A stretch of DNA of 64,000 bases, taken from positions 1 through 64,000 of the forward strand of contig NZ_CP009159.1 in the NCBI RefSeq assembly GCF_000739435.1. The letters are read 5' to 3'. This DNA is from Actinobacillus suis ATCC 33415. Its GTDB lineage: Bacteria > Pseudomonadota > Gammaproteobacteria > Enterobacterales > Pasteurellaceae. Of this stretch, positions 1-64,000 are shown one piece after another. Below the pieces are notes generated by a model that had not been told where the DNA came from, did no database searches, and was given only the letters and a program-made list of their open reading frames with translations. Positions within the stretch are counted from its first letter, which is position 1, and the number at the start of each line of letters is the position of its first letter. The position numbers and the translations under genes were made by a program.

Positions 1-1383
1 TTGACAGTTCATTTTAACTTTAATTCCTTGGAGCAAATCGTGTCTTCCCTTTGGTCTGATTGTCTTAATCACTTACAAACGAAAGTATCGCCGACTGATT
101 ACAGCACTTGGCTACGCCCTTTGCAGGCAAGTTTTGCAAACGGGGAGCTCACTCTTTATGCTCAAAATCAATTTGTTGAAAATTGGGTAAAAGATAAATT
201 TTTGGCGGAGATCGTCGATCTTGCCCGCTTTTTATCTAAAAATGACAATTTAGCGGTTTCAATTCGTGTTGGTATTAAGCCGGCGGAACACAAACCGACT
301 TCAGCCAGTACGACAAGCAACGATTCAAAAGAAGAAGTACAAGAAACCAATAAGAGTTTCAGAACAGGTTTAAACGAATCACTGACTTTCGAAAATTTCG
401 TACAAGGTAAATCAAACCAATTAGCCAAAGCGGTTGCCCAACAAGTGGCGGATAATCCGGGTGAAAGCCACTGTAATCCGTTTTCACTTTACGGCGGTAC
501 CGGTTTGGGTAAAACCCACTTATTACATGCGGTCGGTAATGAAATTCTAAAACGTAACCCGCAAGCGAGAGTGGTCTATATTCACTCAGAGCGTTTTGTG
601 CAGGATATGGTAAAAGCATTGAAGGGCAATACGATTGAGAATTTTAAGAAATTCTATCGTTCACTTGACGTGTTGATGATTGACGATATTCAATTCTTTG
701 CTAATAAAGAAGCCTCGCAAGAAGAGTTTTTCCACACGTTTAATTCATTATTCGAGCGTAATAAACAGATTATTTTGGCTTCGGATAACTTCCCGAAAAA
801 TATTGAGAATATCGAAGAACGCATCAAATCTCGACTCAGTTGGGGGGTAAGTACCGCGATTGAACCACCTGAATTGGAAACCCGAGTGGCGATTCTGATG
901 AAAAAAGCGGAAGAACGTGGGGTAGAGTTGCCGGAAGAAGTGGCATTTTTCATCGGACAAAAATTGCGTACCAATGTACGAGAATTAGAAGGTGCGCTAA
1001 ACCGAGTGATTGCGTGGCGTAACTTTACTAAGCGTCAAATCACAATTGATGCGGTGCGTGAAGCGTTAAAAGATCTGATTGCTTCTTACGATCACTTAAT
1101 TACGATTGAAAATATTCAAAAAACGGTTGCCGAATATTACAACATTAAAATGTCTGACTTAAAGTCAAAGAGTCGTACCCGTTCGGTTGCTCGTCCTCGT
1201 CAAATGGCGATGGCATTGGCAAAAGAATTAACCAATCACAGCTTACCGGAAATTGGTCGAGAATTTGGCGGACGTGATCACACTACCGTGATGCACGCTT
1301 GTAAAACGATTAATGAATTACGTGATACCGATAGCGGTATTCAAGAAGATTATACCAACTTAACCAGAAAATTATCGTCATAG
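1..1383 (+). CDS. dnaA: Chromosomal replication initiator protein DnaA
   Basis: DnaA binds DnaA boxes at oriC as an ATP-driven oligomer, opens the duplex and loads the helicase. The frame shows domain I (about residues 15-90), a polar linker rich in Ser, Thr, Lys and Glu, the AAA+ domain with Walker A GGTGLGKT (165-172) and Walker B LMIDDIQ (225-231), and the C-terminal DNA-binding signature RDHTTVMHA (425-433). The frame is open from TTG at base 1 (460 aa), but GTG at 40 is the better start: GGAG lies six bases upstream, and the resulting N-terminus [13 protein letters not shown] aligns with the family start (447 aa, the usual size). dnaN follows 16 bases downstream, so the usual dnaA-dnaN-recF order is kept. 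oriC probably lies just outside the window. Confidence 0.97.
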
Positions 1384-1399
1384 GCGATAAGGGATTATT

Positions 1400-2503
1400 A
1401 TGCAATTTACGATTACCAGAGAACAGTTACTTAAGCCTTTACAACAGGTCTGTGGCGTATTAAGCAGCCGCCCGACTTTGCCTGTGATTAATAATATTCT
1501 GCTTGAAATTGAAGGCGATCGCTTATCACTAACCGGAACGGACTTAGAAGTGGAATTAACCACGGTGGCAACCCTTGAACAAGCGGTCGATTTTGCCGGA
1601 AAATTTACCATTCCTGCGAAAAAATTTCTCGATATTTGCCGTAGTTTGCCGGAAGATAGCAGCATTTCGGTACAATTCGAAGAAGATCGTGCGTTAGTTA
1701 GAGCGGCTCGCAGTAAATTCAATTTAGCCACATTACCGGCAAGTGATTATCCGAATTTAATGGATTGGAAGCCGGAAGTGGATTTTTCGATTGAACAGTC
1801 CACCCTTGCTCGTTTGATTGATGCGACGCAATTCTCAATGGCGAACCAAGATGCGCGTTATTTCTTAAACGGTATGAAGTTCGAAACCGAAGGCAATTTA
1901 TTGCGTACCGTAGCAACGGACGGACACCGTCTAGCGGTTTGTACCATGGCATTAAATCAAGAGTTATTAACTCATTCGGTCATTGTGCCTCGCAAAGCGG
2001 TATTAGAATTATCGCGCCTTGTCGCAGTGAGTGATGAAACGGTACGTTTAGAAATCGGTACCAGCAATTTACGTGTATCAATGAACGGTGTGGTGTTTAC
2101 CTCTAAACTAATTGACGGGCGTTTCCCTGACTATCGCCGAGTATTACCACGCAATGCAGATCGCATTTTAGAAGCGGAAACCGAGGTGTTAAAACGTGCA
2201 TTAATGCGTGCGGCAATTTTATCGAATGAAAAATTCCGTGGCGTGCGTTTAGCGTTAAGCGAAAACTTACTCAAAATTACCGCCAATAACCCGGAACAAG
2301 AAGAAGCGGAAGAGATCATTGACGTGGCATATCAAAGCCCGGAAATGGAAGTCGGCTTTAACGTGAGTTATTTGTTAGACGTGCTGAACACCTTAAAATG
2401 TGAACGTGTGCGTTTCAATTTGGTGGATGCAAGTTCAAGCTGCTTAATTGAAGATTGTGATAACAGCACTGCCGAATACGTTATTATGCCAATGCGTCTT
2501 TAA
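1400..2503 (+). CDS. dnaN: DNA polymerase III beta subunit (sliding clamp)
   Basis: This is the ring-shaped processivity clamp that tethers DNA polymerase III and other repair and replication factors to DNA. The 367-residue protein has the usual clamp length (about 366). It begins MQFTITREQLLKPLQQVCG, typical of the family, and ends in the conserved MPMRL clamp C-terminus that lines the partner-binding pocket. Three repeated clamp domains of about 120 residues account for the whole length. It starts 16 bases after dnaA and is followed 59 bases later by recF, so it is probably co-transcribed with both. Nothing unusual is seen. Confidence 0.98.
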   Translation: MQFTITREQLLKPLQQVCGVLSSRPTLPVINNILLEIEGDRLSLTGTDLEVELTTVATLEQAVDFAGKFTIPAKKFLDICRSLPEDSSISVQFEEDRALVRAARSKFNLATLPASDYPNLMDWKPEVDFSIEQSTLARLIDATQFSMANQDARYFLNGMKFETEGNLLRTVATDGHRLAVCTMALNQELLTHSVIVPRKAVLELSRLVAVSDETVRLEIGTSNLRVSMNGVVFTSKLIDGRFPDYRRVLPRNADRILEAETEVLKRALMRAAILSNEKFRGVRLALSENLLKITANNPEQEEAEEIIDVAYQSPEMEVGFNVSYLLDVLNTLKCERVRFNLVDASSSCLIEDCDNSTAEYVIMPMRL

Positions 2504-2562
2504 TCCTATTTGCGGAGCTACAATTATTTCTGTGTAGCTCCGTGTTTTCCGTGGTTATTTTT

Positions 2563-3645
2563 ATGCCCTTATCCAGATTAATCATCAATAATTTCCGTAA
2601 TCTCCAATCTCTCGATCTTGAACTCAGTCCGAATTTTAATTTTATCGTAGGGCATAACGGCAGCGGTAAAACCAGTCTGCTGGAAGCGATTTTTTACTTA
2701 GGGCACGGTCGGTCATTTAAAAGCCATATCAGTAATCGAATCATAAACTATCAAGCTGAAGATTTTGTGTTACACGGTCGTATTGATGAAGGGCAACATC
2801 AATGGTCGGTCGGGATTCAGAAAAAACGTTCGGGTGATACCCTGTTAAAAATTAACGGCGAAGACGGTAATAAAATTTCTGATTTGGCGCACCTACTGCC
2901 GATGCAAGTAATTACGCCAGAAGGGCTAACCTTATTAAATGGTGGGCCGACTTTCCGTCGAGCGTTTTTAGACTGGGGGCTATTCCACCAATATACCGAA
3001 TTTTATAGCTGTTGGGCGAATTTAAAACGTTTACTCAAGCAACGGAATGCCGCATTGCATCAAGTTCGTAGTTATGCCGAATTAAAGCCGTGGGATACTG
3101 AATTGGCGAAATTAGCGGAGATTGTCAGCCAAATGCGTGCGAACTATGCGGAAGCGTTACGACCGGAAATTGAGAAAACCTGTCAGTTTTTCTTACCTGA
3201 ATTGGAAATAGGCGTGAGTTTCCATCAAGGCTGGGAGAAAGGTGCCGATTATGCTGAGATTCTTGCTCAAGGTTTTGAGCGAGATAAAGCGATGGGTTAT
3301 ACCATGATTGGCCCGCAAAAGGCGGATTTTCGCTTTCGGGCGAACGGTTTACCGGTGGAAGATGTGCTTTCTCGTGGGCAGCTTAAATTACTGATGTGTG
3401 CGTTGCGTTTGGCTCAAGGAGAATATTTAGTGGCGCAAAAAGAACGTCAGTGTTTATTCCTGATTGATGATTTTGCTTCCGAGTTAGATCCGACTAAACG
3501 AGAACTGTTAGCGCATCGTTTACGAGAAAGCGGTTCACAGGTGTTTGTGACAGCGATTACCAAAGACCAGCTAAACCAAATGCAATGGCAAGAAAGCGAG
3601 CAAGATAGACTGTTCCAGATTCAACAAGGGATGTTAACCAAATAA
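2563..3645 (+). CDS. recF: DNA replication and repair protein RecF
   Basis: RecF is an SMC-like ATPase that acts with RecO and RecR to load RecA at single-strand gaps. The N-terminus SRLIINNFRNLQSLDLELS is followed by Walker A GHNGSGKTS. An ABC-type signature (LSRGQLKLLMCALRLA) and Walker B (CLFLIDDFASELD) lie in the C-terminal third, as in SMC/Rad50-like ATPases. An in-frame GTG at 2542 would add seven residues, but ATG at 2563 gives 360 residues and the normal family N-terminus. It is the last gene of the dnaA-dnaN-recF unit and is followed at once by a strong hairpin terminator. Confidence 0.97.
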   Translation: MPLSRLIINNFRNLQSLDLELSPNFNFIVGHNGSGKTSLLEAIFYLGHGRSFKSHISNRIINYQAEDFVLHGRIDEGQHQWSVGIQKKRSGDTLLKINGEDGNKISDLAHLLPMQVITPEGLTLLNGGPTFRRAFLDWGLFHQYTEFYSCWANLKRLLKQRNAALHQVRSYAELKPWDTELAKLAEIVSQMRANYAEALRPEIEKTCQFFLPELEIGVSFHQGWEKGADYAEILAQGFERDKAMGYTMIGPQKADFRFRANGLPVEDVLSRGQLKLLMCALRLAQGEYLVAQKERQCLFLIDDFASELDPTKRELLAHRLRESGSQVFVTAITKDQLNQMQWQESEQDRLFQIQQGMLTK

Positions 3646-3676
3646 CAAAAGGGGATGTGTTAAACATCCCCTTTTT
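3646..3676 (+). terminator. Rho-independent terminator after recF
   Basis: A perfect stem AAAAGGGGATGT / ACATCCCCTTTT closes on a four-base loop and ends in five T, immediately after the recF stop codon. It should end the dnaA-dnaN-recF transcript. The opposite strand also carries an A/T flank, so it may also serve sodC, which converges on it. Confidence 0.9.
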
Positions 3677-3711
3677 CATACATTTAAATTTAATTATGTT
3701 ATTTAATTACG

Positions 3712-4278
3712 CTATTTAATTACGCCACACGCCATACGAGGACCACCACCGCCTAATGCTGCTGGGTGATCAGAGTGATTATCACCGCCTGCGTGGATCA
3801 TTAATGAATGACCTTTTACTTCCTCAAGTTTTGTTAAACGTGGTGCAAGTACAGGGTTGTTAGCCGAACCGTCTTGCATTACAGATAATGCCGGTAAATC
3901 GCCTAAGTGAGCATTATCAGACCATGGGAAGCCGTGTTGTTTGGTACCTTTAGGATCCCAGTGACCGCCGGCGCCTAAGCCTGCTACTAATTTGCCGTCT
4001 TTTTCTTTTGCTTCACAGCTTGGATTTTCATGAATATGGAAACCGTGTAAGCCTTGTGTAAGACCGGTTAAGTTTGGTGTAAATACTAAACCGTATGCCG
4101 ATTCGGTAATTTCAACTGTACCGACATCTTTATTTCCGTTAACCGGATCAAGTTGCTGAACTTGTACTACGAGTTTCTCTGCATTCGGATTATCAGTAGC
4201 ATGGTGGCCTGGATGTGCAGCAGCAAAAGCCGATGCGCTGAATAATGCTACAGAGAGCGCGAGTTTTGTGAATTTCAT
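3712..4278 (-). CDS. sodC: Periplasmic Cu/Zn superoxide dismutase
   Basis: SodC converts superoxide to hydrogen peroxide and oxygen in the periplasm; in pathogens it protects against phagocyte oxidants. A signal peptide (about residues 1-21, ending AFAAA) precedes a His-rich mature start HPGHH, a metal-binding extension seen in several Pasteurellaceae SodC proteins. The Cu-ligand motif GFHIHE (79-84) and further metal-site histidines ([19 protein letters not shown]) are present. Cys88 and Cys184 can form the structural disulfide. The C-terminus [13 protein letters not shown] is typical. Length is 188 aa. It is divergent from asd, and the spacer between them carries a ten-base inverted repeat that may regulate one or both. 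Confidence 0.96.
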
Positions 4279-4316
4279 TGTAATTTCCTTTTAGTTTTAG
4301 TGTGAAAGGGGAGAAT

Positions 4317-4368
4317 ATTTTAGGTCGGTAAGCCCCATTTAACATATATTACCTGAATGACCTAAAAT
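4317..4368. promoter_or_regulatory. Inverted repeat in the sodC-asd divergent promoter region
   Basis: ATTTTAGGTC (4317-4326) and its exact complement GACCTAAAAT (4359-4368) are separated by 32 bases, between the divergent starts of sodC and asd. There is no T-run typical of a terminator. It could be a pair of operator half-sites or an RNA hairpin in a leader. A weak promoter for asd, TTGCAT-N17-TATTTA, lies just downstream (4372-4400). Function is inferred only. Confidence 0.4.
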
Positions 4369-4463
4369 CGATTGCATTTTTGCATAAAATCTTGTATTTA
4401 TCACATCTATTTCCAAAATAAATTCAAACACAACTTTGTACTTTTCAATTTAGGAGCAACACA

Positions 4464-5576
4464 ATGCAAAATGTAGGTTTTATCGGTTGGCGTGGTATGG
4501 TCGGTTCAGTTTTAATGGATCGTATGGTTCAAGAAAACGACTTTGCAAACATTAACCCAATTTTTTTCACTACCTCACAAGCGGGTCAAAAAGCACCGGT
4601 TTTTGCGGGTAAAGATGCCGGTGATTTAAAGGACGCTTTCGATATTGAAGAACTTAAAAAGTTAGACATTATCGTGACTTGCCAAGGTGGCGATTACACT
4701 ACCGAAGTGTATCCTAAATTACGTGCTGCAGGTTGGAACGGCTATTGGATTGATGCCGCATCAACCTTACGTATGGAAAAAGACGCAATTATCGTATTAG
4801 ACCCTGTTAACCAGCATGTTATTACAGATGGTTTGAAAAATGGTGTAAAAACATTTGTTGGCGGTAACTGTACCGTAAGTTTAATGTTAATGGCGATCGG
4901 CGGCTTATTCGAAAAAGATTTAGTAGAGTGGGTTTCTGTCGCAACTTACCAAGCGGCTTCAGGCGCAGGTGCAAAAAATATGCGTGAGTTACTCTCACAA
5001 ATGGGTGAATTAGAAGATTCTGTAAAAGCGGAATTAGCAAACCCTGCCTCATCAATTTTAGATATTGAGCGCAAAGTAACAGCGAAAATGCGTGAAGACA
5101 GCTTCCCAACCGATAACTTCGGTGCGCCGCTTGCTGGTAGCTTAATTCCTTGGATCGATAAATTATTAGAAAGCGGTCAAACCAAAGAAGAATGGAAAGG
5201 TTATGCGGAAACTAACAAAATTTTAGGTTTAAGCGATAACCCGATTCCAGTTGACGGTTTATGTGTGCGTATCGGTGCATTACGTTGCCACAGCCAAGCA
5301 TTTACTATTAAACTGAAAAAAGACCTACCGTTAGCGGAAATCGAGCAAATTATTGCGGCGCATAACGAATGGGTGAAAGTGATTCCAAACGACAAAGAAA
5401 CTACTTTACGTGAATTAACACCGGCGAAAGTGACCGGTACATTAAGCGTTCCGGTTGGTCGTTTACGTAAATTAGCAATGGGGCCTGAATATCTTGCGGC
5501 ATTTACCGTAGGTGACCAATTATTATGGGGTGCGGCAGAGCCGGTACGTCGTATCTTAGTTCAATTAACCAAATAA
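4464..5576 (+). CDS. asd: Aspartate-semialdehyde dehydrogenase
   Basis: Asd reduces aspartyl phosphate to aspartate semialdehyde with NADPH, the branch point to lysine, diaminopimelate (cell wall), threonine and methionine. The 370-residue protein starts [21 protein letters not shown] with the NADP-binding loop. The catalytic cysteine lies in GGNCTVSL (Cys136), and the conserved FPTDNF and [13 protein letters not shown] segments of the proteobacterial enzyme are present. TAGGAG eight bases upstream supports ATG 4464. The gene stands alone, with terminators downstream. Confidence 0.98.
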
Positions 5577-5596
5577 TTCGGATTAATTAGAGACGG

Positions 5597-5643
5597 ACAA
5601 GCGGTCGGATTTTGCAAAAAAATTGCAAATTTTGACCGCTTAT
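5597..5643 (+). terminator. Uptake-signal inverted pair forming a hairpin after asd
   Basis: An ACAAGCGGTC uptake word (5597-5606) and its complement GACCGCTT (5633-5640) flank an A/T-rich inverted stretch, giving a long stem followed by T-rich sequence. Head-to-head uptake signals acting as terminators are well known in Pasteurellaceae. A second, shorter hairpin follows at 5656. Confidence 0.7.
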
Positions 5644-5654
5644 TTATTGCAATA

Positions 5655-5684
5655 AAAAGCCCAAGCAACTCTGCTTGGGCTTTA
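5655..5684. terminator. Bidirectional terminator between asd and porin gene
   Basis: A perfect stem AAAGCCCAAGCA / TGCTTGGGCTTT has a short loop and A/T runs on both sides. It lies between the convergent asd (plus) and porin (minus) genes and can end both transcripts. Confidence 0.85.
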
Positions 5685-5705
5685 GCTTTCGATGATTCTC
5701 TGAAA

Positions 5706-6836
5706 TTACCAATAAGCACGGAAACCAACAACTGTTGTATAGTCACGTGATTTATTTACACCACGTGCTACTTTAGCTTCTGGATGTTTAGTGCGAGTAG
5801 CTTGCCATTCTACGAAAAGTTTGGTTTTTAACTGATCAACCACTTTTGGTAAGTAGTATTCGGTACCCACCATAAATTGGTGTTTTCTTTCGTTATTGTC
5901 TCGACCAATCGCACGTTCAAGCTTATTGGTTTTGTAAGCATACATACCGTATGCACGCCAGTCATCAGTTAAACGATGATAAACAAGGGTACGCACTTCT
6001 TTCTCTGTACGTTCATTGCCTTGTACCGATTGGTTTTCGGTTTTACGACGTTCTAAGTCGACACCGAATGTAGTTTTATCGTAAGTATATGCCGCACCGA
6101 CCGAATAAGCATTACGGTTATAAGCCGGTGCCGAACCGATACCTTCAAAACGCTCACGTGAGAAACCGGTCGCCACTTGTACGCTTTGTACGTCATCAAA
6201 TTTATAATTATAAATTGAACCGAAGCCCCATACATTTTTGCGATCTTGGCTTAAATCCATATTCGTATTTGAACGTTGGCTATGACCGCCATAGTACGCA
6301 CCAACTTTTAAGCCTTCAATACCTTTGTAAACATACTGAACTGAACGACGAGCGCCAGAAACTAATAAACCGTCTGATAAGCTTAAGGTATTTGGAATAT
6401 CGGTTTGTTTTACTTCATCGGTGATCACGGTTTGGTTACCATAAGTCACTTCACCATATTGCTTATGACCTAAACCTGCGTAAAGTTGATGAGCATAAAT
6501 ATGATCAAAATCGTGTTGAGAACTAGATACACCACGTTCGTCCGCACCACGTAAACGCCATTCTACACGGCCTAAAGCATAGAAGCCGCTACCAAGTTGT
6601 TGGGTTAAACGGAGGCCGAAACGTGAGCCGTTATTTTGTACCGGTTTATTTACGTGGTTACGAACTGCCGAACCGTTTTGGTAAGTGTCTTTGGCTGAGG
6701 TACTTGTCCATTTTAAACGAGCAGAACCGATAAATTCCGCTTTAGTACCAGTTGAGTCTAAGTTAAATAATTCAACCGCTGATGCCGAGCTTGCCATAAA
6801 AGCAGAAGCGAAAAGGGCTAATGCTGTTTTTTTCAT
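5706..6836 (-). CDS. Outer-membrane porin (general trimeric porin family)
   Basis: This is a beta-barrel protein that lets small hydrophilic solutes cross the outer membrane. A clear signal peptide of 20 residues starts at ATG 6836 (MKKTALALFASAF, cut after ASA). An upstream in-frame start would add ten residues without signal-peptide logic. The 376-residue protein alternates polar and hydrophobic residues through the mature part, contains the SRFGLRLTQQLGSGFYALGRVE segment and repeated GVDLE/GAAYTYDK strand patterns of classical porins, and ends in an aromatic residue (VVGFRAYW) as needed for BAM-dependent insertion. It resembles the Haemophilus P2 / Actinobacillus porins in plan, but the exact porin cannot be named. 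Single-gene unit. Confidence 0.88.
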   Translation of the reverse strand: MKKTALALFASAFMASSASAVELFNLDSTGTKAEFIGSARLKWTSTSAKDTYQNGSAVRNHVNKPVQNNGSRFGLRLTQQLGSGFYALGRVEWRLRGADERGVSSSQHDFDHIYAHQLYAGLGHKQYGEVTYGNQTVITDEVKQTDIPNTLSLSDGLLVSGARRSVQYVYKGIEGLKVGAYYGGHSQRSNTNMDLSQDRKNVWGFGSIYNYKFDDVQSVQVATGFSRERFEGIGSAPAYNRNAYSVGAAYTYDKTTFGVDLERRKTENQSVQGNERTEKEVRTLVYHRLTDDWRAYGMYAYKTNKLERAIGRDNNERKHQFMVGTEYYLPKVVDQLKTKLFVEWQATRTKHPEAKVARGVNKSRDYTTVVGFRAYW

Positions 6837-6919
6837 ATTCACTCCAAATGAAATATAAATCAAAGGCTATAGTTTACTTGGAGTGAAAAATTCAATCAAT
6901 GTGATTTTGTTAGTTTATA

Positions 6920-6947
6920 TTGTGATTGGTTATAATCAGCCTATAAT
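6920..6947 (+). promoter_or_regulatory. Predicted promoter of lpxB
   Basis: TTGTGA (6920-6925), a 16-base spacer and a perfect TATAAT (6942-6947) lie about 40 bases before the lpxB start. A second TATAAT at 6931 overlaps. Confidence 0.55.
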
Positions 6948-6984
6948 AAAAGTAATTAAATGAATAATTAATGAGAGTGAAATT

Positions 6985-8166
6985 ATGATGACAAAAGAAG
7001 CGCCTCTTATTGCTCTAGTTGCCGGTGAGATTTCTGGTGATATTCTTGGTGCCGGGTTGATTAACGCCCTTAAATTACATTATCCGAATGCCCGTTTTAT
7101 TGGAGTTGCTGGCCCGCGAATGATACAAGCCGGTTGTGAAACCTTATTCGATATGGAAGAGCTGGCGGTGATGGGGTTAGCAGAAGTGGTAAAACATTTG
7201 CCTCGTTTGCTCAAACGTCGTAAGCAAGTGATTGAAACAATGCTGGCGGAAAAACCGGATATTTTTATTGGTATTGATGCCCCTGATTTTAATTTAACGG
7301 TTGAAGAAAAACTCAAAGCGAGTGGAATTAAGACTATTCATTATGTTAGCCCATCGGTTTGGGCATGGCGTCAGAGCCGTGTACATAAAATTGCACGAGC
7401 GACCAACTTAGTATTGGCATTTTTACCGTTTGAGAAAGCGTTCTATGATCGTTTTAATGTGCCTTGCCGTTTTATCGGTCATACAATGGCGGATGCGATT
7501 GCGCTAAAGCCGAACCGTTCTGAAGCTTGTGCAGCTTTGGAATTAGATGAAACAAAACGTTATCTTGCAATTTTAGTGGGTAGCCGAGCAAGCGAAGTTG
7601 GCTTTTTAACAGAGCCGTTTTTAAAAGCCGCACAGATTCTTAAACAGAGATATCCGGAATTAGAATTTTTAGTGCCGTTAGTTAATGATAAGCGCATTGC
7701 CCAATTTGAACAGATTAAAGCGCAAATTACGCCGGATCTGGGGGTGAAAATTCTTAAAGGCAATGCTCGCCAAGCGATGATTGCGGCAGAAGCCACCTTG
7801 CTTGCTTCCGGTACTGCGGCGTTAGAAGGAATGTTGTGCAAATCACCGATGGTAGTGGGTTACAAAATGAAAGCTAGCACTTACTGGCTGGCTAAACGTT
7901 TAGTGAAAACTAAATATATTTCCTTACCTAATCTATTAGCGGACGAAATGTTAGTGCCTGAATTAATTCAAGACGAATGTAATCCGGAAAATTTAGCATG
8001 GTATTTGGGTAATTATTTGGCGGATGATGCAGACCATAAAAAACAGCGAAACGAATTAAAACAACGTTTTACTGAATTACATAAACTGATTCAATGTGAT
8101 GCGGATACACAGGCGGCACAAGCGGTGGTCGATGTGTTAGAAGCGGAAACAAGCGGTCAAAATTAA
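6985..8166 (+). CDS. lpxB: Lipid-A-disaccharide synthase
   Basis: LpxB joins UDP-2,3-diacylglucosamine and lipid X to make lipid A disaccharide at the inner face of the cytoplasmic membrane. The 393-residue protein opens with [20 protein letters not shown], the family N-terminus, and has the GIDAPDFNL and [11 protein letters not shown] motifs and the [12 protein letters not shown] donor-site segment of this GT-B enzyme. Two ATGs stand in tandem (6985, 6988); GAGAGTGA lies upstream. Unusually for Enterobacteriaceae but common here, it is not next to lpxA. The last codons run through an uptake signal (8149-8158), giving the C-terminus TSGQN. sohB follows after 29 bases and is probably co-transcribed. 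Confidence 0.97.
8149..8158 (+). repeat. DNA uptake signal inside the lpxB 3' end
   Basis: ACAAGCGGTC, the Apl-type uptake word of Actinobacillus, overlaps the last lpxB codons and reads Thr-Ser-Gly-Gln. One of many copies in the window. Confidence 0.8.
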
Positions 8167-8195
8167 TTCTATTTTTACAAAAGGAATCTCACAGA

Positions 8196-9248
8196 ATGTG
8201 GAAAGAAATTTTACTTAATTACGGTATTTTCTTATTGGAATTACTTACGATATTCGGCATTGTTGCGGTTGTTGTTATGTTGATTTTAGAAGCGAAAAAA
8301 CAACCTGAAAATGGCGTAATTTCCATGACGAATTTAACCGAAAAATATAAAGAACAGCAAAAAGCTTTAGCGAGTTTTTTCCTCAGCGAAGAAGAGCAGA
8401 AACAGCAGGAAAAAGATGAGAAAAAAGCCGCTAAAGAAAAAGCGAAAGCAGAGAAAAAACGCCTTAAAGAAGGCGGAGAGAAAACCGAAGCGGAAAAATC
8501 TCGCCTATTCGTTTTGAAATTTAACGGTGACGTACAAGCCAGTGCGGTTAATGCATTAGCTAAAGAGATTAGTGCGGTACTATCACTAGCTAAAGCGGAA
8601 GATGAAGTGTTGCTTAAATTGGAAAGCCCGGGTGGTGTAGTTCACGGCTATGGCTTAGCGGCGTCACAGTTACAGCGTTTACGTGATCACAATATTCCAC
8701 TCACGGTTGCAGTAGATAAAGTAGCGGCGAGCGGCGGCTATATGATGGCGTGTGTGGCGAATAAAATTGTTTCGGCACCTTTTGCGATTATCGGTTCAGT
8801 TGGTGTGGTGGCACAAGTGCCGAATATCCATCGTTTACTGAAAAAACACGATATTGATGTAGATGTAATGACTGCCGGTGAGTATAAACGCACAGTCACT
8901 TTAGTCGGTGAAAATACTGAGAAAGGCAAACAAAAATTCCAGCAAGAATTGGAAGAAACTCATGAATTATTCAAACAATTTGTGGTACAAAATCGTCCGC
9001 AATTAGAGATTGAAAAAATTGCTACCGGCGAACATTGGTTCGGTAAACAAGCATTGGCGCTTAATTTAGTCGATGAAATTTCAACAAGTGATGATTTATT
9101 GTTGAATGCGGTAAAAGAAAAAGAGGTGATTGAGCTAAGTTTCAAAGAGAAGAAAAATCTGACTCAGCGTTTAGGCGTACAAATGGAGCAATCAGTAGAA
9201 AATATTATTGCGAAGTTACTACATAAAAACCGTACACCAATGATGTAA
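8196..9248 (+). CDS. sohB: Inner-membrane serine protease SohB (S49 family)
   Basis: SohB is a membrane-bound signal-peptide-peptidase-like protease facing the periplasm. A TM segment covers about residues 8-31. A highly charged Lys/Glu/Ala linker (about 67-101) then leads into the S49 domain. The nucleophile is Ser179 in VAASGGYMMA and the likely general-base lysine is Lys231 in AGEYKRT, matching the Ser-Lys dyad of the family. Length 350 is usual. It lies 29 bases downstream of lpxB and ends at a strong bidirectional hairpin shared with convergent mutM. Confidence 0.94.
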   Translation: MWKEILLNYGIFLLELLTIFGIVAVVVMLILEAKKQPENGVISMTNLTEKYKEQQKALASFFLSEEEQKQQEKDEKKAAKEKAKAEKKRLKEGGEKTEAEKSRLFVLKFNGDVQASAVNALAKEISAVLSLAKAEDEVLLKLESPGGVVHGYGLAASQLQRLRDHNIPLTVAVDKVAASGGYMMACVANKIVSAPFAIIGSVGVVAQVPNIHRLLKKHDIDVDVMTAGEYKRTVTLVGENTEKGKQKFQQELEETHELFKQFVVQNRPQLEIEKIATGEHWFGKQALALNLVDEISTSDDLLLNAVKEKEVIELSFKEKKNLTQRLGVQMEQSVENIIAKLLHKNRTPMM

Positions 9249-9261
9249 GGTTTAGCTTGAT

Positions 9262-9292
9262 AAAAAAGCGGTCGAATTTGACCGCTTTTTTA
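9262..9292. terminator. Bidirectional terminator between sohB and mutM
   Basis: AAAAAGCGGTC / GACCGCTTTTT form a perfect eleven-base stem with a six-base loop, with A and T runs on either side. It is built from two inverted uptake-signal cores and serves both convergent genes. Confidence 0.9.
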
Positions 9293-9305
9293 CGATTACT
9301 ATGAG

Positions 9306-10127
9306 CTAACGAGGTAGCTTTTGGCAGTGAGGACAGAAATAACTGTTACGCTGCCCGATAATTTTGGCTTCAATCGCTGTGCCGCAGTCATTACAAGCTT
9401 CGCCTTTGCGGCCGTAAACTTGCAACACTTGGGTGAAATAACCCGGTTTCCCGTCCGGTTGAATAAAATCTTTCAGTGTCGTTCCGCCTTGAATAATCGC
9501 TTTAGTCAGCACTTCTTTAATCACTTTCACTAAGCGCTCGCATTGCTTTTCCGTCAGATTTTGCGTAGCAAGCTCCGGATGAATTCCTGCTATAAACAGT
9601 GATTCACAAGCGTAGATATTACCTACACCCACCACGATATCGTTATTCATAATAAAGTTTTTGACTGCCACGGTTTTGTTACGGCTTCGAGTAAATAAAT
9701 ACTCGGCTGTAAATGCTTCGGAAAGTGGTTCCGGTCCTAAGCGAGTAATAAGCTCGTGTTGTTCGGCATTTTGAGTCCACAGCCAACAACCGAATTTACG
9801 TGGATCGTTATAACGTAGAATGGTGCCGTCTTGTGTGATGAGATCAACATGATCATGTGTGCCTGCCGTTTGTTGATTTTCCGGCAAAATACTTAGTGAG
9901 CCGGACATTCCCAAGTGAATCAAAATATCGCCTTGTGTAGTATGTAAAATTAAATATTTGGCACGGCGAGAGAGTGAAACGATTTTTGCACCTTGCATTT
10001 GTTGTAATTCATTGGAAATCGCCCAACGCAATTTATTGGTTCGAATCACAATTTGTTTAATCGTTTTACCTTGTAAATAAGGTTCCACGCCTCGTAAGCT
10101 GGTTTCAACTTCCGGTAATTCAGGCAT
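9306..10127 (-). CDS. mutM: Formamidopyrimidine-DNA glycosylase
   Basis: MutM (Fpg) removes 8-oxoguanine and other oxidised purines and nicks the abasic site. After Met removal, the N-terminus [12 protein letters not shown] provides the catalytic Pro1 and Glu2. The H2TH region ([20 protein letters not shown]) and the C-terminal four-Cys zinc finger (CNDC...CPHC) are complete. ATG 10127 gives 273 aa, the family length; an upstream in-frame ATG at 10157 would bury the catalytic proline and is rejected. A 58-base gap separates it from brnQ, which reads in the same direction upstream. Confidence 0.97.
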
Positions 10128-10185
10128 ATATTTTCTCCAAAGATTTGAGATAAACAAAGGGCAAGGATAACCTTGCCCAAGATAA

Positions 10186-11478
10186 TTATTTCGCTCTTAC
10201 GAAACGACTAAGGATTGCACCAATCAATAATCCGCCAACTGCAAACGGTAGCCACTCCATTGAGTATGCTTTAAGCGGTAAGTTTTCGGTAAAACTTACA
10301 CCAGCAACAGAGAGAATCGATATGATGGTTACCAGAATCAACGAAGTACGTAATGCTAATAATGGAAGCTGTACAAACAGATTCAATAACAGTAAGAAAA
10401 TAACTGACATTGCAATTGGGTAAAGTACCAGTAAAACCGGAATTGATTTACTGATTACCGCACTTAATCCTTGGTTTGCTAAACCAAAACCAATTAAGGT
10501 ACAGATAATTGCATAAGTCTTATAAGAGATTTTCGGGAAAATTTCATTGAAGTATTCGCTTACCGAAACAATCAGTCCAATTGCTGTGGTTAAACAGGCA
10601 AGTGAAACAATCGCACCTAAAAGTGTTCTACCTAAATCACCGAATGCTTGGGTTGCCGCAACGTTCAAGATATAAGTACCTAAATCTTGCTTCTTCGTAG
10701 CTAAATCTGCCACAACTTCAGCAGAAATGGGTAATTTATTACCAATCCAGCCGATAGATAAGTAAATTAACGCTAATAAAATTGCTGCAATTACCCCCGC
10801 CATCGCAGTTTGTTTGCTCAATGCTTTTTCGTTAGAAAAACCTTTGTTTTTAATTGCATTGATCACAATCACCGAGAAGGCAACAGAAGCTAGGGCATCC
10901 ATGGTGTTATAACCGGCTAAGATGCCGTTTACCATTGGTGCTTCCATCACATTGGCGCTTGACGGATTATTTGAGAGTAAAGCGATACCACTGATAACTA
11001 GCGCAAGAATCGCAATTAATAGTAAAGGCGTTAAAATCGAACCGATTCTTTCCACCATTTTTGACGGATTTAAACCAATCCAAATTGCTAATGCAAAATA
11101 GATTAAAGTAAAAAGCAATAGAGAAATCGGCGTTTGTTCGCCTAAAAACGGTAAAATTGCCATTTCGTAAGCGGTTGCCGCTGTACGCGGAATCGCAAAG
11201 AAAGGTCCGATAGTTAAGTAAATCGCTACTAAGAATAATAGAGAAAACCAAGGATGAATACGTTGTAAGGCTGCTTTATAACCACCTTTATAAGACGCAC
11301 TTACAATAATACCGAGTAACGGTAAACCAACGCCGGTAATGACGAATCCAATAGTTGCAATCCAGAAATCCGCACCGCTTTCAAAACCTAATTTCGGCGG
11401 AAAAATTAAATTGCCCGCCCCAAAGAAAATGGCAAACAGCATAAAGCCGACCACAAATGTATTTTTAGTCATATACAT
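10186..11478 (-). CDS. brnQ: Branched-chain amino acid carrier BrnQ
   Basis: BrnQ is a sodium-coupled symporter for leucine, isoleucine and valine in the inner membrane. The 430-residue protein is hydrophobic throughout, with about twelve membrane segments, and starts with the family hallmark [26 protein letters not shown] second ATG at 11472 (MTKNTF) gives the N-terminus more typical of relatives; neither has a strong ribosome site. It lies downstream of fabG on the same strand but beyond a terminator, so it is probably a separate unit. Confidence 0.93.
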
Positions 11479-11549
11479 ACCACACTTTTAATTTGTTTAT
11501 AAACAAATATTAAACACGAAAGGAAAAACAGAAACCCGAAAAATAGCAA

Positions 11550-11582
11550 AACCGAACTTTACCGAAAAAGTAAAGTTCGGCT
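11550..11582 (-). terminator. Terminator after fabG
   Basis: CCGAACTTTAC / GTAAAGTTCGG form a perfect eleven-base stem with a short A-rich loop. On the minus strand it is followed by TTTTG. It lies between the fabG stop and brnQ and should end the fabD-fabG transcript. Confidence 0.8.
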
Positions 11583-11604
11583 AAAAATAGACCGCTTGTA
11601 GCGG

Positions 11605-12330
11605 TTAGTTCATATATAAACCACCATTTACATGGATAGTTTCGCCAGTGATATATTTCGCATCATCACTTGCTAAGAATGCGACCGCTTTCGCAATATC
11701 TTGCGCCGAACCTAATTGACCTGCTGGAATTTGACTTAAGATCGCTTGTTTTTGATCTTCGTTTAATTCATCAGTCATATCGGTTGCGATAAAGCCTGGA
11801 GCAACAACGTTTACCGTAATGCCACGAGAAGCGACTTCTTTCGCTAATGATTTCGAGAAACCGACTAAACCGGCTTTTGCCGCACAGTAGTTGGTTTGAC
11901 CTGGGTTGCCCATTGAGCCGACAACTGAACCGATAGTAATGATTCGACCGCCTTTTTTCATCATTGGACGTAATACTGCTTTAGATAAGCGATAAACAGA
12001 AGTTAAATTGGTTTGGATAATGTCGAACCAATCATCTTCTTTCATACGCATCAATAAACCATCACGAGTGATACCTGCATTGTTTACTAAAATATCAACA
12101 TCACCGAAATCCGCTTTGATTTGTGCCAATACAGCTTCAATAGAGTCCGCATCTGTTACGTTTAACACTAAACCTTTACCTTTATCACCTAAGTATGCAG
12201 AAATACTTTCCGCACCTTTTTCCGATGTTGCCGTACCAATCACGGTTGCACCTTTTGCAGCTAATTCTTCTGCGATAGCTTTACCAATACCACGAGTTGC
12301 ACCCGTTACTAATGCGATTTTACCTTGCAT
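11605..12330 (-). CDS. fabG: 3-oxoacyl-[acyl-carrier-protein] reductase
   Basis: FabG carries out the NADPH-dependent reduction of beta-ketoacyl-ACP in each fatty-acid elongation cycle. It is a 241-residue short-chain dehydrogenase with the nucleotide-binding GATRGIGKAIA (about 9-19), NNAG, and the Ser-Tyr-Lys active site (GSVVGSMGNPGQTNYCAAKAG). C-terminal ITGETIHVNGGLYMN is typical. It follows fabD on the same strand with a 117-base gap that holds a paired repeat element (12350-12441), so readthrough may be reduced there. Confidence 0.97.
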   Translation of the reverse strand: MQGKIALVTGATRGIGKAIAEELAAKGATVIGTATSEKGAESISAYLGDKGKGLVLNVTDADSIEAVLAQIKADFGDVDILVNNAGITRDGLLMRMKEDDWFDIIQTNLTSVYRLSKAVLRPMMKKGGRIITIGSVVGSMGNPGQTNYCAAKAGLVGFSKSLAKEVASRGITVNVVAPGFIATDMTDELNEDQKQAILSQIPAGQLGSAQDIAKAVAFLASDDAKYITGETIHVNGGLYMN

Positions 12331-12349
12331 TTTTTTCTCCTATAAAAAG

Positions 12350-12441
12350 TTCCCCTCTTTAGTAAAGGGGAGGAGGGGAGATAAGTGTGATGTTGAAGAT
12401 CCTAAAAATCTCCCCCAGCCCCTCTTTTCAAAGAGGGGTGT
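12350..12441. repeat. Paired REP-like hairpin element, copy 1 (fabD-fabG gap)
   Basis: Two units stand in inverted orientation, tails facing inward. Each unit is a hairpin head (CCCCTCTTT ... AAAGRGG) followed by a G-rich tail ending GGGGAGAT; the right unit reads as its complement (ATCTCCCCCAGCCCC then CTCTTTTCAAAGAGGGG). The same unit pair, with tails facing outward, occurs at 28984-29100. No coding capacity. The pairing of a short hairpin unit resembles REP/BIME elements of enterobacteria. Confidence 0.75.
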
Positions 12442-12447
12442 TAATCA

Positions 12448-13383
12448 TTATGCTGAAACAGCCTCTAATGAAGCTACATCATTGACTGCTTTGGCATTTA
12501 ACTCTTTTACGATACGACCAGCTAAACCGGTTAAGACTTTACCTGGGCCGATTTCATAAAGCGTTGTAACACCTTCATTCGCCATTTTTTCTACCGTTTC
12601 AGTCCAACGAACTGGGCTATAAAGTTGGCGAACTAATGCATTACGAATTGCTTCAGCATCGGTCTCTACACTAACATCAACATTGTTAATAACTGGTACA
12701 ACCGGTACGTTTAACGTGATATTTTGTAATGCTTCGGTTAATTTATCTGCAGCTGGTTTCATTAATGCACAGTGAGAAGGCACGCTTACCGCTAATGGTA
12801 ATGCACGTTTTGCACCTGCCGCTTTACATAATTCCCCTGCTTTTTCTGCAGCCGCTTTTGTACCTGCAATCACTACTTGCCCTGGGCTATTGAAGTTTAC
12901 TGCTGAAACGATTTCACCGACTTCCGCTTGAGCTTGTTCACAAGCATTAATAATCGCTTGGTTATCTAAGCCGATAATCGCATACATTGCACCTGTACCA
13001 GCCGGTACAGCTTGTTGCATTGCATTGCCGCGTAATTCCACTAATTTGATTGCATCTTGGAAATTTAATACGCCTGCACAAACTAATGCTGAGTATTCAC
13101 CTAAGCTATGACCTGCCATTACAGACGGTTTTAATTCAGGGTATTTTTGTTGCCACACACGATAAATCGCAACCGATGATGCTAAAAGTGCCGGTTGGGT
13201 ACGTTGTGTTTGACCTAAATCTTCTGCGGTACCGTTTTGGACTAAATCCCAAAGATCATAACCTAAAACATCAGAAGCTTGTTTGAAGGTTTCTTCAACA
13301 ATTGGGTATGCAGTTGCAAGATCCGCTAACATTCCGACCGCTTGTGAGCCTTGACCTGGAAATACCATTGCAAAATTTGACAT
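12448..13383 (-). CDS. fabD: Malonyl-CoA:ACP transacylase
   Basis: FabD transfers malonyl from CoA to acyl carrier protein to feed fatty-acid elongation. The 311-residue protein starts MSNFAMVFPGQGSQAVGML, has the nucleophile serine in GHSLGEYSALVCAG (about residue 92) and the catalytic histidine in VPSHCALM. It lies upstream of fabG on the minus strand, keeping a shortened fab cluster; fabH and plsX are not adjacent here. The queH stop lies 66 bases further upstream. Confidence 0.97.
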   Translation of the reverse strand: MSNFAMVFPGQGSQAVGMLADLATAYPIVEETFKQASDVLGYDLWDLVQNGTAEDLGQTQRTQPALLASSVAIYRVWQQKYPELKPSVMAGHSLGEYSALVCAGVLNFQDAIKLVELRGNAMQQAVPAGTGAMYAIIGLDNQAIINACEQAQAEVGEIVSAVNFNSPGQVVIAGTKAAAEKAGELCKAAGAKRALPLAVSVPSHCALMKPAADKLTEALQNITLNVPVVPVINNVDVSVETDAEAIRNALVRQLYSPVRWTETVEKMANEGVTTLYEIGPGKVLTGLAGRIVKELNAKAVNDVASLEAVSA

Positions 13384-13449
13384 ATTTTTTCCTCTTATTT
13401 ATAAATTTGGTACTGAGGACACACGGCGTGCGTCCGTTATGAATAATGC

Positions 13450-14196
13450 TTAATCTGGTGAATAATAAAGTTTACCGATTTCAATACGCTGACGACCGGT
13501 TTCTAAACGCCATTTATTTGAATCACGTAAAGAATAGGCGCAACCGCAGTATTCTTGCTGATAGAAACGTTCACGTTTACTGATTTCGATCATACGCTGC
13601 GAACCGCCGTTTTTACGCCAGTTGTAATCCCAATAAACCACATCATCAAATTTAGCGGCGGCACGATGCCCGCAGTCGTTGATTTGGTTCATATCTTTCC
13701 AGCGTGAAATGCCTAAGCAGCTGGTATAAACCGGAAAACCGTTGTTATGTGCGTATTCCGCCGCTTTCTCAAAACGCATATCAAAGCACATCGTACAGCG
13801 GATACCACGCTCCGGCTCCCACTCCATTCCTTCCGCTTTTTTAAACCATTCACGGCGGTCATTTTCGTAATCATCATCGAAATCAATGAACGGAATACCC
13901 CATTTCTCGGCAAAGCGAATATTTTCCTCTTTACGAATCAGATATTCTTTCATCGGATGAATGTTCGGATTGTAGAAATAGATAGTAAATTCGATACCTG
14001 ATGCGTGGATTGCTTCCATCACTTCACCGGAACAAGGCGCACAGCAAGAGTGCAGCAATAATTTGTTATGTCCGCCCGGAAGCGTTAATTTTTCACGCAC
14101 AAAAGGTGCGTTCGGATCTTTGCCTTTACGCGTTAGCTTTTTCTTTTGTTGCAACGCTTGTTTATGCTCTAAAGGTTGTTGATTTTGTTCTGTCAT
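13450..14196 (-). CDS. queH: Epoxyqueuosine reductase QueH (DUF208 type)
   Basis: QueH performs the last step of queuosine synthesis on tRNA, reducing epoxyqueuosine; it is the non-homologous substitute for QueG. The 248-residue protein has the paired cysteine motif HSCCAPCS (49-56), then [18 protein letters not shown] and YCGCAYS, the set of conserved cysteines that hold an iron-sulfur cluster and a metal site. A 40-residue charged N-terminal extension ([16 protein letters not shown]) precedes the core. It lies between ispB and fabD on the minus strand with short gaps (36 and 66 bases), so co-transcription is possible. Confidence 0.92.
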
Positions 14197-14232
14197 AAAA
14201 GTTGTAAAAAATTCTCAAAATTTGACCGCTTA

Positions 14233-15228
14233 TTAATACGAACGATCGACCGATAAATAAGCAAGAGAAATTAACGCTTGTTTGTATTCGCTTTCCGGTA
14301 AAACTGTAAGCGCATCAACTGCTTTTTGTGCTTCTTGCTTAGCGCGCGTCATTGCATAATCAAGTGATTGGTGTTCCGCCATAATTTCTAATACAGCTGG
14401 AATTTGTTCACGTTCCCCGCCATTTTCAATTGCTGAACGAATCATATCCACTTGAGCTTGGTTACCTTTCGCTTGTGCGGCGTGCATAGCGTGTAGCAAT
14501 GGTAAAGTCGGTTTACCTTCAACGAAATCATCACCGACATTTTTACCGAAGCTTTCCGCTTTTGCTGAGTAATCTAAAATATCATCAATTAATTGGAATG
14601 CGGTACCGAGATAACAACCGTAATCTTTCAACGCCGTTTCAACCGATTTTTCTACCCCAGCCACAATGGCAACACATTGCGTTGCCGCTTCAAATAGGCG
14701 TGCGGTTTTATTGTAGATAACACGCATATAATTCGCTTCGGTAGTATTCGGATCATTCACATTCATCAGCTGCTGGACTTCACCTTCGGCAAGCGCATTG
14801 GTGGCAGCAGACATCACTTTTAACACTTCAAGCGAATCAACACTGGTCATCATTTGGAATGAGCGTGTGTAAATGAAATCGCCAACCAATACGCTTGCTG
14901 CATTTCCGAAGGTTGCGTTGGCAGTAGCTCGGCCTCGACGCATATCCGACTCATCAACCACATCATCATGCAATAAAGTGGCGGTATGGACAAATTCAAT
15001 AAAAGCCGCACAAGTAACGTGTTTATTGCCACGGTAACCTAAAGCGTTAGCGGCAAGTACCGCAATTAATGGGCGAATACGTTTGCCACCACCGGCAATA
15101 ATATAATGGCCTAATTGGTTGATTAAAACGACTTCGGAGTTAAGCTGAGCGAGAATCTCAGCATCTACCGCTTGCATATCTTGCTTCGCAAGCGCTTGAA
15201 TTTGCTCGAGTGTTAATAGCGTTGTCAT
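14233..15228 (-). CDS. ispB: Octaprenyl diphosphate synthase
   Basis: IspB makes the long isoprenoid side chain of quinones from farnesyl diphosphate and isopentenyl diphosphate. The 331-residue protein has the GGGKRIRP substrate loop (46-53), first Asp-rich motif DDVVD (88-92) with following RRGR, and second Asp-rich motif in LIDDILDYS. In E. coli it is divergent from rplU; here two redox genes stand between, but the divergent orientation is kept. The expected chain length (C40 against neighbours) cannot be read with certainty from motifs. Confidence 0.94.
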   Translation of the reverse strand: MTTLLTLEQIQALAKQDMQAVDAEILAQLNSEVVLINQLGHYIIAGGGKRIRPLIAVLAANALGYRGNKHVTCAAFIEFVHTATLLHDDVVDESDMRRGRATANATFGNAASVLVGDFIYTRSFQMMTSVDSLEVLKVMSAATNALAEGEVQQLMNVNDPNTTEANYMRVIYNKTARLFEAATQCVAIVAGVEKSVETALKDYGCYLGTAFQLIDDILDYSAKAESFGKNVGDDFVEGKPTLPLLHAMHAAQAKGNQAQVDMIRSAIENGGEREQIPAVLEIMAEHQSLDYAMTRAKQEAQKAVDALTVLPESEYKQALISLAYLSVDRSY

Positions 15229-15426
15229 TTCGTTCTCATATTAAATGTGAAAATTTGGCGGCAATTCTACCTTAAATCTGACAAGCTTCAAAAAAGAATC
15301 GAAAAAAGCGGTCAATTTCATCAATTTTTTTACAAAACGGCGGATAAGTCTCTTGATGTTTTAACGATATATTCTTTTCTGAAGTTTGGTAAAATCTGAA
15401 AATTGCTTAGATTGTTTACTCAGAGT

Positions 15427-15441
15427 AAATAGTCTATCAAC
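15427..15441 (+). promoter_or_regulatory. Putative operator shared with the doxX promoter region (site 1)
   Basis: AAATAGTCTATCAAC, containing the small palindrome ATAG-T-CTAT, lies 100 bases before the FMN reductase start. The identical 15 bases occur 101 bases before the DoxX gene (16201-16215). Same distance and same sequence suggest one regulator for both. Confidence 0.5.
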
Positions 15442-15526
15442 TTTGATCTATCTAAACATAAGGAAAATTATTTTGTAGAATGGTATTCGAAAATTTCATT
15501 CATCTTTAGAATCTAGGACATTAATT

Positions 15527-16078
15527 ATGGCAAAACAAATCGCAGTTTTAGTTGGTAGTGGTAGTAAAACATCAATCAGTCAGTTAGTTGCAAATCACTT
15601 AAAAAGTGTTGCACCGGCAAGTATTCAATTAAATTTCGTTAATATTGCGGATCTTCCTTTATATGATCGTGATTTAGATGAGAACAGCCCTGATGCATAC
15701 ACTCGTTTGCGTAATGCAATTGAACAAGCTGATGGTGTATTACTGATTACACCAGAACATAATGGCGGTATGTCAGCAATGATTAAAAATGCAATCGATG
15801 TGGGTTCACGTCCGATGGGTCAAAGCAAATGGCTTGGCAAACCTGCCGGTATCGTTTCTGTTGCAGCGGGAATGTCTGGCGGTGTAAGAGCAGCGGATCA
15901 ATTACGTGTTATTGCTTCCGGTGCTTTTATTAATATGCCGGTTGCGCCATTTGCAGCGAATGTTGGCGGAATTTTCAATGGTGTATTTAACGAAAATGGT
16001 GAGGTTGTTTCTGAAGCTGTAGCAGGGATGTTAAAAGGCTTTATTGACGGCTATGCTGATTTTGTCGCTAAATTCTAA
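15527..16078 (+). CDS. NAD(P)H-dependent FMN reductase family protein
   Basis: This is a 183-residue flavodoxin-fold protein of the NADPH-dependent FMN reductase / quinone reductase family. The N-terminal loop VGSGSKTSISQLVANHL binds the FMN phosphate, and LLITPEHNGGMSAMIKNAIDVGSR is the family's substrate-site signature. Such enzymes reduce quinones, azo dyes or chromate using NAD(P)H; the substrate here is unknown. It is divergent from ispB and followed by a DoxX gene with its own promoter and the same upstream motif, suggesting a shared response, perhaps to quinones or electrophiles (inference). Confidence 0.88.
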   Translation: MAKQIAVLVGSGSKTSISQLVANHLKSVAPASIQLNFVNIADLPLYDRDLDENSPDAYTRLRNAIEQADGVLLITPEHNGGMSAMIKNAIDVGSRPMGQSKWLGKPAGIVSVAAGMSGGVRAADQLRVIASGAFINMPVAPFAANVGGIFNGVFNENGEVVSEAVAGMLKGFIDGYADFVAKF

Positions 16079-16115
16079 TCAATTCATATAAGACTTCTAT
16101 ATTACAACTACTTAA

Positions 16116-16166
16116 TCAAGCGGTTTAATTTTTGCAAAATTTTGCGGAAATTTAACCGCTTTTTTG
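16116..16166 (+). terminator. Terminator after the FMN reductase gene
   Basis: AAGCGGTTTAA and TTAAACCGCTT-type arms (16118 and 16151) enclose an A/T-rich inner inverted repeat, followed by six T. It is an uptake-signal pair hairpin and separates the FMN reductase and DoxX genes. Confidence 0.75.
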
Positions 16167-16200
16167 TTGTTTATACTATTGTTAATTGTTTCAAAATTGG

Positions 16201-16215
16201 AAATAGTCTATCAAC
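16201..16215 (+). promoter_or_regulatory. Putative operator shared with the FMN reductase region (site 2)
   Basis: This is an exact copy of the 15-base motif AAATAGTCTATCAAC found at 15427, again about 100 bases before the start codon. It is followed by a further TCTATTTTTCAATAGATA inverted repeat (about 16232-16250) nearer the gene. Confidence 0.5.
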
Positions 16216-16301
16216 AAAAAGGTTATTTATCTTCTATTTTTCAATAGATAAAATACCTACCTCTTTATTGTTCAGTCTTATTATTTAAAGGAAAGCAAAA
16301 T

Positions 16302-16715
16302 ATGAACTCAAACTTAGAAAAATTTACGCCATACGCATTAGCATTATTACGTATTGTTGCAGCTTATATGTTCTTACTACACGGTACGGCAAAATTCTTT
16401 GAATTTCCCGTATCGATGACAGGCGGTAACGGTGCAGTACCATTAATGTCAATGTACGGTATCGGCGGTATTTTAGAAATCGGTGGTGGTATTTTATTAC
16501 TTTTAGGCTTATTCACTCGCCCAGTTGCCTTTTTACTTTCAGGTATGATGGCATATGCATATTTCTTTATGCACGCAACGGCGGAGAATATTGCCCTCCC
16601 TCTAGTAAACCAGGGTGAATTAGCGCTGTTATACTCGGTGGTATTCTTCTTATTAGTGTTTGTCGGTGCAGGCGCATTTGCATTAGATAATAAACGTCAA
16701 AACCTCAACAAATAA
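16302..16715 (+). CDS. DoxX family membrane protein
   Basis: This is a 137-residue inner-membrane protein with four predicted helices. The first carries ALLRIVAAYMFLLHGTAKFFEF, the DoxX family signature, and the middle has GGILEIGGGILLLLGLFTRP. DoxX proteins are associated with quinone or thiol redox stress and often sit beside flavin reductases, as here. AAAGGAAAGC upstream supports ATG 16302. Exact function is unknown. Confidence 0.88.
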   Translation: MNSNLEKFTPYALALLRIVAAYMFLLHGTAKFFEFPVSMTGGNGAVPLMSMYGIGGILEIGGGILLLLGLFTRPVAFLLSGMMAYAYFFMHATAENIALPLVNQGELALLYSVVFFLLVFVGAGAFALDNKRQNLNK

Positions 16716-16737
16716 GGCTTTTAGCCGATAAAAAAGT

Positions 16738-16786
16738 GAAGCGGTCATTTTTTGCAAAAAATTTGCAGAATTTGGCCGCTTTTTTG
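16738..16786 (+). terminator. Terminator after doxX-family gene
   Basis: GAAGCGGTCA / GGCCGCTTTTTTG arms enclose an A/T-rich inner repeat and are followed by six T. Uptake-signal type hairpin. Confidence 0.75.
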
Positions 16787-16787
16787 T

Positions 16788-16990
16788 TATAATAGCTTTA
16801 TCTAAAAATCGAGAGGGTAGAAGCTGCGGTTTTGTCGTCTATTTCATAGAATTAAAACGAAAAAACACGTGGTTTTTTAGGTTAATAACAGGCAAAAATA
16901 ATGCTTATGACTTTCTTTAATGCCTAAAATCGGACATAAGAAAAGATAACGCAGAAATTTTTTCATTTTTCTGAAAATGGTTCTTGCTCT
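16788..16990 (+). other. Gene-free spacer with a TATAAT box and a compact hairpin set upstream of rplU
   Basis: No reading frame of note lies between doxX and rplU (about 370 bases). A perfect TATAAT (16788-16793, weak -35 TTGCAG 19 bases up) is followed by GGTTTTGTCGT pairing with ACGAAAAAAC, then AAAAAAC-ACGTG-GTTTTTT (about 16862-16880), which resembles a terminator. TTTTAGG and CCTAAAA arms (about 16876 and 16923) could pair further on. This fits either a small RNA of about 80 bases or a long structured leader of rplU; neither is proven. Confidence 0.35.
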
Positions 16991-17012
16991 TTGCATAGTT
17001 TTTGCGTAGAAT
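16984..17012 (+). promoter_or_regulatory. Predicted promoter of rplU-rpmA
   Basis: TTGCTC (16984-16989), a 17-base spacer and TAGAAT (17007-17012) lie about 70 bases before the rplU start. Spacing is ideal and both boxes are near consensus. Confidence 0.55.
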
Positions 17013-17082
17013 TGACCACCTATTTTATATGAATTTAAGAGTGCCTAAGCAAAAGCGATTGGCACAAATTAGCGGAGTAAAT

Positions 17083-17394
17083 ATGTACGCAGTTTTCCAA
17101 AGTGGCGGCAAACAACACCGAGTAAGTGAAGGTCAAGTAGTTCGTTTAGAGAAACTTGAAATCGCAACTGGTGAGAAAGTTGAATTTGACTCAGTGTTAA
17201 TGGTCGTTAACGGTGAAGATGTTAAAATTGGTGCACCAGTAGTTGCTGGTGCAAAAGTAGTGGCTGAAGTTGTAGCGCAAGGTCGTGGCGATAAAGTTAA
17301 AATCGTTAAGTTCCGTCGTCGTAAACACAGCCGTAAACAACAAGGTCATCGTCAGTGGTTCACAGAAGTGAAAATCACTGGGATTCAAGCATAA
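17083..17394 (+). CDS. rplU: 50S ribosomal protein L21
   Basis: This is the large-subunit ribosomal protein L21, 103 aa, binding 23S rRNA. It begins [20 protein letters not shown] and carries the signature [23 protein letters not shown] near the C-terminus. ATG 17083 is preceded by AGCGGAG. The frame is open upstream to 17002, but the added residues are not part of L21. rpmA follows after 20 bases, the standard pair. Confidence 0.98.
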
Positions 17395-17414
17395 TTTCAG
17401 AGGAGATCAAGTAG

Positions 17415-17672
17415 ATGGCAACTAAAAAAGCTGGTGGTTCAACTCGTAACGGTCGTGATTCTGAAGCTAAACGCCTTGGTGTTAAACGTTTTGGTGGCGA
17501 ATCTGTATTAGCAGGTAGCATCATCGTTCGTCAACGTGGTACTAAATTCCACGCTGGTAGCAATGTTGGTATGGGTAAAGACCACACTTTATTCGCAACT
17601 GCTGACGGTAAAGTTAAATTTGAAGTGAAAGGCGAGAAAAATCGCAAATACGTAAGCATCGTTGCTGAGTAA
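17415..17672 (+). CDS. rpmA: 50S ribosomal protein L27
   Basis: L27 is an 85-residue ribosomal protein whose N-terminal tail reaches the peptidyl transferase centre. It starts [20 protein letters not shown], with no cleavable N-terminal extension of the Firmicute type. AGAGGAGATCAAGTAG upstream is a strong ribosome site. It ends 24 bases before a strong terminator. Confidence 0.98.
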
Positions 17673-17696
17673 TTCATTTCAATATAGATTTGAAAT

Positions 17697-17723
17697 AAAA
17701 CCCCACGAATGTGGGGTTTTTTC
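17697..17723 (+). terminator. Terminator after rpmA
   Basis: AAAACCCCAC / GTGGGGTTTTTT stem with a GAAT tetraloop and a T-run. Ends the rplU-rpmA transcript. Confidence 0.92.
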
Positions 17724-17753
17724 TTACCTTTTTTCCAACCTTATAAAAAATCC

Positions 17754-18686
17754 ATGAAACAACAACCCTTGCTTGGCTTTTTATTTTCTTTGATAGCCAT
17801 TCTGATGTGGGGAATGCTACCGCTTGCGATTAAACAAGTTCTAAAATCACTCGATTCTCAAACGATTGTTTGGTTTCGATTCTTAGTCGCAACGCTTGGT
17901 GTTTTCGCCATGCTTGCTTTGGCAAAAAAATTACCAAATTTGACCGCTTTCTTTCGCCAATATCACAGGTTGTGGTTAATCGGGGTCATTGGATTGTCTT
18001 GCAATTTCTTCCTATTTAATCTCGCCTTAAATTATATTCCGGCTGCAACCAGTCAAGTTCTTAGTCCGCTTTCTTCTTTTGTGATGATTGCATTGGGGGT
18101 TGTATTGTTTAAAGAAACAATCGGTATCCATCAAAAAATTGGTTTTGTATTGGTGGTTAGCGGTTTGGTGATGTTTTTTAATAACCGTTTTGCCGACTTA
18201 ATCGCGATGAACAGTTATGCATACGGTGTATTACTTGGTATTTGTGCAAGTTTGATTTGGATTGGCTATAGTTTGTCGCAAAAAATCATGTTGGCGCATT
18301 TTAGTTCGCAACAAATTTTGTTATTGATTTATTTTGGTTGTACCTTAGTCTTTACGCCTTTTGCACATATGGGAGAATTAGCTAAATTAGATTTAGCTGC
18401 TTGGGGCTGGTTAGGATTCTGTGGCATTAACACCGTTATTGCTTATGGCTGTTATGCTGAAGCATTAAATCGCTGGGAAGTTTCTAAGGTAAGTTTAATG
18501 ATGACGCAAATTCCGATCCTGACTATTATGCTGACTGCATTAAGTTATGCAATTTCGCCAGAGCTATTTGAAGCGCCAGACTTGAATGGATTAAGCTATA
18601 TTGGGGCGATTACGGTAGTTTCCGGTGCTATGCTTTCTGCTGTTGGACATAAATTATTTTATCGTAATCAACTCCGCAAAAAATAA
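17754..18686 (+). CDS. EamA-family (DMT) transporter, tandem copy 1
   Basis: This is a ten-helix inner-membrane exporter of the drug/metabolite superfamily, with two EamA repeats of five helices. The 310-residue protein starts at ATG 17754 (MKQQPLLGFLFSLIAILMWGMLPLAIKQVL), just downstream of the rpmA terminator; an in-frame start upstream would begin inside the terminator stem. Substrate unknown. The next gene is a clear paralogue (shared QPLLGF/RPLLGF start, LVWxRF, GVIGLSxNF, SSQQxLxxIY and YGxYxEALNxWxxSKVS blocks), eleven bases downstream, so the pair arose by tandem duplication and may act together. Confidence 0.88.
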   Translation: MKQQPLLGFLFSLIAILMWGMLPLAIKQVLKSLDSQTIVWFRFLVATLGVFAMLALAKKLPNLTAFFRQYHRLWLIGVIGLSCNFFLFNLALNYIPAATSQVLSPLSSFVMIALGVVLFKETIGIHQKIGFVLVVSGLVMFFNNRFADLIAMNSYAYGVLLGICASLIWIGYSLSQKIMLAHFSSQQILLLIYFGCTLVFTPFAHMGELAKLDLAAWGWLGFCGINTVIAYGCYAEALNRWEVSKVSLMMTQIPILTIMLTALSYAISPELFEAPDLNGLSYIGAITVVSGAMLSAVGHKLFYRNQLRKK

Positions 18687-18697
18687 TAGGAATAAGA

Positions 18698-19621
18698 ATG
18701 CAACAAAGACCCTTACTCGGATTTTCACTTGCATTGCTCGCAACAGCAACATGGGGATCGTTACCGATGATGGCACAGCAAGTTTTAAAATATGTTGATG
18801 CACAAACATTGGTGTGGAGTCGCTTCGTGGTTGCAGCGGCAGTGCTAGGGTTACTCTTACTTGCGACATACCGCTTACCAAAATTAGCAAAACTTACGCT
18901 AAAAGATGGGGGGGGGTGTTTAGGTGTTATTGGATTATCGATTAACTTTGTATTATTTGCTGATGCACTTAACTATATTTCACCAACTACAGATCAAGTA
19001 CTATGGCAATTAGCGCCGTTTACTATGATTTTATGTGGTGTTTTATTTTTTAAAGAGCAATTAAAATTTTTCCAAAAAATAGGCTTTGCATTGTTAGTTA
19101 TTGGTCTGATTGCATTCTTTAATGATCATTTTGATGAGATTCTGCAATTTGATACTTACGCTTGGGGAATTTTGCTGGGGTCAGGTGCAAGTACGATTTG
19201 GGTTATATATGGTATTGCACAGAAATTATTGCTTAGAAAGCTAAGTTCGCAACAAGTTTTAATGATTATTTATATTGGTTGTAGCTTATTACTTGCGCCG
19301 CTTGCGACACCAACCGAATTAGAACAATTAAGAGGCTTCCCTTTAATCTGCTTTATTTATTGTTGTTGTAATACTTTAGTTGGTTATGGTGCTTATGGTG
19401 AGGCGTTAAACCATTGGGATACTTCCAAGGTGAGTGTAGTTACTACAATGATTCCAGTTTTCACGATGATTTTTGCTTTTATCGGGCATTATTTTTTCCC
19501 AAATACGTTTGATAATCCGGATATGAATTTAGTTAGCTATATTGGTGCATTCATTGTGGTAATTGGAGCGATGTTAGCCGCAGTAGGGGATAAGCTATTG
19601 GTAAAAAAATCAGAAAAATAG
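18698..19621 (+). CDS. EamA-family (DMT) transporter, tandem copy 2 with poly-G tract
   Basis: This is a 307-residue, ten-helix exporter paralogous to the preceding gene and translationally close to it (AGGAATAAGA ribosome site in the gap). A run of nine G (18908-18916) lies in codons 71-73 and reads Gly-Gly-Gly in the current phase, in the first loop region just before the conserved GVIGLSINF helix where copy 1 has unrelated residues. A one-base change in the run would stop translation early, so this gene may switch on and off. Substrate unknown. Confidence 0.86.
   Translation: MQQRPLLGFSLALLATATWGSLPMMAQQVLKYVDAQTLVWSRFVVAAAVLGLLLLATYRLPKLAKLTLKDGGGCLGVIGLSINFVLFADALNYISPTTDQVLWQLAPFTMILCGVLFFKEQLKFFQKIGFALLVIGLIAFFNDHFDEILQFDTYAWGILLGSGASTIWVIYGIAQKLLLRKLSSQQVLMIIYIGCSLLLAPLATPTELEQLRGFPLICFIYCCCNTLVGYGAYGEALNHWDTSKVSVVTTMIPVFTMIFAFIGHYFFPNTFDNPDMNLVSYIGAFIVVIGAMLAAVGDKLLVKKSEK
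18908..18916 (+). repeat. Homopolymeric G9 tract inside a transporter gene
   Basis: Nine consecutive G within the reading frame of the second EamA transporter. Homopolymer tracts of this length in Pasteurellaceae are typical sites of slipped-strand phase variation. Confidence 0.8.
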
Positions 19622-19660
19622 ACCGCTTGTTAGGGTAATATTCTTCAATATATCAGCCAA

Positions 19661-19701
19661 GAAAAAAGTGATGAGTATCTGACTACTCATCACTTTTTTC
19701 T
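19661..19701. terminator. Bidirectional terminator between transporter pair and cdd
   Basis: GAAAAAAGTGATGAGTA pairs perfectly with TACTCATCACTTTTTTC across a six-base loop, with A and T runs at the ends. It serves the convergent transporter and cdd units. Confidence 0.93.
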
Positions 19702-19715
19702 TATTGTGCGAGGGA

Positions 19716-20609
19716 CTACAGCTCAATATATTCGACATCTAAGCGAAGTAGTGTTTGGGACAACTCTTCGGTCATACGTCTATGGCTGAGGATTGCCTGT
19801 TTTTCTGCCATCACAATACGAGTAACCGGTTTATCCAGTAAGCCATTTAAGCGACGATAGTTTAATGCACTTTGTAAAGGCAAGAAGCTAGGGTTAAACG
19901 CAGCATTTTCAGCATAACGACCGGTAATAATCTGTTCATCAACTTGTAACGCAATACCACTCATCGCTTGGCTGTATGGTGCATAAGATTGCTGTGCGGC
20001 AATAATAGCGGCTTGAGAGAGCGGGTCGCCAACCAGTTCAAAAGTATGATGTTGAGCATCAAAAAGAACTTGTTCAATATTCAAATCTTTTGGTCCAAAT
20101 GAATCCGGCAGATAGTTTTGTAATAAATTATTTTGGCTATGAGGTAAGTGAATTTTTAGCGTTTTAGCTGAGTTTAATTCATTCATAAATTGACGGCAGT
20201 GACCACAAGGTGTGTAGTTTACTACCATATCGTGAATAGATTTTTCACCTGCCAGCCACGCATGGGAAACTGCACTTTGCTCGGCATGTACGGTTTGCTG
20301 CATTGAGATTGATGAAAATTCTTGATTAGCACCGAAATAGAAGTTACCGGATTCACCGATAGCAATCGCCCCAACATAAAATTTAGATACGGGAACAAGT
20401 GCATAACAAGCAGCAAGAGGTAAACAATGTAATGCTAGTTCGATGGGTGAAAGCTCAAATTGCTGGCACCATTGTTGAATTTGAGTACCAGAAAAACTTG
20501 CTTTATATTGTTGAGCTTTTAATTGATCTGCAATTGCGGTTGTAATCGGATTGTTTTGTTCCAAGACAGCTTTTTCAAGTCGTGCTTGGAGTGCAAATAA
20601 AGTAGCCAT
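19716..20609 (-). CDS. cdd: Cytidine deaminase
   Basis: Cdd deaminates cytidine and deoxycytidine to uridine forms in pyrimidine salvage. The 297-residue protein is of the E. coli dimeric type, with a catalytic N-terminal domain and a degenerate C-terminal copy. Zinc ligands are His108 (TVHAE), Cys135 and Cys138 (TPCGHC), with Glu110 as proton shuttle. It lies one base downstream of the EamA gene stop, at the end of a folB-EamA-cdd run on the minus strand. Confidence 0.96.
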   Translation of the reverse strand: MATLFALQARLEKAVLEQNNPITTAIADQLKAQQYKASFSGTQIQQWCQQFELSPIELALHCLPLAACYALVPVSKFYVGAIAIGESGNFYFGANQEFSSISMQQTVHAEQSAVSHAWLAGEKSIHDMVVNYTPCGHCRQFMNELNSAKTLKIHLPHSQNNLLQNYLPDSFGPKDLNIEQVLFDAQHHTFELVGDPLSQAAIIAAQQSYAPYSQAMSGIALQVDEQIITGRYAENAAFNPSFLPLQSALNYRRLNGLLDKPVTRIVMAEKQAILSHRRMTEELSQTLLRLDVEYIEL

Positions 20610-20610
20610 C

Positions 20611-21528
20611 TTATTCTCCTTTGTTTGACGGGGAATTATTATACCCGCAAATCAACACGCCGGCTGTGATCAAGATCGCACTAATGACATGAAATGAATG
20701 GATTGCTTCATTTAACAACAAAATGCTGAATAATGCAGCAAACAAAGGCGTGAAATTAGTCATGACTGCAGCTTTGGCTGAGCCGATAATCGCAATGCCA
20801 TAATTCCAAAATGCATAAGAAAGTATAGACGGACCTAGCACCAAATAAGCAACCCCCAGCCATTGGTAAGCGGTTAAATTTTGTAGTGTTTTTGCAGAAG
20901 TTTGCCAAAATTCATAGAGAAAGAAAGGCGTTAAGCTAAGTACGGCTAGGCCGACTAGTGCGGTCAAGAATGCAGTATTATTAATACCGCTGGGGCGTAA
21001 GCGGATAATACAGCAATAAATTGCCCAACTAACGGCGGATGCAATCGTCCATAAATCGCCTTGATTAATTTCTAATTGTGCCAGACGAGTTAAATCCCCT
21101 TGACTCAAGAGCCAAATAACACCGATCAAACTTAATAGCGCCCCACTAAAAATAACAGGTTTAATTTTTTCTCTAAAAAAGAATAAATTTAAAAACAGCA
21201 CTAAAACTGGTACAACGGCAAGATAGAGGCTTGCATTTAAGGCTGAAGTAGATTTCAAGCCTTGATACAACGTTGCTGGAAATAGCACAACGCCTAATAT
21301 CCCAAGGCTCCACATGAGCATTTTTGACGTTTTGATTATTGGAAACGCTTTTATTGTAGGGCGATAAAATAAGCAAGCTAAAATGATTAAAGCAGGAAAC
21401 CAGCGCAGATAAGTCAGAGTAATCGGTTCTATCACGTTACTGAGTACTTTTCCTAACACAAAATTCCCGCCCCAGAAGGCTGTTGCTAGAATTAAACTGG
21501 CATAGCCGATACGAATATTAGTTTGCAT
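20611..21528 (-). CDS. EamA-family (DMT) transporter
   Basis: This is a 305-residue inner-membrane protein with ten predicted helices in two EamA repeats; LILATAFWGGNFVLGKVLSN is the usual first helix and ASAVSWAIYCCIIR starts the second half. Substrate unknown. Its start overlaps the end of folB by eleven bases and its stop is one base from cdd, so all three are probably translated from one mRNA. It is less like the tandem pair at 17.7-19.6 kb than those are to each other. Confidence 0.88.
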   Translation of the reverse strand: MQTNIRIGYASLILATAFWGGNFVLGKVLSNVIEPITLTYLRWFPALIILACLFYRPTIKAFPIIKTSKMLMWSLGILGVVLFPATLYQGLKSTSALNASLYLAVVPVLVLFLNLFFFREKIKPVIFSGALLSLIGVIWLLSQGDLTRLAQLEINQGDLWTIASAVSWAIYCCIIRLRPSGINNTAFLTALVGLAVLSLTPFFLYEFWQTSAKTLQNLTAYQWLGVAYLVLGPSILSYAFWNYGIAIIGSAKAAVMTNFTPLFAALFSILLLNEAIHSFHVISAILITAGVLICGYNNSPSNKGE

Positions 21529-21880
21529 GACGACCTCGTTCTACGATAACGCCTACACTGCTTGCTTGTGCGACCGCTTTGGGCTTATGTAATTCGATTC
21601 TAAGTGCTTGAATACCATAGGTTTGTTGTAAGAGATCGGCAATTTGATGCGCAACGGTTTCGACTAATTTAAAAGGCTTGGATTCTACAAAATGTAATAT
21701 CTTTTCTGAAACTTCCGCATAATTTAAGCAGTATTGCACATCATCAGTCGCTGCTGCTTGTGTGAAATCCCATTCCATTTCAATATTAAATACCAAACGC
21801 TGCTTAATTGTATGCTCCCAATCATAAGCTCCAATGGAAGCAAAAGCGGTAAGTTCATGGATAAAAACTTTATCGGCCAT
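21518..21880 (-). CDS. folB: Dihydroneopterin aldolase
   Basis: FolB cleaves (and epimerises) 7,8-dihydroneopterin in folate synthesis. The 120-residue protein starts MADKVFIHELTAFASIGAYDWEH at ATG 21880 with GGAAAAC upstream; the frame is open further but the extra part is not conserved. The active-site glutamate region (KLVETVAHQIADLL) and C-terminal HKPKAVAQASSVGVIVER are typical. It is divergent from plsY with about 85 bases between, the same arrangement as in E. coli. Its 3' end overlaps the EamA gene. Confidence 0.94.
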   Translation of the reverse strand: MADKVFIHELTAFASIGAYDWEHTIKQRLVFNIEMEWDFTQAAATDDVQYCLNYAEVSEKILHFVESKPFKLVETVAHQIADLLQQTYGIQALRIELHKPKAVAQASSVGVIVERGRHAN

Positions 21881-21965
21881 TTTAGTTTTCCTTATTTGTT
21901 TATGATAACATTGACGAAAATATAGCATACAAGCGAAGTAGCCCCTAGAAATTAAAGGAAAAATT

Positions 21966-22571
21966 ATGAGTACCACTGCTTATTTATTAATTGTTGTGGC
22001 CTATATACTAGGCTCTATTTCTAGCGCCATTATTTTCTGTCGTTTGGCCGGGCTACCGGATCCTAGAGAACAAGGTTCTCATAATCCCGGAGCAACGAAT
22101 GTGCTGCGTATTGGGGGAAGAATTTCGGCGCTAGGAGTACTACTCTTTGATATTTTGAAAGGCAGCTTACCGGTGTTATGTGCTTTTCAGCTAGGATTGG
22201 AACCTTCAGAAATAGGTTTTATTGCTTTAGCGGCTTGTTTAGGACATATTTTTCCGGTGTTTTTTCAGTTTCGAGGTGGTAAAGGCGTAGCGACTGCATT
22301 TGGAGCACTATTGCCAATGAGTACGGTTGTCGCTGGTGCTGCTTTATGTAGCTGGTTAATTGTATTTTTACTATTTGGTTTTTCTTCGTTAAGTGCAGTG
22401 GTTACGGCATTAGTTGTACCATTTTATATCTGGTGGTTTAGACCAGAATTTACTTTCCCTGTTGCATTAGTATGTTGTTTGTTGGTATATCGTCATCACG
22501 ATAATATTCAGCGTTTATGGCGAGGGCAAGAAGAAAGAATATGGGATAAGCTGAAAGTCGGTAAAGAGTAG
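21966..22571 (+). CDS. plsY: Acyl-phosphate:glycerol-3-phosphate acyltransferase
   Basis: PlsY puts the first acyl chain on glycerol-3-phosphate, using acyl phosphate, in membrane phospholipid synthesis. The 201-residue integral membrane protein shows the three family motifs: [21 protein letters not shown], and [24 protein letters not shown] precedes ATG 21966. Single gene, followed by an uptake-signal hairpin. Confidence 0.95.
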
Positions 22572-22577
22572 CTAAGT

Positions 22578-22643
22578 CAAGCGGTCGAATTTTTTAAATT
22601 TTTAACAAATACTTTGTTGAAGAGGAATTTGACCGCTTGTTTT
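22578..22643. terminator. Uptake-signal inverted pair between plsY and lipase-like gene
   Basis: CAAGCGGTCGAATT (22578) and AATTTGACCGCTTG (22627) form a long stem around an A/T-rich loop, between two convergent genes. Likely bidirectional, though the loop is large. Confidence 0.6.
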
Positions 22644-22673
22644 ATTGAACAGTTTTAATTAACTTGTTTAAGT

Positions 22674-24293
22674 TTACATTACTACTGCTTCATATTGTGG
22701 CGCTTCAAGGTTTGCAGCAAAGCCCGCATCAAGAGCAGTTTCATAGCTAAATTCACTATCATTTGCAGCGAAGTTAGCTGCTTCTAAGCTATCATCAGTC
22801 TCACTTAATTCGCTTGGCAAGCTAAGTTCTTCTGCTTCAAGTGGTTGTTCAAGCTCTGTTGTGAATAAACTTGATTCGACCGCTTCGCTTTCTATTGCCA
22901 TTGGTGCGGCAAAATCAACTTCTCGATATTCAGCCATTAATGCCATAGGCTGTTCTGTATCAATACTATATGTGGTGCTGTTACCATTTGTATTGAGATC
23001 AACGATCTGGATACCGTTTTCAGTCAGCGTTGGAATAATATTTGATGCAAGCGCATCTGAGCCTAAGTGAATTTCAAGCCCATCTGCATAACCGTCATTA
23101 TCCGTATCCGCATTATTGATATCACTGCCAATACGTTTTTCCATCACATCGGTTAAGCCGTCCTGATCTCTATCATCGTTTGAATAATGATAATCCATAC
23201 GATAGCCTTGAGAGAATTCTTCTTTTAGCTGATCATCTTTTTCAAAGAAGCTAGATAAGGCGTGTAGTCCGGATAACTGACCTTTTTTAAAGTCAAAAGA
23301 GGTTGTTCCGTCATAACGACCGAGGAATTTATCTACAAATTCGCCACTGATGATATAAGAATCCGTTTTATGTTTGGTGACAATATTTGATTTATCACTA
23401 TCATCAATCATATCCGTTTTGGTAAATTTGTTGGCTAAATCCGCCGCTTGTTTGAGTGTTTGGCTTGAAAGACCGTGATGTTTTAAAACCGCAGGGTTAA
23501 ATAATGCGCTACGCTCGAACATATCATCCCAACCTGCACGGCTTTGAATGGTATGTGCCACGAAATATTCCGCTAAATAACCACCTAGCGAGTGACCGGT
23601 CGAATAAACATTTTTCGGTTTATATGCTTCAATATATTGCGCAGCTTGATCTAAGTAAGCGGTTTGCATTGGCGTATCACCGAAGGCTAGGCGTAAATCT
23701 GCAGTTAAATCCGCAAATTCGCTTGTACCACGGAAAGCGATAACGACATTATCATAGCTGCCATCGGCATTTTTTCCGTTACCGAAGATCACGTAATCCA
23801 AACCGCTTCCCGGGCTTTCGGTACGTAAAACTTCCCAGTTATCAACAACTTCCTTAATTTGTTGGGCGTAGGGTGAGTCTGAATATTTACCGTTAAAGTA
23901 GGTACTGAGTTTGGTTTTGTCTTGATAGGAGAGAGAAGAGAAAATTCTCAGATCACGATCTGAAACATTCCACATATTTGGATTTTTATCATGTAAATCA
24001 ATGATGCCATCTTTATCCGTATCGGGTTTATAAGCAGACTTAACGTTATCAAAAGATTGCTGCTGATGTTGTGCAGCATAATCTTCTAAAGCTTTAATAA
24101 CATTGGCTGGAATGGACGGTTTGGAGGATGCGGATAAGGCGGAAGGGTGTAATTCTAAATTCGGTTCGAATGTCGTTTCAGCTCGAGAGGCTGACATCAA
24201 TTTCGAAATATTAGGGTATATGTGTGCATATTTTGCTAAAACATTATCAACGATATGTGTTGATGCGGTGTGTTTAGTAAATGTGTTGATCAT
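22674..24293 (-). CDS. Class 3 lipase-like alpha/beta hydrolase with calcium-binding repeats
   Basis: The 539-residue protein starts at ATG 24293 (MINTFTKHTASTHIV). The middle has the class 3 lipase pattern: oxyanion segment VVIAFRGTSEFADL (183-196), nucleophile elbow STGHSLGGYLAEYF (231-244, Ser235), and a possible catalytic His344 in SGLHALSSFF. Thrombospondin-type-3-like Asp-rich calcium loops flank it: DTDKDGIIDLHDKNP (91-105), DRDQDGLTDVME (374-385) and DTDNDGYADGLEIHLGSD (397-413). An acidic, low-complexity tail of about 80 residues ends YEAVVM. There is no cysteine and no N-terminal signal peptide, a combination seen in type I secreted proteins, although the glycine-rich RTX nonapeptides are missing and no secretion genes are adjacent. 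Substrate and secretion are inference. Confidence 0.72.
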   Translation of the reverse strand: MINTFTKHTASTHIVDNVLAKYAHIYPNISKLMSASRAETTFEPNLELHPSALSASSKPSIPANVIKALEDYAAQHQQQSFDNVKSAYKPDTDKDGIIDLHDKNPNMWNVSDRDLRIFSSLSYQDKTKLSTYFNGKYSDSPYAQQIKEVVDNWEVLRTESPGSGLDYVIFGNGKNADGSYDNVVIAFRGTSEFADLTADLRLAFGDTPMQTAYLDQAAQYIEAYKPKNVYSTGHSLGGYLAEYFVAHTIQSRAGWDDMFERSALFNPAVLKHHGLSSQTLKQAADLANKFTKTDMIDDSDKSNIVTKHKTDSYIISGEFVDKFLGRYDGTTSFDFKKGQLSGLHALSSFFEKDDQLKEEFSQGYRMDYHYSNDDRDQDGLTDVMEKRIGSDINNADTDNDGYADGLEIHLGSDALASNIIPTLTENGIQIVDLNTNGNSTTYSIDTEQPMALMAEYREVDFAAPMAIESEAVESSLFTTELEQPLEAEELSLPSELSETDDSLEAANFAANDSEFSYETALDAGFAANLEAPQYEAVVM

Positions 24294-24374
24294 AGTGATC
24301 TCCTTATAATTATAGACTGGGATAATTCCCACCGAGATTCTATGTTAGTCAAATTTTAGCCGCAATAATGTTTA

Positions 24375-24424
24375 CAAAAAAGCGGTTAAATTTGTAAAAA
24401 AATCTTTAAATTCAACCGCTTATT
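24375..24424 (-). terminator. Terminator after hslO
   Basis: AAAAAAGCGGTTAAA (24375) pairs with TTCAACCGCTT (24411). On the minus strand the hairpin is followed by six T, just after the hslO stop. Confidence 0.75.
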
Positions 24425-24439
24425 GTTATAGATTTTGAT

Positions 24440-25330
24440 CTATAAATTTAACTTTGTCAATTTGTCCGCTTCTTCTTTAAATTCCATAATGGCATTTTTA
24501 TCAAAGAAATATTGAGTACCGCAGCACTCACATTGCATATCAATTACGCCATTTTTTTCGGCAAGCATTTCATCAATTTCTTCCATTGGCAACAATAGAA
24601 TCGCATTGCCTGAACGCTCGCGAGAACAGCCGCAATGGAATTTTGTCTCTTGTGGCGGATAAACTTCAACTTGTTCTTCGTGATATAAACGGAATAAAAG
24701 TTCTTCCGCTTCTAAGCCGAATAATTCTTCGTCTTTAACCGTTTCGGCAAGCGTCATTAAATGCTCGAAGTCTTCCGGTGTACCGGTACCGTCTGGCATA
24801 ATTTGTAATAATAGACCGCCAGCTACCGCTTTGCCTTCATATTCGCCGGTACGAATTACTAAATGGGTTTGAAGCTGCTCTGAACGAATAAAATAATCTT
24901 CTAAACATTCACGAATGGTTGGTTTATCTAAGGCAATCACACCTTGGTAACGTTCGCCGTCATTCGGCATAATAGAAATAACTAACACGCCGTTACTAAT
25001 CATTTCGCTTAAGGTTGCATTGTCAGCAATTTCCGCTTGCGTGCGAGCTAATGCGCGTAATTGTTGCTGTTCATTACCGTTTACCACCGCTAATTTGAGT
25101 GGGCCGTCACCTTGAATTTGCACGGTAATTGTCCCTTCAAATTTCATAATTGCGGTGAGTAGGCTAGTTGCGACTAACATTTCACCTAATAAATTTTGTA
25201 CTGCTTTCGGATATTGGTGGGTATTCAGCGTTTCGGTAAAGGTATCGTTTAAACGAACCCATTCGCCACGTACAGCGCGGTTTTGGAATAAATAGCGATA
25301 AAGTTTGTCGTTGTCTTTTGTATAGCTCAT
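24440..25330 (-). CDS. hslO: Redox-activated chaperone Hsp33
   Basis: Hsp33 is a holdase activated when oxidants release zinc from its C-terminal cysteines. The 296-residue protein starts MSYTKDNDKLYRYLFQNRAVRGEWVRL and has the four-Cys redox switch CGCSRER and CECCGTQYF near the C-terminus. ATG 25330 is chosen because it begins the conserved N-terminus; an in-frame ATG 45 bases up adds only a hydrophobic stretch read from the uptake-signal spacer. hslR lies upstream on the same strand beyond a hairpin, the usual hslR-hslO order. Confidence 0.96.
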   Translation of the reverse strand: MSYTKDNDKLYRYLFQNRAVRGEWVRLNDTFTETLNTHQYPKAVQNLLGEMLVATSLLTAIMKFEGTITVQIQGDGPLKLAVVNGNEQQQLRALARTQAEIADNATLSEMISNGVLVISIMPNDGERYQGVIALDKPTIRECLEDYFIRSEQLQTHLVIRTGEYEGKAVAGGLLLQIMPDGTGTPEDFEHLMTLAETVKDEELFGLEAEELLFRLYHEEQVEVYPPQETKFHCGCSRERSGNAILLLPMEEIDEMLAEKNGVIDMQCECCGTQYFFDKNAIMEFKEEADKLTKLNL

Positions 25331-25342
25331 GGTTTTTCCTAG

Positions 25343-25392
25343 TAAAAGCGGTAGGATTTGCAAAAAAATTTGCAAATTTGACCGCTTGTTAA
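25343..25392 (-). terminator. Uptake-signal hairpin between hslR and hslO
   Basis: AAAAGCGGTAGGATTTGC and GCAAATTTGACCGCTTG arms form a stem with an A-rich centre. It could partly terminate hslR transcripts, or simply shape the hslO leader. Confidence 0.55.
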
Positions 25393-25459
25393 AATAAAAG
25401 AAGGCACACGTAAAACGTGCGCCATAAACTTGTCGTTAATATGGGGATCAATTTATAAA

Positions 25460-25867
25460 TTACAATATTTGATCTTTAAATTTTACTAGATCACGGCGCT
25501 CTTTTTTATTTGGGCGGCGATCTGGATGTGGCATCGAAAGCGCATTTGCTTTGCGAGCAAAAGCAATCGCTTCACGTTGTTTAATGCTTTTTTCAGTTTC
25601 TTGATAAAGTAATTGCGCTTCCGGTGCATCTCGACGTTGGTCACTGAGTGCGGTAACAATCACTTCTTTTTCATCATTACCTTGGCGCAGTTTAATTATT
25701 GCGCCGACTTCTACCGTTTTACTGGTTTTCGCCCGTTGCCCGTTATAATGCACTTTTCCACCTTCAATCATTGCTTTAGCAATCGAACGTGTTTTATAAA
25801 AACGTGCCGCCCATAACCATTTATCAAGGCGAACTTCATTATCTTCTTTTGATGTTGGTTGTTTCAT
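25460..25867 (-). CDS. hslR: Ribosome-associated heat shock protein Hsp15
   Basis: Hsp15 binds stalled 50S subunits carrying nascent chains and helps recycle them. The 135-residue protein contains an S4 RNA-binding domain (VRLDKWLWAARFYKTRSIAKAMIEGGKVHYNGQR) and a basic C-terminus (MPHPDRRPNKKERRDLVKFKD). ATG 25867 is preferred; an alternative in-frame ATG at 25888 adds seven residues. It lies upstream of hslO. Confidence 0.93.
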   Translation of the reverse strand: MKQPTSKEDNEVRLDKWLWAARFYKTRSIAKAMIEGGKVHYNGQRAKTSKTVEVGAIIKLRQGNDEKEVIVTALSDQRRDAPEAQLLYQETEKSIKQREAIAFARKANALSMPHPDRRPNKKERRDLVKFKDQIL

Positions 25868-26032
25868 TTGACTTCTCGTTAAGTGCATTTTTTATAGGTA
25901 ATTCGTGGATAATTTCCCGTAAACACACATTCAAATTCAGAATGTATTATGATAACAATGTCATAAAAAAGAACAAATAATTTTCGGTAAATGTGGTATC
26001 TTAATGACATCATTTTGATGTGGGAGCAAAGC

Positions 26033-26587
26033 ATGCAGACTCAACAACTTCCTAAAATTTTGAACGTTGAAACAATTGCGAAAACTCGAATTTTTGAGGT
26101 TCAGGCGGTTGATTTGCGTTTTTCAAATGGTGAAGAACGCACTTTTGAGCGTCTCACGCCGCAACGCCGTTCTTCCGTAATGGTGATTCCGATTCAAAAC
26201 CAAGAACTGATGTTTGTTAAAGAATATGCGGTTGCTTCCGAGCGCTATGAATTAGGGTTTCCGAAAGGGATTGTTGATCAGGGCGAAGAACCCATCATAA
26301 GTGCAAATAGAGAATTACAAGAAGAGATCGGTTTCGGTGCAAAACGAATTGAATTTTTACGCTCGCTTTATACCGGCCCGAGTCATATGTTTGGGCTGAT
26401 GCACGTATTTATTGCACAAGATCTCTATCCGTCCAAATTAGAAGGTGATGAGCCGGAACCGTTAGAAGTGGTAAGAGTGCCTTTGGCAAAAATAGATGAG
26501 TTACTTGCTGATCCAAATTTTGCGGAATCACGAAATCTAGCCGCCCTTTTTATGTTAAGAGAGTATCTGACAAGCGGTCAAAAATAG
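26033..26587 (+). CDS. nudE: ADP compounds hydrolase NudE
   Basis: NudE is a Nudix enzyme that hydrolyses ADP-ribose, Ap3A and NADH-type compounds. The Nudix box GIVDQGEEPIISANRELQEEIGFG matches the G-x5-E-x7-R-E-U-x-E-E-x-G-U pattern. The N-terminus KILNVETIAKTRIFEVQAVDLRFSNG and the C-terminal EGDEPEPLEVVRVPL block match E. coli NudE. ATG 26033 follows GGGAGC; the frame is open further upstream but not conserved. The end of the gene is an uptake signal (26570-26579), giving C-terminus TSGQK. cysQ starts 12 bases later, the same nudE-cysQ order as in E. coli. Confidence 0.94.
   Translation: MQTQQLPKILNVETIAKTRIFEVQAVDLRFSNGEERTFERLTPQRRSSVMVIPIQNQELMFVKEYAVASERYELGFPKGIVDQGEEPIISANRELQEEIGFGAKRIEFLRSLYTGPSHMFGLMHVFIAQDLYPSKLEGDEPEPLEVVRVPLAKIDELLADPNFAESRNLAALFMLREYLTSGQK
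26570..26579 (+). repeat. DNA uptake signal inside the nudE 3' end
   Basis: ACAAGCGGTC overlaps the last nudE codons in the same frame as in lpxB, again giving Thr-Ser-Gly-Gln before the C-terminal residue. Confidence 0.8.
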
Positions 26588-26599
26588 GGAAATTTTAGC

Positions 26600-27412
26600 A
26601 TGCAGTCATTAAATTCAACGCTTTTACAATCAGTCAAACAAATAGCGCAGCAAGCCGGAGAACACCTGAAAGGTTTTTATCAGCGCTCGGTCGAAATTAA
26701 GATTAAAGCGGATCATACCCCGGTGACCGAAGCGGATCTGTTTATTAGCCAATTTATCACGGAAAAATTGCGCCAACTCACGCCGAACGTGCCAATTTTA
26801 TCGGAAGAAAATTGCAATATTCCATTGGAAGAGCGCCTATCGTGGCAAGAATATTGGATTATTGATCCGCTAGACGGTACACAACAATTTATTGATCGAA
26901 CTGATCAATTTTCTGTGGTGATCGGCTTGGTGCAACATAATCGCCCGGTGTTAGGTGTGATTCATGCACCAATTCTAGCAAAAACATATTTTGCCATGGC
27001 AGGAAACGGTGCATTTTTGCAAGAAAATGATGAAATTCGACCGCTTGTTGGGCATCAAGGTTTACTCTGCAGCAACTGCTTAAAGATTGCAATGGGGGCA
27101 TCGGCACAAAGTAAAGTATTAAATTCTGTCAATTCATCTTATCAAGCGGAAATTTTGCAGTATGGCTCAAGCAGCTTAAAAGCCGGTTTGATTGCCGAAG
27201 GAAAAGTAGATTGTTATGCACGATTTGGTGATACCGGCGAATGGGATACTGCCGTAGCAGAAGTTTTATTGGCAGAGGTTGGCGGTAAAATTTTTGATTT
27301 GAATTTTGAGCCGTTAACTTATAATCAACGTCCAACTTTTGTAAACCCTCATTTTGTGATGGTGGCGGATAAACAGTTGAATTGGGAAAAAATCTTTCAA
27401 TTTAATTCGTAA
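26600..27412 (+). CDS. cysQ: 3'(2'),5'-bisphosphate nucleotidase
   Basis: CysQ removes the 3' phosphate from PAP, a by-product of sulfate assimilation and of phosphopantetheine transfer. The 270-residue protein belongs to the inositol monophosphatase superfamily, with metal-binding VTEADLFIS, the ILSEEN motif, the Asp motif WIIDPLDGTQQFIDR, and C-terminal GEWDTAVAEVLLAEVGG. It lies directly after nudE and is likely co-transcribed. Confidence 0.93.
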   Translation: MQSLNSTLLQSVKQIAQQAGEHLKGFYQRSVEIKIKADHTPVTEADLFISQFITEKLRQLTPNVPILSEENCNIPLEERLSWQEYWIIDPLDGTQQFIDRTDQFSVVIGLVQHNRPVLGVIHAPILAKTYFAMAGNGAFLQENDEIRPLVGHQGLLCSNCLKIAMGASAQSKVLNSVNSSYQAEILQYGSSSLKAGLIAEGKVDCYARFGDTGEWDTAVAEVLLAEVGGKIFDLNFEPLTYNQRPTFVNPHFVMVADKQLNWEKIFQFNS

Positions 27413-27484
27413 TAGCTATTTGCAACATCAGTAAAAATGTTACATATTAGTTAAATGACTCACGAATTCGGGAATAATATAAAA

Positions 27485-28972
27485 ATGAATATCGAAAATA
27501 GTTGTATTGTTATTTTTGGCGCATCAGGCGATTTAACTTTCCGTAAATTGATCCCAGCGCTTTATAACTTATTTAAAATTGGTCGACTCGGGGAGCATTT
27601 CTCGGTATTAGGTGTCGCTCGATCGGAGCTTACGGACGATTCTTTCCGCAGCAAAATGCGTGATGCCTTAATCAAATTTGAAAAAGCAGAAGGGCAATCA
27701 TTAGACGATTTCTGTACTCACCTTTATTATCAAGCGGTTAACACTTCTGATGCGGTAGATTATGCGAAGTTATTACCTCGTTTAGATGAGCTACACGATA
27801 AATACGGTAGCTGCGGTAACACGCTTTATTACCTTTCTACACCGCCAAGTTTATATGGCGTTATTCCGGAATGTTTAGCTGCTCACGGCTTGACCACCGA
27901 AGAATTCGGCTGGAAGCGTATCATTGTGGAAAAACCGTTCGGTTATGACATTAAAACTGCCAAAGAATTAGATGAAAAAATCCATCACTATTTTGAAGAA
28001 CATCAAATCTATCGTATTGACCACTATTTAGGTAAAGAAACGGTTCAAAATTTACTTGTACTTCGTTTTTCAAACGGTTTATTCGAGCCTTTATGGAACC
28101 GTAATTTCATTGATTACGTAGAAATTACCGGTGCGGAAGCAATTGGCGTGGAAGAGCGTGGCGGTTATTACGACGGTTCGGGCGCAATGCGTGATATGTT
28201 CCAAAACCACTTGTTACAAGTATTAGCCATGGTTGCGATGGAGCCGCCGGCAATTATTAATGCCGATTCAATGCGTGATGAAGTGGCGAAAGTGTTGCAT
28301 TGTTTACATCCGTTAACTGCTGAAGATGTGAAAAATAACGTGGTGTTGGGTCAGTACGTGAAAGGCGAAGTGGATGATCAAATGGTTGCCGGCTACTTAG
28401 AAGAGAAAGGCGTACCGGCAGATTCAAATACTGAAACTTATATGGCGCTTAAATGTGAGATCGATAACTGGCGTTGGGCGGGCGTTCCTTTTTATGTGCG
28501 AACAGGCAAACGTTTGCCAGTGCGTGTCACGGAAGTGGTGATTCATTTTAAAACGACACCACATCCGGTATTCAGCCAAAATGCACCGGAGAATAAACTA
28601 ATTATTCGTGTGCAGCCTGATGAAGGCATCTCAATGCGCTTCGGCTTGAAAAAACCGGGTGCAGGTTTTGATGCGAAAGAAGTTTCAATGGACTTCCGTT
28701 ACTCGGATTTAAGTTCGGCATCAAGCTTATTAACCGCTTATGAACGTTTATTATTAGATGCGTTAAAAGGCGATGCAACTTTATTCGCTCGTACTGATGC
28801 GGTACACGCTTGTTGGAAATTTGTGCAGCCGATTTTAGATTATAAAGCGGAGAGAGGCAGAATTTATGAGTACGAAGCGGGTACTTGGGGGCCGACCGAA
28901 GCGGATAAACTTATCGCGAAACACGGTAAAGTATGGCGTAAACCATCAGGTATGATGAAGAAAAAAGTATAA
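27485..28972 (+). CDS. zwf: Glucose-6-phosphate 1-dehydrogenase
   Basis: Zwf oxidises glucose-6-phosphate to 6-phosphogluconolactone with NADP, the entry to the pentose phosphate pathway. The 495-residue protein has the nucleotide-binding [20 protein letters not shown] near the N-terminus and the active-site [16 protein letters not shown] 27485 follows GGGAA; in-frame codons upstream are not conserved. pgl follows, separated by a paired repeat element. Confidence 0.97.
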
Positions 28973-28983
28973 ATTTAGCTAAC

Positions 28984-29100
28984 AAATCTCCCTTCCCCTC
29001 TTTACTAAAGAGGGGAGTAGATCGAGCATAATTCGTGTGCGGTGTAAATATTCAACTAAGCCGCCCCCTCTTTAGAAAAGAGGGGCTGGGGGAGATTTGA
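28984..29100. repeat. Paired REP-like hairpin element, copy 2 (zwf-pgl gap)
   Basis: Inverted ends AAATCTCCC (28984) and GGGGAGATTT (29090) bound a 117-base element. Inside each end is a hairpin (CCCCTCTTTACTAAAGAGGGG at left, CCCCTCTTTAGAAAAGAGGGG at right). The same units as at 12350-12441 are present but turned outward instead of inward. The centre (ATCGAGCATAATTCGTGTGC and following) is not shared with copy 1. Confidence 0.75.
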
Positions 29101-29123
29101 GTATGAATTAAAAGGAAATGTTA

Positions 29124-29822
29124 ATGAACTACATCACCTTCCCATCCGCTCAGCAAGCGGTGGAAAAAATTGCACAAGAATTTGTGTTATACAGCCAATT
29201 AAACCGTCCGGTACATATTTCATTATCAGGCGGTTCAACCCCGAAATTATTGTTTAAAACATTAGCGCAAGCGCCATTTAGTACGGCAATCCAATGGCAA
29301 AATCTGCATTTTTGGTGGGGTGATGATCGCATGGTGTTACCAACGGATCCTGAAAGTAATTATGGTGAAGTGCAAAAGTTACTCTTCGATCATATTCAAA
29401 TTCCTCAACAAAATATTCACCGTATTCGTGGCGAAGAACCGGTAGAACAAGAACTTGCAAGATTTTCACAAGAATTGACCGCTTGTGTGCCTGATTTAGC
29501 TTTTGATTGGATCATTCTCGGCATGGGGAATGACGGTCATACCGCTTCACTTTTCCCTCATCAAACCGATTTTAATGACCCGAATGTTGCAGTGATAGCC
29601 AAACATCCTGAAAGCGGTCAAATTCGTATTTCAAAAACCGCTAAATTGCTTGAGCAAGCAAAACGTATTACTTACTTAGTCACAGGTGCAGCAAAAGCGG
29701 AAGTCTTAAAAGAAATTTACGAAACTGAAGCAGAAAAACTACCGTATCCGGCGGCTCGTATTAAAGCGAAAAACGGTGTGACCGAATGGTATTTAGACCA
29801 AGAGGCGGCAAAATTATTATAG
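29124..29822 (+). CDS. pgl: 6-phosphogluconolactonase
   Basis: Pgl hydrolyses 6-phosphogluconolactone to 6-phosphogluconate, the second step of the oxidative pentose phosphate pathway. This is the DevB/SOL-type enzyme: SLSGGSTPKLLF, WWGDDRMVLPTDPESNYG and ILGMGNDGHTASLFP are present. ATG 29124 gives 232 residues and sits seven bases from AGGA; an ATG at 29118 is too close to the ribosome site. It lies downstream of zwf. Confidence 0.94.
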   Translation: MNYITFPSAQQAVEKIAQEFVLYSQLNRPVHISLSGGSTPKLLFKTLAQAPFSTAIQWQNLHFWWGDDRMVLPTDPESNYGEVQKLLFDHIQIPQQNIHRIRGEEPVEQELARFSQELTACVPDLAFDWIILGMGNDGHTASLFPHQTDFNDPNVAVIAKHPESGQIRISKTAKLLEQAKRITYLVTGAAKAEVLKEIYETEAEKLPYPAARIKAKNGVTEWYLDQEAAKLL

Positions 29823-29954
29823 CTTATAGATTATGAATGAAATTCATAATAAAGCTTAATATTTTTCAATGCGGGTATTGCATATTTGCATTGTTCTTTG
29901 TGATTGTTTCATTTAGGATTCCAATTAAATGAAAATCTTTAATAAGGAATTCCT

Positions 29955-31280
29955 ATGACGATTCAAACACAACAACATACAAATAATTTAAGGCACGCAA
30001 TTGATAACAGCCCTATGGGCGTATATCAATGGGCAATCGTAATCATGGCTGCCGTGATGAATTTTTTAGATGGCTTCGATGTATTAGCGATTGCATTTAC
30101 AGCGACGAATATTTCTAAAGAGTTCGGTTTATCTAAAACCGAATTTGGTGTGTTAGTCAGCGCCGGTTTAGCCGGTATGACGATTGGTTCGCTTTTCCTT
30201 GCGCCACTTGCCGATAAATTCGGTCGCCGTCCGTTATTATTACTTTCAGTGGCATTATCGGCGATTGGCTTGTTGATTTCAGGTTTAGCGACCACGCCAT
30301 TTATACTTGGTTTTTCACGTGTGATCACCGGTTTAGGGGTCGGCGGTATTTTAGTCGGCACCAATGTGATTACTAGTGAATATTCTTCAAAGAAATGGCG
30401 TAGTTTTGCCATTAGCGTTTATGCGGCGGGTTTCGGTATTGGTGCGATGATCGGCGGTATGATGGCAAAAGAATTACAAGCGGCTTATAGCTGGCATGCG
30501 GTTTATTTTGCCGGCGCTGCAATGACTGCGGTAGTGTGGGTGGTGTTATTTATTTGGTTACCGGAGTCGATCGACTTTTTAACCACCAAGCAACCGGCAA
30601 ATGCGAAAGCGCGTTTAAATCAAATTGCAGCAAAAATCGGTTTTGGGTTTAATGGTGAATGGGATTTACCGGTAAAAGTAGAAGCGGTAAAAACTAAACT
30701 ACCGATTTCACAACTATTTAGTGATAAATATCGCCGCTCGACATTACTATTATGGCTTTCATTCTTTGCCATTATGTTCAGTTTCTACTTTATTAGCTCG
30801 TGGACCCCTGCATTGCTCAAAGAAGCGGGAATGACGGTGGAAGATAGTATCAACGTGGGGATGGCAATTTCGATCGGCGGTGCCGGCGGTTCATTAATCT
30901 ACGGTTTAATTGCCAGCCGTTGGCAGGCAAGAGCAGTATTAATGCTATTTACCGTGTTATCAGCAATTGCGATTGTGGTGTTTATTCTTTCATCTTCAGC
31001 GCTCGGTGTGGCGATGGCAATGGGAGTTGTTGTCGGTGCGTTAGTGAACGGTTGTATCAGTGGTTTGTACACCATCAATCCGGCAACTTATGATGCGGAT
31101 ATCCGTAATACTGGTGTGGGCTGGGCGATTGGTGCAGGGCGTGCAGGTTCGATTCTTGCACCGACAGTGGCGGGAATGTTGCTCGACGGCGGCTTGGCGA
31201 AACAAGATTTATACATCGCTGTAGCTGGTGTAATGTTACTATCAACTGTGGCGCTAGCATTCAAGAAGTCACACGTATAA
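29955..31280 (+). CDS. MFS transporter, aromatic acid:H+ symporter-like (AAHS family)
   Basis: This is a 441-residue, twelve-helix major facilitator. The loop 2-3 motif DGFDVLAIAFTA followed by GLAGMTIGSLFLAPLADKFGRRPLLL is typical of the AAHS subfamily (PcaK, BenK, MhpT relatives), where Asp and Gly residues in DGFD are needed for substrate uptake. Substrate here is unknown; no aromatic degradation genes are adjacent. It sits between pgl and a racemase gene in a stretch that interrupts the pentose phosphate genes. Confidence 0.85.
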   Translation: MTIQTQQHTNNLRHAIDNSPMGVYQWAIVIMAAVMNFLDGFDVLAIAFTATNISKEFGLSKTEFGVLVSAGLAGMTIGSLFLAPLADKFGRRPLLLLSVALSAIGLLISGLATTPFILGFSRVITGLGVGGILVGTNVITSEYSSKKWRSFAISVYAAGFGIGAMIGGMMAKELQAAYSWHAVYFAGAAMTAVVWVVLFIWLPESIDFLTTKQPANAKARLNQIAAKIGFGFNGEWDLPVKVEAVKTKLPISQLFSDKYRRSTLLLWLSFFAIMFSFYFISSWTPALLKEAGMTVEDSINVGMAISIGGAGGSLIYGLIASRWQARAVLMLFTVLSAIAIVVFILSSSALGVAMAMGVVVGALVNGCISGLYTINPATYDADIRNTGVGWAIGAGRAGSILAPTVAGMLLDGGLAKQDLYIAVAGVMLLSTVALAFKKSHV

Positions 31281-31290
31281 ACTCATTATT

Positions 31291-31312
31291 TAAGGTGGGA
31301 AACTCCCACCTT
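31291..31312 (+). terminator. Hairpin after the MFS gene
   Basis: AAGGTGGGA / TCCCACCTT, perfect nine-base arms around a short loop, 11 bases after the stop; only three T follow, so termination may be weak. Confidence 0.55.
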
Positions 31313-31323
31313 TAGGCATTTCC

Positions 31324-31367
31324 AAGTAGGTCGAATTTGCAAACTTTTCTGCAAATTCGACCGCTTG
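31324..31367 (+). terminator. Uptake-signal-type inverted pair before the racemase gene
   Basis: CAAGTAGGTCGAATTTGC and GCAAATTCGACCGCTTG form a stem around AAACTTTTCT. The left copy deviates from the consensus uptake word. It lies immediately upstream of the ribosome site (AAGGAG) of the racemase gene. Confidence 0.5.
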
Positions 31368-31381
31368 CGTAAGGAGAAAGT

Positions 31382-32089
31382 ATGAAAACACTTGGCATCT
31401 TAGGTGGAATGAGCCCGGAAAGTACGGTTTCTTATTATCTGAATATCAACCGAGCAGTCAATCAGGCATTAGGCGGTAATGCCAGTGCTAAGATCCTTAT
31501 GTCGAGTGTCGATTTTGCTGAAATAGTCCAATGCCAAAAAAGTGGTGATTGGCAAAAAGCAGGTGAAATTCTTGCGCAACAAGCTAAATTACTTGAACAA
31601 GCAGGGGCGGAAGGTATTTTACTTGCCACTAACACAATGCACAAAGTGGCCTCTCCGATTGTTGAAGCGATTTCAGTGCCGTTTTTACATATTTTGGATG
31701 CGGTTGCAGATAGTATAAAAGCGAAAGGTTTAACCACTGTTGCCTTGCTAGGCACAGCTTTTACGATGAGTGATAATTTTTATGTGGACGGGTTACGTCA
31801 ACGTGGGATCACGCCGTTAGTCCCTGATGAACAAACTCAGCAAGAAATTCATCGCATTATTTTTGAAGAACTATGCGTAGGGCAATTTTTACCGCAGTCG
31901 AAAGCGTTTTATCTTAAAACAATTGAAAAGCTAACAGCTCTCGGTGCTCAAGGCGTTATTTTAGGTTGTACGGAAATCGGTTTATTAATCAATCAATCGG
32001 ATTCAGCCCTACCGTTTTTTGATACAGCGGAATTGCATAGTGAAATGGCTGTGGGGTTTGTGTTGAGTGGATATAAACAGTCATTGTAG
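31382..32089 (+). CDS. Amino-acid racemase of the aspartate/glutamate racemase family (YgeA-like)
   Basis: The 235-residue protein starts MKTLGILGGMSPESTVSYY, the family hallmark. Instead of the two catalytic cysteines of classical aspartate or glutamate racemases, the first position is Thr83 (LLATNTMHK) and the second Cys196 (VILGCTEIG). This Thr/Cys pair is the arrangement reported for the E. coli YgeA type, which acts on L- to D-glutamate or related amino acids. AAGGAGAAAGT upstream gives a strong start. The neighbouring AAHS transporter may or may not be functionally linked. Confidence 0.85.
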   Translation: MKTLGILGGMSPESTVSYYLNINRAVNQALGGNASAKILMSSVDFAEIVQCQKSGDWQKAGEILAQQAKLLEQAGAEGILLATNTMHKVASPIVEAISVPFLHILDAVADSIKAKGLTTVALLGTAFTMSDNFYVDGLRQRGITPLVPDEQTQQEIHRIIFEELCVGQFLPQSKAFYLKTIEKLTALGAQGVILGCTEIGLLINQSDSALPFFDTAELHSEMAVGFVLSGYKQSL

Positions 32090-32130
32090 TAAACTAGCTA
32101 GGATCATTGTTTATAGCTAAAAGGAATTAT

Positions 32131-32586
32131 ATGAATTGGGATATGAATGTATTTAATCTTTCTAATATTGCCGATATTTTATCTATTTTAGGAGCTTTTT
32201 TATCTCTGTTTAACTTATTATTTATAAAAAGAATAAAAGAAAGTCTTTTATTGCGAATTAATATAAAAAGATATAAAAAGGAACTTAAAGATAGAGTTCA
32301 ACTCTTAGCAAATTATTTAAATGAATATAGAGATAATAAGAATAATATAAAAGAATTGATAAATATAATTGATATTAAGGCACAACATATAAAATCACGT
32401 AATAAAAATATATCTAAACATATAAAAGAATTACATAGAATGATTAAGGAATATAATAGAAATATGAAAAAAGGACATGATGAATCAATAATTGAAGATC
32501 AAGTTAGAGAAATCAAAACACAGCTTACAATTATAGTGGAAGAATTGAATGAACAAGAACAATCATATAAATTAGGTGGGAATTAG
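32131..32586 (+). CDS. Hypothetical AT-rich membrane-anchored coiled-coil protein
   Basis: This 151-residue protein is not recognised as a known family. Start ATG 32131 follows AAAAGGAATTAT. A hydrophobic segment (about 10-35, IADILSILGAFLSLFNLLFI) is followed by a basic patch (KRIKESLLLRINIKRYKKE) and a long charged helix rich in Lys, Glu, Asn and Ile to the end, with the look of a cytoplasmic coiled coil. The codons are markedly A/T-rich (AAA, AAT, ATA, AGA), unlike the surrounding housekeeping genes, suggesting recent transfer. The next gene starts two bases after its stop, so the two form a unit. Confidence 0.6.
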   Translation: MNWDMNVFNLSNIADILSILGAFLSLFNLLFIKRIKESLLLRINIKRYKKELKDRVQLLANYLNEYRDNKNNIKELINIIDIKAQHIKSRNKNISKHIKELHRMIKEYNRNMKKGHDESIIEDQVREIKTQLTIIVEELNEQEQSYKLGGN

Positions 32587-32587
32587 T

Positions 32588-32947
32588 ATGATGCTAAGAA
32601 GTGAAATTATTTTTTTTATAGATAAGCTAATAAAAATGACTCAGCATGGGAAATTAAGTTGGAATAAGGTTAAGCCTGTTATGAGAATGAATTCCAGTGT
32701 TGAGTATGTTGATGTTGTATATGAAGCTTATCTTGAAAATATGATTGTCTGGATTTATCAGAAAAATTATAAATATTATTATGATGAAATTGATTTTAGT
32801 TGGGATAAGGAAATAGTGATAGAATTAATAGATCCAGAGACTCATCTTGTTATGCAAGAATTGAAAGCTAGTAATGCTGGAGAACTATTAAATGCGATTA
32901 ATTATAAATCTATACATAGCTTTTATTCACGAGTATTAGAAAAATAA
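32588..32947 (+). CDS. Hypothetical AT-rich 119-residue protein
   Basis: This is a small soluble protein of unknown function. Start ATG 32588 lies seven bases from GGTGGG at the end of the preceding gene; ATG 32591 is also possible. The pattern (helical start IIFFIDKLIKMTQHGKLSWNKVKP, central beta strands VYEAYLENMIVWIYQKNYKYYYDEIDF, WDKEIVIELID, C-terminal helix ELLNAINYKSIHSFYSRVLE) resembles small accessory proteins often seen in variable gene islands, but no function is assigned. Same A/T-rich codon use as its upstream partner. Confidence 0.6.
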   Translation: MMLRSEIIFFIDKLIKMTQHGKLSWNKVKPVMRMNSSVEYVDVVYEAYLENMIVWIYQKNYKYYYDEIDFSWDKEIVIELIDPETHLVMQELKASNAGELLNAINYKSIHSFYSRVLEK

Positions 32948-33152
32948 CTTATCGATTCATAAATATCTTTGATAGATCTGACTTATGTTCAATATAGTTT
33001 AAAGATATCCATCATGAGATAGATATTAGCGACAACCTAGCACTTACGTACTAGGTTATATATAAGTATTGCCACCCTGTGGCAAAGGACAGATTACTTG
33101 GTTGCAGAGCAACCATACAATTTATTAGCCCCATACGTTAGTGTGGGGAACA
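32948..33152. other. Hairpin-rich spacer upstream of gnd
   Basis: No gene is seen. Four short hairpins follow each other: AACCTAG...CTAGGTT (about 33034-33057), GCCACCCTGTGGC (33071-33083), GGTTGCAGAGCAACC (33100-33114) and CCCCATAC-GTTA-GTGTGGGG (33129-33148). None has a T-run. The A/T-rich left part matches the orphan gene pair; the right part is more like the host. Confidence 0.4.
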
Positions 33153-33199
33153 GCAAGCGGTCAATTTTGCAAAAAATTTTACAAATTCGACCGCTTGTA
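33153..33199 (+). terminator. Uptake-signal inverted pair before gnd
   Basis: GCAAGCGGTCAATTTTGC (33153) and AAATTCGACCGCTTG (33184) form a stem about 30 bases before the gnd start. Confidence 0.5.
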
Positions 33200-33226
33200 A
33201 CGAATCAAAACCAACAGGAGAAAACA

Positions 33227-34681
33227 ATGTCAGTAAAAGGCGATATTGGCGTTATCGGTTTAGCGGTAATGGGTCAAAACTTAATTTTAAATATGAACGA
33301 CAACGGTTTTAAAGTGGTTGCGTATAACCGCACGACTTCAAAAGTGGATGAGTTCTTAGCAGGTGCGGCGAAAGGCACAAATATTATCGGTGCTTATTCG
33401 TTAGAAGATTTAGCGGCGAAATTAGAAAAACCGCGTAAAGTGATGTTAATGGTGCGTGCCGGTGAAGTGGTAGATCAATTTATTGAGGCACTTCTTCCGC
33501 ATTTAGAAGAAGGCGACATCATTATTGACGGCGGTAACTCAAATTACCCTGACTCAAACCGTCGTGTTAAAGATTTAGCGGCGAAAGGTATTCGTTTTAT
33601 CGGTACCGGTGTTTCGGGGGGGGAAGAAGGGGCGCGTCACGGACCTTCAATTATGCCTGGTGGTAACATTGAAGCGTGGGAACACGTTAAACCGATTTTA
33701 CAAGCAATTTCAGCGAAAACCGATAAAGGCGAGCCTTGCTGTGACTGGGTGGGCAAAGAAGGTGCGGGTCATTTCGTGAAGATGGTTCACAACGGTATTG
33801 AATACGGCGATATGCAATTAATTTGCGAAGCTTACCAATTCTTAAAAGACGGTTTAGGTTTAAGCTACGATGAGATGCAAGCAATTTTCCAAGAGTGGAA
33901 GAAAACCGAATTAGATAGCTACTTAATCGACATCACTACTGATATCTTAGGCTACAAAGACGAAGACGGCACACCGTTAGTTGAGAAAATCTTAGATACT
34001 GCAGGTCAAAAAGGTACAGGTAAATGGACCGGTATCAATGCGTTAGATTTCGGTATTCCATTAACCTTAATCACTGAATCGGTATTTGCTCGTTGTGTAT
34101 CTTCATTTAAAGATCAACGTGTTGCAGCTTCGAAATTATTCAACAAAACTATTACACCTGTTGAAGGCGATAAAAAAGTGTGGATTGAAGCGGTTCGTAA
34201 AGCATTACTTGCTTCAAAAATTATTTCTTACGCACAGGGCTTTATGTTAATTCGTGAAGCATCAGAAAATTTCGGCTGGGATATCAACTACGGCGCAACC
34301 GCACTTTTATGGCGTGAAGGTTGTATCATCCGTAGCCGTTTCTTAGGTAACATTCGTGATGCGTATGAAGCAAATCCAGACTTAGTATTCTTAGGTTCAG
34401 ATGATTACTTCAAAGGCATTTTAGAAAATGCAATGGCAGACTGGCGTAAAGTGGTAGCAAAATCGATTGAAGTGGGTATCCCAATGCCATGTATGGCATC
34501 TGCGATCACGTTCTTAGACGGTTATACTTCAGAGCATGTGCCAGCAAACTTACTGCAAGCACAGCGTGACTACTTTGGTGCGCACACTTATGAACGTACC
34601 GACAAACCACGCGGTGAGTTCTTCCACACTAACTGGACAGGCCGTGGCGGTAATACTGCTTCAACGACTTATGATGTGTAA
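33227..34681 (+). CDS. gnd: 6-phosphogluconate dehydrogenase, decarboxylating
   Basis: Gnd oxidises and decarboxylates 6-phosphogluconate to ribulose-5-phosphate, making NADPH; it completes the oxidative branch with zwf and pgl upstream. The 484-residue protein begins MSVKGDIGVIGLAVMGQNLILNM and has the family signature ILDTAGQKGTGKWTG. ATG 33227 follows CAGGAGAAAACA; the frame is open upstream through the hairpin spacer but this is not conserved. A run of eight G (33616-33623) codes the conserved SGGEEGARHGPS segment. Confidence 0.97.
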   Translation: MSVKGDIGVIGLAVMGQNLILNMNDNGFKVVAYNRTTSKVDEFLAGAAKGTNIIGAYSLEDLAAKLEKPRKVMLMVRAGEVVDQFIEALLPHLEEGDIIIDGGNSNYPDSNRRVKDLAAKGIRFIGTGVSGGEEGARHGPSIMPGGNIEAWEHVKPILQAISAKTDKGEPCCDWVGKEGAGHFVKMVHNGIEYGDMQLICEAYQFLKDGLGLSYDEMQAIFQEWKKTELDSYLIDITTDILGYKDEDGTPLVEKILDTAGQKGTGKWTGINALDFGIPLTLITESVFARCVSSFKDQRVAASKLFNKTITPVEGDKKVWIEAVRKALLASKIISYAQGFMLIREASENFGWDINYGATALLWREGCIIRSRFLGNIRDAYEANPDLVFLGSDDYFKGILENAMADWRKVVAKSIEVGIPMPCMASAITFLDGYTSEHVPANLLQAQRDYFGAHTYERTDKPRGEFFHTNWTGRGGNTASTTYDV

Positions 34682-34715
34682 GATATCTCTGAACTAATTG
34701 CTTAGAGAAGCTTCT

Positions 34716-34751
34716 AAAAAGCGGGTAATGACTGAATTACCCGCTTTTTTT
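34716..34751 (+). terminator. Terminator after gnd
   Basis: AAAAAGCGGGTAAT / ATTACCCGCTTTTTT, perfect fourteen-base stem with a six-base loop and T-run. Confidence 0.93.
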
Positions 34752-34772
34752 AACTCAAATTAGGATTTCACT

Positions 34773-35099
34773 ATGAAAAAATTACTCGGTATTTCTACTT
34801 TGGCAGTGTTATTAGCAGCGTGTTCATCACCAAATGAGCCTACTCAGGTCTCTCAAGTTACAGAAGCGGATTCGCTCGCAAAAGTAGAAGAAGCTTTAAA
34901 AGCTTGTCAAGAATCTGTCGGTGAAAGCAAAGATCAAATTAAATTTGATGCTTGTATGAAAGAAAAAGGATTTGAAAGACCGGCGCAGCAGGAACAAGCT
35001 GTACAGCAAGTGCAAGAGACGGCAAAAGAAAACGCTACGGCGGTAAAATCAGAAGCTAAAAAAGCAGTTAAAAAAGTGAAAAGCACTAAAACCAAATAA
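34773..35099 (+). CDS. Small predicted lipoprotein
   Basis: This 108-residue protein has a lipoprotein signal (MKKLLGISTLAVLLAACSS, lipidated Cys17). The mature part is polar, with Cys42/Cys61-type residues in ALKACQESVG and FDACMKEKGFERP, a pattern seen in small Pasteurellaceae lipoproteins, then a Gln/Glu-rich stretch and a Lys-rich tail (KSEAKKAVKKVKSTKTK). Function unknown; it probably sits in the inner leaflet of the outer membrane. Stands alone between two terminators. Confidence 0.8.
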   Translation: MKKLLGISTLAVLLAACSSPNEPTQVSQVTEADSLAKVEEALKACQESVGESKDQIKFDACMKEKGFERPAQQEQAVQQVQETAKENATAVKSEAKKAVKKVKSTKTK

Positions 35100-35105
35100 C
35101 TAAAA

Positions 35106-35131
35106 TGCCTCTCGAATGAGAGGCTTATTTT
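35106..35131. terminator. Terminator after the lipoprotein gene
   Basis: GCCTCTC-GAAT-GAGAGGC followed by TTATTTTT. Lies between the convergent lipoprotein and cysZ genes. Confidence 0.8.
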
Positions 35132-35158
35132 TGCAAAATACGGGAGAAATCAGACCGC

Positions 35159-36040
35159 TTAATGAGGCTTAATATCACCGTTACGTACGTCAGGATTTAC
35201 TGCGCCAGAACGTGTTTCCGTACTGAGTTCTCTGCTTGGTTTTGTGGTGTAGTCAGCTCTGTCAAAATCACCGGTTCTCCCTAACATAAAGTTACGATAT
35301 TCTTCGACCCACATGGCGGTTGCACCGCAGACGGCAACCGGCATCACGACTAAATTCACAAAAGGTAAAGCGGTAAAAATACTCACAAATGTGCCAAAGG
35401 TGAAATTTAAAATCTTGCGTTGCCCAAGAGCATTGCGCATACGTTTAAAACTGATTTTATGATTATCGAATGGGTAGTCACAATATTGAATGGCTAATAA
35501 CCAAGCGCCAAAAACAAAAGTTAATACAGGCACAATAGTTTGCCCGATGACCGGTACAAAACTTAATAAAAACAATGCAATAAAACGAGGGATGCTATAC
35601 ATCATCTTTTGCCATTCACGTTTTAGCATACGCGGTACGTCTTTTAGCATTTCCGCTACCGTCATATTGTTAAGCTGTTCACCCGTCAATTGTAATTCAA
35701 CTTTTTCCGCCAGCAGCGCATTAAACGGTGCGGCAATAAAATTGGTAATAGTAGTAAAGGTAAAGTAAAACAGCATAATTAAAGACAGCACAGCAAGCGG
35801 TACTAAAATAATGGTTAACCAATCCAACCATGACGGCATAAAGCTGACGATCCAATCCGCCCAACCTACAATATTGCCAATAAAAAACCATAGCAGTGCA
35901 ATCATCAGTACACTGTTAATAGCGATGGGAATTAATACAAATGGTAGGAGCTTGCGTTGCAGCATAAGCCTCCAGCCATAGATAAAGTAATGAAACCCTA
36001 AGCCTAAATCGCTTTGCGGTTCGTTAAATGCAGATGACAT
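35159..36040 (-). CDS. cysZ: Sulfate transporter CysZ
   Basis: CysZ is an inner-membrane sulfate permease serving cysteine synthesis. The 293-residue protein starts MSSAFNEPQSDLGLGFHYFIYGWRLMLQ and has about four to six hydrophobic segments, with FNALLAEKVE and RIPRFIAL-like family segments (here SIPRFIALFLLSFVP). The polar C-terminal tail (TTKPSRELSTETRSGAVN) is longer than in E. coli. ATG 36040 is chosen for the conserved N-terminus. It is divergent from zipA, the same neighbour as in E. coli. Confidence 0.92.
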   Translation of the reverse strand: MSSAFNEPQSDLGLGFHYFIYGWRLMLQRKLLPFVLIPIAINSVLMIALLWFFIGNIVGWADWIVSFMPSWLDWLTIILVPLAVLSLIMLFYFTFTTITNFIAAPFNALLAEKVELQLTGEQLNNMTVAEMLKDVPRMLKREWQKMMYSIPRFIALFLLSFVPVIGQTIVPVLTFVFGAWLLAIQYCDYPFDNHKISFKRMRNALGQRKILNFTFGTFVSIFTALPFVNLVVMPVAVCGATAMWVEEYRNFMLGRTGDFDRADYTTKPSRELSTETRSGAVNPDVRNGDIKPH

Positions 36041-36160
36041 ATAGATTCGATCCTTAATTTGTTCAAAATTTGGAAAGAAATATGTTAAGCTACGCACATT
36101 ATTTTCGCAAATAGTGAAATTTAAATTTTGTAGATTATCTTAAGTGAAAGAGGACCCCAG

Positions 36161-37153
36161 ATGGAGCTTCATATTCTTTTCTTTATTTTAGCCGGCTTAT
36201 TAATTGCCGTGTTAATCGGTTTCAGTATTTGGTCTGGACGTCGTGAGAAATCACGTATTTTTTCTAATACATTCTCCACTCGTCCGCCGGCAACACCAAT
36301 TAATAATGTTGTGTCAGATGTGCCAGCATCGCTTAATCCACAACAATATAATGCGCCTGCATCAACTTCTCATATTGAAGAAGTAGAAAATCCGGTACAA
36401 ATACAGCAAGAAGTAGAAAGCAGCTTACGTGAAATTAAAATTAATTTGCCGGGGCAAGAAGCGAATATGTATCAAAACGAACCTGCTGCACCGATTTATG
36501 GCACAGCGCCTATTCAGCCTGTAGTGAAGCAACAAGCAGCTTATCAACATTCGGTTGAGCCTGCATTTACCCAAGCGCCTCAATCACCGATTGCTGAAGC
36601 AACCTCAGTATTAGAGCAATCTGTTGAAGAGTTGGAACGTCAAGCAGCATTAGGTGAAATAGATATTTATTCGGATGCATCGGTACGTGTTGAATTAGCG
36701 AAGAATTCAGTTCAAGCAGAAGCGGAACAACAGCAAGAGCCGGCAGTTGCAGAAAATAATATGATTACACTTTACGTTGTCGCGCCGGAAGGTCAGCAGT
36801 TCCGTGGTGATTATGTGGTGCAAAGCCTTGAAGCATTAGGCTTCCAATATGGCGAATATCAAATTTTCCACCGCCATCAACATATGGGTAACAGCGCATC
36901 ACCGGTTATTTTCAGCGTGGCGAATATGGTGCAACCGGGCGTGTTTGATTTAACTAAAATTGAGCAGTTCTCAACCGTCGGTTTAGTGTTATTTATGCAC
37001 TTACCGTCAGAAGGTAATGATGCGGTGAATCTCAAATTATTACTCAAAACGACAGAGAATCTCGCACAAGCGCTCGGTGGTTTCGTGTTAAACGAACATC
37101 GAGAAATTTTTGATGAGAACTCACGCCAAGCCTATTTAGCTCGAGTGAGCTAA
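36161..37153 (+). CDS. zipA: Cell division protein ZipA
   Basis: ZipA anchors FtsZ filaments to the inner membrane early in division. The 330-residue protein has an N-terminal membrane segment (MELHILFFILAGLLIAVLIGFSIW, cytoplasmic C-terminus), a Lys/Arg patch, a long Pro/Gln/Ala-rich linker (about 40-200), and the C-terminal FtsZ-binding domain (MITLYVVAPEGQQFRGDYVVQSLEALGFQYGEYQIFHR and following). ligA follows, as in E. coli. Confidence 0.95.
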   Translation: MELHILFFILAGLLIAVLIGFSIWSGRREKSRIFSNTFSTRPPATPINNVVSDVPASLNPQQYNAPASTSHIEEVENPVQIQQEVESSLREIKINLPGQEANMYQNEPAAPIYGTAPIQPVVKQQAAYQHSVEPAFTQAPQSPIAEATSVLEQSVEELERQAALGEIDIYSDASVRVELAKNSVQAEAEQQQEPAVAENNMITLYVVAPEGQQFRGDYVVQSLEALGFQYGEYQIFHRHQHMGNSASPVIFSVANMVQPGVFDLTKIEQFSTVGLVLFMHLPSEGNDAVNLKLLLKTTENLAQALGGFVLNEHREIFDENSRQAYLARVS

Positions 37154-37176
37154 TTTGCAAAACTTTTAGTATAAAT

Positions 37177-39263
<2,087 letters not shown>

Positions 39264-39310
39264 TTGGTAAAAAATGGGAAAATTTAACCGCTTGTAAGCT
39301 TTAATTATAA

Positions 39311-39341
39311 GAAAGCCATCCGTGATAGGATGGCTTTTTTG
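39311..39341. terminator. Bidirectional terminator between ligA and the polysaccharide operon
   Basis: AAAGCCATCC-GTGAT-AGGATGGCTTTTTT. Perfect ten-base stem with A and T flanks; serves ligA and wzc, which converge. Confidence 0.9.
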
Positions 39342-39347
39342 TATCGG

Positions 39348-41453
39348 TTATAGATAGCGATTATTAGCGGTCGGTTTTGTGCAGTTTAGTACAAAACCAT
39401 TGAGTTTCACGCCTGTTCTCGCAAAATGCTGGAGTGTCGCTTCTAACTCTGGACGAGTCGTTTCGCCAAATCTGCCGACTAGGATCGCAGTGCCAGCATA
39501 GCGGCCGATAATTGCTGCATCACTTGCACTTAATACCGGCGGCGTATCAATAATGACTAAGTCATAGTTGGTATTCGCCCAAGATAACAGCTGTTGGAAA
39601 CGCTCGCCGAGTAAATATTCAGAGAGATTTTCCGTGATTTTACCTTTTGAGATCACATCAAAATGCGCATTAGCCGCAGGGTTGACGACAGATTCAAAGG
39701 GTAATGATTGAGTTAAGGCTTCACCAATACCATTTTTATTTTCGGTATCAAACATTTTGTCTAAATAGCTATAACGTGTATCGACATCAATCAGTAAAAC
39801 TTTTTTGCCTGATTTCGCCACGATATTGGCTAGGTTGGTTGCGATAAAGGTATTGCCGGTGTCATATGAAGCACTTGAAACCATTAACACCTTATTTTTC
39901 GCCTCTTGCATTGCGAAGTGAATATCTGCTCGCAAGCCTCGTAACGCTTCAATTGCTGCATCTGTCGGTACATTTTCCGATAATAATTTCGCATTATTTA
40001 TATTTAAGCGCCCTTGCTTGAACTTATCAAATGAGAAGTTCGGCTGCTTTTTGCTATTCGGTATGCTGGTATAAGCGGTTAGCCCTAATTTTTTCACCAT
40101 AGCCGGTGATTGAATTGTACGGTTAAATAGCGCTTTAATTAACGAGATGATAAGCCCTAATACGAATCCTAAAAATCCGGATAGTAATGTTGAAACCGCT
40201 TTGCTTAATACGCTTGGATTCGGTAGCACTTGAGCCGCATCTAAAATACGAGCATTTCCGACCGCACCGGCTCTAACTACATCCAGCTCCTGCAATTTAT
40301 TAGAAAGCTGCATATAGATTTGCTGATCCACTTCAAGCTCACGGTTTAAGCTCACCATATCTCGTTGGGTTGCCGGTAAATTTTCCATTTCCTTCGTGAT
40401 TTTAGCTTTTTCATCACGTAAGGTTTTTTTCTGGTTTAACAAGGCAACGTAAGTCGGGTGGCGTTTAGTAAACTTCTGAGCAATCTCGCCTTCTTTAATG
40501 GTTAAGGCGTTTAAATCCGCATCAATACGTACCAAGCGGTCTAAATAAGACTTAGCTTCTAAATCTAAGTCGATAGAGCTATTGTCTTCTTTATACTTAT
40601 TCAGACTGTTTTCCGCTTCGACTAATTTTTCTCTTACTTCCGGTAAGCGATTTTGCAGTAGCTCTAAGCTCTTAGAGGCTTCTGCCGCATTTTTATGGGC
40701 ATTTTGTTGCACATAACTTTCGGAAACACTTTTAATGATATTTTTGATATCACGCTGGCTTTCACCTCGGATCGCAATTTCGATCACACCGGTTTGTTTA
40801 CCTTTTTCATTAATGTGTAAACGTTGTTGCAATCTTTCAATTGCCGCCAGTTCAGCGATCTTTTTCAAACTAAAGCGTTGTCCTGCATTGCCGTGCAAGA
40901 TAGACACTTTGAATTTAAGTTGGTCGTTAGCGTAAGAACGATTGACCAAGCCTTCTAAAATTAGTGTTTCGCCATCTTTGTGATAAAGGCGATATTCCCC
41001 CTTATTTGCCCCGATTTCGAGAATTAATTCTTCTAGGTTCTCATTTTCAGGTATAAATTCAGCAACCAAAATATCCGGCGTATAGCCTGCAAGATTCTCA
41101 AGTCCTTTACTGATAAAAGGAATTGAGCGTATCGGTTTTACTTCTGTTGTCAGATTGAGATCTTCCACGGTTTTTGCCAGCACCAAGCGAGATTTAATCA
41201 CCTCGATTTCAGTATTTGGCGAAGACTCTTGGGTAAAACCGTCGGACAATTCTTTTAAAATATTACCCGACTTCTTTTCATCAACCTGCACAACCGCATT
41301 CGCAGTATAAACAGGTGTAGAAAGAATACTGTAACTTAAGCCTAATGCGGCACAAACAACGGTGCAGAATAGGAGCAGATACTTATTATCAAGTAATACA
41401 TTGATGAATCGCATTAAATCGATCTCATCATTTTTAACGTCTTTATTATTCAT
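39348..41453 (-). CDS. wzc: Wzc-like polysaccharide co-polymerase / BY-kinase, degenerate ATP site
   Basis: Wzc controls chain length and export of group 1-type capsules and exopolysaccharides with Wza. The 701-residue protein has TM1 (about 25-46), a large periplasmic coiled-coil region, TM2 (about 419-440), an EALRGLR interface motif (502-508) and a cytoplasmic kinase-like domain with Walker A' LLIDVDTR (553-560) and Walker B LVIIDTPP (632-639). The Walker A reads SSASYDTGNT (526-535): Asn534 stands where the lysine belongs (codon at 39852-39854). The C-terminus NCTKPTANNRYL has one tyrosine instead of the usual cluster. Kinase function is therefore probably lost or altered, while the co-polymerase part looks intact. 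Last gene of the operon. Confidence 0.9.
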   Translation of the reverse strand: MNNKDVKNDEIDLMRFINVLLDNKYLLLFCTVVCAALGLSYSILSTPVYTANAVVQVDEKKSGNILKELSDGFTQESSPNTEIEVIKSRLVLAKTVEDLNLTTEVKPIRSIPFISKGLENLAGYTPDILVAEFIPENENLEELILEIGANKGEYRLYHKDGETLILEGLVNRSYANDQLKFKVSILHGNAGQRFSLKKIAELAAIERLQQRLHINEKGKQTGVIEIAIRGESQRDIKNIIKSVSESYVQQNAHKNAAEASKSLELLQNRLPEVREKLVEAENSLNKYKEDNSSIDLDLEAKSYLDRLVRIDADLNALTIKEGEIAQKFTKRHPTYVALLNQKKTLRDEKAKITKEMENLPATQRDMVSLNRELEVDQQIYMQLSNKLQELDVVRAGAVGNARILDAAQVLPNPSVLSKAVSTLLSGFLGFVLGLIISLIKALFNRTIQSPAMVKKLGLTAYTSIPNSKKQPNFSFDKFKQGRLNINNAKLLSENVPTDAAIEALRGLRADIHFAMQEAKNKVLMVSSASYDTGNTFIATNLANIVAKSGKKVLLIDVDTRYSYLDKMFDTENKNGIGEALTQSLPFESVVNPAANAHFDVISKGKITENLSEYLLGERFQQLLSWANTNYDLVIIDTPPVLSASDAAIIGRYAGTAILVGRFGETTRPELEATLQHFARTGVKLNGFVLNCTKPTANNRYL

Positions 41454-41480
41454 TCCATTACCTTTTCGATTGAGGTTTGA

Positions 41481-42638
41481 TTACCAATTCTTAATACGAA
41501 GCGTACCTTCGGTTAAATCGTTAAAGCCGGTAATTGTCGGTAATACTTGGGTGATCACACGGTTCCAGCGGGTAAGTGGTGCTGTTGTAACATAAACGAC
41601 ATCGTATGGTTTCAGGAAGAACTCGGTACCTAAAATATAAGAAGTCGGGTTGGTTACGTCTAACTGGTAGATATTTGCCACTTTTTCAATTTGGTTGCCG
41701 TTATTATCTTCAACCACTTGTTTTGTACCTCGTTCTCCACGGATAACGAAAATACCCGTTGCATCGGCAGCGAGCTTATCAATGCCGCCGCTAGCAGAAA
41801 TCGCTTCAGTAAGGCTCATGCCATTACGTCCGATTTTTAATAATTGCGGCGCTTGTACCTCACCGATAACAAATACTTTTTGTGCGTCATTACGTGGAAT
41901 ATGAATAATATCGCCGTCTGTTAGCAAGCGATTTTGCGTAAGATCGCCTTTCTGTAACAGAGCTTCTACTGATACGATTTCATCTTGTCCACGATGAGTA
42001 ATTGTGACGTTATTCCAATCTGCATCGGTAGAAAGTCCGCCAGCCTTATTAATCGCATCAAGCAGTGTTAAAGGCACATTGCTGATAAATTGTTGCCCCG
42101 GATTTTTTACTTCTCCGGTGACGTAAGCTTTTTTAGATTGGAAAGAAGCTACCGTCACTTCCACTTGCGGCTCCATAATATAAGAGGCAAGGCGGCTAGT
42201 GATGCGATCTCGAATTTGGTTCACGGTTAAGCCGTTTACTTTAATTGTGCCGACATAAGGATAAAAAATTGTACCGTTAGCATGGACTTGGTTACCGCTA
42301 TCCGCTGCCGAACGATAAGTTCCTGCCGGTGTGGTTAGCTCAGGGTGATCCCAAACGGTAACATTTAATACGTCACCGATCCCAACGTGATATTGATAAG
42401 CCTTGATTTGCTGATCCAATGCGGGATTGTTCTGTGCGCTGGCCTTGAAAGGTGCGAGTTCTTTCAATAATTGCGGGGTAATCAGATAAGCATCAACCGC
42501 TTTATCGACATCAAGTACTTCACCCTTTACTTCTACATTTTTATAACGAATCGGAGAATAACTACTCGGAAAAAGAGAGCAACTCGCCAATGCTAAAGAA
42601 GCGGTAAGAATTGAGAGTTTTTTTACTAATCTATTCAT
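41481..42638 (-). CDS. wza: Outer-membrane polysaccharide export lipoprotein Wza
   Basis: Wza forms the octameric outer-membrane channel for polysaccharide export. The 385-residue protein has a lipoprotein signal with Cys20 (LTASLALASCS). Next come the poly-export domain (YHVGIGDVLNVTVWDHPELTTPAGTYRSAADSG) and SLBB-type repeats (KVFVIGEVQAPQLL, KAYVTGEVKNPGQQ), and it ends RIKNW in the amphipathic barrel-forming helix. It lies 27 bases upstream of wzc, the standard wza-wzc order, but the small phosphatase gene wzb that usually stands between them is missing. Confidence 0.94.
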   Translation of the reverse strand: MNRLVKKLSILTASLALASCSLFPSSYSPIRYKNVEVKGEVLDVDKAVDAYLITPQLLKELAPFKASAQNNPALDQQIKAYQYHVGIGDVLNVTVWDHPELTTPAGTYRSAADSGNQVHANGTIFYPYVGTIKVNGLTVNQIRDRITSRLASYIMEPQVEVTVASFQSKKAYVTGEVKNPGQQFISNVPLTLLDAINKAGGLSTDADWNNVTITHRGQDEIVSVEALLQKGDLTQNRLLTDGDIIHIPRNDAQKVFVIGEVQAPQLLKIGRNGMSLTEAISASGGIDKLAADATGIFVIRGERGTKQVVEDNNGNQIEKVANIYQLDVTNPTSYILGTEFFLKPYDVVYVTTAPLTRWNRVITQVLPTITGFNDLTEGTLRIKNW

Positions 42639-42680
42639 AAATACAATACTCTTTGTAAAAAATAGTCGAAAACAGACCGC

Positions 42681-43889
42681 TTAGCGGGCACCGAAACCGG
42701 TTAACATGGTTTGGATCGTCTTAAAGAAAATTAATACGTCAAGCGCAAAAGAGAAATGTCTAATATAGTAGAAGTCATGTTCAATTTTCACTTGCGTTTC
42801 ATCTTCGGTTGCAGCATAGCCGTGCGTTACTTGCGCCCAGCCGGTAATACCCGGTTTTACGATATGACGATAGCTATAAAACGGAATATTTTGGTCGAAT
42901 TGTTCCACAAATGCTTTTTGTTCCGGACGAGGGCCGATTAATGCCATATCACCCTTAAGTACATTGAAAAATTGCGGTAATTCATCAATACGTGTTTTAC
43001 GAATAAATTTACCGACCCGAGTAACTCGCATATCACCAACGCTTGCCAATTTCGCACCGTCTTTCTCAGAGTCTTTACACATACTGCGGAATTTATAAAT
43101 ACTAAATTCTTCACCTTTCTGACCAATACGTTTTTGAATAAATAGTACCGGTCCTTCGCTTTCTAATTTAATCAGAATAGCGGTAATCAGCATTACCGGT
43201 AAGACAATTGGGAAGCTAAGTAAAACCAATACTGAATCAATAAACTGCTTGGTTCTTAAATAGGCTACTGAAGGTTGAAGTGAACCAAGGTCATTTTCAT
43301 ACATATGAGTAATTTTAGTACGTCCGGTAAGTGATTCGCGGATCTGGCGCACGTTATAAGTATCAACACCTGCTAGAGTTTGTTTTGAGATAAAACGTTC
43401 CCACTCATCGGTTAATTTTGGTGAGTACAGGTCTGCAACAAGTGTTTGTATATTTGAAACGACTTGATTCGGATCTTCAAGTTTTACCCAATTTACATTT
43501 GGGATTTGTTCAAGATTTTTGGCTTTACCTAACGGAATATAGTGAATAGTCGGATTTGGACCGCTATATTTCATTCGGTTTGACCAATAATCTAAACCAA
43601 TCACTAATAGGATATGCCAAACAAAATAAGCAACAGAATAAGTTACTTGGAATAAAGTGATGACAACTAAACTAAAGCTATAGGTTACGATTACGCTTGG
43701 TAATAAAATGAGATTCTCATGTTTACCTGGGTAATTTGATAATTTATGTGAAAGTAATAAGTGGAATACATAGCACACTGCACCGATAAAAATACTGTGC
43801 GAAATAAAACCTTCCGGTAAATCGGCAAATATATTTAATATGAATGCAGGTAGAAAAATGGCAATTACGCCACAAATAATAAATCTCAT
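42681..43889 (-). CDS. Undecaprenyl-phosphate sugar-1-phosphate transferase (initiating enzyme)
   Basis: This enzyme starts the repeat unit by moving a sugar-1-phosphate from a UDP-sugar to undecaprenyl phosphate. The 402-residue protein has four to five N-terminal membrane helices, a central soluble region, then the bacterial sugar transferase domain: KRIGQKGEEFSIYKFRSM, RVTRVGKFIRKTRIDELPQF, GDMALIGPRPEQKAF and KPGITGWAQVTHGYAATEDE. It is of the WbaP/WcaJ type; whether it uses galactose or glucose cannot be told from sequence alone, although galE lies nearby. Lies between the GT4 gene (one base) and wza. Confidence 0.9.
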   Translation of the reverse strand: MRFIICGVIAIFLPAFILNIFADLPEGFISHSIFIGAVCYVFHLLLSHKLSNYPGKHENLILLPSVIVTYSFSLVVITLFQVTYSVAYFVWHILLVIGLDYWSNRMKYSGPNPTIHYIPLGKAKNLEQIPNVNWVKLEDPNQVVSNIQTLVADLYSPKLTDEWERFISKQTLAGVDTYNVRQIRESLTGRTKITHMYENDLGSLQPSVAYLRTKQFIDSVLVLLSFPIVLPVMLITAILIKLESEGPVLFIQKRIGQKGEEFSIYKFRSMCKDSEKDGAKLASVGDMRVTRVGKFIRKTRIDELPQFFNVLKGDMALIGPRPEQKAFVEQFDQNIPFYSYRHIVKPGITGWAQVTHGYAATEDETQVKIEHDFYYIRHFSFALDVLIFFKTIQTMLTGFGAR

Positions 43890-43890
43890 C

Positions 43891-45024
43891 TTAGCTCTCC
43901 TCTAGAATAGAAATCAGTTTGTCGTTGACTTTGGCAATATCAAATTTTTGTTCGGCCATTTTGCGGCTCTCAATGCCCATATTGAGAATTTCCTGTTTGT
44001 TTCCAATGAAATAGCGCATCGCTTGCGCAAGCTCATCCACCGAATATACCGGTACCAGTAAACCGTTTTTATGATCTTCAACAGTTTCTCGGCATCCCGG
44101 TACATCTGTTGTAATAACAGCTCGACCGATTGCCATTGCCTCTTGAGTACTTCTTGGCACGCCTTCTCGATAGGATGGCAATACGAATATCGAACTGTTA
44201 GCAATCACTTCCGGGACGTTATTTACATAACCAAGATATTCGATAACACCGTGTTTGATATAATCGTCCAATGCATCTTTTGATATTGCAAAAGGGTTAC
44301 CTTCATCAAAGCCACCAATAATAGTGAAGCGCGTAGTTGGATGTTCCGCTTTGATTTTTTTTGCTGCTTCAAGATATTCAAAAATCCCTTTTTCTTTTAA
44401 TAGGCGAGCGATAAATAAGAAAGACACTTCTTTTGTGATATCTACTTCTTGATAACCAAATCGTTCCAGATCCACTCCAATCCCTCCTAGAATGGCGGTA
44501 GATTTTGTCGAAATACGATAAGTATCGATTAAATCTTTTTTATCATCCGGATTTAAGAAAATAAGTTTATCCAAGAAGGGGAGAGAAATTTTATAAAGCA
44601 AGACTTGGATTGCTTGCACAATCTTCGCTTTTCGTGTTTTTCCTTCTTTATAAGGCGTAAACGCATTACCTAAGCCTTCAATCATACCGATCACTTTAGG
44701 TACTTGAGCAAGTTTTGCAGCTAAAGAACCAAAAATAACCGGTTTGATAAAGGTGCTGAAGACGATATCAGGTTGAAGCTGTTTTAATTCTTTCATAAGC
44801 AGATAAACCGCTTTTAAATCTTTAACAGGGTTCATGCCTTTTGGATTAATAAAATGCGCTTTAGGAATTGCTCCCCAACCGCTGACTTCTTTTTGTTCCT
44901 TCTCCGTATAGCCATAGGCATAACAGTAAACTGTATAGCCTCTACTCACTAATTCAATGACTAATTCTTTACGGAAATTAGTAATCATGGAGGCAACATT
45001 GCCGATAAGTACGATCTTTTTCAT
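43891..45024 (-). CDS. Glycosyltransferase family 4
   Basis: This is a 377-residue GT-B-fold retaining glycosyltransferase. N-terminal acceptor half MKKIVLIGNVASMITNFRKELVIELVSRG; donor half with GGIGVDLERFG, FLFIARLLKEKGIFEYLEAAKKIK and the E-x7-E-type segment PSYREGVPRSTQEAMAIGRAVITTDVPGCRE. It adds a sugar to the lipid-linked repeat unit; donor and linkage unknown. Close relatives of this N-terminal pattern act early, on the first sugar, in many loci (inference). One base from the next gene, so tightly co-translated. Confidence 0.9.
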   Translation of the reverse strand: MKKIVLIGNVASMITNFRKELVIELVSRGYTVYCYAYGYTEKEQKEVSGWGAIPKAHFINPKGMNPVKDLKAVYLLMKELKQLQPDIVFSTFIKPVIFGSLAAKLAQVPKVIGMIEGLGNAFTPYKEGKTRKAKIVQAIQVLLYKISLPFLDKLIFLNPDDKKDLIDTYRISTKSTAILGGIGVDLERFGYQEVDITKEVSFLFIARLLKEKGIFEYLEAAKKIKAEHPTTRFTIIGGFDEGNPFAISKDALDDYIKHGVIEYLGYVNNVPEVIANSSIFVLPSYREGVPRSTQEAMAIGRAVITTDVPGCRETVEDHKNGLLVPVYSVDELAQAMRYFIGNKQEILNMGIESRKMAEQKFDIAKVNDKLISILEES

Positions 45025-45030
45025 AATAAG

Positions 45031-46077
45031 CTACATAAATAGAACATTTCTGTAATCGAAACAGCACAAAGCATAAGGCGAATAATTTATCCAAATGAAA
45101 AACAGCATTGTATTTTCAATAATTAGAGCAATTAAAAATAATGCTTTTAATTCAAAGGATTTTAAATATTCAAAAAATTTTCCGAAGACAGCGATGTCGA
45201 AAATAACAAAATAAAGATTAAAACGGTCAGCAATGGTTGAATAAACAAAGCTAACGGGTAAGAATATTAGAATTAAAATACACATTAAATCTAATAAACG
45301 ATAGGTATTCGGGTAGCTTTCCACAAAAATATGCCGTTGCCATAAATAAACGACAATAGGTAATAAGTGGAGTGCTATCCTAAATACCGCACCTGCTGAG
45401 GATAATTCACCAGAGGTATATGCACTTTCTCCTTGTGAAATCATATAAATGATATAAAACGAGAAAAGAATGACGAATAAAGAATATAAATAAAATATTT
45501 TATTCTTATAAAATTCCGAGTTAATTAATGGTAAAAATGCGAGGAAAATAATTGCAGATTTATGAAATAAATAGGCAAGGGCAATCCACACGAAAAATTT
45601 CCATTTCTTCGGGTTTGGTGCAAATAAGGTTGAAAATGCATAACATACTAGACCTATTGCGGCAGATTGACGGGTATACCCCATACCTACGGCAATAATG
45701 GTATAAGAAAATGCAATCAGAAATGCTAGGAACAGATGTTTGAATTGGCGTGATAATTGATAAAATCCTATTATCAAACAGAACGCACAAACAAAGTTAA
45801 CAAATGAAATCGAATAATTTAATTGATGGGCTAACCAGTTAAAAAATCCATATCCATATTCTGATGAACCGGCGACTTTAAAAAAATTGTCTGCTTTATA
45901 TAAGTCAAAGATATATAGGTAACTAAACCAGTCTCCACCGACCTCAAAACGACCGCCAATAAAAATAAAGATAAATGCGGAGAAAATTAATAAGAAAATT
46001 TCTCCACCTTTATTTTTAGGAAGGTTTATGAGGTTCATGACAACAATAGTTGCCCAAATATACCAATAAATAAACAT
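45031..46077 (-). CDS. wzy: EpsG-family polysaccharide polymerase (Wzy)
   Basis: This is a 348-residue integral membrane protein with about ten to twelve helices. The N-terminal region FIFIGGRFEVGGDWFSYLYIFD matches the EpsG/Wzy signature (RxxxGxDxxxY type), and YTIIAVGMGYTRQSAAIGL is the second conserved block. It links lipid-bound repeat units into polymer in the periplasm. Codons are A/T-rich compared with wza and wzc, as usual for locus-specific Wzy genes. Only one such gene is present, so it is the sole polymerase candidate. Confidence 0.85.
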   Translation of the reverse strand: MFIYWYIWATIVVMNLINLPKNKGGEIFLLIFSAFIFIFIGGRFEVGGDWFSYLYIFDLYKADNFFKVAGSSEYGYGFFNWLAHQLNYSISFVNFVCAFCLIIGFYQLSRQFKHLFLAFLIAFSYTIIAVGMGYTRQSAAIGLVCYAFSTLFAPNPKKWKFFVWIALAYLFHKSAIIFLAFLPLINSEFYKNKIFYLYSLFVILFSFYIIYMISQGESAYTSGELSSAGAVFRIALHLLPIVVYLWQRHIFVESYPNTYRLLDLMCILILIFLPVSFVYSTIADRFNLYFVIFDIAVFGKFFEYLKSFELKALFLIALIIENTMLFFIWINYSPYALCCFDYRNVLFM

Positions 46078-46086
46078 AAATACTTA

Positions 46087-46980
46087 TTATTTGCTTTCTA
46101 AAATGTTGGTCAAAAATTCTGTAAAATGACAATTGTCTAGAATTGCTTCCCAAGAATACATAGACATATCTATGCGATGATATTTATCGAGTGATAAATC
46201 ACATTGCTTAGCATTTATGTTTTCAAGCCAAATTGGTTCGTAGCCAATTTTTTTACAAAATTCTTCAACCCAGTAATAACGATTTGAAATCAAGCGTAAT
46301 CCTGACGCTAAATATTCCAATGTCTTTGTGCTAGTTTGAATATTAAACGGATACACATCAGGTGTGTAATTTAATCCAAAACGTGCATTAGCATAAATTT
46401 GCGGCAAGTCAGTTCGGTTGACTTTACCGGTCATATTGATACCTGAGGCTTTTAAAATCGCATAGGTTTCATTATCAACTTCACCAACCACTACCACTTT
46501 GTAGTATTTGGCAAGATTTACCAGACTTTGTATTAAGCCTATTCTTCCAATAATTGATCCAGCGTAAACCACATCATATTCGGGATGCGGATTCGGACTC
46601 TGAAATAAGGCGGAATCAATCCCCATATCCCGATATATGTAAGGAAGGCTATCGCAGAAACCGAACTCTTTTTTTACAATTTCATTAAGAAATATGCGCC
46701 CTTGGGGCTTTGTATTAGCACATTTTTTAATGAAATTTTTTATGCTGGAATATTTAGGCATAGAAAGGCTTTGATATTCATGCACTTCTAATGCCGATTG
46801 TGGCGCATATCGTTTCCAAAAAGGGCGCATTCCCAAGAAATAGATATTAATATCATTATCGGGAGCTAAGTTTTCTTCGTAATCTAACTGAACTAAATGA
46901 TTGCGTTTAGTTAAATATTCTTTATAAGCGAAGGCCTCTGGGGTATAGGCCTGCCTTTTTAACGTAATGCCGATTTTCAA
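46087..46980 (-). CDS. Glycosyltransferase (GT-B fold, probably family 4-like)
   Basis: This 297-residue protein is shorter than most GT4 enzymes. C-terminal pattern VVVVGEVDNETYAIL, ARFGLNYTPDVYPFNIQTSTKTLEYLASGLRLISNRYYWVEEF resembles the donor-binding half of GT-B enzymes, with Glu in TLEYLASG at the usual site. The N-terminal half (MKIGITLKRQAYTPEAFAYKEYL) is reduced. Acceptor and donor unknown. A/T-rich codons. Part of the polysaccharide operon between wzx and wzy. Confidence 0.75.
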   Translation of the reverse strand: MKIGITLKRQAYTPEAFAYKEYLTKRNHLVQLDYEENLAPDNDINIYFLGMRPFWKRYAPQSALEVHEYQSLSMPKYSSIKNFIKKCANTKPQGRIFLNEIVKKEFGFCDSLPYIYRDMGIDSALFQSPNPHPEYDVVYAGSIIGRIGLIQSLVNLAKYYKVVVVGEVDNETYAILKASGINMTGKVNRTDLPQIYANARFGLNYTPDVYPFNIQTSTKTLEYLASGLRLISNRYYWVEEFCKKIGYEPIWLENINAKQCDLSLDKYHRIDMSMYSWEAILDNCHFTEFLTNILESK

Positions 46981-46993
46981 TTGTTATTACCAC

Positions 46994-48178
46994 CTAAATA
47001 ATGCCAAGCTTAATATTTTCTCTTCGATAATAATTCCACACTAAGGCTTTAATCATATTAACGCCTAGTGCAGTGGAAATTGCTGCTCCGATAATGCCGT
47101 ATAGATGAGCTAAGAATACGCATAAGAGAGCGCTAATACAGAAAACAATGGCTTGATATTTCAATAATATCTTTTTATTTTCCGTATAGCTGGCGAGTGT
47201 CATTCCAAACCCCCATATTTGAGAAAGTGATATTCCCAGCATTAAAATCAGTAATGAAACATATCCTTCGTATGTATTTTCAACACCGTAAAGATAAAAC
47301 AAGAAATCACCAATTACCGCACTTACTGCGACAATTGAGAAACTAAATAAGCATAAGAAAATCGTGTATTTTTTAGTGTAGCTATAAAGTTTCGTATATT
47401 CCTGTTGTTTATATAAATTGACGATATTTGGTGTTACTACCGCCATTACCGAGGCGGAAAAGTAAGAAATTAATGCCATAAAACTGTAACAAATGACATA
47501 GATCCCCACGGCTTTATCATCAACAAAGTAAGACAAAATGATACGGTCAAATTGTGCATTCAGTAGCACGAAAAGTGCCGATAATGTAGGAATTGCACCG
47601 TATTGCAACAAATCTTTATAGTGATAAGCGGTCGATTTCGCGTCATTTTTTACATATTTTTTCGTTAAGCACGCAGCAAATAAAAAGAGTGCGAAAGTGG
47701 CATAAAAATATAACCAGAAGAAATCTACGTCTTCTATAAAATAGCTAAATACCAAGATAAAAATTAGTGGTAACAAATAACGTAACCCGTCATCAATCGA
47801 AGTATTGAGATACTGCATCTGGTTTACGATAAAAATCGAGGATTTACAGTAGAAAAAAGAGTAGAACAGCACTACAAATCCTATATACCAAAGCCCGAAT
47901 TCAAACTGAAACAGCCAAACGGAAAAGACGGTAATCAAGCATGAAGTTAATGTCCAAAAACCGAGGAATTTCGGGCTAATGGTTCGTTGGTTAAACTCAA
48001 TAATGTGAACATAATTCCCCCAGTTGGCAATTAATGAAAGGATCAAAATATAGGTGGTTACTAACCCATATTGACCTAACACATCCACCCCGAAATATCG
48101 GGAAATTGCCATACCTAGCAGTAATGATGATCCCGCACCAATCGCTTTTAGTAAAAGGAGGAAAAATACTTTTTTCAT
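46994..48178 (-). CDS. wzx: Polysaccharide repeat-unit flippase (Wzx)
   Basis: This is a 394-residue MATE/MVF-type flippase with about twelve helices. N-terminus LLKAIGAGSSLLLGMAISRYFGVDVLGQYGLVTTYI and the helix 7 region FVLLNAQFDRIILSYFVDDKAVGIYVICYSFMALI match the polysaccharide synthesis O-antigen flippase pattern. It moves the undecaprenyl-linked repeat unit across the inner membrane. A/T-rich codons, typical of Wzx genes. The stop of the upstream gene is two bases away. Confidence 0.88.
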   Translation of the reverse strand: MKKVFFLLLLKAIGAGSSLLLGMAISRYFGVDVLGQYGLVTTYILILSLIANWGNYVHIIEFNQRTISPKFLGFWTLTSCLITVFSVWLFQFEFGLWYIGFVVLFYSFFYCKSSIFIVNQMQYLNTSIDDGLRYLLPLIFILVFSYFIEDVDFFWLYFYATFALFLFAACLTKKYVKNDAKSTAYHYKDLLQYGAIPTLSALFVLLNAQFDRIILSYFVDDKAVGIYVICYSFMALISYFSASVMAVVTPNIVNLYKQQEYTKLYSYTKKYTIFLCLFSFSIVAVSAVIGDFLFYLYGVENTYEGYVSLLILMLGISLSQIWGFGMTLASYTENKKILLKYQAIVFCISALLCVFLAHLYGIIGAAISTALGVNMIKALVWNYYRRENIKLGII

Positions 48179-48180
48179 TC

Positions 48181-49050
48181 TTATTCAATAAATGTCACGT
48201 TATTAGAGTGGGACATACTTTGTTCATATACGCCCTTGCATTTATAGTATCCATTGTTATAAATGCTTAATTTTTTATTTAGCAGATAAGCACCGACTGC
48301 TACATGTAATCTATCGGTTTTAACTTCTTCGTATAAATCAATGAGTTTTAAAAATTGTTTAGCGCTATAGAGTGAAGCTTGATAATTGTCAGTTCCAAAA
48401 CTAGCAACAAGTGATAAGTCATTAGCCAAGCTTCTTTTTACATTTAAATTTTGGTTGCTCTCTTTATCGGTGCGCATAGCATTAATTTGAGAGGTAAATA
48501 GTGCACGTAAGCGGTGGAAATTGATCAATATTTTACGAATAATATTTTTACTCGTTAATTTAATTTTAAAATGAGGGTTGCTTGTCAAAATTTGCATTGG
48601 ATTTATACAAAATGCCATATCGTCAGCCAGATAAACGGCTTTAGCATTAGATATATTTTGACAATATTCAAAACTATATTTTTCTCGACAAAAGATAATG
48701 CTATCTTCCGGTAAATTTGAAATTAATTCATCAATGCCACGAATAGAATGCGGTAAAATAATTAATTTTAACTTTAGGTTTAAGTTGATTAATGCTTTTA
48801 AAAAATTTGGAGTTGAATTCCATTCAGGAACTAAACAACCACCACCGCCAATTAATACAATGTCGTTATCTTTTAATTGACTGATTTTGTCCTGAGAGAT
48901 TAAAGAAAACTTCAGGTTAAATTGTTGTGCTAAAGTATAAAAGCCCATATCTATCAACGCATCACCTGCATTCCCTCCATTAGGATAGTAAAAAATGTTT
49001 CCTTGTTGAGATTCAGATAATGCTTTAAAAATAGTATGTAAATTAGACAT
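48181..49050 (-). CDS. Polysaccharide pyruvyltransferase family protein
   Basis: The 289-residue protein has the start GNIFYYPNGGNAGDALIDMGFYTLAQQ, the glycine-rich VLIGGGGCLVPEW segment, and C-terminal VKTDRLHVAVGAYLLNKKLSIYNNGYYKCKGVYEQS, the plan of the PF04230 pyruvyltransferase family. Members move pyruvate from phosphoenolpyruvate to a sugar, making ketals that give the polymer negative charge; some family members have other functions, so this is probable rather than certain. First gene of the operon on the minus strand; 506 bases separate it from divergent galE. Confidence 0.78.
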   Translation of the reverse strand: MSNLHTIFKALSESQQGNIFYYPNGGNAGDALIDMGFYTLAQQFNLKFSLISQDKISQLKDNDIVLIGGGGCLVPEWNSTPNFLKALINLNLKLKLIILPHSIRGIDELISNLPEDSIIFCREKYSFEYCQNISNAKAVYLADDMAFCINPMQILTSNPHFKIKLTSKNIIRKILINFHRLRALFTSQINAMRTDKESNQNLNVKRSLANDLSLVASFGTDNYQASLYSAKQFLKLIDLYEEVKTDRLHVAVGAYLLNKKLSIYNNGYYKCKGVYEQSMSHSNNVTFIE

Positions 49051-49556
49051 AAAGACCCCTGTAATATTTATTAATTAGTAGATTTACTCGCTAGTTGTAT
49101 TAAAAACTACAAATGTATTTTTTTATCTTCTGTTGAGTATTCTTTTGGTGTAAAAGCCATTATTTATAGGCTGTTTATCTAAATTGGGGTAAATGTTATT
49201 CGTCTGTTTTAGCGAAATATACAAATATACTGCTGAGTTTTATGGCGGCAGTAATTTTTTAAAATTTGTTAACTTGTGTAATGCATTGTAGTGAATAAAT
49301 ATAGTTAAATTTATTATAGAGTAATATTTATATGCTAATCAATAGCAGTAGAGGTCCAATATGTCATATAAAATACAAAAATAAATAGTGGTCTTATATG
49401 TTGTTAATATGGAACTTTTTTAAAATTTCATAATACAAAATATTATTTTTTTAAATAACAAGTGAAAAGCCGGACGTAAACCTATGTGAAGCTTGTTCAC
49501 TGTTATCTTAAAACGAGTATAATAGAGAACTATCGATACTTAACTGAGGGGGCTAT
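49051..49556. other. A/T-rich divergent promoter region, polysaccharide operon and galE
   Basis: These 506 bases hold no gene. The galE promoter is at the right end. For the polysaccharide operon no clear -35/-10 pair and no ops/JUMPstart element (GGCGGTAG) on the minus strand could be found; the nearest match, GGCGGCAGTAAT (about 49244), lies on the plus strand. The region is unusually A/T-rich, with many T and A runs, which fits binding by a silencer such as H-NS (inference). Confidence 0.4.
49486..49523 (+). promoter_or_regulatory. galE promoter with overlapping inverted-repeat operator
   Basis: GTGAA-GCTTG-TTCAC (49486-49500) is a perfect five-base inverted repeat. It overlaps the -35 box TTCACT (49496-49501), which is 16 bases before a perfect TATAAT (49518-49523). 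The start codon is 33 bases further. The repeat looks like a CRP- or GalR-type operator with non-standard spacing. Confidence 0.5.
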
Positions 49557-50573
49557 ATGGCTATTTTAGTGACTGGTGGTGCGGGTTATATCGGTTCGCA
49601 TACGCTCGTTGAATTATTAAATGCAAATCGTGAAATTGTCGTGTTAGATAATTTATCTAATTCCAGCGAAGTTTCTTTGGAACGTGTAAAACAGATCACA
49701 GGAAAAACGGTAACTTTTTATCAAGGCGATATTTTAGACCGTGATATTTTGCGTAAAATTTTTTCAGAAAATAAAATTGAATCTGTTATCCACTTTGCAG
49801 GTTTAAAAGCGGTAGGTGAAAGTGTGCGTGAGCCACTACGTTACTATCAAAATAATGTAACGGGTTCTATCGTTTTAGTCGAAGAAATGTTAGCGGCAGG
49901 TGTGAATACAATTGTATTCAGTTCATCTGCAACAGTTTACGGTGATCCGCAAATTATTCCGATTGTAGAATCTTGTCCGGTTGGTGGTACGACAAATCCA
50001 TACGGTACATCAAAATATATGGTTGAGCGAGTATTGGAAGATACAGTAAAAGCGTTCCCACAATTAAGTGCGGTAGTGTTACGTTATTTCAATCCGGTAG
50101 GGGCGCATGAAAGTGGTTTAATCGGTGAAGATCCGAACGGTATCCCAAATAACTTATTGCCTTATATTAGCCAAGTTGCAGTCGGTAAATTAAAAGAACT
50201 TTCAGTATTCGGTAGCGATTATGAAACACACGATGGCACTGGTGTACGTGACTATATCCACGTGGTAGACCTAGCATTAGGACATTTAAAAGCGTTGGAT
50301 AAACACCAAGGCGATGCCGGTTTCCATGTTTATAATTTAGGTACAGGAACGGGTTATTCTGTGCTGGATATGGTAAAAGCGTTTGAAACGGCAAACGACA
50401 TCAAAGTACCTTATAAATTAGTTGATCGCCGTCCAGGGGATATTGCGGTTTGCTATTCTGAACCGTCTAAAGCGTTAAAAGAATTAGGTTGGAAAACCGA
50501 ACGTGGTTTAGAGCAAATGATGAAAGATACTTGGAATTGGCAAAAAAATAACCCGAATGGTTATAAAGGCTAA
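49557..50573 (+). CDS. galE: UDP-glucose 4-epimerase
   Basis: GalE interconverts UDP-glucose and UDP-galactose, needed for galactose use and for polysaccharide building blocks. The 338-residue short-chain dehydrogenase has [26 protein letters not shown] and the catalytic YGTSKYMVE (Tyr about 150). GAGGGGGCTAT upstream of ATG 49557 gives a strong ribosome site. It stands alone, divergent from the polysaccharide operon, and ends at a strong terminator. Confidence 0.97.
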
Positions 50574-50589
50574 TTATTTTTAGGAATAT

Positions 50590-50623
50590 GAAGGCACAAG
50601 CGTTTACGTTTGTGCCTTTTTTA
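50590..50623 (+). terminator. Terminator after galE
   Basis: AAGGCACAA / TTGTGCCTTTTTT stem with loop GCGTTTACG (which can pair further, AAACG/CGTTT) and a T-run. Confidence 0.88.
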
Positions 50624-50709
50624 TCTTTGAAGTTTTCTGCTATGATGCCTGATAATTAAGCTAACACAAGTTGGCGAATTCTCATCTATTTGTAAAAGAA
50701 AAGGAAAAA

Positions 50710-51996
50710 ATGACCGCTTCTCATTCAGCCCCTCAGACCTCAATTTGGCGACAAATTTTTACTAAAAATATGTTGCTTTGTATTTATACCGGTTTTTGTT
50801 CCGGCTTACCTTTATTTGTGCTTATCCAATTAATGCCGGCTTGGTTTACCTCAGCAAATCTTGATATTAAAACCATCGCCGCCTTTACTTTAACCTCATT
50901 GCCCTATACATGGAAATTCTTGTGGGCAGCATTATTGGATCGCTATTTTCCACCGTTTTTAGGCCGCCGCCGCAGTTGGATTTTTCTTTCTCAATTAGGC
51001 TTATTGGCAATTCTAGCCAGTTTTGGCTTTTTTGATCCGGTAGCGGATATCGGTATTATTACCGTGCTTTCAGTAATTTTAGCCTTTCTGTCTGCTACAC
51101 AAGATATTGTGGTAGATGCTTATCGCCGAGAAATCTTATCGGACAATGAATTGGGCTTAGGCAATTCCATTCATGTGAACGCTTATCGTATCGCCGGTCT
51201 AATACCGGGCGGTTTATCGCTTTTCTTGGCGGATCATTATCCATGGCAAACGGTATTTCTTATTACCGCCGCCTTTATGTTACCTTGCCTATTGGTAACG
51301 CTCTTTGCAGATGAGCCGCAAAGTAAACCGATTGACCGTAGTAAACCGTTTTATACGGCGTTTGTTGATCCGTTTAAGGAGTTTTTCAGCCGTAAAGGTG
51401 TATGGGGTGCAGTAGGACTTATCCTATTTATTTTCTTATATAAGCTCGGTGATTCGCTAGCGACTTCATTACAAACCAAATTTATTTTAGATATGGGCTT
51501 TACCAAATCGCATATTGCGGCGGTGGTAAAAACAACTTCGCTTTGGTGTAGTATCGGTGGTGGGATTATCGGCGGAATAGCAATGCTCAAGCTGGGAGTA
51601 AATCGTGCGTTATGGATTTTCGGAACGGTACAGTTAATTACCATTTTGGGTTTTGCCTATCTTGCAAGTTTTGAGTATTTTCCGACCGCTTCTATCGGTT
51701 CAGCCGAATTATTTAAATTAGGTATTGTAATGGCGGGTGAGTATCTTGGTGTCGGGTTAGGTACAGCAGCCTTTGTCGCTTTTATGGCACGAGAAACCAA
51801 TCCGATGTATACCGCAATGCAATTAGCGATTTTTACTAGCCTCGCCGCACTGCCAAGTAAATTTTTAGGCGCTTATACCGGACATTTGGTCGAAGCCTTC
51901 GGCTATTATCAGTTTTTCTGGATTTGTTTCTTTGTTGCCATTCCGGGAATGTTGATGTTGATTAAAGTTGCACCGTGGAAAGCACCTGAATCGTAA
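50710..51996 (+). CDS. ampG: Muropeptide transporter AmpG
   Basis: AmpG brings anhydro-muropeptides from the periplasm into the cytoplasm for cell-wall recycling. The 428-residue MFS protein has about twelve helices. YTGFCSGLPLFVLIQLMPAWF, LPYTWKFLWAALLDRYFPPFLGRRRSWI and LSATQDIVVDAYRREIL are family signatures. ATG 50710 follows AAAAGAAAAGGAAAAA; an in-frame start upstream is not conserved. Downstream hairpin at 52039. Confidence 0.93.
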   Translation: MTASHSAPQTSIWRQIFTKNMLLCIYTGFCSGLPLFVLIQLMPAWFTSANLDIKTIAAFTLTSLPYTWKFLWAALLDRYFPPFLGRRRSWIFLSQLGLLAILASFGFFDPVADIGIITVLSVILAFLSATQDIVVDAYRREILSDNELGLGNSIHVNAYRIAGLIPGGLSLFLADHYPWQTVFLITAAFMLPCLLVTLFADEPQSKPIDRSKPFYTAFVDPFKEFFSRKGVWGAVGLILFIFLYKLGDSLATSLQTKFILDMGFTKSHIAAVVKTTSLWCSIGGGIIGGIAMLKLGVNRALWIFGTVQLITILGFAYLASFEYFPTASIGSAELFKLGIVMAGEYLGVGLGTAAFVAFMARETNPMYTAMQLAIFTSLAALPSKFLGAYTGHLVEAFGYYQFFWICFFVAIPGMLMLIKVAPWKAPES

Positions 51997-52038
51997 ATAA
52001 TTATATAAATTTAACCGCTTGTAATGTGCTTACATAAA

Positions 52039-52088
52039 ATTAGCCCCCTAATTGTTAGGTATTTTATCCAACTTTTAGGGGGCTAATT
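52039..52088. terminator. Bidirectional terminator between ampG and the TonB-dependent receptor gene
   Basis: ATTAGCCCCCTAA at left pairs with TTAGGGGGCTAAT at right across a 23-base loop that itself contains TTGTTAGG/CCAAC pairing. Lies between convergent genes. Confidence 0.75.
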
Positions 52089-52117
52089 ATTTATTTACAA
52101 CTTTCTTATAACTAAGT

Positions 52118-54169
52118 TTAGAAAGTATAGTTTACGTTTAGACGGAAATCACGTCCAACAGCCGGTAAAGTTGTACCACGTTGGCTGTGTGGATAATAGA
52201 ATTTATTGAATGCATTATTTAATGCCAAATTCACATTTAAGCTATCGTTTTTCAATGGTTTCCAGTTAACGTAGAAATCATGGTTGATATAGCTATCACG
52301 ATGTGTATTTGCGATAGTTTCGTCTGCATTCGCTAGTGCATAGCCATCTTCATCTTCTACATAACGACCTTTCCAACCTAGTTCTAAATTAGGGTTTTCA
52401 AAGCGATAAGCTAAACCTGCAGTCCAAGTACGACCTACTTGTACGGCAAATTCTGGATTTAAAGTAGAATTAACTTTTGTATCATTTAAGTAGAATCTTG
52501 GTTTGCTTTCTGATACACCGAAGCGAGCGGTTAAGCCTTCATAGCGATAAGCAGCATTTAACTCATAACCGTGGTTTTTAGAGTAACCGTCATTTACTGC
52601 TTGTGTAATACCGTTAATGATATTGCCATTTGCATCATGTCTTGCTTGAGGGTTAACAATTAAGTTATTTACTTTTTGCCAGAAGTAGCTACCTTCAAAA
52701 GTAAAGTCGCCATTATTATAGTTGAAACCGATTTCAGTATTACGCGCACGCTCTGCTTCGATATTTGGATCTACTGATACACGTCTTAAGCCAACCATTA
52801 ATGCATCGTATAAACGAGGGCTACGTGATGCATAGTTATGGTTTGCACTCAGACTTAATTCAGGTGTTGCTTGATAAATTAAACCGACACTTGGATTCCA
52901 TTTACCATCAGACGCTTTCACACCGTCATTCGCTTTCATATCGAAATAATCGTAACGTAAACCGGTTGTAAAGGTGAAATCGTTGATACCACTAATCATC
53001 TCAACGTAAGCGCCAGTATCGGTTTTTTCCGGATTATTAGTTACAAATGGGCGTTTAGTATGCGGTTCAATTTCCTGATTACGGTAATTTATACCGTATT
53101 TAACTAAGATGTCTTCACCAATGAATGAATCAAAGTTTACATTCGCACCTTGAGTTTTAATTACAGTTGTTGTAGGGCCTTTAACGCTACCGCAATATCC
53201 ACAACCGCTATCATCAGCAGAATAGCGTTTATTCTTCATTAAATACGCATTTGCAGTTAATTCATTAATAAAACCTAAGTTTTTACCGATATATTCAAGA
53301 TTGGTATTGCTTAAGGTTGTTTCTCGATAAGATGGTGATTGGCGAGCAACACTAAGACGAGGATTATTGGCTGCACTAAATGTAGCGAACTCTTCTCGTA
53401 CTAAACGCTCACCACGATGTTGATCTTGTAAATGACTTAATACAAAACGATGATCACCAAAAGTTGCACCCAATTTAGCAATATAATTACGTTTATCTAA
53501 TCCGCTGTAAGGAACTTTATTGCTACCATCTAAGCCGTTTACGAAGTTTCTACCTGCTTTGTAATTATCTTCGTCATTGCGGTTGAAAGAAAGTAATGCA
53601 TCAAAGTTACCTGCTTTACCAAAAACTGTTGCACCATAAGAGTGGCCATCATTGCTAGAGTAACCGCTATTTAATTTAAATCCGTAATCACGCTCACTAT
53701 TTTTCAAGAGATCTAAAGCATCAACCGTTTTTACGATAATCGCACCGTTTGTGGCACCAATACCAGCACTTGCTGAACCAGCACCTTTTTGTACCGAAAC
53801 ACTTTTTAAGAGTGATGGATCAATAATAAAACGTCCTTGGTGATATAAAATTTGGCTATCAGATGATGCGCCATCCACTTTAATATCTACCGAGTTTTGC
53901 CCCATACCACGAATGGTTAAGAATTGAGATGTACCATTACCTCCGGCAAATTCAATTGAAGGTTCTTTTGAAAGTAAACCTCGTAAATCTGTTTCAGTAC
54001 GTTCATTTTTTTCAGCTAGTGTCACAATATTGGTTTGCACTTTAGCACCTTGACGATCGGTTACAACAATTTCAGATAACTCCATCGTTTCTTTTGATTG
54101 TTCTGGATTTGCATAAGCAAATGAACTGATAGCGGCTAATACTGCAATAGTGAGTTGATTTCTTTTCAC
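52118..54169 (-). CDS. TonB-dependent outer-membrane receptor
   Basis: The 683-residue protein is a ligand-gated outer-membrane importer. Signal peptide of 20 residues (MKRNQLTIAVLAAISSFAYA), TonB box SEIVVT, plug domain (about 40-160, with RGMGQNSVDIKVDGA and GSASAGIGATNGAIIVKTVDA), then a barrel ending YPHSQRGTTLPAVGRDFRLNVNYTF with terminal Phe. A loop carries a CGYCG pair that can form a disulfide. Substrate (heme, siderophore or other) is not clear: the heme-receptor FRAP/NPNL block is not obvious. Upstream lies a strong promoter overlapped by a Fur-like box, so iron regulation is likely. Confidence 0.87.
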   Translation of the reverse strand: MKRNQLTIAVLAAISSFAYANPEQSKETMELSEIVVTDRQGAKVQTNIVTLAEKNERTETDLRGLLSKEPSIEFAGGNGTSQFLTIRGMGQNSVDIKVDGASSDSQILYHQGRFIIDPSLLKSVSVQKGAGSASAGIGATNGAIIVKTVDALDLLKNSERDYGFKLNSGYSSNDGHSYGATVFGKAGNFDALLSFNRNDEDNYKAGRNFVNGLDGSNKVPYSGLDKRNYIAKLGATFGDHRFVLSHLQDQHRGERLVREEFATFSAANNPRLSVARQSPSYRETTLSNTNLEYIGKNLGFINELTANAYLMKNKRYSADDSGCGYCGSVKGPTTTVIKTQGANVNFDSFIGEDILVKYGINYRNQEIEPHTKRPFVTNNPEKTDTGAYVEMISGINDFTFTTGLRYDYFDMKANDGVKASDGKWNPSVGLIYQATPELSLSANHNYASRSPRLYDALMVGLRRVSVDPNIEAERARNTEIGFNYNNGDFTFEGSYFWQKVNNLIVNPQARHDANGNIINGITQAVNDGYSKNHGYELNAAYRYEGLTARFGVSESKPRFYLNDTKVNSTLNPEFAVQVGRTWTAGLAYRFENPNLELGWKGRYVEDEDGYALANADETIANTHRDSYINHDFYVNWKPLKNDSLNVNLALNNAFNKFYYPHSQRGTTLPAVGRDFRLNVNYTF

Positions 54170-54210
54170 AATAGATCCTTATGAATATAGAGTACAATTT
54201 AAGATAACGG

Positions 54211-54241
54211 GAATTATTATCAATAAGAATTGTATTGTCAA
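54211..54241 (-). promoter_or_regulatory. Promoter with Fur-like box for the TonB-dependent receptor
   Basis: On the minus strand TTGACA (54236-54241), a 17-base spacer and AATAAT (54213-54218) form a near-consensus promoter. The spacer and -10 carry AATTCTTATTGATAATAATT, resembling a Fur box (GATAATGATAATCATTATC). Iron-repressed transcription is inferred. Confidence 0.65.
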
Positions 54242-54280
54242 TGGGAAATATAGCTTTACGGTAAATTTAAATTTATTTGA

Positions 54281-55045
<765 letters not shown>

Positions 55046-55062
55046 TTATAATCTATAAATAT

Positions 55063-55118
55063 AAGCGGTCATTTTTAATGAAAACTTTGCAAGATTTCAT
55101 TAAAAGATGGCCGCTTGT
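55063..55118. terminator. Bidirectional terminator after adk
   Basis: AAGCGGTCATTTTTAATGAAA and TTTCATTAAAAGATGGCCGCTT form a long, slightly bulged stem between convergent adk and the small lipoprotein gene; uptake-signal-derived arms. Confidence 0.75.
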
Positions 55119-55127
55119 TTATTTTTA

Positions 55128-55391
55128 TTACTCAGAATGATAACGAGAAATAATGTGTTTTGCGCCACCGTTGCCAACACAAGCTTCATTTACCGGTGAA
55201 GTTGAATAACTTCCATCTACACAGATTGCGGTGACATTTGCGGGTAAGGCTTGTTGAGTGGAATGTGGATTGCGAGCCGGAGTATATTCCGTTTTAGTAG
55301 AAGGTTCTTTAACGATTTGAACCGGTTGATTTGAACTACAAGCCGTAATCGTTACAGCAAGAGCCATTAAAGAAAATAAATGCGCTTTCAT
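55128..55391 (-). CDS. Small predicted lipoprotein
   Basis: This 87-residue protein has a lipobox (MKAHLFSLMALAVTITACSS, Cys18). The mature part has a Pro/Thr-rich region and a C-terminal block TAICVDGSYSTSPVNEACVGNGGAKHIISRYHSE with two cysteines, a pattern seen in short DUF3761-like or stress lipoproteins (not certain). ATG 55391 is chosen for the lipoprotein signal. Function unknown. Confidence 0.72.
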   Translation of the reverse strand: MKAHLFSLMALAVTITACSSNQPVQIVKEPSTKTEYTPARNPHSTQQALPANVTAICVDGSYSTSPVNEACVGNGGAKHIISRYHSE

Positions 55392-55444
55392 ACATAAATC
55401 CTTGTATATTATAGACGGCAATTAATACTTATTGCCGTGCTTGA

Positions 55445-55486
55445 GTTTATAAAAAAGGGTTGAATTGCTCAACCCTTTTATAAACA
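55445..55486 (-). terminator. Terminator after mdh
   Basis: AAAAGGGTTGA / TCAACCCTTTT with a short loop; outer arms TTTATAA / TTATAAA lengthen the stem. On the minus strand it is followed by six T, just after the mdh stop. Confidence 0.88.
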
Positions 55487-55491
55487 TCAAG

Positions 55492-56445
55492 TTATGAATT
55501 TACAAAATTTTTCCCTAATTCAATATCCGCTTTAAGAATCGGTTTAATTTCGTTTAATTTTGTTTGTTCATATTCACTTAATTTACCGATTGGCAGAATT
55601 TCTTCTACACCTGTTAAACCGAATCTTACTGGGTGCGCAAAGAATTCCGGATAATCTGAACCTTCTTTACTTTCTACATAAGCATAACGTACGCAGTCTT
55701 CACCTAATAATGCTTTGAATACTGCTACCGCAAAACGTGCGCCTGATTCTGCCATTGAAAGTGTTGCGGAACCACCGCCAGCTTTTGCTTCCACTACTTC
55801 CGTACCGGCATTTTGGATACGATAAGTTAATGACTCAATCTCTTCTTGGCTAAATGAAACCGGAAGTCCTTCCGCAAGTGCCTGAGAAAGTAACGGCAGA
55901 ATAGTTGGACCAGAGTGACCGCCGATAACAGGTACTTTAACCGTTTCGACATTTTTATCTTTTAATTCGGACGTAAATGTTTTTGCACGAACAACGTCAA
56001 GTGTTGTTACACCGAATAATTTACGTTTGTCATATACGCCAGCTTTACGTAATACTTCAGCAGCAATTGGAACAAGTGTGTTTACTGGGTTTGTAACAAT
56101 ACCGATACAAGCATTCGGGCAAACCTCAGCGACTTTTTCAACCAAGTTTTTAATAATGCCCGCATTAATATTAAAGAGATCCGCACGAGTCATACCCGGT
56201 TTACGTGCAACACCCGCAGTTAATAGGACAAGATTAGCGTCTTTAAGTGCTTCACTCGGATCTTCACCTGAATAGCCGACAGCATTTACCGATGTTGGAA
56301 TGTGACTGATATCTACCGCAATACCTGGAGTGACCGGCGAAATGTCATATAACGCAAGATCCGTTCCGGCAGGTAAACGAAGTTTTAGTAAGAGAGCAAG
56401 AGTTTGCCCGATCCCACCTGCAGCGCCTAAAAGTGCAACTTTCAT
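55492..56445 (-). CDS. mdh: Malate dehydrogenase
   Basis: Mdh interconverts malate and oxaloacetate with NAD in the TCA cycle, working reductively in fumarate-respiring Pasteurellaceae. The 317-residue protein starts [20 protein letters not shown]. The substrate and NAD site segments ([27 protein letters not shown]) and catalytic His in [10 protein letters not shown] are present. ATG 56445 matches relatives; ATG 56451 adds two residues. It is divergent from argR, the same neighbours as in E. coli. Confidence 0.97.
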
Positions 56446-56636
56446 AAACAACTCCTAATCAATAATGGTTATAAAATAAAACTAGGCTAAGTTTAACAAA
56501 CATTTGTTAAGATTGATGCTAAATAAAACGAATCTCTGGGAAAAATTTTTCTAATGTTTGATTTAGATTGATTTTTTGGTACTTGTAAGCAAAAATTATG
56601 CTTCTAATCGAAGCAATATTGCATAAGGGAGATGAG

Positions 56637-57098
56637 ATGGAAAAGCTTGATAATTTATCAGAAGCATTTAAAGCGTTGCTAAAACAAGAAAAATTCGGTT
56701 CTCAAGGCGAGATTGTGAATGCATTGCAAGAATTAGGCTTTGAAAATATTAATCAGTCTAAAGTATCACGTATGCTTTCTAAATTCGGTGCGGTAAGAAC
56801 ACGTAATACCAAGATGGAAATGGTCTATCAATTACCTGCCGAATTAGGTGTGCCGACAACCTCCAGCCCTTTAAAGAATTTAGTCGTTGATATTGATTAT
56901 AATGATGTGCTAATTGTCGTAAAAACTAGTCCGGGCGCAGCACAATTAATTGCTCGTTTATTGGATTCAATGGGAAAAAGCGAAGGCATTTTAGGCACGA
57001 TTGCCGGTGATGATACGATTTTTATTACTCCAACACGCTCAACAGCCATGGAAGATCTAATCCAAAATATTACTGAGTTATTTGAGTCATCGCTCTAA
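56637..57098 (+). CDS. argR: Arginine repressor ArgR
   Basis: ArgR is the arginine-sensing hexameric repressor of arginine metabolism. The 153-residue protein has an N-terminal winged helix ([39 protein letters not shown]) and C-terminal oligomerisation and arginine domain ([33 protein letters not shown]). AAGGGAGATGAG precedes ATG 56637. Stop and next start overlap by one base (TAATG), coupling it to the following gene. Confidence 0.96.
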
Positions 57099-57991
57099 TG
57101 AAAATTTTAATTACCGGCGGAACGGGTTTTATCGGACAGCGTTTAGTCGAGGCGTTATTAGCGCAAGGACATTCATTAACACTGGTTACCCGCCAATCGA
57201 ATCCAAAGGTTACTTTTACGCAAGCGGTCGAATTTTGTCAAAATCTTGCAAGTTTTACGAATTTGAACGGATTTGATGCTGTCATTAATTTGGCTGGAGA
57301 GCCGATTTTTGAGCGAGCGTGGACTTCGGCACAAAAACAGCGGTTATCGGAGAGCCGCCTACAAATCACGTCATTATTAGTAAAACTGATTCAGGCAAGT
57401 CAAACTCCCCCACATACTTTTATTTCAGGTTCAGCAACCGGTTATTACGGCAATGTTCGTTCTGACTCCTTAATGGATGAATCTGCAGCTTGTGGTACGA
57501 ATTTTAGTGCAGAGCTTTGTCGACAATGGGAAGCGGTAGCATTACAGGCGGAGAGTCCAAGAACACGAGTATGTTTAATTAGAACGGGAATGGTGCTTGC
57601 TCCACAGGGTGGCGCATTACTAAAAATGTTGCCGTTATATCGGTTAAATTTAGCCGGTAAGCTTGGCTTTGGGCAGCAACATTGGGCGTGGATTGCTTTG
57701 GAAGATCACATACAAGCGGTCTTATTTTTATTGAAAAATGCAAATTGCAGAGGTCCATTTAACCTCGTTGCACCTCATCCGGTTACGAATGCAGAATTTA
57801 ACGCTCGTTTAGCTGCTTATTTGAAACGTTGTGCGTGGTTTGCCGTGCCAGCGTTTATACTTAAATTGATTTTAGGCGAGCGTTCGCAATTATTATTGGA
57901 TAATCAACCGCTTGTTCCCACAAAATTATTGGCAAATGGCTTTAGATTCCGACAGTCCGATTTAGATTTTAAACAGATCTTTGAGCAATAA
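57098..57991 (+). CDS. TIGR01777-type NAD(P)-dependent epimerase-like protein (YfcH-like)
   Basis: This is a 297-residue short-chain dehydrogenase-like protein with the nucleotide-binding start [44 protein letters not shown] and LRQWEAVALQAESPRTRVCLIRTGMVLAPQGGALLKMLPLYRL, all conserved in the family. Reaction unknown; family members are linked to cell division or stress by annotation only. Translationally coupled to argR. Ends at a terminator. Confidence 0.88.
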   Translation: MKILITGGTGFIGQRLVEALLAQGHSLTLVTRQSNPKVTFTQAVEFCQNLASFTNLNGFDAVINLAGEPIFERAWTSAQKQRLSESRLQITSLLVKLIQASQTPPHTFISGSATGYYGNVRSDSLMDESAACGTNFSAELCRQWEAVALQAESPRTRVCLIRTGMVLAPQGGALLKMLPLYRLNLAGKLGFGQQHWAWIALEDHIQAVLFLLKNANCRGPFNLVAPHPVTNAEFNARLAAYLKRCAWFAVPAFILKLILGERSQLLLDNQPLVPTKLLANGFRFRQSDLDFKQIFEQ

Positions 57992-58021
57992 AAAATCCCA
58001 CCGACTGGTGGGATTTTTTTA
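57990..58021. terminator. Bidirectional terminator between the epimerase-like gene and degP-type gene
   Basis: AAAAATCCCACC-GACT-GGTGGGATTTTTTT. Perfect twelve-base stem, A and T flanks, convergent genes. Confidence 0.93.
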
Positions 58022-58028
58022 TGCCTTA

Positions 58029-59444
58029 TTACTGAAGGATTAAGTAGAAGTTTGAATTACCGCGTAGAATATTTAATGCGATAACAGAAGGCTTCGAATC
58101 TAACACTTCACGTAATTGCTTGATATTGTCTACTTTGACACGGTTTACACCAACGATAATATCGCCTTCCGCTAGACCTCGGTTTTCAGCAATCGAACCT
58201 TTAGTTACTTTTGCAATTTCGATACCTTTTACACCGTCTTTATCAAGGTTAGCAAATTCAGCACCTTTTAACGCCGGAATAATATCTTTTGTGGTTGCTT
58301 TGGTTGTATTTTTACTGTTTTTCGCTGTGCTGTCAGCGCTGTCCGATTGAAGCGTTACTTTCGCTTTTTCTTCTTTACCGTCACGTAAGTACGTTAGCTC
58401 AATTTCTGTACCTGGACCTGAGGTGGCAACTTTGGCACGTAATTCGCTGAAACTATTGATTTTTTTACCGTTTAACTCAGTAATTACATCGCCTGCTTTT
58501 AAACCGGCTTTCGCAGCAGCAGAATCAGCTAAAACTTCACTAATGAATGCGCCTTTTTGTGCATCAATTTTGAATTCTTTTGCTAAATCAGCGTTTAATT
58601 CACCGCCTTTAATACCTAGCATACCACGTTTAACTTCACCAAATTCAATGATTTGTTGCACGAGGCTGTTTGCCATATTACTCGGAATCGCAAAAGCAAT
58701 ACCGGCATTACCACCGCTTGGCGAAATAATCGCAGTATTAATACCGATTAACTCACCATTTAAATTAATTAACGGACCACCCGAGTTACCTTGGTTTACT
58801 GCTGCATCCGTTTGAATATAGCTTTCGTAACCTTCGTCTGAATTACCGGTTGAACGCCCTAACGCTGAAATAATACCTGAAGTTACGGTTTGACCTAAAC
58901 CGAATGGGTTACCGATAGCTACACTGAAATCACCGACACGTAACTTATCAGAGTCAGCAAATTTTAATTCAACTAAATTTTTAGGATTTTCAATTTGTAC
59001 TAAAGCCACATCCGATAGTGGATCTGAGCCTAATAATTTCGCTTTAAATTCTCGACCGTCTTCTAATTTAATCGTAATTTTGTCCGCATTTTTAATCACG
59101 TGGTTATTCGTAATTACATAACCCTTTTCGGCATTGATGATTGCGCCTGAACCTTGCCCACGGAAATTACGCGGTGCACTACGTTCACCAAACATATCAG
59201 GGCCAAAGAAAAATTCAAATTCTTCCGGAATATCACGACGATAACGGGCTCTTTCTTCCGTTTTTCCTTCTACTGAAATACTAACTACCGCCGGACGAAC
59301 TTTTTCAATCATAGAAGCTAAACTTGGTAGAGGCTGACCTTCAACGGCTGTCGGTAATGTCGCTTGTGCCGTTACTGGAACTGAAAATAAACCGAGACCT
59401 AATACTAGTGAAGCTAAGATCGATTTTTTCATTACTTTATTCAT
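58029..59444 (-). CDS. degP: DegP/HtrA-type periplasmic serine protease
   Basis: This periplasmic protease-chaperone degrades misfolded envelope proteins. The 471-residue protein has a signal peptide (about 1-28, cut after AQA). Next are the trypsin-like domain with His in TNNHVI, Asp in DPLSDVALVQI and Ser in GNSGGPLI, and two PDZ domains (about 265-350 and 385-470). Length is near that of DegP/DegQ; the family split between the two is not certain, but the sigma-E-like promoter favours degP. Two possible starts (59444 and 59432) differ by four residues. Confidence 0.92.
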   Translation of the reverse strand: MNKVMKKSILASLVLGLGLFSVPVTAQATLPTAVEGQPLPSLASMIEKVRPAVVSISVEGKTEERARYRRDIPEEFEFFFGPDMFGERSAPRNFRGQGSGAIINAEKGYVITNNHVIKNADKITIKLEDGREFKAKLLGSDPLSDVALVQIENPKNLVELKFADSDKLRVGDFSVAIGNPFGLGQTVTSGIISALGRSTGNSDEGYESYIQTDAAVNQGNSGGPLINLNGELIGINTAIISPSGGNAGIAFAIPSNMANSLVQQIIEFGEVKRGMLGIKGGELNADLAKEFKIDAQKGAFISEVLADSAAAKAGLKAGDVITELNGKKINSFSELRAKVATSGPGTEIELTYLRDGKEEKAKVTLQSDSADSTAKNSKNTTKATTKDIIPALKGAEFANLDKDGVKGIEIAKVTKGSIAENRGLAEGDIIVGVNRVKVDNIKQLREVLDSKPSVIALNILRGNSNFYLILQ

Positions 59445-59505
59445 TTATATTTATCCTTTTTTGTGTCAAAAAATTCAACGAGCTTCAAAGGTAGCTCGTG
59501 TCCAT

Positions 59506-59533
59506 TCAGACCACCTAATTTGGTGGTGGTTCC
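59506..59533 (-). promoter_or_regulatory. Sigma-E-type promoter of degP
   Basis: On the minus strand GGAACCA (59527-59533) is followed after 16 bases by TCTGA (59506-59510). This matches the E. coli degP sigma-E promoter plan (GGAACTT-N16-TCTGA) in both boxes and spacing. It lies 62 bases before the start codon and supports envelope-stress control. Confidence 0.7.
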
Positions 59534-59711
59534 TTCAAAAAGCAAGTGTCTAGCTAAAAAATAATCAATTACTTATGCAAAAGTTTATTAAAAATGGTTA
59601 TTAAATTGTACATTTTCTGTCAAAAGTTAAAAATCCTTTGACTTTATGTGGCGGTTAATAGAGTATTGCCAACCATTTTATGTTTTATATAAATTACTAA
59701 AGAAAATTCCA

Positions 59712-60515
59712 ATGCGAGATAATGAATACTTAGTTGAAGTGAAAAACCTCACCTTTAGTCGGGGTGAAAGGGTGATTTATGACAACTTAAATCTGCGGGT
59801 GCAGAAAGGTAAAGTTACCGCGATTATGGGGCCGTCAGGAATTGGTAAAACGACTTTACTCCGCTTAATCGGCGGGCAGATTATTCCTGAAAAAGGGCAG
59901 ATATTATTTGATGGCGAAGATGTATGTAAAGCGTCCAATAAAAAGCTTTATGAAATTCGTCAGCGTATGGGTATGTTATTTCAATCAGGGGCATTATTTA
60001 CTGATTTATCTACCTTCGATAATGTTGCCTTCCCTATTCGTGAACATACAAGATTACCGGAAGCATTAATTAGAAAATTAGTGCTAATGAAGTTAGAATC
60101 GGTCGGGTTACGCGGTGCAGCGCAATTAATGCCGGCGGAACTTTCGGGCGGAATGGCGCGGCGAGCAGCGTTAGCGCGAGCAATAGCGCTGGATCCTGAA
60201 TTAATTATGTATGATGAACCGTTCACCGGACAAGATCCGATTAGTATGGGCGTAATTGTCGAGTTAATCAGAAAACTCAACCAAGCATTAAATTTAACGT
60301 CAATTGTGGTTTCACATGATGTAACGGAAGTGCTGAGTATTGCTGATTATGCTTATATTGTAGCGGATAAGCGCGTGATTGCTGAAGGTACGCCGGAAGC
60401 ATTGATGGCAAGTCAAGATCCGCAAGTGGTTCAGTTCTTAGCAGGTAAAGCGGACGGTCCGGTTCGTTTCCATTATCCGGCTAAAGAATATACGGAGGAG
60501 CTATTCAGTGATTAA
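59712..60515 (+). CDS. mlaF: Phospholipid transport ATPase MlaF
   Basis: MlaF is the cytoplasmic ATPase of the Mla system, which keeps phospholipids out of the outer leaflet of the outer membrane. The 267-residue ABC protein has Walker [11 protein letters not shown], signature [28 protein letters not shown] and H-loop VVSHD. ATG 59712 gives the family length; the frame is open upstream without conservation. It overlaps mlaE by eight bases. Confidence 0.95.
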
Positions 60516-61284
60516 TTTTATTAGTGGCATCGGTTCTTCTGTGATTAGTTTTATACGAGCGTTTGGGCGAGCAACCTTTATGTTGTTTGGCGCATTGATC
60601 GGCAAACCGCAATTTCGTAAGCATACACCATTATTAATTAAGCAATTATATGTGTTAGGGGTTCAGTCTCTACTCATTATTATGCTGTCAGGCTTATTTA
60701 TCGGTATGGTATTAGGCTTGCAAGGTTATGTGGTATTAGTCGATTTTGCAGCCGAAACCAGTTTAGGTACGCTTGTTTCATTATCGTTACTAAGAGAATT
60801 AGGGCCTGTAGTAACAGCACTTCTTTTTGCTGGGCGTGCAGGTTCAGCGTTAACTGCAGAAATCGGTTTAATGAAAGCAACGGAACAGCTATCAAGCCTT
60901 GAAATGATGGCTGTTGATCCGCTAAGACGAATTATTGCACCACGTTTTTGGGCTGGTGTGATTTCTATGCCTATTTTAGCGGCAATTTTTACCGCAATCG
61001 GCATCTGGGGCGGTTCGCTAGTTGGTGTCGATTGGAAAGGTGTTGATGGTGGTAGCTTTTGGTCGGTAATGCAAAACTCGGTAGATTGGAGCGATTTAAT
61101 TAACGGCTTTATTAAAAGTATTATTTTTGCTTTTGCCGTAGTATGGATTGCATTATTTAACGGTTATGACTCTGTTGCAACTTCAGAAGGTATTAGCCAA
61201 GCAACAACAAGAACCGTGGTACACGCTTCATTAGTTGTGCTAGGACTTGATTTTATTTTGACCGCTATCATGTTCGGTGGTTAA
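60508..61284 (+). CDS. mlaE: Phospholipid transport permease MlaE
   Basis: MlaE is the membrane subunit of the Mla transporter. The 258-residue protein has five to six helices. The conserved stretch [45 protein letters not shown] is typical. The start is GTG at 60508, inside the end of mlaF, with ACGGAGGAG eight bases upstream. mlaD follows after 18 bases. Confidence 0.95.
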
Positions 61285-61302
61285 TTCACAAAGGAAAAGA
61301 CA

Positions 61303-61827
61303 ATGCGTCAATCAATTAAATATGAATTTTGGGTGGGCTTATTTGTATTACTTGGCTTAGCGGCTTTAGTATTTTTAGGCTTGCGTGTTGCGAATGTACA
61401 AGGTTTTACCTCAGAGAAGACTTACACTCTTTACGCAACTTTTGATAACATCGGGGGACTAAAAGTCCGTGCGCCGATTAAGGTCGGAGGCGTAGTTGTA
61501 GGACGTGTTGCTGAAATTAATTTAGATGCACAAACCTATACGCCTAAAGTCACTTTAGCAGTGAATGAAGATTTTAATAAAATTCCTGATACTAGCTCGC
61601 TTTCAATTAAAACATCTGGTCTTCTAGGTGAACAATATATCGCTTTAAATATCGGTTTCATGTTAGAAGGTGAAACGGAGTATATGAAAGAAGGCAGTAG
61701 CTTTGCTGATACAAATTCAGCAATGGTGTTGGAAGATTTAATCGGTCAGTTCTTATATGGCGATAAAAAATCAGATAAAACTGACGGAGAAAAAGCGGAA
61801 GGCGAAACAGAGCCTAAAGCACAATAA
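61303..61827 (+). CDS. mlaD: Phospholipid-binding MCE protein MlaD
   Basis: MlaD is an inner-membrane-anchored hexameric MCE ring that passes lipid between MlaC and MlaFE. The 174-residue protein has one N-terminal helix (EFWVGLFVLLGLAALVFLGLRVA) and an MCE domain (YTLYATFDNIGGLKVRAPIKVGGVVVGRVAEINLD). The C-terminal 25 residues are charged (DKKSDKTDGEKAEGETEPK). AAAGGAAAAGACA upstream. Confidence 0.95.
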   Translation: MRQSIKYEFWVGLFVLLGLAALVFLGLRVANVQGFTSEKTYTLYATFDNIGGLKVRAPIKVGGVVVGRVAEINLDAQTYTPKVTLAVNEDFNKIPDTSSLSIKTSGLLGEQYIALNIGFMLEGETEYMKEGSSFADTNSAMVLEDLIGQFLYGDKKSDKTDGEKAEGETEPKAQ

Positions 61828-61898
61828 TTACACAGTGATTTTCACTGAGTGATATTTTATTTCGGGTGGGAAGACCACCTTACATTTGGAGATTTTAA

Positions 61899-62537
61899 AT
61901 GTTAAAAAACATCAAAAAAGTAATCGTAACTGGTTTTGTAGCAGTCGCAACATTATTCTCAGCACAAGCATTTGCTGAAACAAGCCCATACGTTTTAATG
62001 CAACAAACAGCAGATAAACTCTTTAACGATATTAAGGCGAATCAAAGTAAAATTAAGGCGAATCCGGAATATTTACGTACCATTGTTCGCAATGATTTAA
62101 TGCCTCGTGTGCATGTGAAATATGCAGGCCAATTAGTGTTAGGTAAATCGCTTTCTTCTGCGTCAGAAGCACAACGTGAGCAATTCTTTACTGCTTTCGG
62201 TCAATTTATTGAACAATCATACGCACAAGTGTTAACGCAATACCAAGACCAACAAGTGCAAATTGAAAGCGAGAAACCGGTAGGTGACAAATCTATCGTA
62301 AGCATTCGTGTAAATGTGTTATCATCAGGCAACGCTGCGCCAATCAAATTAGATTTTAAATGGCGTAAAAACAGCAAAACTGGTGAATGGCAAGCATATG
62401 ATATGGCTGCGGAAGGTGTAAGTATGGTTGCGACCAAACAAAATGAGTGGAGCGGCGTCTTACGTCAAAAAGGGATTGATGCTTTAACTGCACAAGTTGC
62501 GCAATCCGCTAAACAACCGATTACATTAAGTAAATAA
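61899..62537 (+). CDS. mlaC: Periplasmic phospholipid-binding protein MlaC
   Basis: MlaC shuttles phospholipid between the outer-membrane MlaA complex and MlaFEDB. The 212-residue protein has a signal peptide (about 1-26, FSAQAFA) and the MlaC domain (YLRTIVRNDLMPRVHVKYAGQLVLG, FDKRxxxxGEWQAYDMAAEGVSMV-like end here WRKNSKTGEWQAYDMAAEGVSMV). TTGGAGATTTTAA precedes the start. The 71-base gap after mlaD holds two small hairpins but no terminator. Confidence 0.95.
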   Translation: MLKNIKKVIVTGFVAVATLFSAQAFAETSPYVLMQQTADKLFNDIKANQSKIKANPEYLRTIVRNDLMPRVHVKYAGQLVLGKSLSSASEAQREQFFTAFGQFIEQSYAQVLTQYQDQQVQIESEKPVGDKSIVSIRVNVLSSGNAAPIKLDFKWRKNSKTGEWQAYDMAAEGVSMVATKQNEWSGVLRQKGIDALTAQVAQSAKQPITLSK

Positions 62538-62547
62538 TTTTAGTTTT

Positions 62548-62907
62548 ATGAAGCCACAAAAAACATTACAATGGGGCGTTCAGCAGAATAATGAAAGCCT
62601 ATTTGTAAAATTGTCAGGCGAATTAACTCGAGACACGTTGCTTCCGCTTTGGAAGCAACGTGCTTCTTTTTTATCGCCGAAAGGTAACCAACATATCTAT
62701 TGGGATTTAAAAGATCTTGAGCGTGTTGATTCCGCCGGTTTTACATTGCTTGCTGAATTGCTCAATCATTATCAGAAACAGACGCCGAACTGGTTAATCA
62801 ATAGTCCTGAAACAGTGAAAACACTAGCGGAATTATTTGATTTATCAGAATGGCTAAATCGATTTATAGTTTGCGATAAAAGCAAATTATGTTGTGAAAA
62901 CGCTTAA
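62548..62907 (+). CDS. mlaB: STAS-domain protein MlaB
   Basis: MlaB is the small cytoplasmic STAS subunit that binds MlaF and stabilises the transporter. The 119-residue protein has the STAS motif YWDLKDLERVDSAGFTLLAELLNHY, with Ser near the usual position. It starts 11 bases after mlaC. Ribosome site weak. Confidence 0.9.
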   Translation: MKPQKTLQWGVQQNNESLFVKLSGELTRDTLLPLWKQRASFLSPKGNQHIYWDLKDLERVDSAGFTLLAELLNHYQKQTPNWLINSPETVKTLAELFDLSEWLNRFIVCDKSKLCCENA

Positions 62908-62921
62908 GGAATTATAAGCAC

Positions 62922-63182
62922 ATGGAACCAAAACAACTCGAAGAAATTTTAAGAAATGCGTTACCGACAGCAGCGGAGATTCATGCGCAGGGTGAGAATT
63001 CACATTATGGCGTAATCGTTGTCAGTGATGAATTAGCACAATTATCAAAAGTAAAACAACAACAAGCGGTATATGCACCATTAGGTGAATATTTTGCAAC
63101 AAATGCTATCCACGCATTGACGATTAAAGTTTTCTCGACAGAGCAGTGGAAAAAAGATCGCTTACTTAATATGGTAAGCTAG
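62922..63182 (+). CDS. ibaG: BolA-family protein IbaG
   Basis: IbaG is an acid-stress BolA protein that partners monothiol glutaredoxin in iron-sulfur handling. The 86-residue protein has the BolA fold pattern with YGVIVVSDEL and AIHALTIKVFSTEQWK; C-terminal residues KDRLLNMVS are short. It lies between mlaB and murA as in E. coli, linking envelope and cell wall genes. Confidence 0.9.
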   Translation: MEPKQLEEILRNALPTAAEIHAQGENSHYGVIVVSDELAQLSKVKQQQAVYAPLGEYFATNAIHALTIKVFSTEQWKKDRLLNMVS

Positions 63183-63211
63183 CCTATTCGATGAATAGTG
63201 GATAATGATAG

Positions 63212-63257
63212 CTAAGCGGTCGATTTTGTAAAAAAATTTGCAAAAATGACCGCTTGA
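63212..63257 (+). terminator. Uptake-signal inverted pair before murA
   Basis: TAAGCGGTCGATTTTG and CAAAAATGACCGCTTG arms with an A/T-rich loop, between ibaG and murA. Only weak T-run; may terminate partly. Confidence 0.55.

Positions 63258-64000
<743 letters not shown>

What the first reader, a model, noticed from the sequence alone, without database searches (positions are those of the whole stretch)
39348..41453. Wzc-like kinase without the Walker A lysine and without a tyrosine cluster
Seen: Walker A reads SSASYDTGNT with Asn534 where the BY-kinase motif needs Lys (GKT), while Walker A', Walker B, the EALRGLR interface motif and both membrane segments are intact. The C-terminal tail has a single Tyr. 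Known: in E. coli Wzc the Walker A lysine is needed for autophosphorylation, the tyrosine cluster is the site, and Wzb resets it. Here wzb is also missing. Inference: the locus has lost the phosphorylation cycle or uses a different control of chain length, and the loss of kinase, target and phosphatase together suggests a consistent change rather than a chance mutation.
Basis: partly seen in the sequence, partly recalled or inferred. Interest (0 to 1): 0.7.

Follow-up and report, generated by a model that had tools for sequence, protein, structure and literature searches.

The report
Capsule regulator with a disabled kinase
A protein that helps bacteria assemble surface sugar chains normally works as an enzyme that is switched by phosphate tags; in Actinobacillus, and by different mutations in related bacteria, the enzyme part looks dead yet is still preserved, which suggests the sugar-export machine can run without that switch.

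Summary
The Wzc-like protein at 39348-41453(-) has Asn534 where E. coli Wzc has Lys540, keeps Walker A', Walker B and EX2RX2R, and ends one residue after the first tail tyrosine. It is not an error: the other three intact genes of the genus (87-96% identity) share Asn534 and the short tail. The genome is one contig with one Wzc and no LMW tyrosine phosphatase.

The wider result goes beyond the finding. Of 17 Pasteurellaceae wzc genes (140 genomes), 13 lack at least one catalytic residue, by different lesions (GNT; GRH plus VTAP; VSAP with or without GKG). None of the 13 has wzb in the flank read; the four intact ones all do. Outside the family, 177 of 177 loci read are intact. Dead kinase domains remain under purifying selection (dN/dS 0.05-0.16) but are about four times looser relative to the periplasmic part than live ones.

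Best reading: a pseudokinase ring that keeps the co-polymerase assembled without a phosphorylation cycle, like the V. cholerae VpsO K551A mutant. Pseudokinase co-polymerases are known; this repeated loss together with wzb absence appears new. No experiment was done.

The parts
39348..41453 (-). Wzc-like PCP-2a polysaccharide co-polymerase with a predicted pseudokinase domain (701 aa)
   Evidence: Wzz PF02706 (9-99), WZC_N PF23607 (126-198), GNVR PF13807 (362-441), AAA_31 PF13614 (532-643); 518.8 bits to E. coli K30 Wzc
39852..39854 (-). codon AAT, Asn534, in place of the Walker A lysine (K540 of E. coli Wzc)
39837..39878 (-). altered Walker A segment SSASYDTGNTFIAT (residues 526-539)
   Evidence: G527, P530 and K534 of the intact proteins are replaced in 4 of 4 genus members
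39774..39800 (-). Walker A' VLLIDVDTR (552-560), D556, D558 and R560 kept
39537..39554 (-). Walker B IIDTPP (634-639), D636 kept
39930..39950 (-). EALRGLR (EX2RX2R, residues 502-508), octamer interface motif, kept
   Evidence: E502, R505, R508 invariant in alignment A1
39351..39365 (-). truncated tyrosine tail, ending N-N-R-Y-L (697-701)
39306..39343 (.). inverted repeat with T-run between ligA and wzc ends, likely terminator
   Evidence: repeat; terminator role is inference
41481..42638 (-). wza, outer-membrane export protein, 27 bp upstream of wzc with no wzb between
42681..43889 (-). initiating sugar transferase (PF02397)
43891..45024 (-). glycosyltransferase (PF00534)
45031..46077 (-). Wzy-type polymerase candidate (PF14897 EpsG family)
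   Evidence: polymerase role is inference from family and place
46087..46980 (-). glycosyltransferase-like protein (PF13524, just below its cut-off)
46994..48178 (-). Wzx-type flippase candidate (PF01943)
48181..49050 (-). polysaccharide pyruvyl transferase (PF04230)

Best explanation
The gene encodes a Wzc-type co-polymerase whose cytoplasmic tyrosine-kinase domain has become a pseudokinase. Shown: the Walker A lysine and the tyrosine cluster are gone in all intact copies of the genus that were found, no LMW phosphatase gene is present, and the predicted fold, octamer-interface motif and surrounding operon are kept and constrained. Inferred: the domain no longer phosphorylates but still forms the cytoplasmic ring that assembles the periplasmic arms with Wza and Wzy. 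The machine therefore sits in the unphosphorylated, assembled, exporting state, and polymer output is set by expression and intrinsic assembly rather than by a kinase/phosphatase cycle. Wzb became useless once there was no phosphotyrosine to remove.
For: Lysine and tail lost in 4 of 4 intact genus members, and the lysine also in the broken A. ureae copy. dN/dS against G000 0.045-0.062 for wzc and 0.017-0.100 for the other seven operon genes. Kinase-domain dN/dS 0.052-0.100 in the genus. 34 of 51 highly conserved kinase-domain positions kept, including E502, R505, R508, D556, D558, R560, D636. Model close to solved Wzc K540M chains and to the Wzc kinase domain (3la6, TM 0.86-0.89 by target). 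Family-wide match of lesions with wzb absence: 0 of 13 dead genes and 4 of 4 intact ones have a phosphatase beside wzc. Relaxed constraint in four dead pairs (kinase/PCP dN ratio 2.19-2.62) against a median of 0.59 in 31 live pairs, Mann-Whitney p 0.002. Published precedents: VpsO K551A in V. cholerae has no phosphorylation, higher oligomers and more polymer, while an ExxRxxR mutant makes none (PMC7485978, passages); E. coli Wzc K540M forms stable octamers and a continuous channel with Wza (PMC8285477 passages; PMC12881504 section 8 and passages).
Against: In E. coli K30 the authors hold that both kinase and phosphatase activity are needed (PMC8285477), so a locked octamer might not export there. 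In VpsO, mutating tail tyrosines also disrupted kinase-domain oligomers, and K551A protein was less abundant (PMC7485978); a tail-less protein may therefore assemble less well than K551A. No phosphorylation, oligomer or polymer measurement was found for this protein. The kinase domain is less constrained than in active relatives, and two of 31 live pairs have ratios above all dead ones (3.26 and 3.35). The AU test does not reject one clade for the dead genes (p 0.124), so wzb may have been lost once rather than repeatedly. Of 84 outside loci with intact kinases 4 have no phosphatase ORF in the flank, so wzb absence alone does not mark a dead kinase.
Confidence: 0.66

Rival explanations
1. The kinase domain still binds Mg-ADP or ATP without its lysine and acts as a nucleotide-gated conformational switch that replaced phosphorylation.
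For: Solved E. coli K540M proteins carry Mg-ADP (titles; PMC12881504), and removing Mg2+ with EDTA gave further conformations of the whole complex (PMC12881504). In Actinobacillus the aspartates of Walker A' and B are kept in 4 of 4 proteins.
Against: Related dead lineages also lost the Walker B Asp (D636 to S or T), so such binding is probably not needed in all of them. No binding data.
Confidence: 0.2
2. The gene is decaying: the pathway is on its way out and Asn534 is an early step.
For: In the A. ureae assembly seven of the eight genes of this locus are in pieces. The kinase domain is relaxed compared with live ones.
Against: Whole locus intact and syntenic in four species; all eight genes under strong purifying selection at dS up to about 2; Asn codon fixed.
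Confidence: 0.07
3. The protein is still an active kinase using another residue, or is phosphorylated by a different kinase.
For: Walker A' and B are intact and one tail Tyr is conserved in 4 of 4.
Against: No lysine gained in the P-loop of the genus (one search lists all genus-conserved lysines of the domain; the nearest, 547, 550 and 551, are Lys, Arg or Gln in relatives too). No other protein above the TIGR01007 cut-off in the genome and no phosphatase of the two families tested.
Confidence: 0.07

Closest known systems
E. coli Wzc (PCP-2a tyrosine autokinase), structures 7nhr, 3la6, 9r64
   Same: Same full-length architecture, EX2RX2R, Walker A' and Walker B; wza upstream of wzc
   Different: No Walker A Lys, no tyrosine cluster, no Wzb; scores 634 bits against a cut-off of 1068 for NCBIfam Wzc NF008568, a cut-off that many relatives with intact motifs also miss
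EcpK/EpsV (Myxococcus xanthus) and HfsB/HfsA (Caulobacter) BY pseudokinase co-polymerases, PMC12004946
   Same: Kinase fold without catalysis or Tyr tail, proposed scaffold for a PCP-2 (abstract, introduction, sections 9 and 10 read)
   Different: Those pseudokinases are separate proteins, EcpK lacking conserved Walker motifs; here the domain is fused, keeps Walker A' and B, and has the lysine lesion plus a short tail
Fused PCP-2 pseudokinases of Cuthbertson et al. 2009 (S. meliloti SMc01795, Brucella ceti, Mesorhizobium japonicum, V. vulnificus VV1_2305), as cited in PMC12004946
   Same: Co-polymerase and pseudokinase in one polypeptide
   Different: The citing paper does not mention Pasteurella, Actinobacillus or Haemophilus; a look-up of the 2009 paper under the DOI I recalled for it found nothing held, so its own list and the lesions of those proteins could not be checked
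Vibrio cholerae VpsO K551A laboratory mutant, PMC7485978
   Same: Catalytic lysine lost, ExxRxxR kept; phosphorylation lost, oligomers and polymer increased (passages)
   Different: A laboratory mutant with its tail and phosphatase present; here the change is natural, fixed in the genus, and tail and phosphatase are absent

Membership tests
Active Wzc-type BY-kinase (PCP-2a) | Wzz, GNVR, two membrane helices and C-terminal BY-kinase fold | tested here: met
Active Wzc-type BY-kinase (PCP-2a) | Walker A GK[ST] | tested here: not met
   GNT in 4 of 4 intact genus members; GK[ST] in 177 of 177 loci read outside the family (84, 4, 89)
Active Wzc-type BY-kinase (PCP-2a) | Walker A' and Walker B aspartates | tested here: met
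   D556, D558, D636 kept in 4 of 4
Active Wzc-type BY-kinase (PCP-2a) | C-terminal tyrosine cluster | tested here: not met
   One Tyr in the last 20 residues, 4 of 4
Active Wzc-type BY-kinase (PCP-2a) | EX2RX2R oligomer motif | tested here: met
   Invariant in A1, kept in 4 of 4
Active Wzc-type BY-kinase (PCP-2a) | Cognate LMW tyrosine phosphatase (Wzb) | tested here: not met
   PF01451 absent from own genome and from all 9 genus genomes searched
Active Wzc-type BY-kinase (PCP-2a) | Autophosphorylation | not testable with these tools
   Needs the protein
BY pseudokinase PCP-2 | BY-kinase fold lacking a catalytic residue and the Tyr-rich tail | tested here: met
BY pseudokinase PCP-2 | Pseudokinase on a separate protein (EcpK/HfsB type) | tested here: not met
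   Fused in one 701-aa ORF; matches the fused type cited in PMC12004946
BY pseudokinase PCP-2 | Required for polymer without phosphorylation | not testable with these tools
   Needs a deletion strain; constraint is indirect support

The most novel reading that the evidence does not exclude
In Actinobacillus, phosphorylation control of polysaccharide export has been replaced by nucleotide sensing: the lysine-free domain still holds Mg-ADP through the conserved Walker A' and B aspartates and gates assembly of the Wza-Wzc channel by cellular ADP/ATP or Mg2+, while the sister Pasteurellaceae lineages that also lost Walker B have become purely structural rings. The family would then show successive stages from kinase to nucleotide switch to scaffold.
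Probability: 0.15. Interest if true: 0.75.

Novelty: new variant of a known kind. Interest (0 to 1): 0.58.

Why it matters
Whether Wzx/Wzy export needs a phosphorylation cycle is not settled: E. coli work holds that both kinase and phosphatase are required (PMC8285477, passages), V. cholerae work finds that kinase activity inhibits (PMC7485978, passages). Here is a natural series within one bacterial family in which catalytic residues were lost by different lesions while, in Actinobacillus, the pathway stayed under selection, with live sister proteins as controls. It makes the question testable with native proteins. It also warns that such proteins can be annotated as tyrosine kinases: this one passes the TIGR01007 'tyrosine autokinase' cut-off (130 against 108 bits).

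Tried and rejected
Sequencing error at 39852-39854: rejected. Decayed duplicate beside a working copy: rejected. A different phosphatase type: PF19567 absent; other classes, such as dual-specificity phosphatases, were not searched. Relocated catalytic lysine: no P-loop lysine gained in the genus. One common origin for all dead genes: the PCP tree puts an intact gene (G098) beside the Actinobacillus clade (97/93), but the AU test does not reject one dead clade (p 0.124), while it rejects one clade of the four intact genes (p 0.017). The residue losses are separate either way, because Lys534 is kept in the VSAP group and Asp636 in Actinobacillus.

Paper searches that could have shown this in Pasteurellaceae listed no paper whose title or start of abstract describes it; searches for pseudokinase and phosphorylation-independent co-polymerases gave PMC12004946. 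A 2024 review says Glaesserella parasuis capsule loci contain wza, wzb and wzc (PMC11481780, passages), which fits the intact type, but I could not match that species to a genome here.

The first dN/dS script stopped on an error after 15 pairs; redid the comparison on disjoint pairs. The first conserved-residue script stopped after its table and was completed. One search rechecked coordinates and counts for the report. The viral structure library, pdb_via, viral contigs, phage and plasmid collections and RNA tools were not used.

Full report
What is there. The ORF at 39348-41453(-) encodes 701 aa with Wzz, WZC_N, GNVR and AAA_31 matches. It aligns over residues 7-698 with E. coli K30 Wzc (518.8 bits); Asn534 falls on position 540, the lysine that is Met in the solved K540M protein. 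Walker A', Walker B and EX2RX2R are intact; the tail ends N-N-R-Y-L. It lies in a Wzx/Wzy-type operon: wzc, wza, initiating transferase, glycosyltransferase, EpsG-family polymerase candidate, a weak glycosyltransferase match, flippase candidate, pyruvyl transferase.

Not an error, not a duplicate. The genome is a single contig of 2,501,598 bases with one Wzc. A scan with TIGR01007 gave two further hits below its cut-off; of the pieces matched, one scores as ApbC and the other passes no NCBIfam cut-off. PF01451 and PF19567 gave no match. In 140 Pasteurellaceae genomes five of the nine genus genomes hold the gene. Four have it intact (the window's and three at 87-96% identity); all four read TGNT with codon AAT amid synonymous differences, and end NRY plus one residue. 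The fifth, A. ureae (matched to by contig and position), keeps TGNT but its frame is broken just after it. Seven of the eight genes of that operon are in pieces in this draft assembly, with only the second glycosyltransferase in one open frame; whether some breaks are assembly errors was not checked.

The family picture. Of 17 Pasteurellaceae genomes with wzc (15 with an intact frame, 2 broken), four read GKS with a Walker B Asp and 4-5 tyrosines in the last 20 residues. The other 13 carry lesions: GNT (5, all in the genus), GRH with Walker B VTAP (3), GKG with VSAP or ISAP (3), GKS with VSAP (2). All four intact genes have an LMW phosphatase gene between wza and wzc. None of the 13 has one in the flank read, and in 12 of the 13 wza is the next of the searched genes upstream; for the broken G016 copy no wza was found in the flank. 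Six dead-kinase genomes have a PF01451 gene elsewhere (G015-G018, G044, G045); in genus g4 such a gene is in 9 of 9 genomes, five of them without wzc, so it is probably not Wzb. PF01451 is absent from all nine Actinobacillus genomes searched.

Controls outside the family. In 394 genomes of the order, 88 non-Pasteurellaceae Wzc places were listed at E 1e-60 or better and all 88 were read: 88 of 88 have GK[ST] and a Walker B Asp (84). One of the 84, L088, has the first Walker A' Asp replaced by Gly. 80 of the 84 have a phosphatase ORF in the flank, so absence of wzb alone does not imply a dead kinase. In 369 genomes of the class, 117 places other than the window were listed; 89 were read, 89 of 89 intact; the other 28, mostly lower-scoring or partial, were not read. 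More distant co-polymerases, where the cited fused pseudokinases may lie, were not sampled.

Tree. On the periplasmic part only, with kinase columns left out (43 rows: 16 Pasteurellaceae, the broken G016 copy left out, and 27 of the 84 outside), Pasteurellaceae form one clade (100/100). The Actinobacillus clade is sister to the intact G098 (97/93), and the GRH and VSAP genes form one clade (100/100). The state dead/alive needs two changes; one dead clade is not rejected (p 0.124), one intact clade is (p 0.017). Because each dead lineage keeps a residue the other lost, at least two separate inactivations are needed if the listed lesions are what inactivates.

Selection. Across the four intact Actinobacillus species, wzc has dN/dS 0.045-0.062 against G000; the other seven operon genes 0.017-0.100 (Nei-Gojobori with Jukes-Cantor, dS above 1 is near saturation). 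Within wzc, the kinase domain of dead lineages has dN/dS 0.052-0.158 in nine overlapping pairs: clearly constrained. Relative to the periplasmic part it evolves faster: dN ratio 2.19-2.62 in four disjoint dead pairs (two from Actinobacillus, one GRH, one GKG) against a median of 0.59 (0.21-3.35) in 31 disjoint live pairs, Mann-Whitney p 0.002. The pairs were chosen greedily at 70-97.5% identity and are not fully independent in descent. Two live pairs (3.26, 3.35) exceed all dead ones; both have very low periplasmic dN. Of 51 kinase-domain positions at least 95% conserved in 88 intact proteins (84 outside, 4 Pasteurellaceae), Actinobacillus keeps 34, the VSAP group 39, the GRH group 34, and the four intact Pasteurellaceae 41. 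So the domain keeps most of its conserved frame but loses catalytic positions.

Structure. AlphaFold2 on alignment A1 (46 rows) gave mean pLDDT 80.9 and pTM 0.55, with the kinase region from about residue 490 mostly 80-95. The nearest solved structures are Wzc K540M chains, several titled MgADP; the kinase domain matches 3la6 at TM 0.86-0.89 by target. The predicted fold is kept; the model says nothing about activity.

Mechanism. In published work, unphosphorylated Wzc is the octamer and phosphorylation of the tail takes it apart (PMC8285477, passages). The K540M octamer joins Wza in a continuous channel, and the periplasmic part alone does not bind Wza, which the authors take to mean that the kinase ring drives assembly (PMC12881504, section 8 and passages). 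In V. cholerae, VpsO K551A lacks phosphorylation, forms larger oligomers and raises polymer, whereas an ExxRxxR mutant makes none (PMC7485978, passages). The Actinobacillus protein matches the K551A case: lysine lost, ExxRxxR kept. The simplest account is an assembled, always-permitted co-polymerase with no cycle, so the phosphatase is dispensable. Against this, E. coli K30 is said to need both activities, and in VpsO mutating tail tyrosines also disrupted oligomers while K551A protein was less abundant. How chain length or shut-off is controlled without the cycle is not known.

Place among known things. By the membership table it fails three defining features of an active Wzc kinase (Walker A Lys, Tyr cluster, Wzb) and fits a fused BY pseudokinase co-polymerase. 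That kind is known: EcpK and HfsB as separate proteins, and fused cases cited from Cuthbertson 2009 (PMC12004946; abstract, introduction, sections 9 and 10 and passages). What appears new, within searches, is the Pasteurellaceae case, its separate lesions, the matching absence of wzb, and the measured shift of constraint. For most listed papers I saw only title and start of abstract.

Limits. One genome per species; most genomes unnamed; wzb counts by flank rest on about 1.2-1.5 kb; the large protein database was unavailable; no activity data. After checking, confidence in the best explanation was lowered slightly, from 0.68 to 0.66, for the VpsO tail result.

Noticed in passing
L152 (G007, A. 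ureae), 1309-10883: The orthologous polysaccharide locus is broken in A. ureae: wzc, wza, initiating transferase, first glycosyltransferase, polymerase, flippase and pyruvyl transferase are each in pieces; the second glycosyltransferase and galE are open. ligA, the next gene in the other species, is not found in the stretches held.
   Followed up: partly
L007, L008, L015 (G045, G044, G030): Wzc with Walker A GRH and Walker B VTAP: lysine, Ser/Thr and Walker B Asp all replaced while EX2RX2R and the Walker A' Asp pair are kept; a more advanced pseudokinase than the window's.
   Followed up: yes
L009, L012, L013, L016, L017: Wzc with Walker B VSAP/ISAP in place of the Asp motif, three of them also GKG; the tail ends DYFHRYYG in four of five (the broken G016 piece lacks it).
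   Followed up: yes
L088 (G334): A Wzc outside the family with Walker A' reading LLIGADMRKG, the first Asp replaced by Gly; a possible further catalytic variant.
   Followed up: no
L093, L128, L132, L139: Wzc loci with intact motifs but no LMW phosphatase ORF in the flank read; three of the four (L093, L132, L139) are in genomes with another wzc.
   Followed up: no
G000:C1:982315-982734 (L155): A 277-aa frame with a ParA/BY-kinase-like match; the matched 140-aa piece passes no NCBIfam cut-off; identity not settled.
   Followed up: partly
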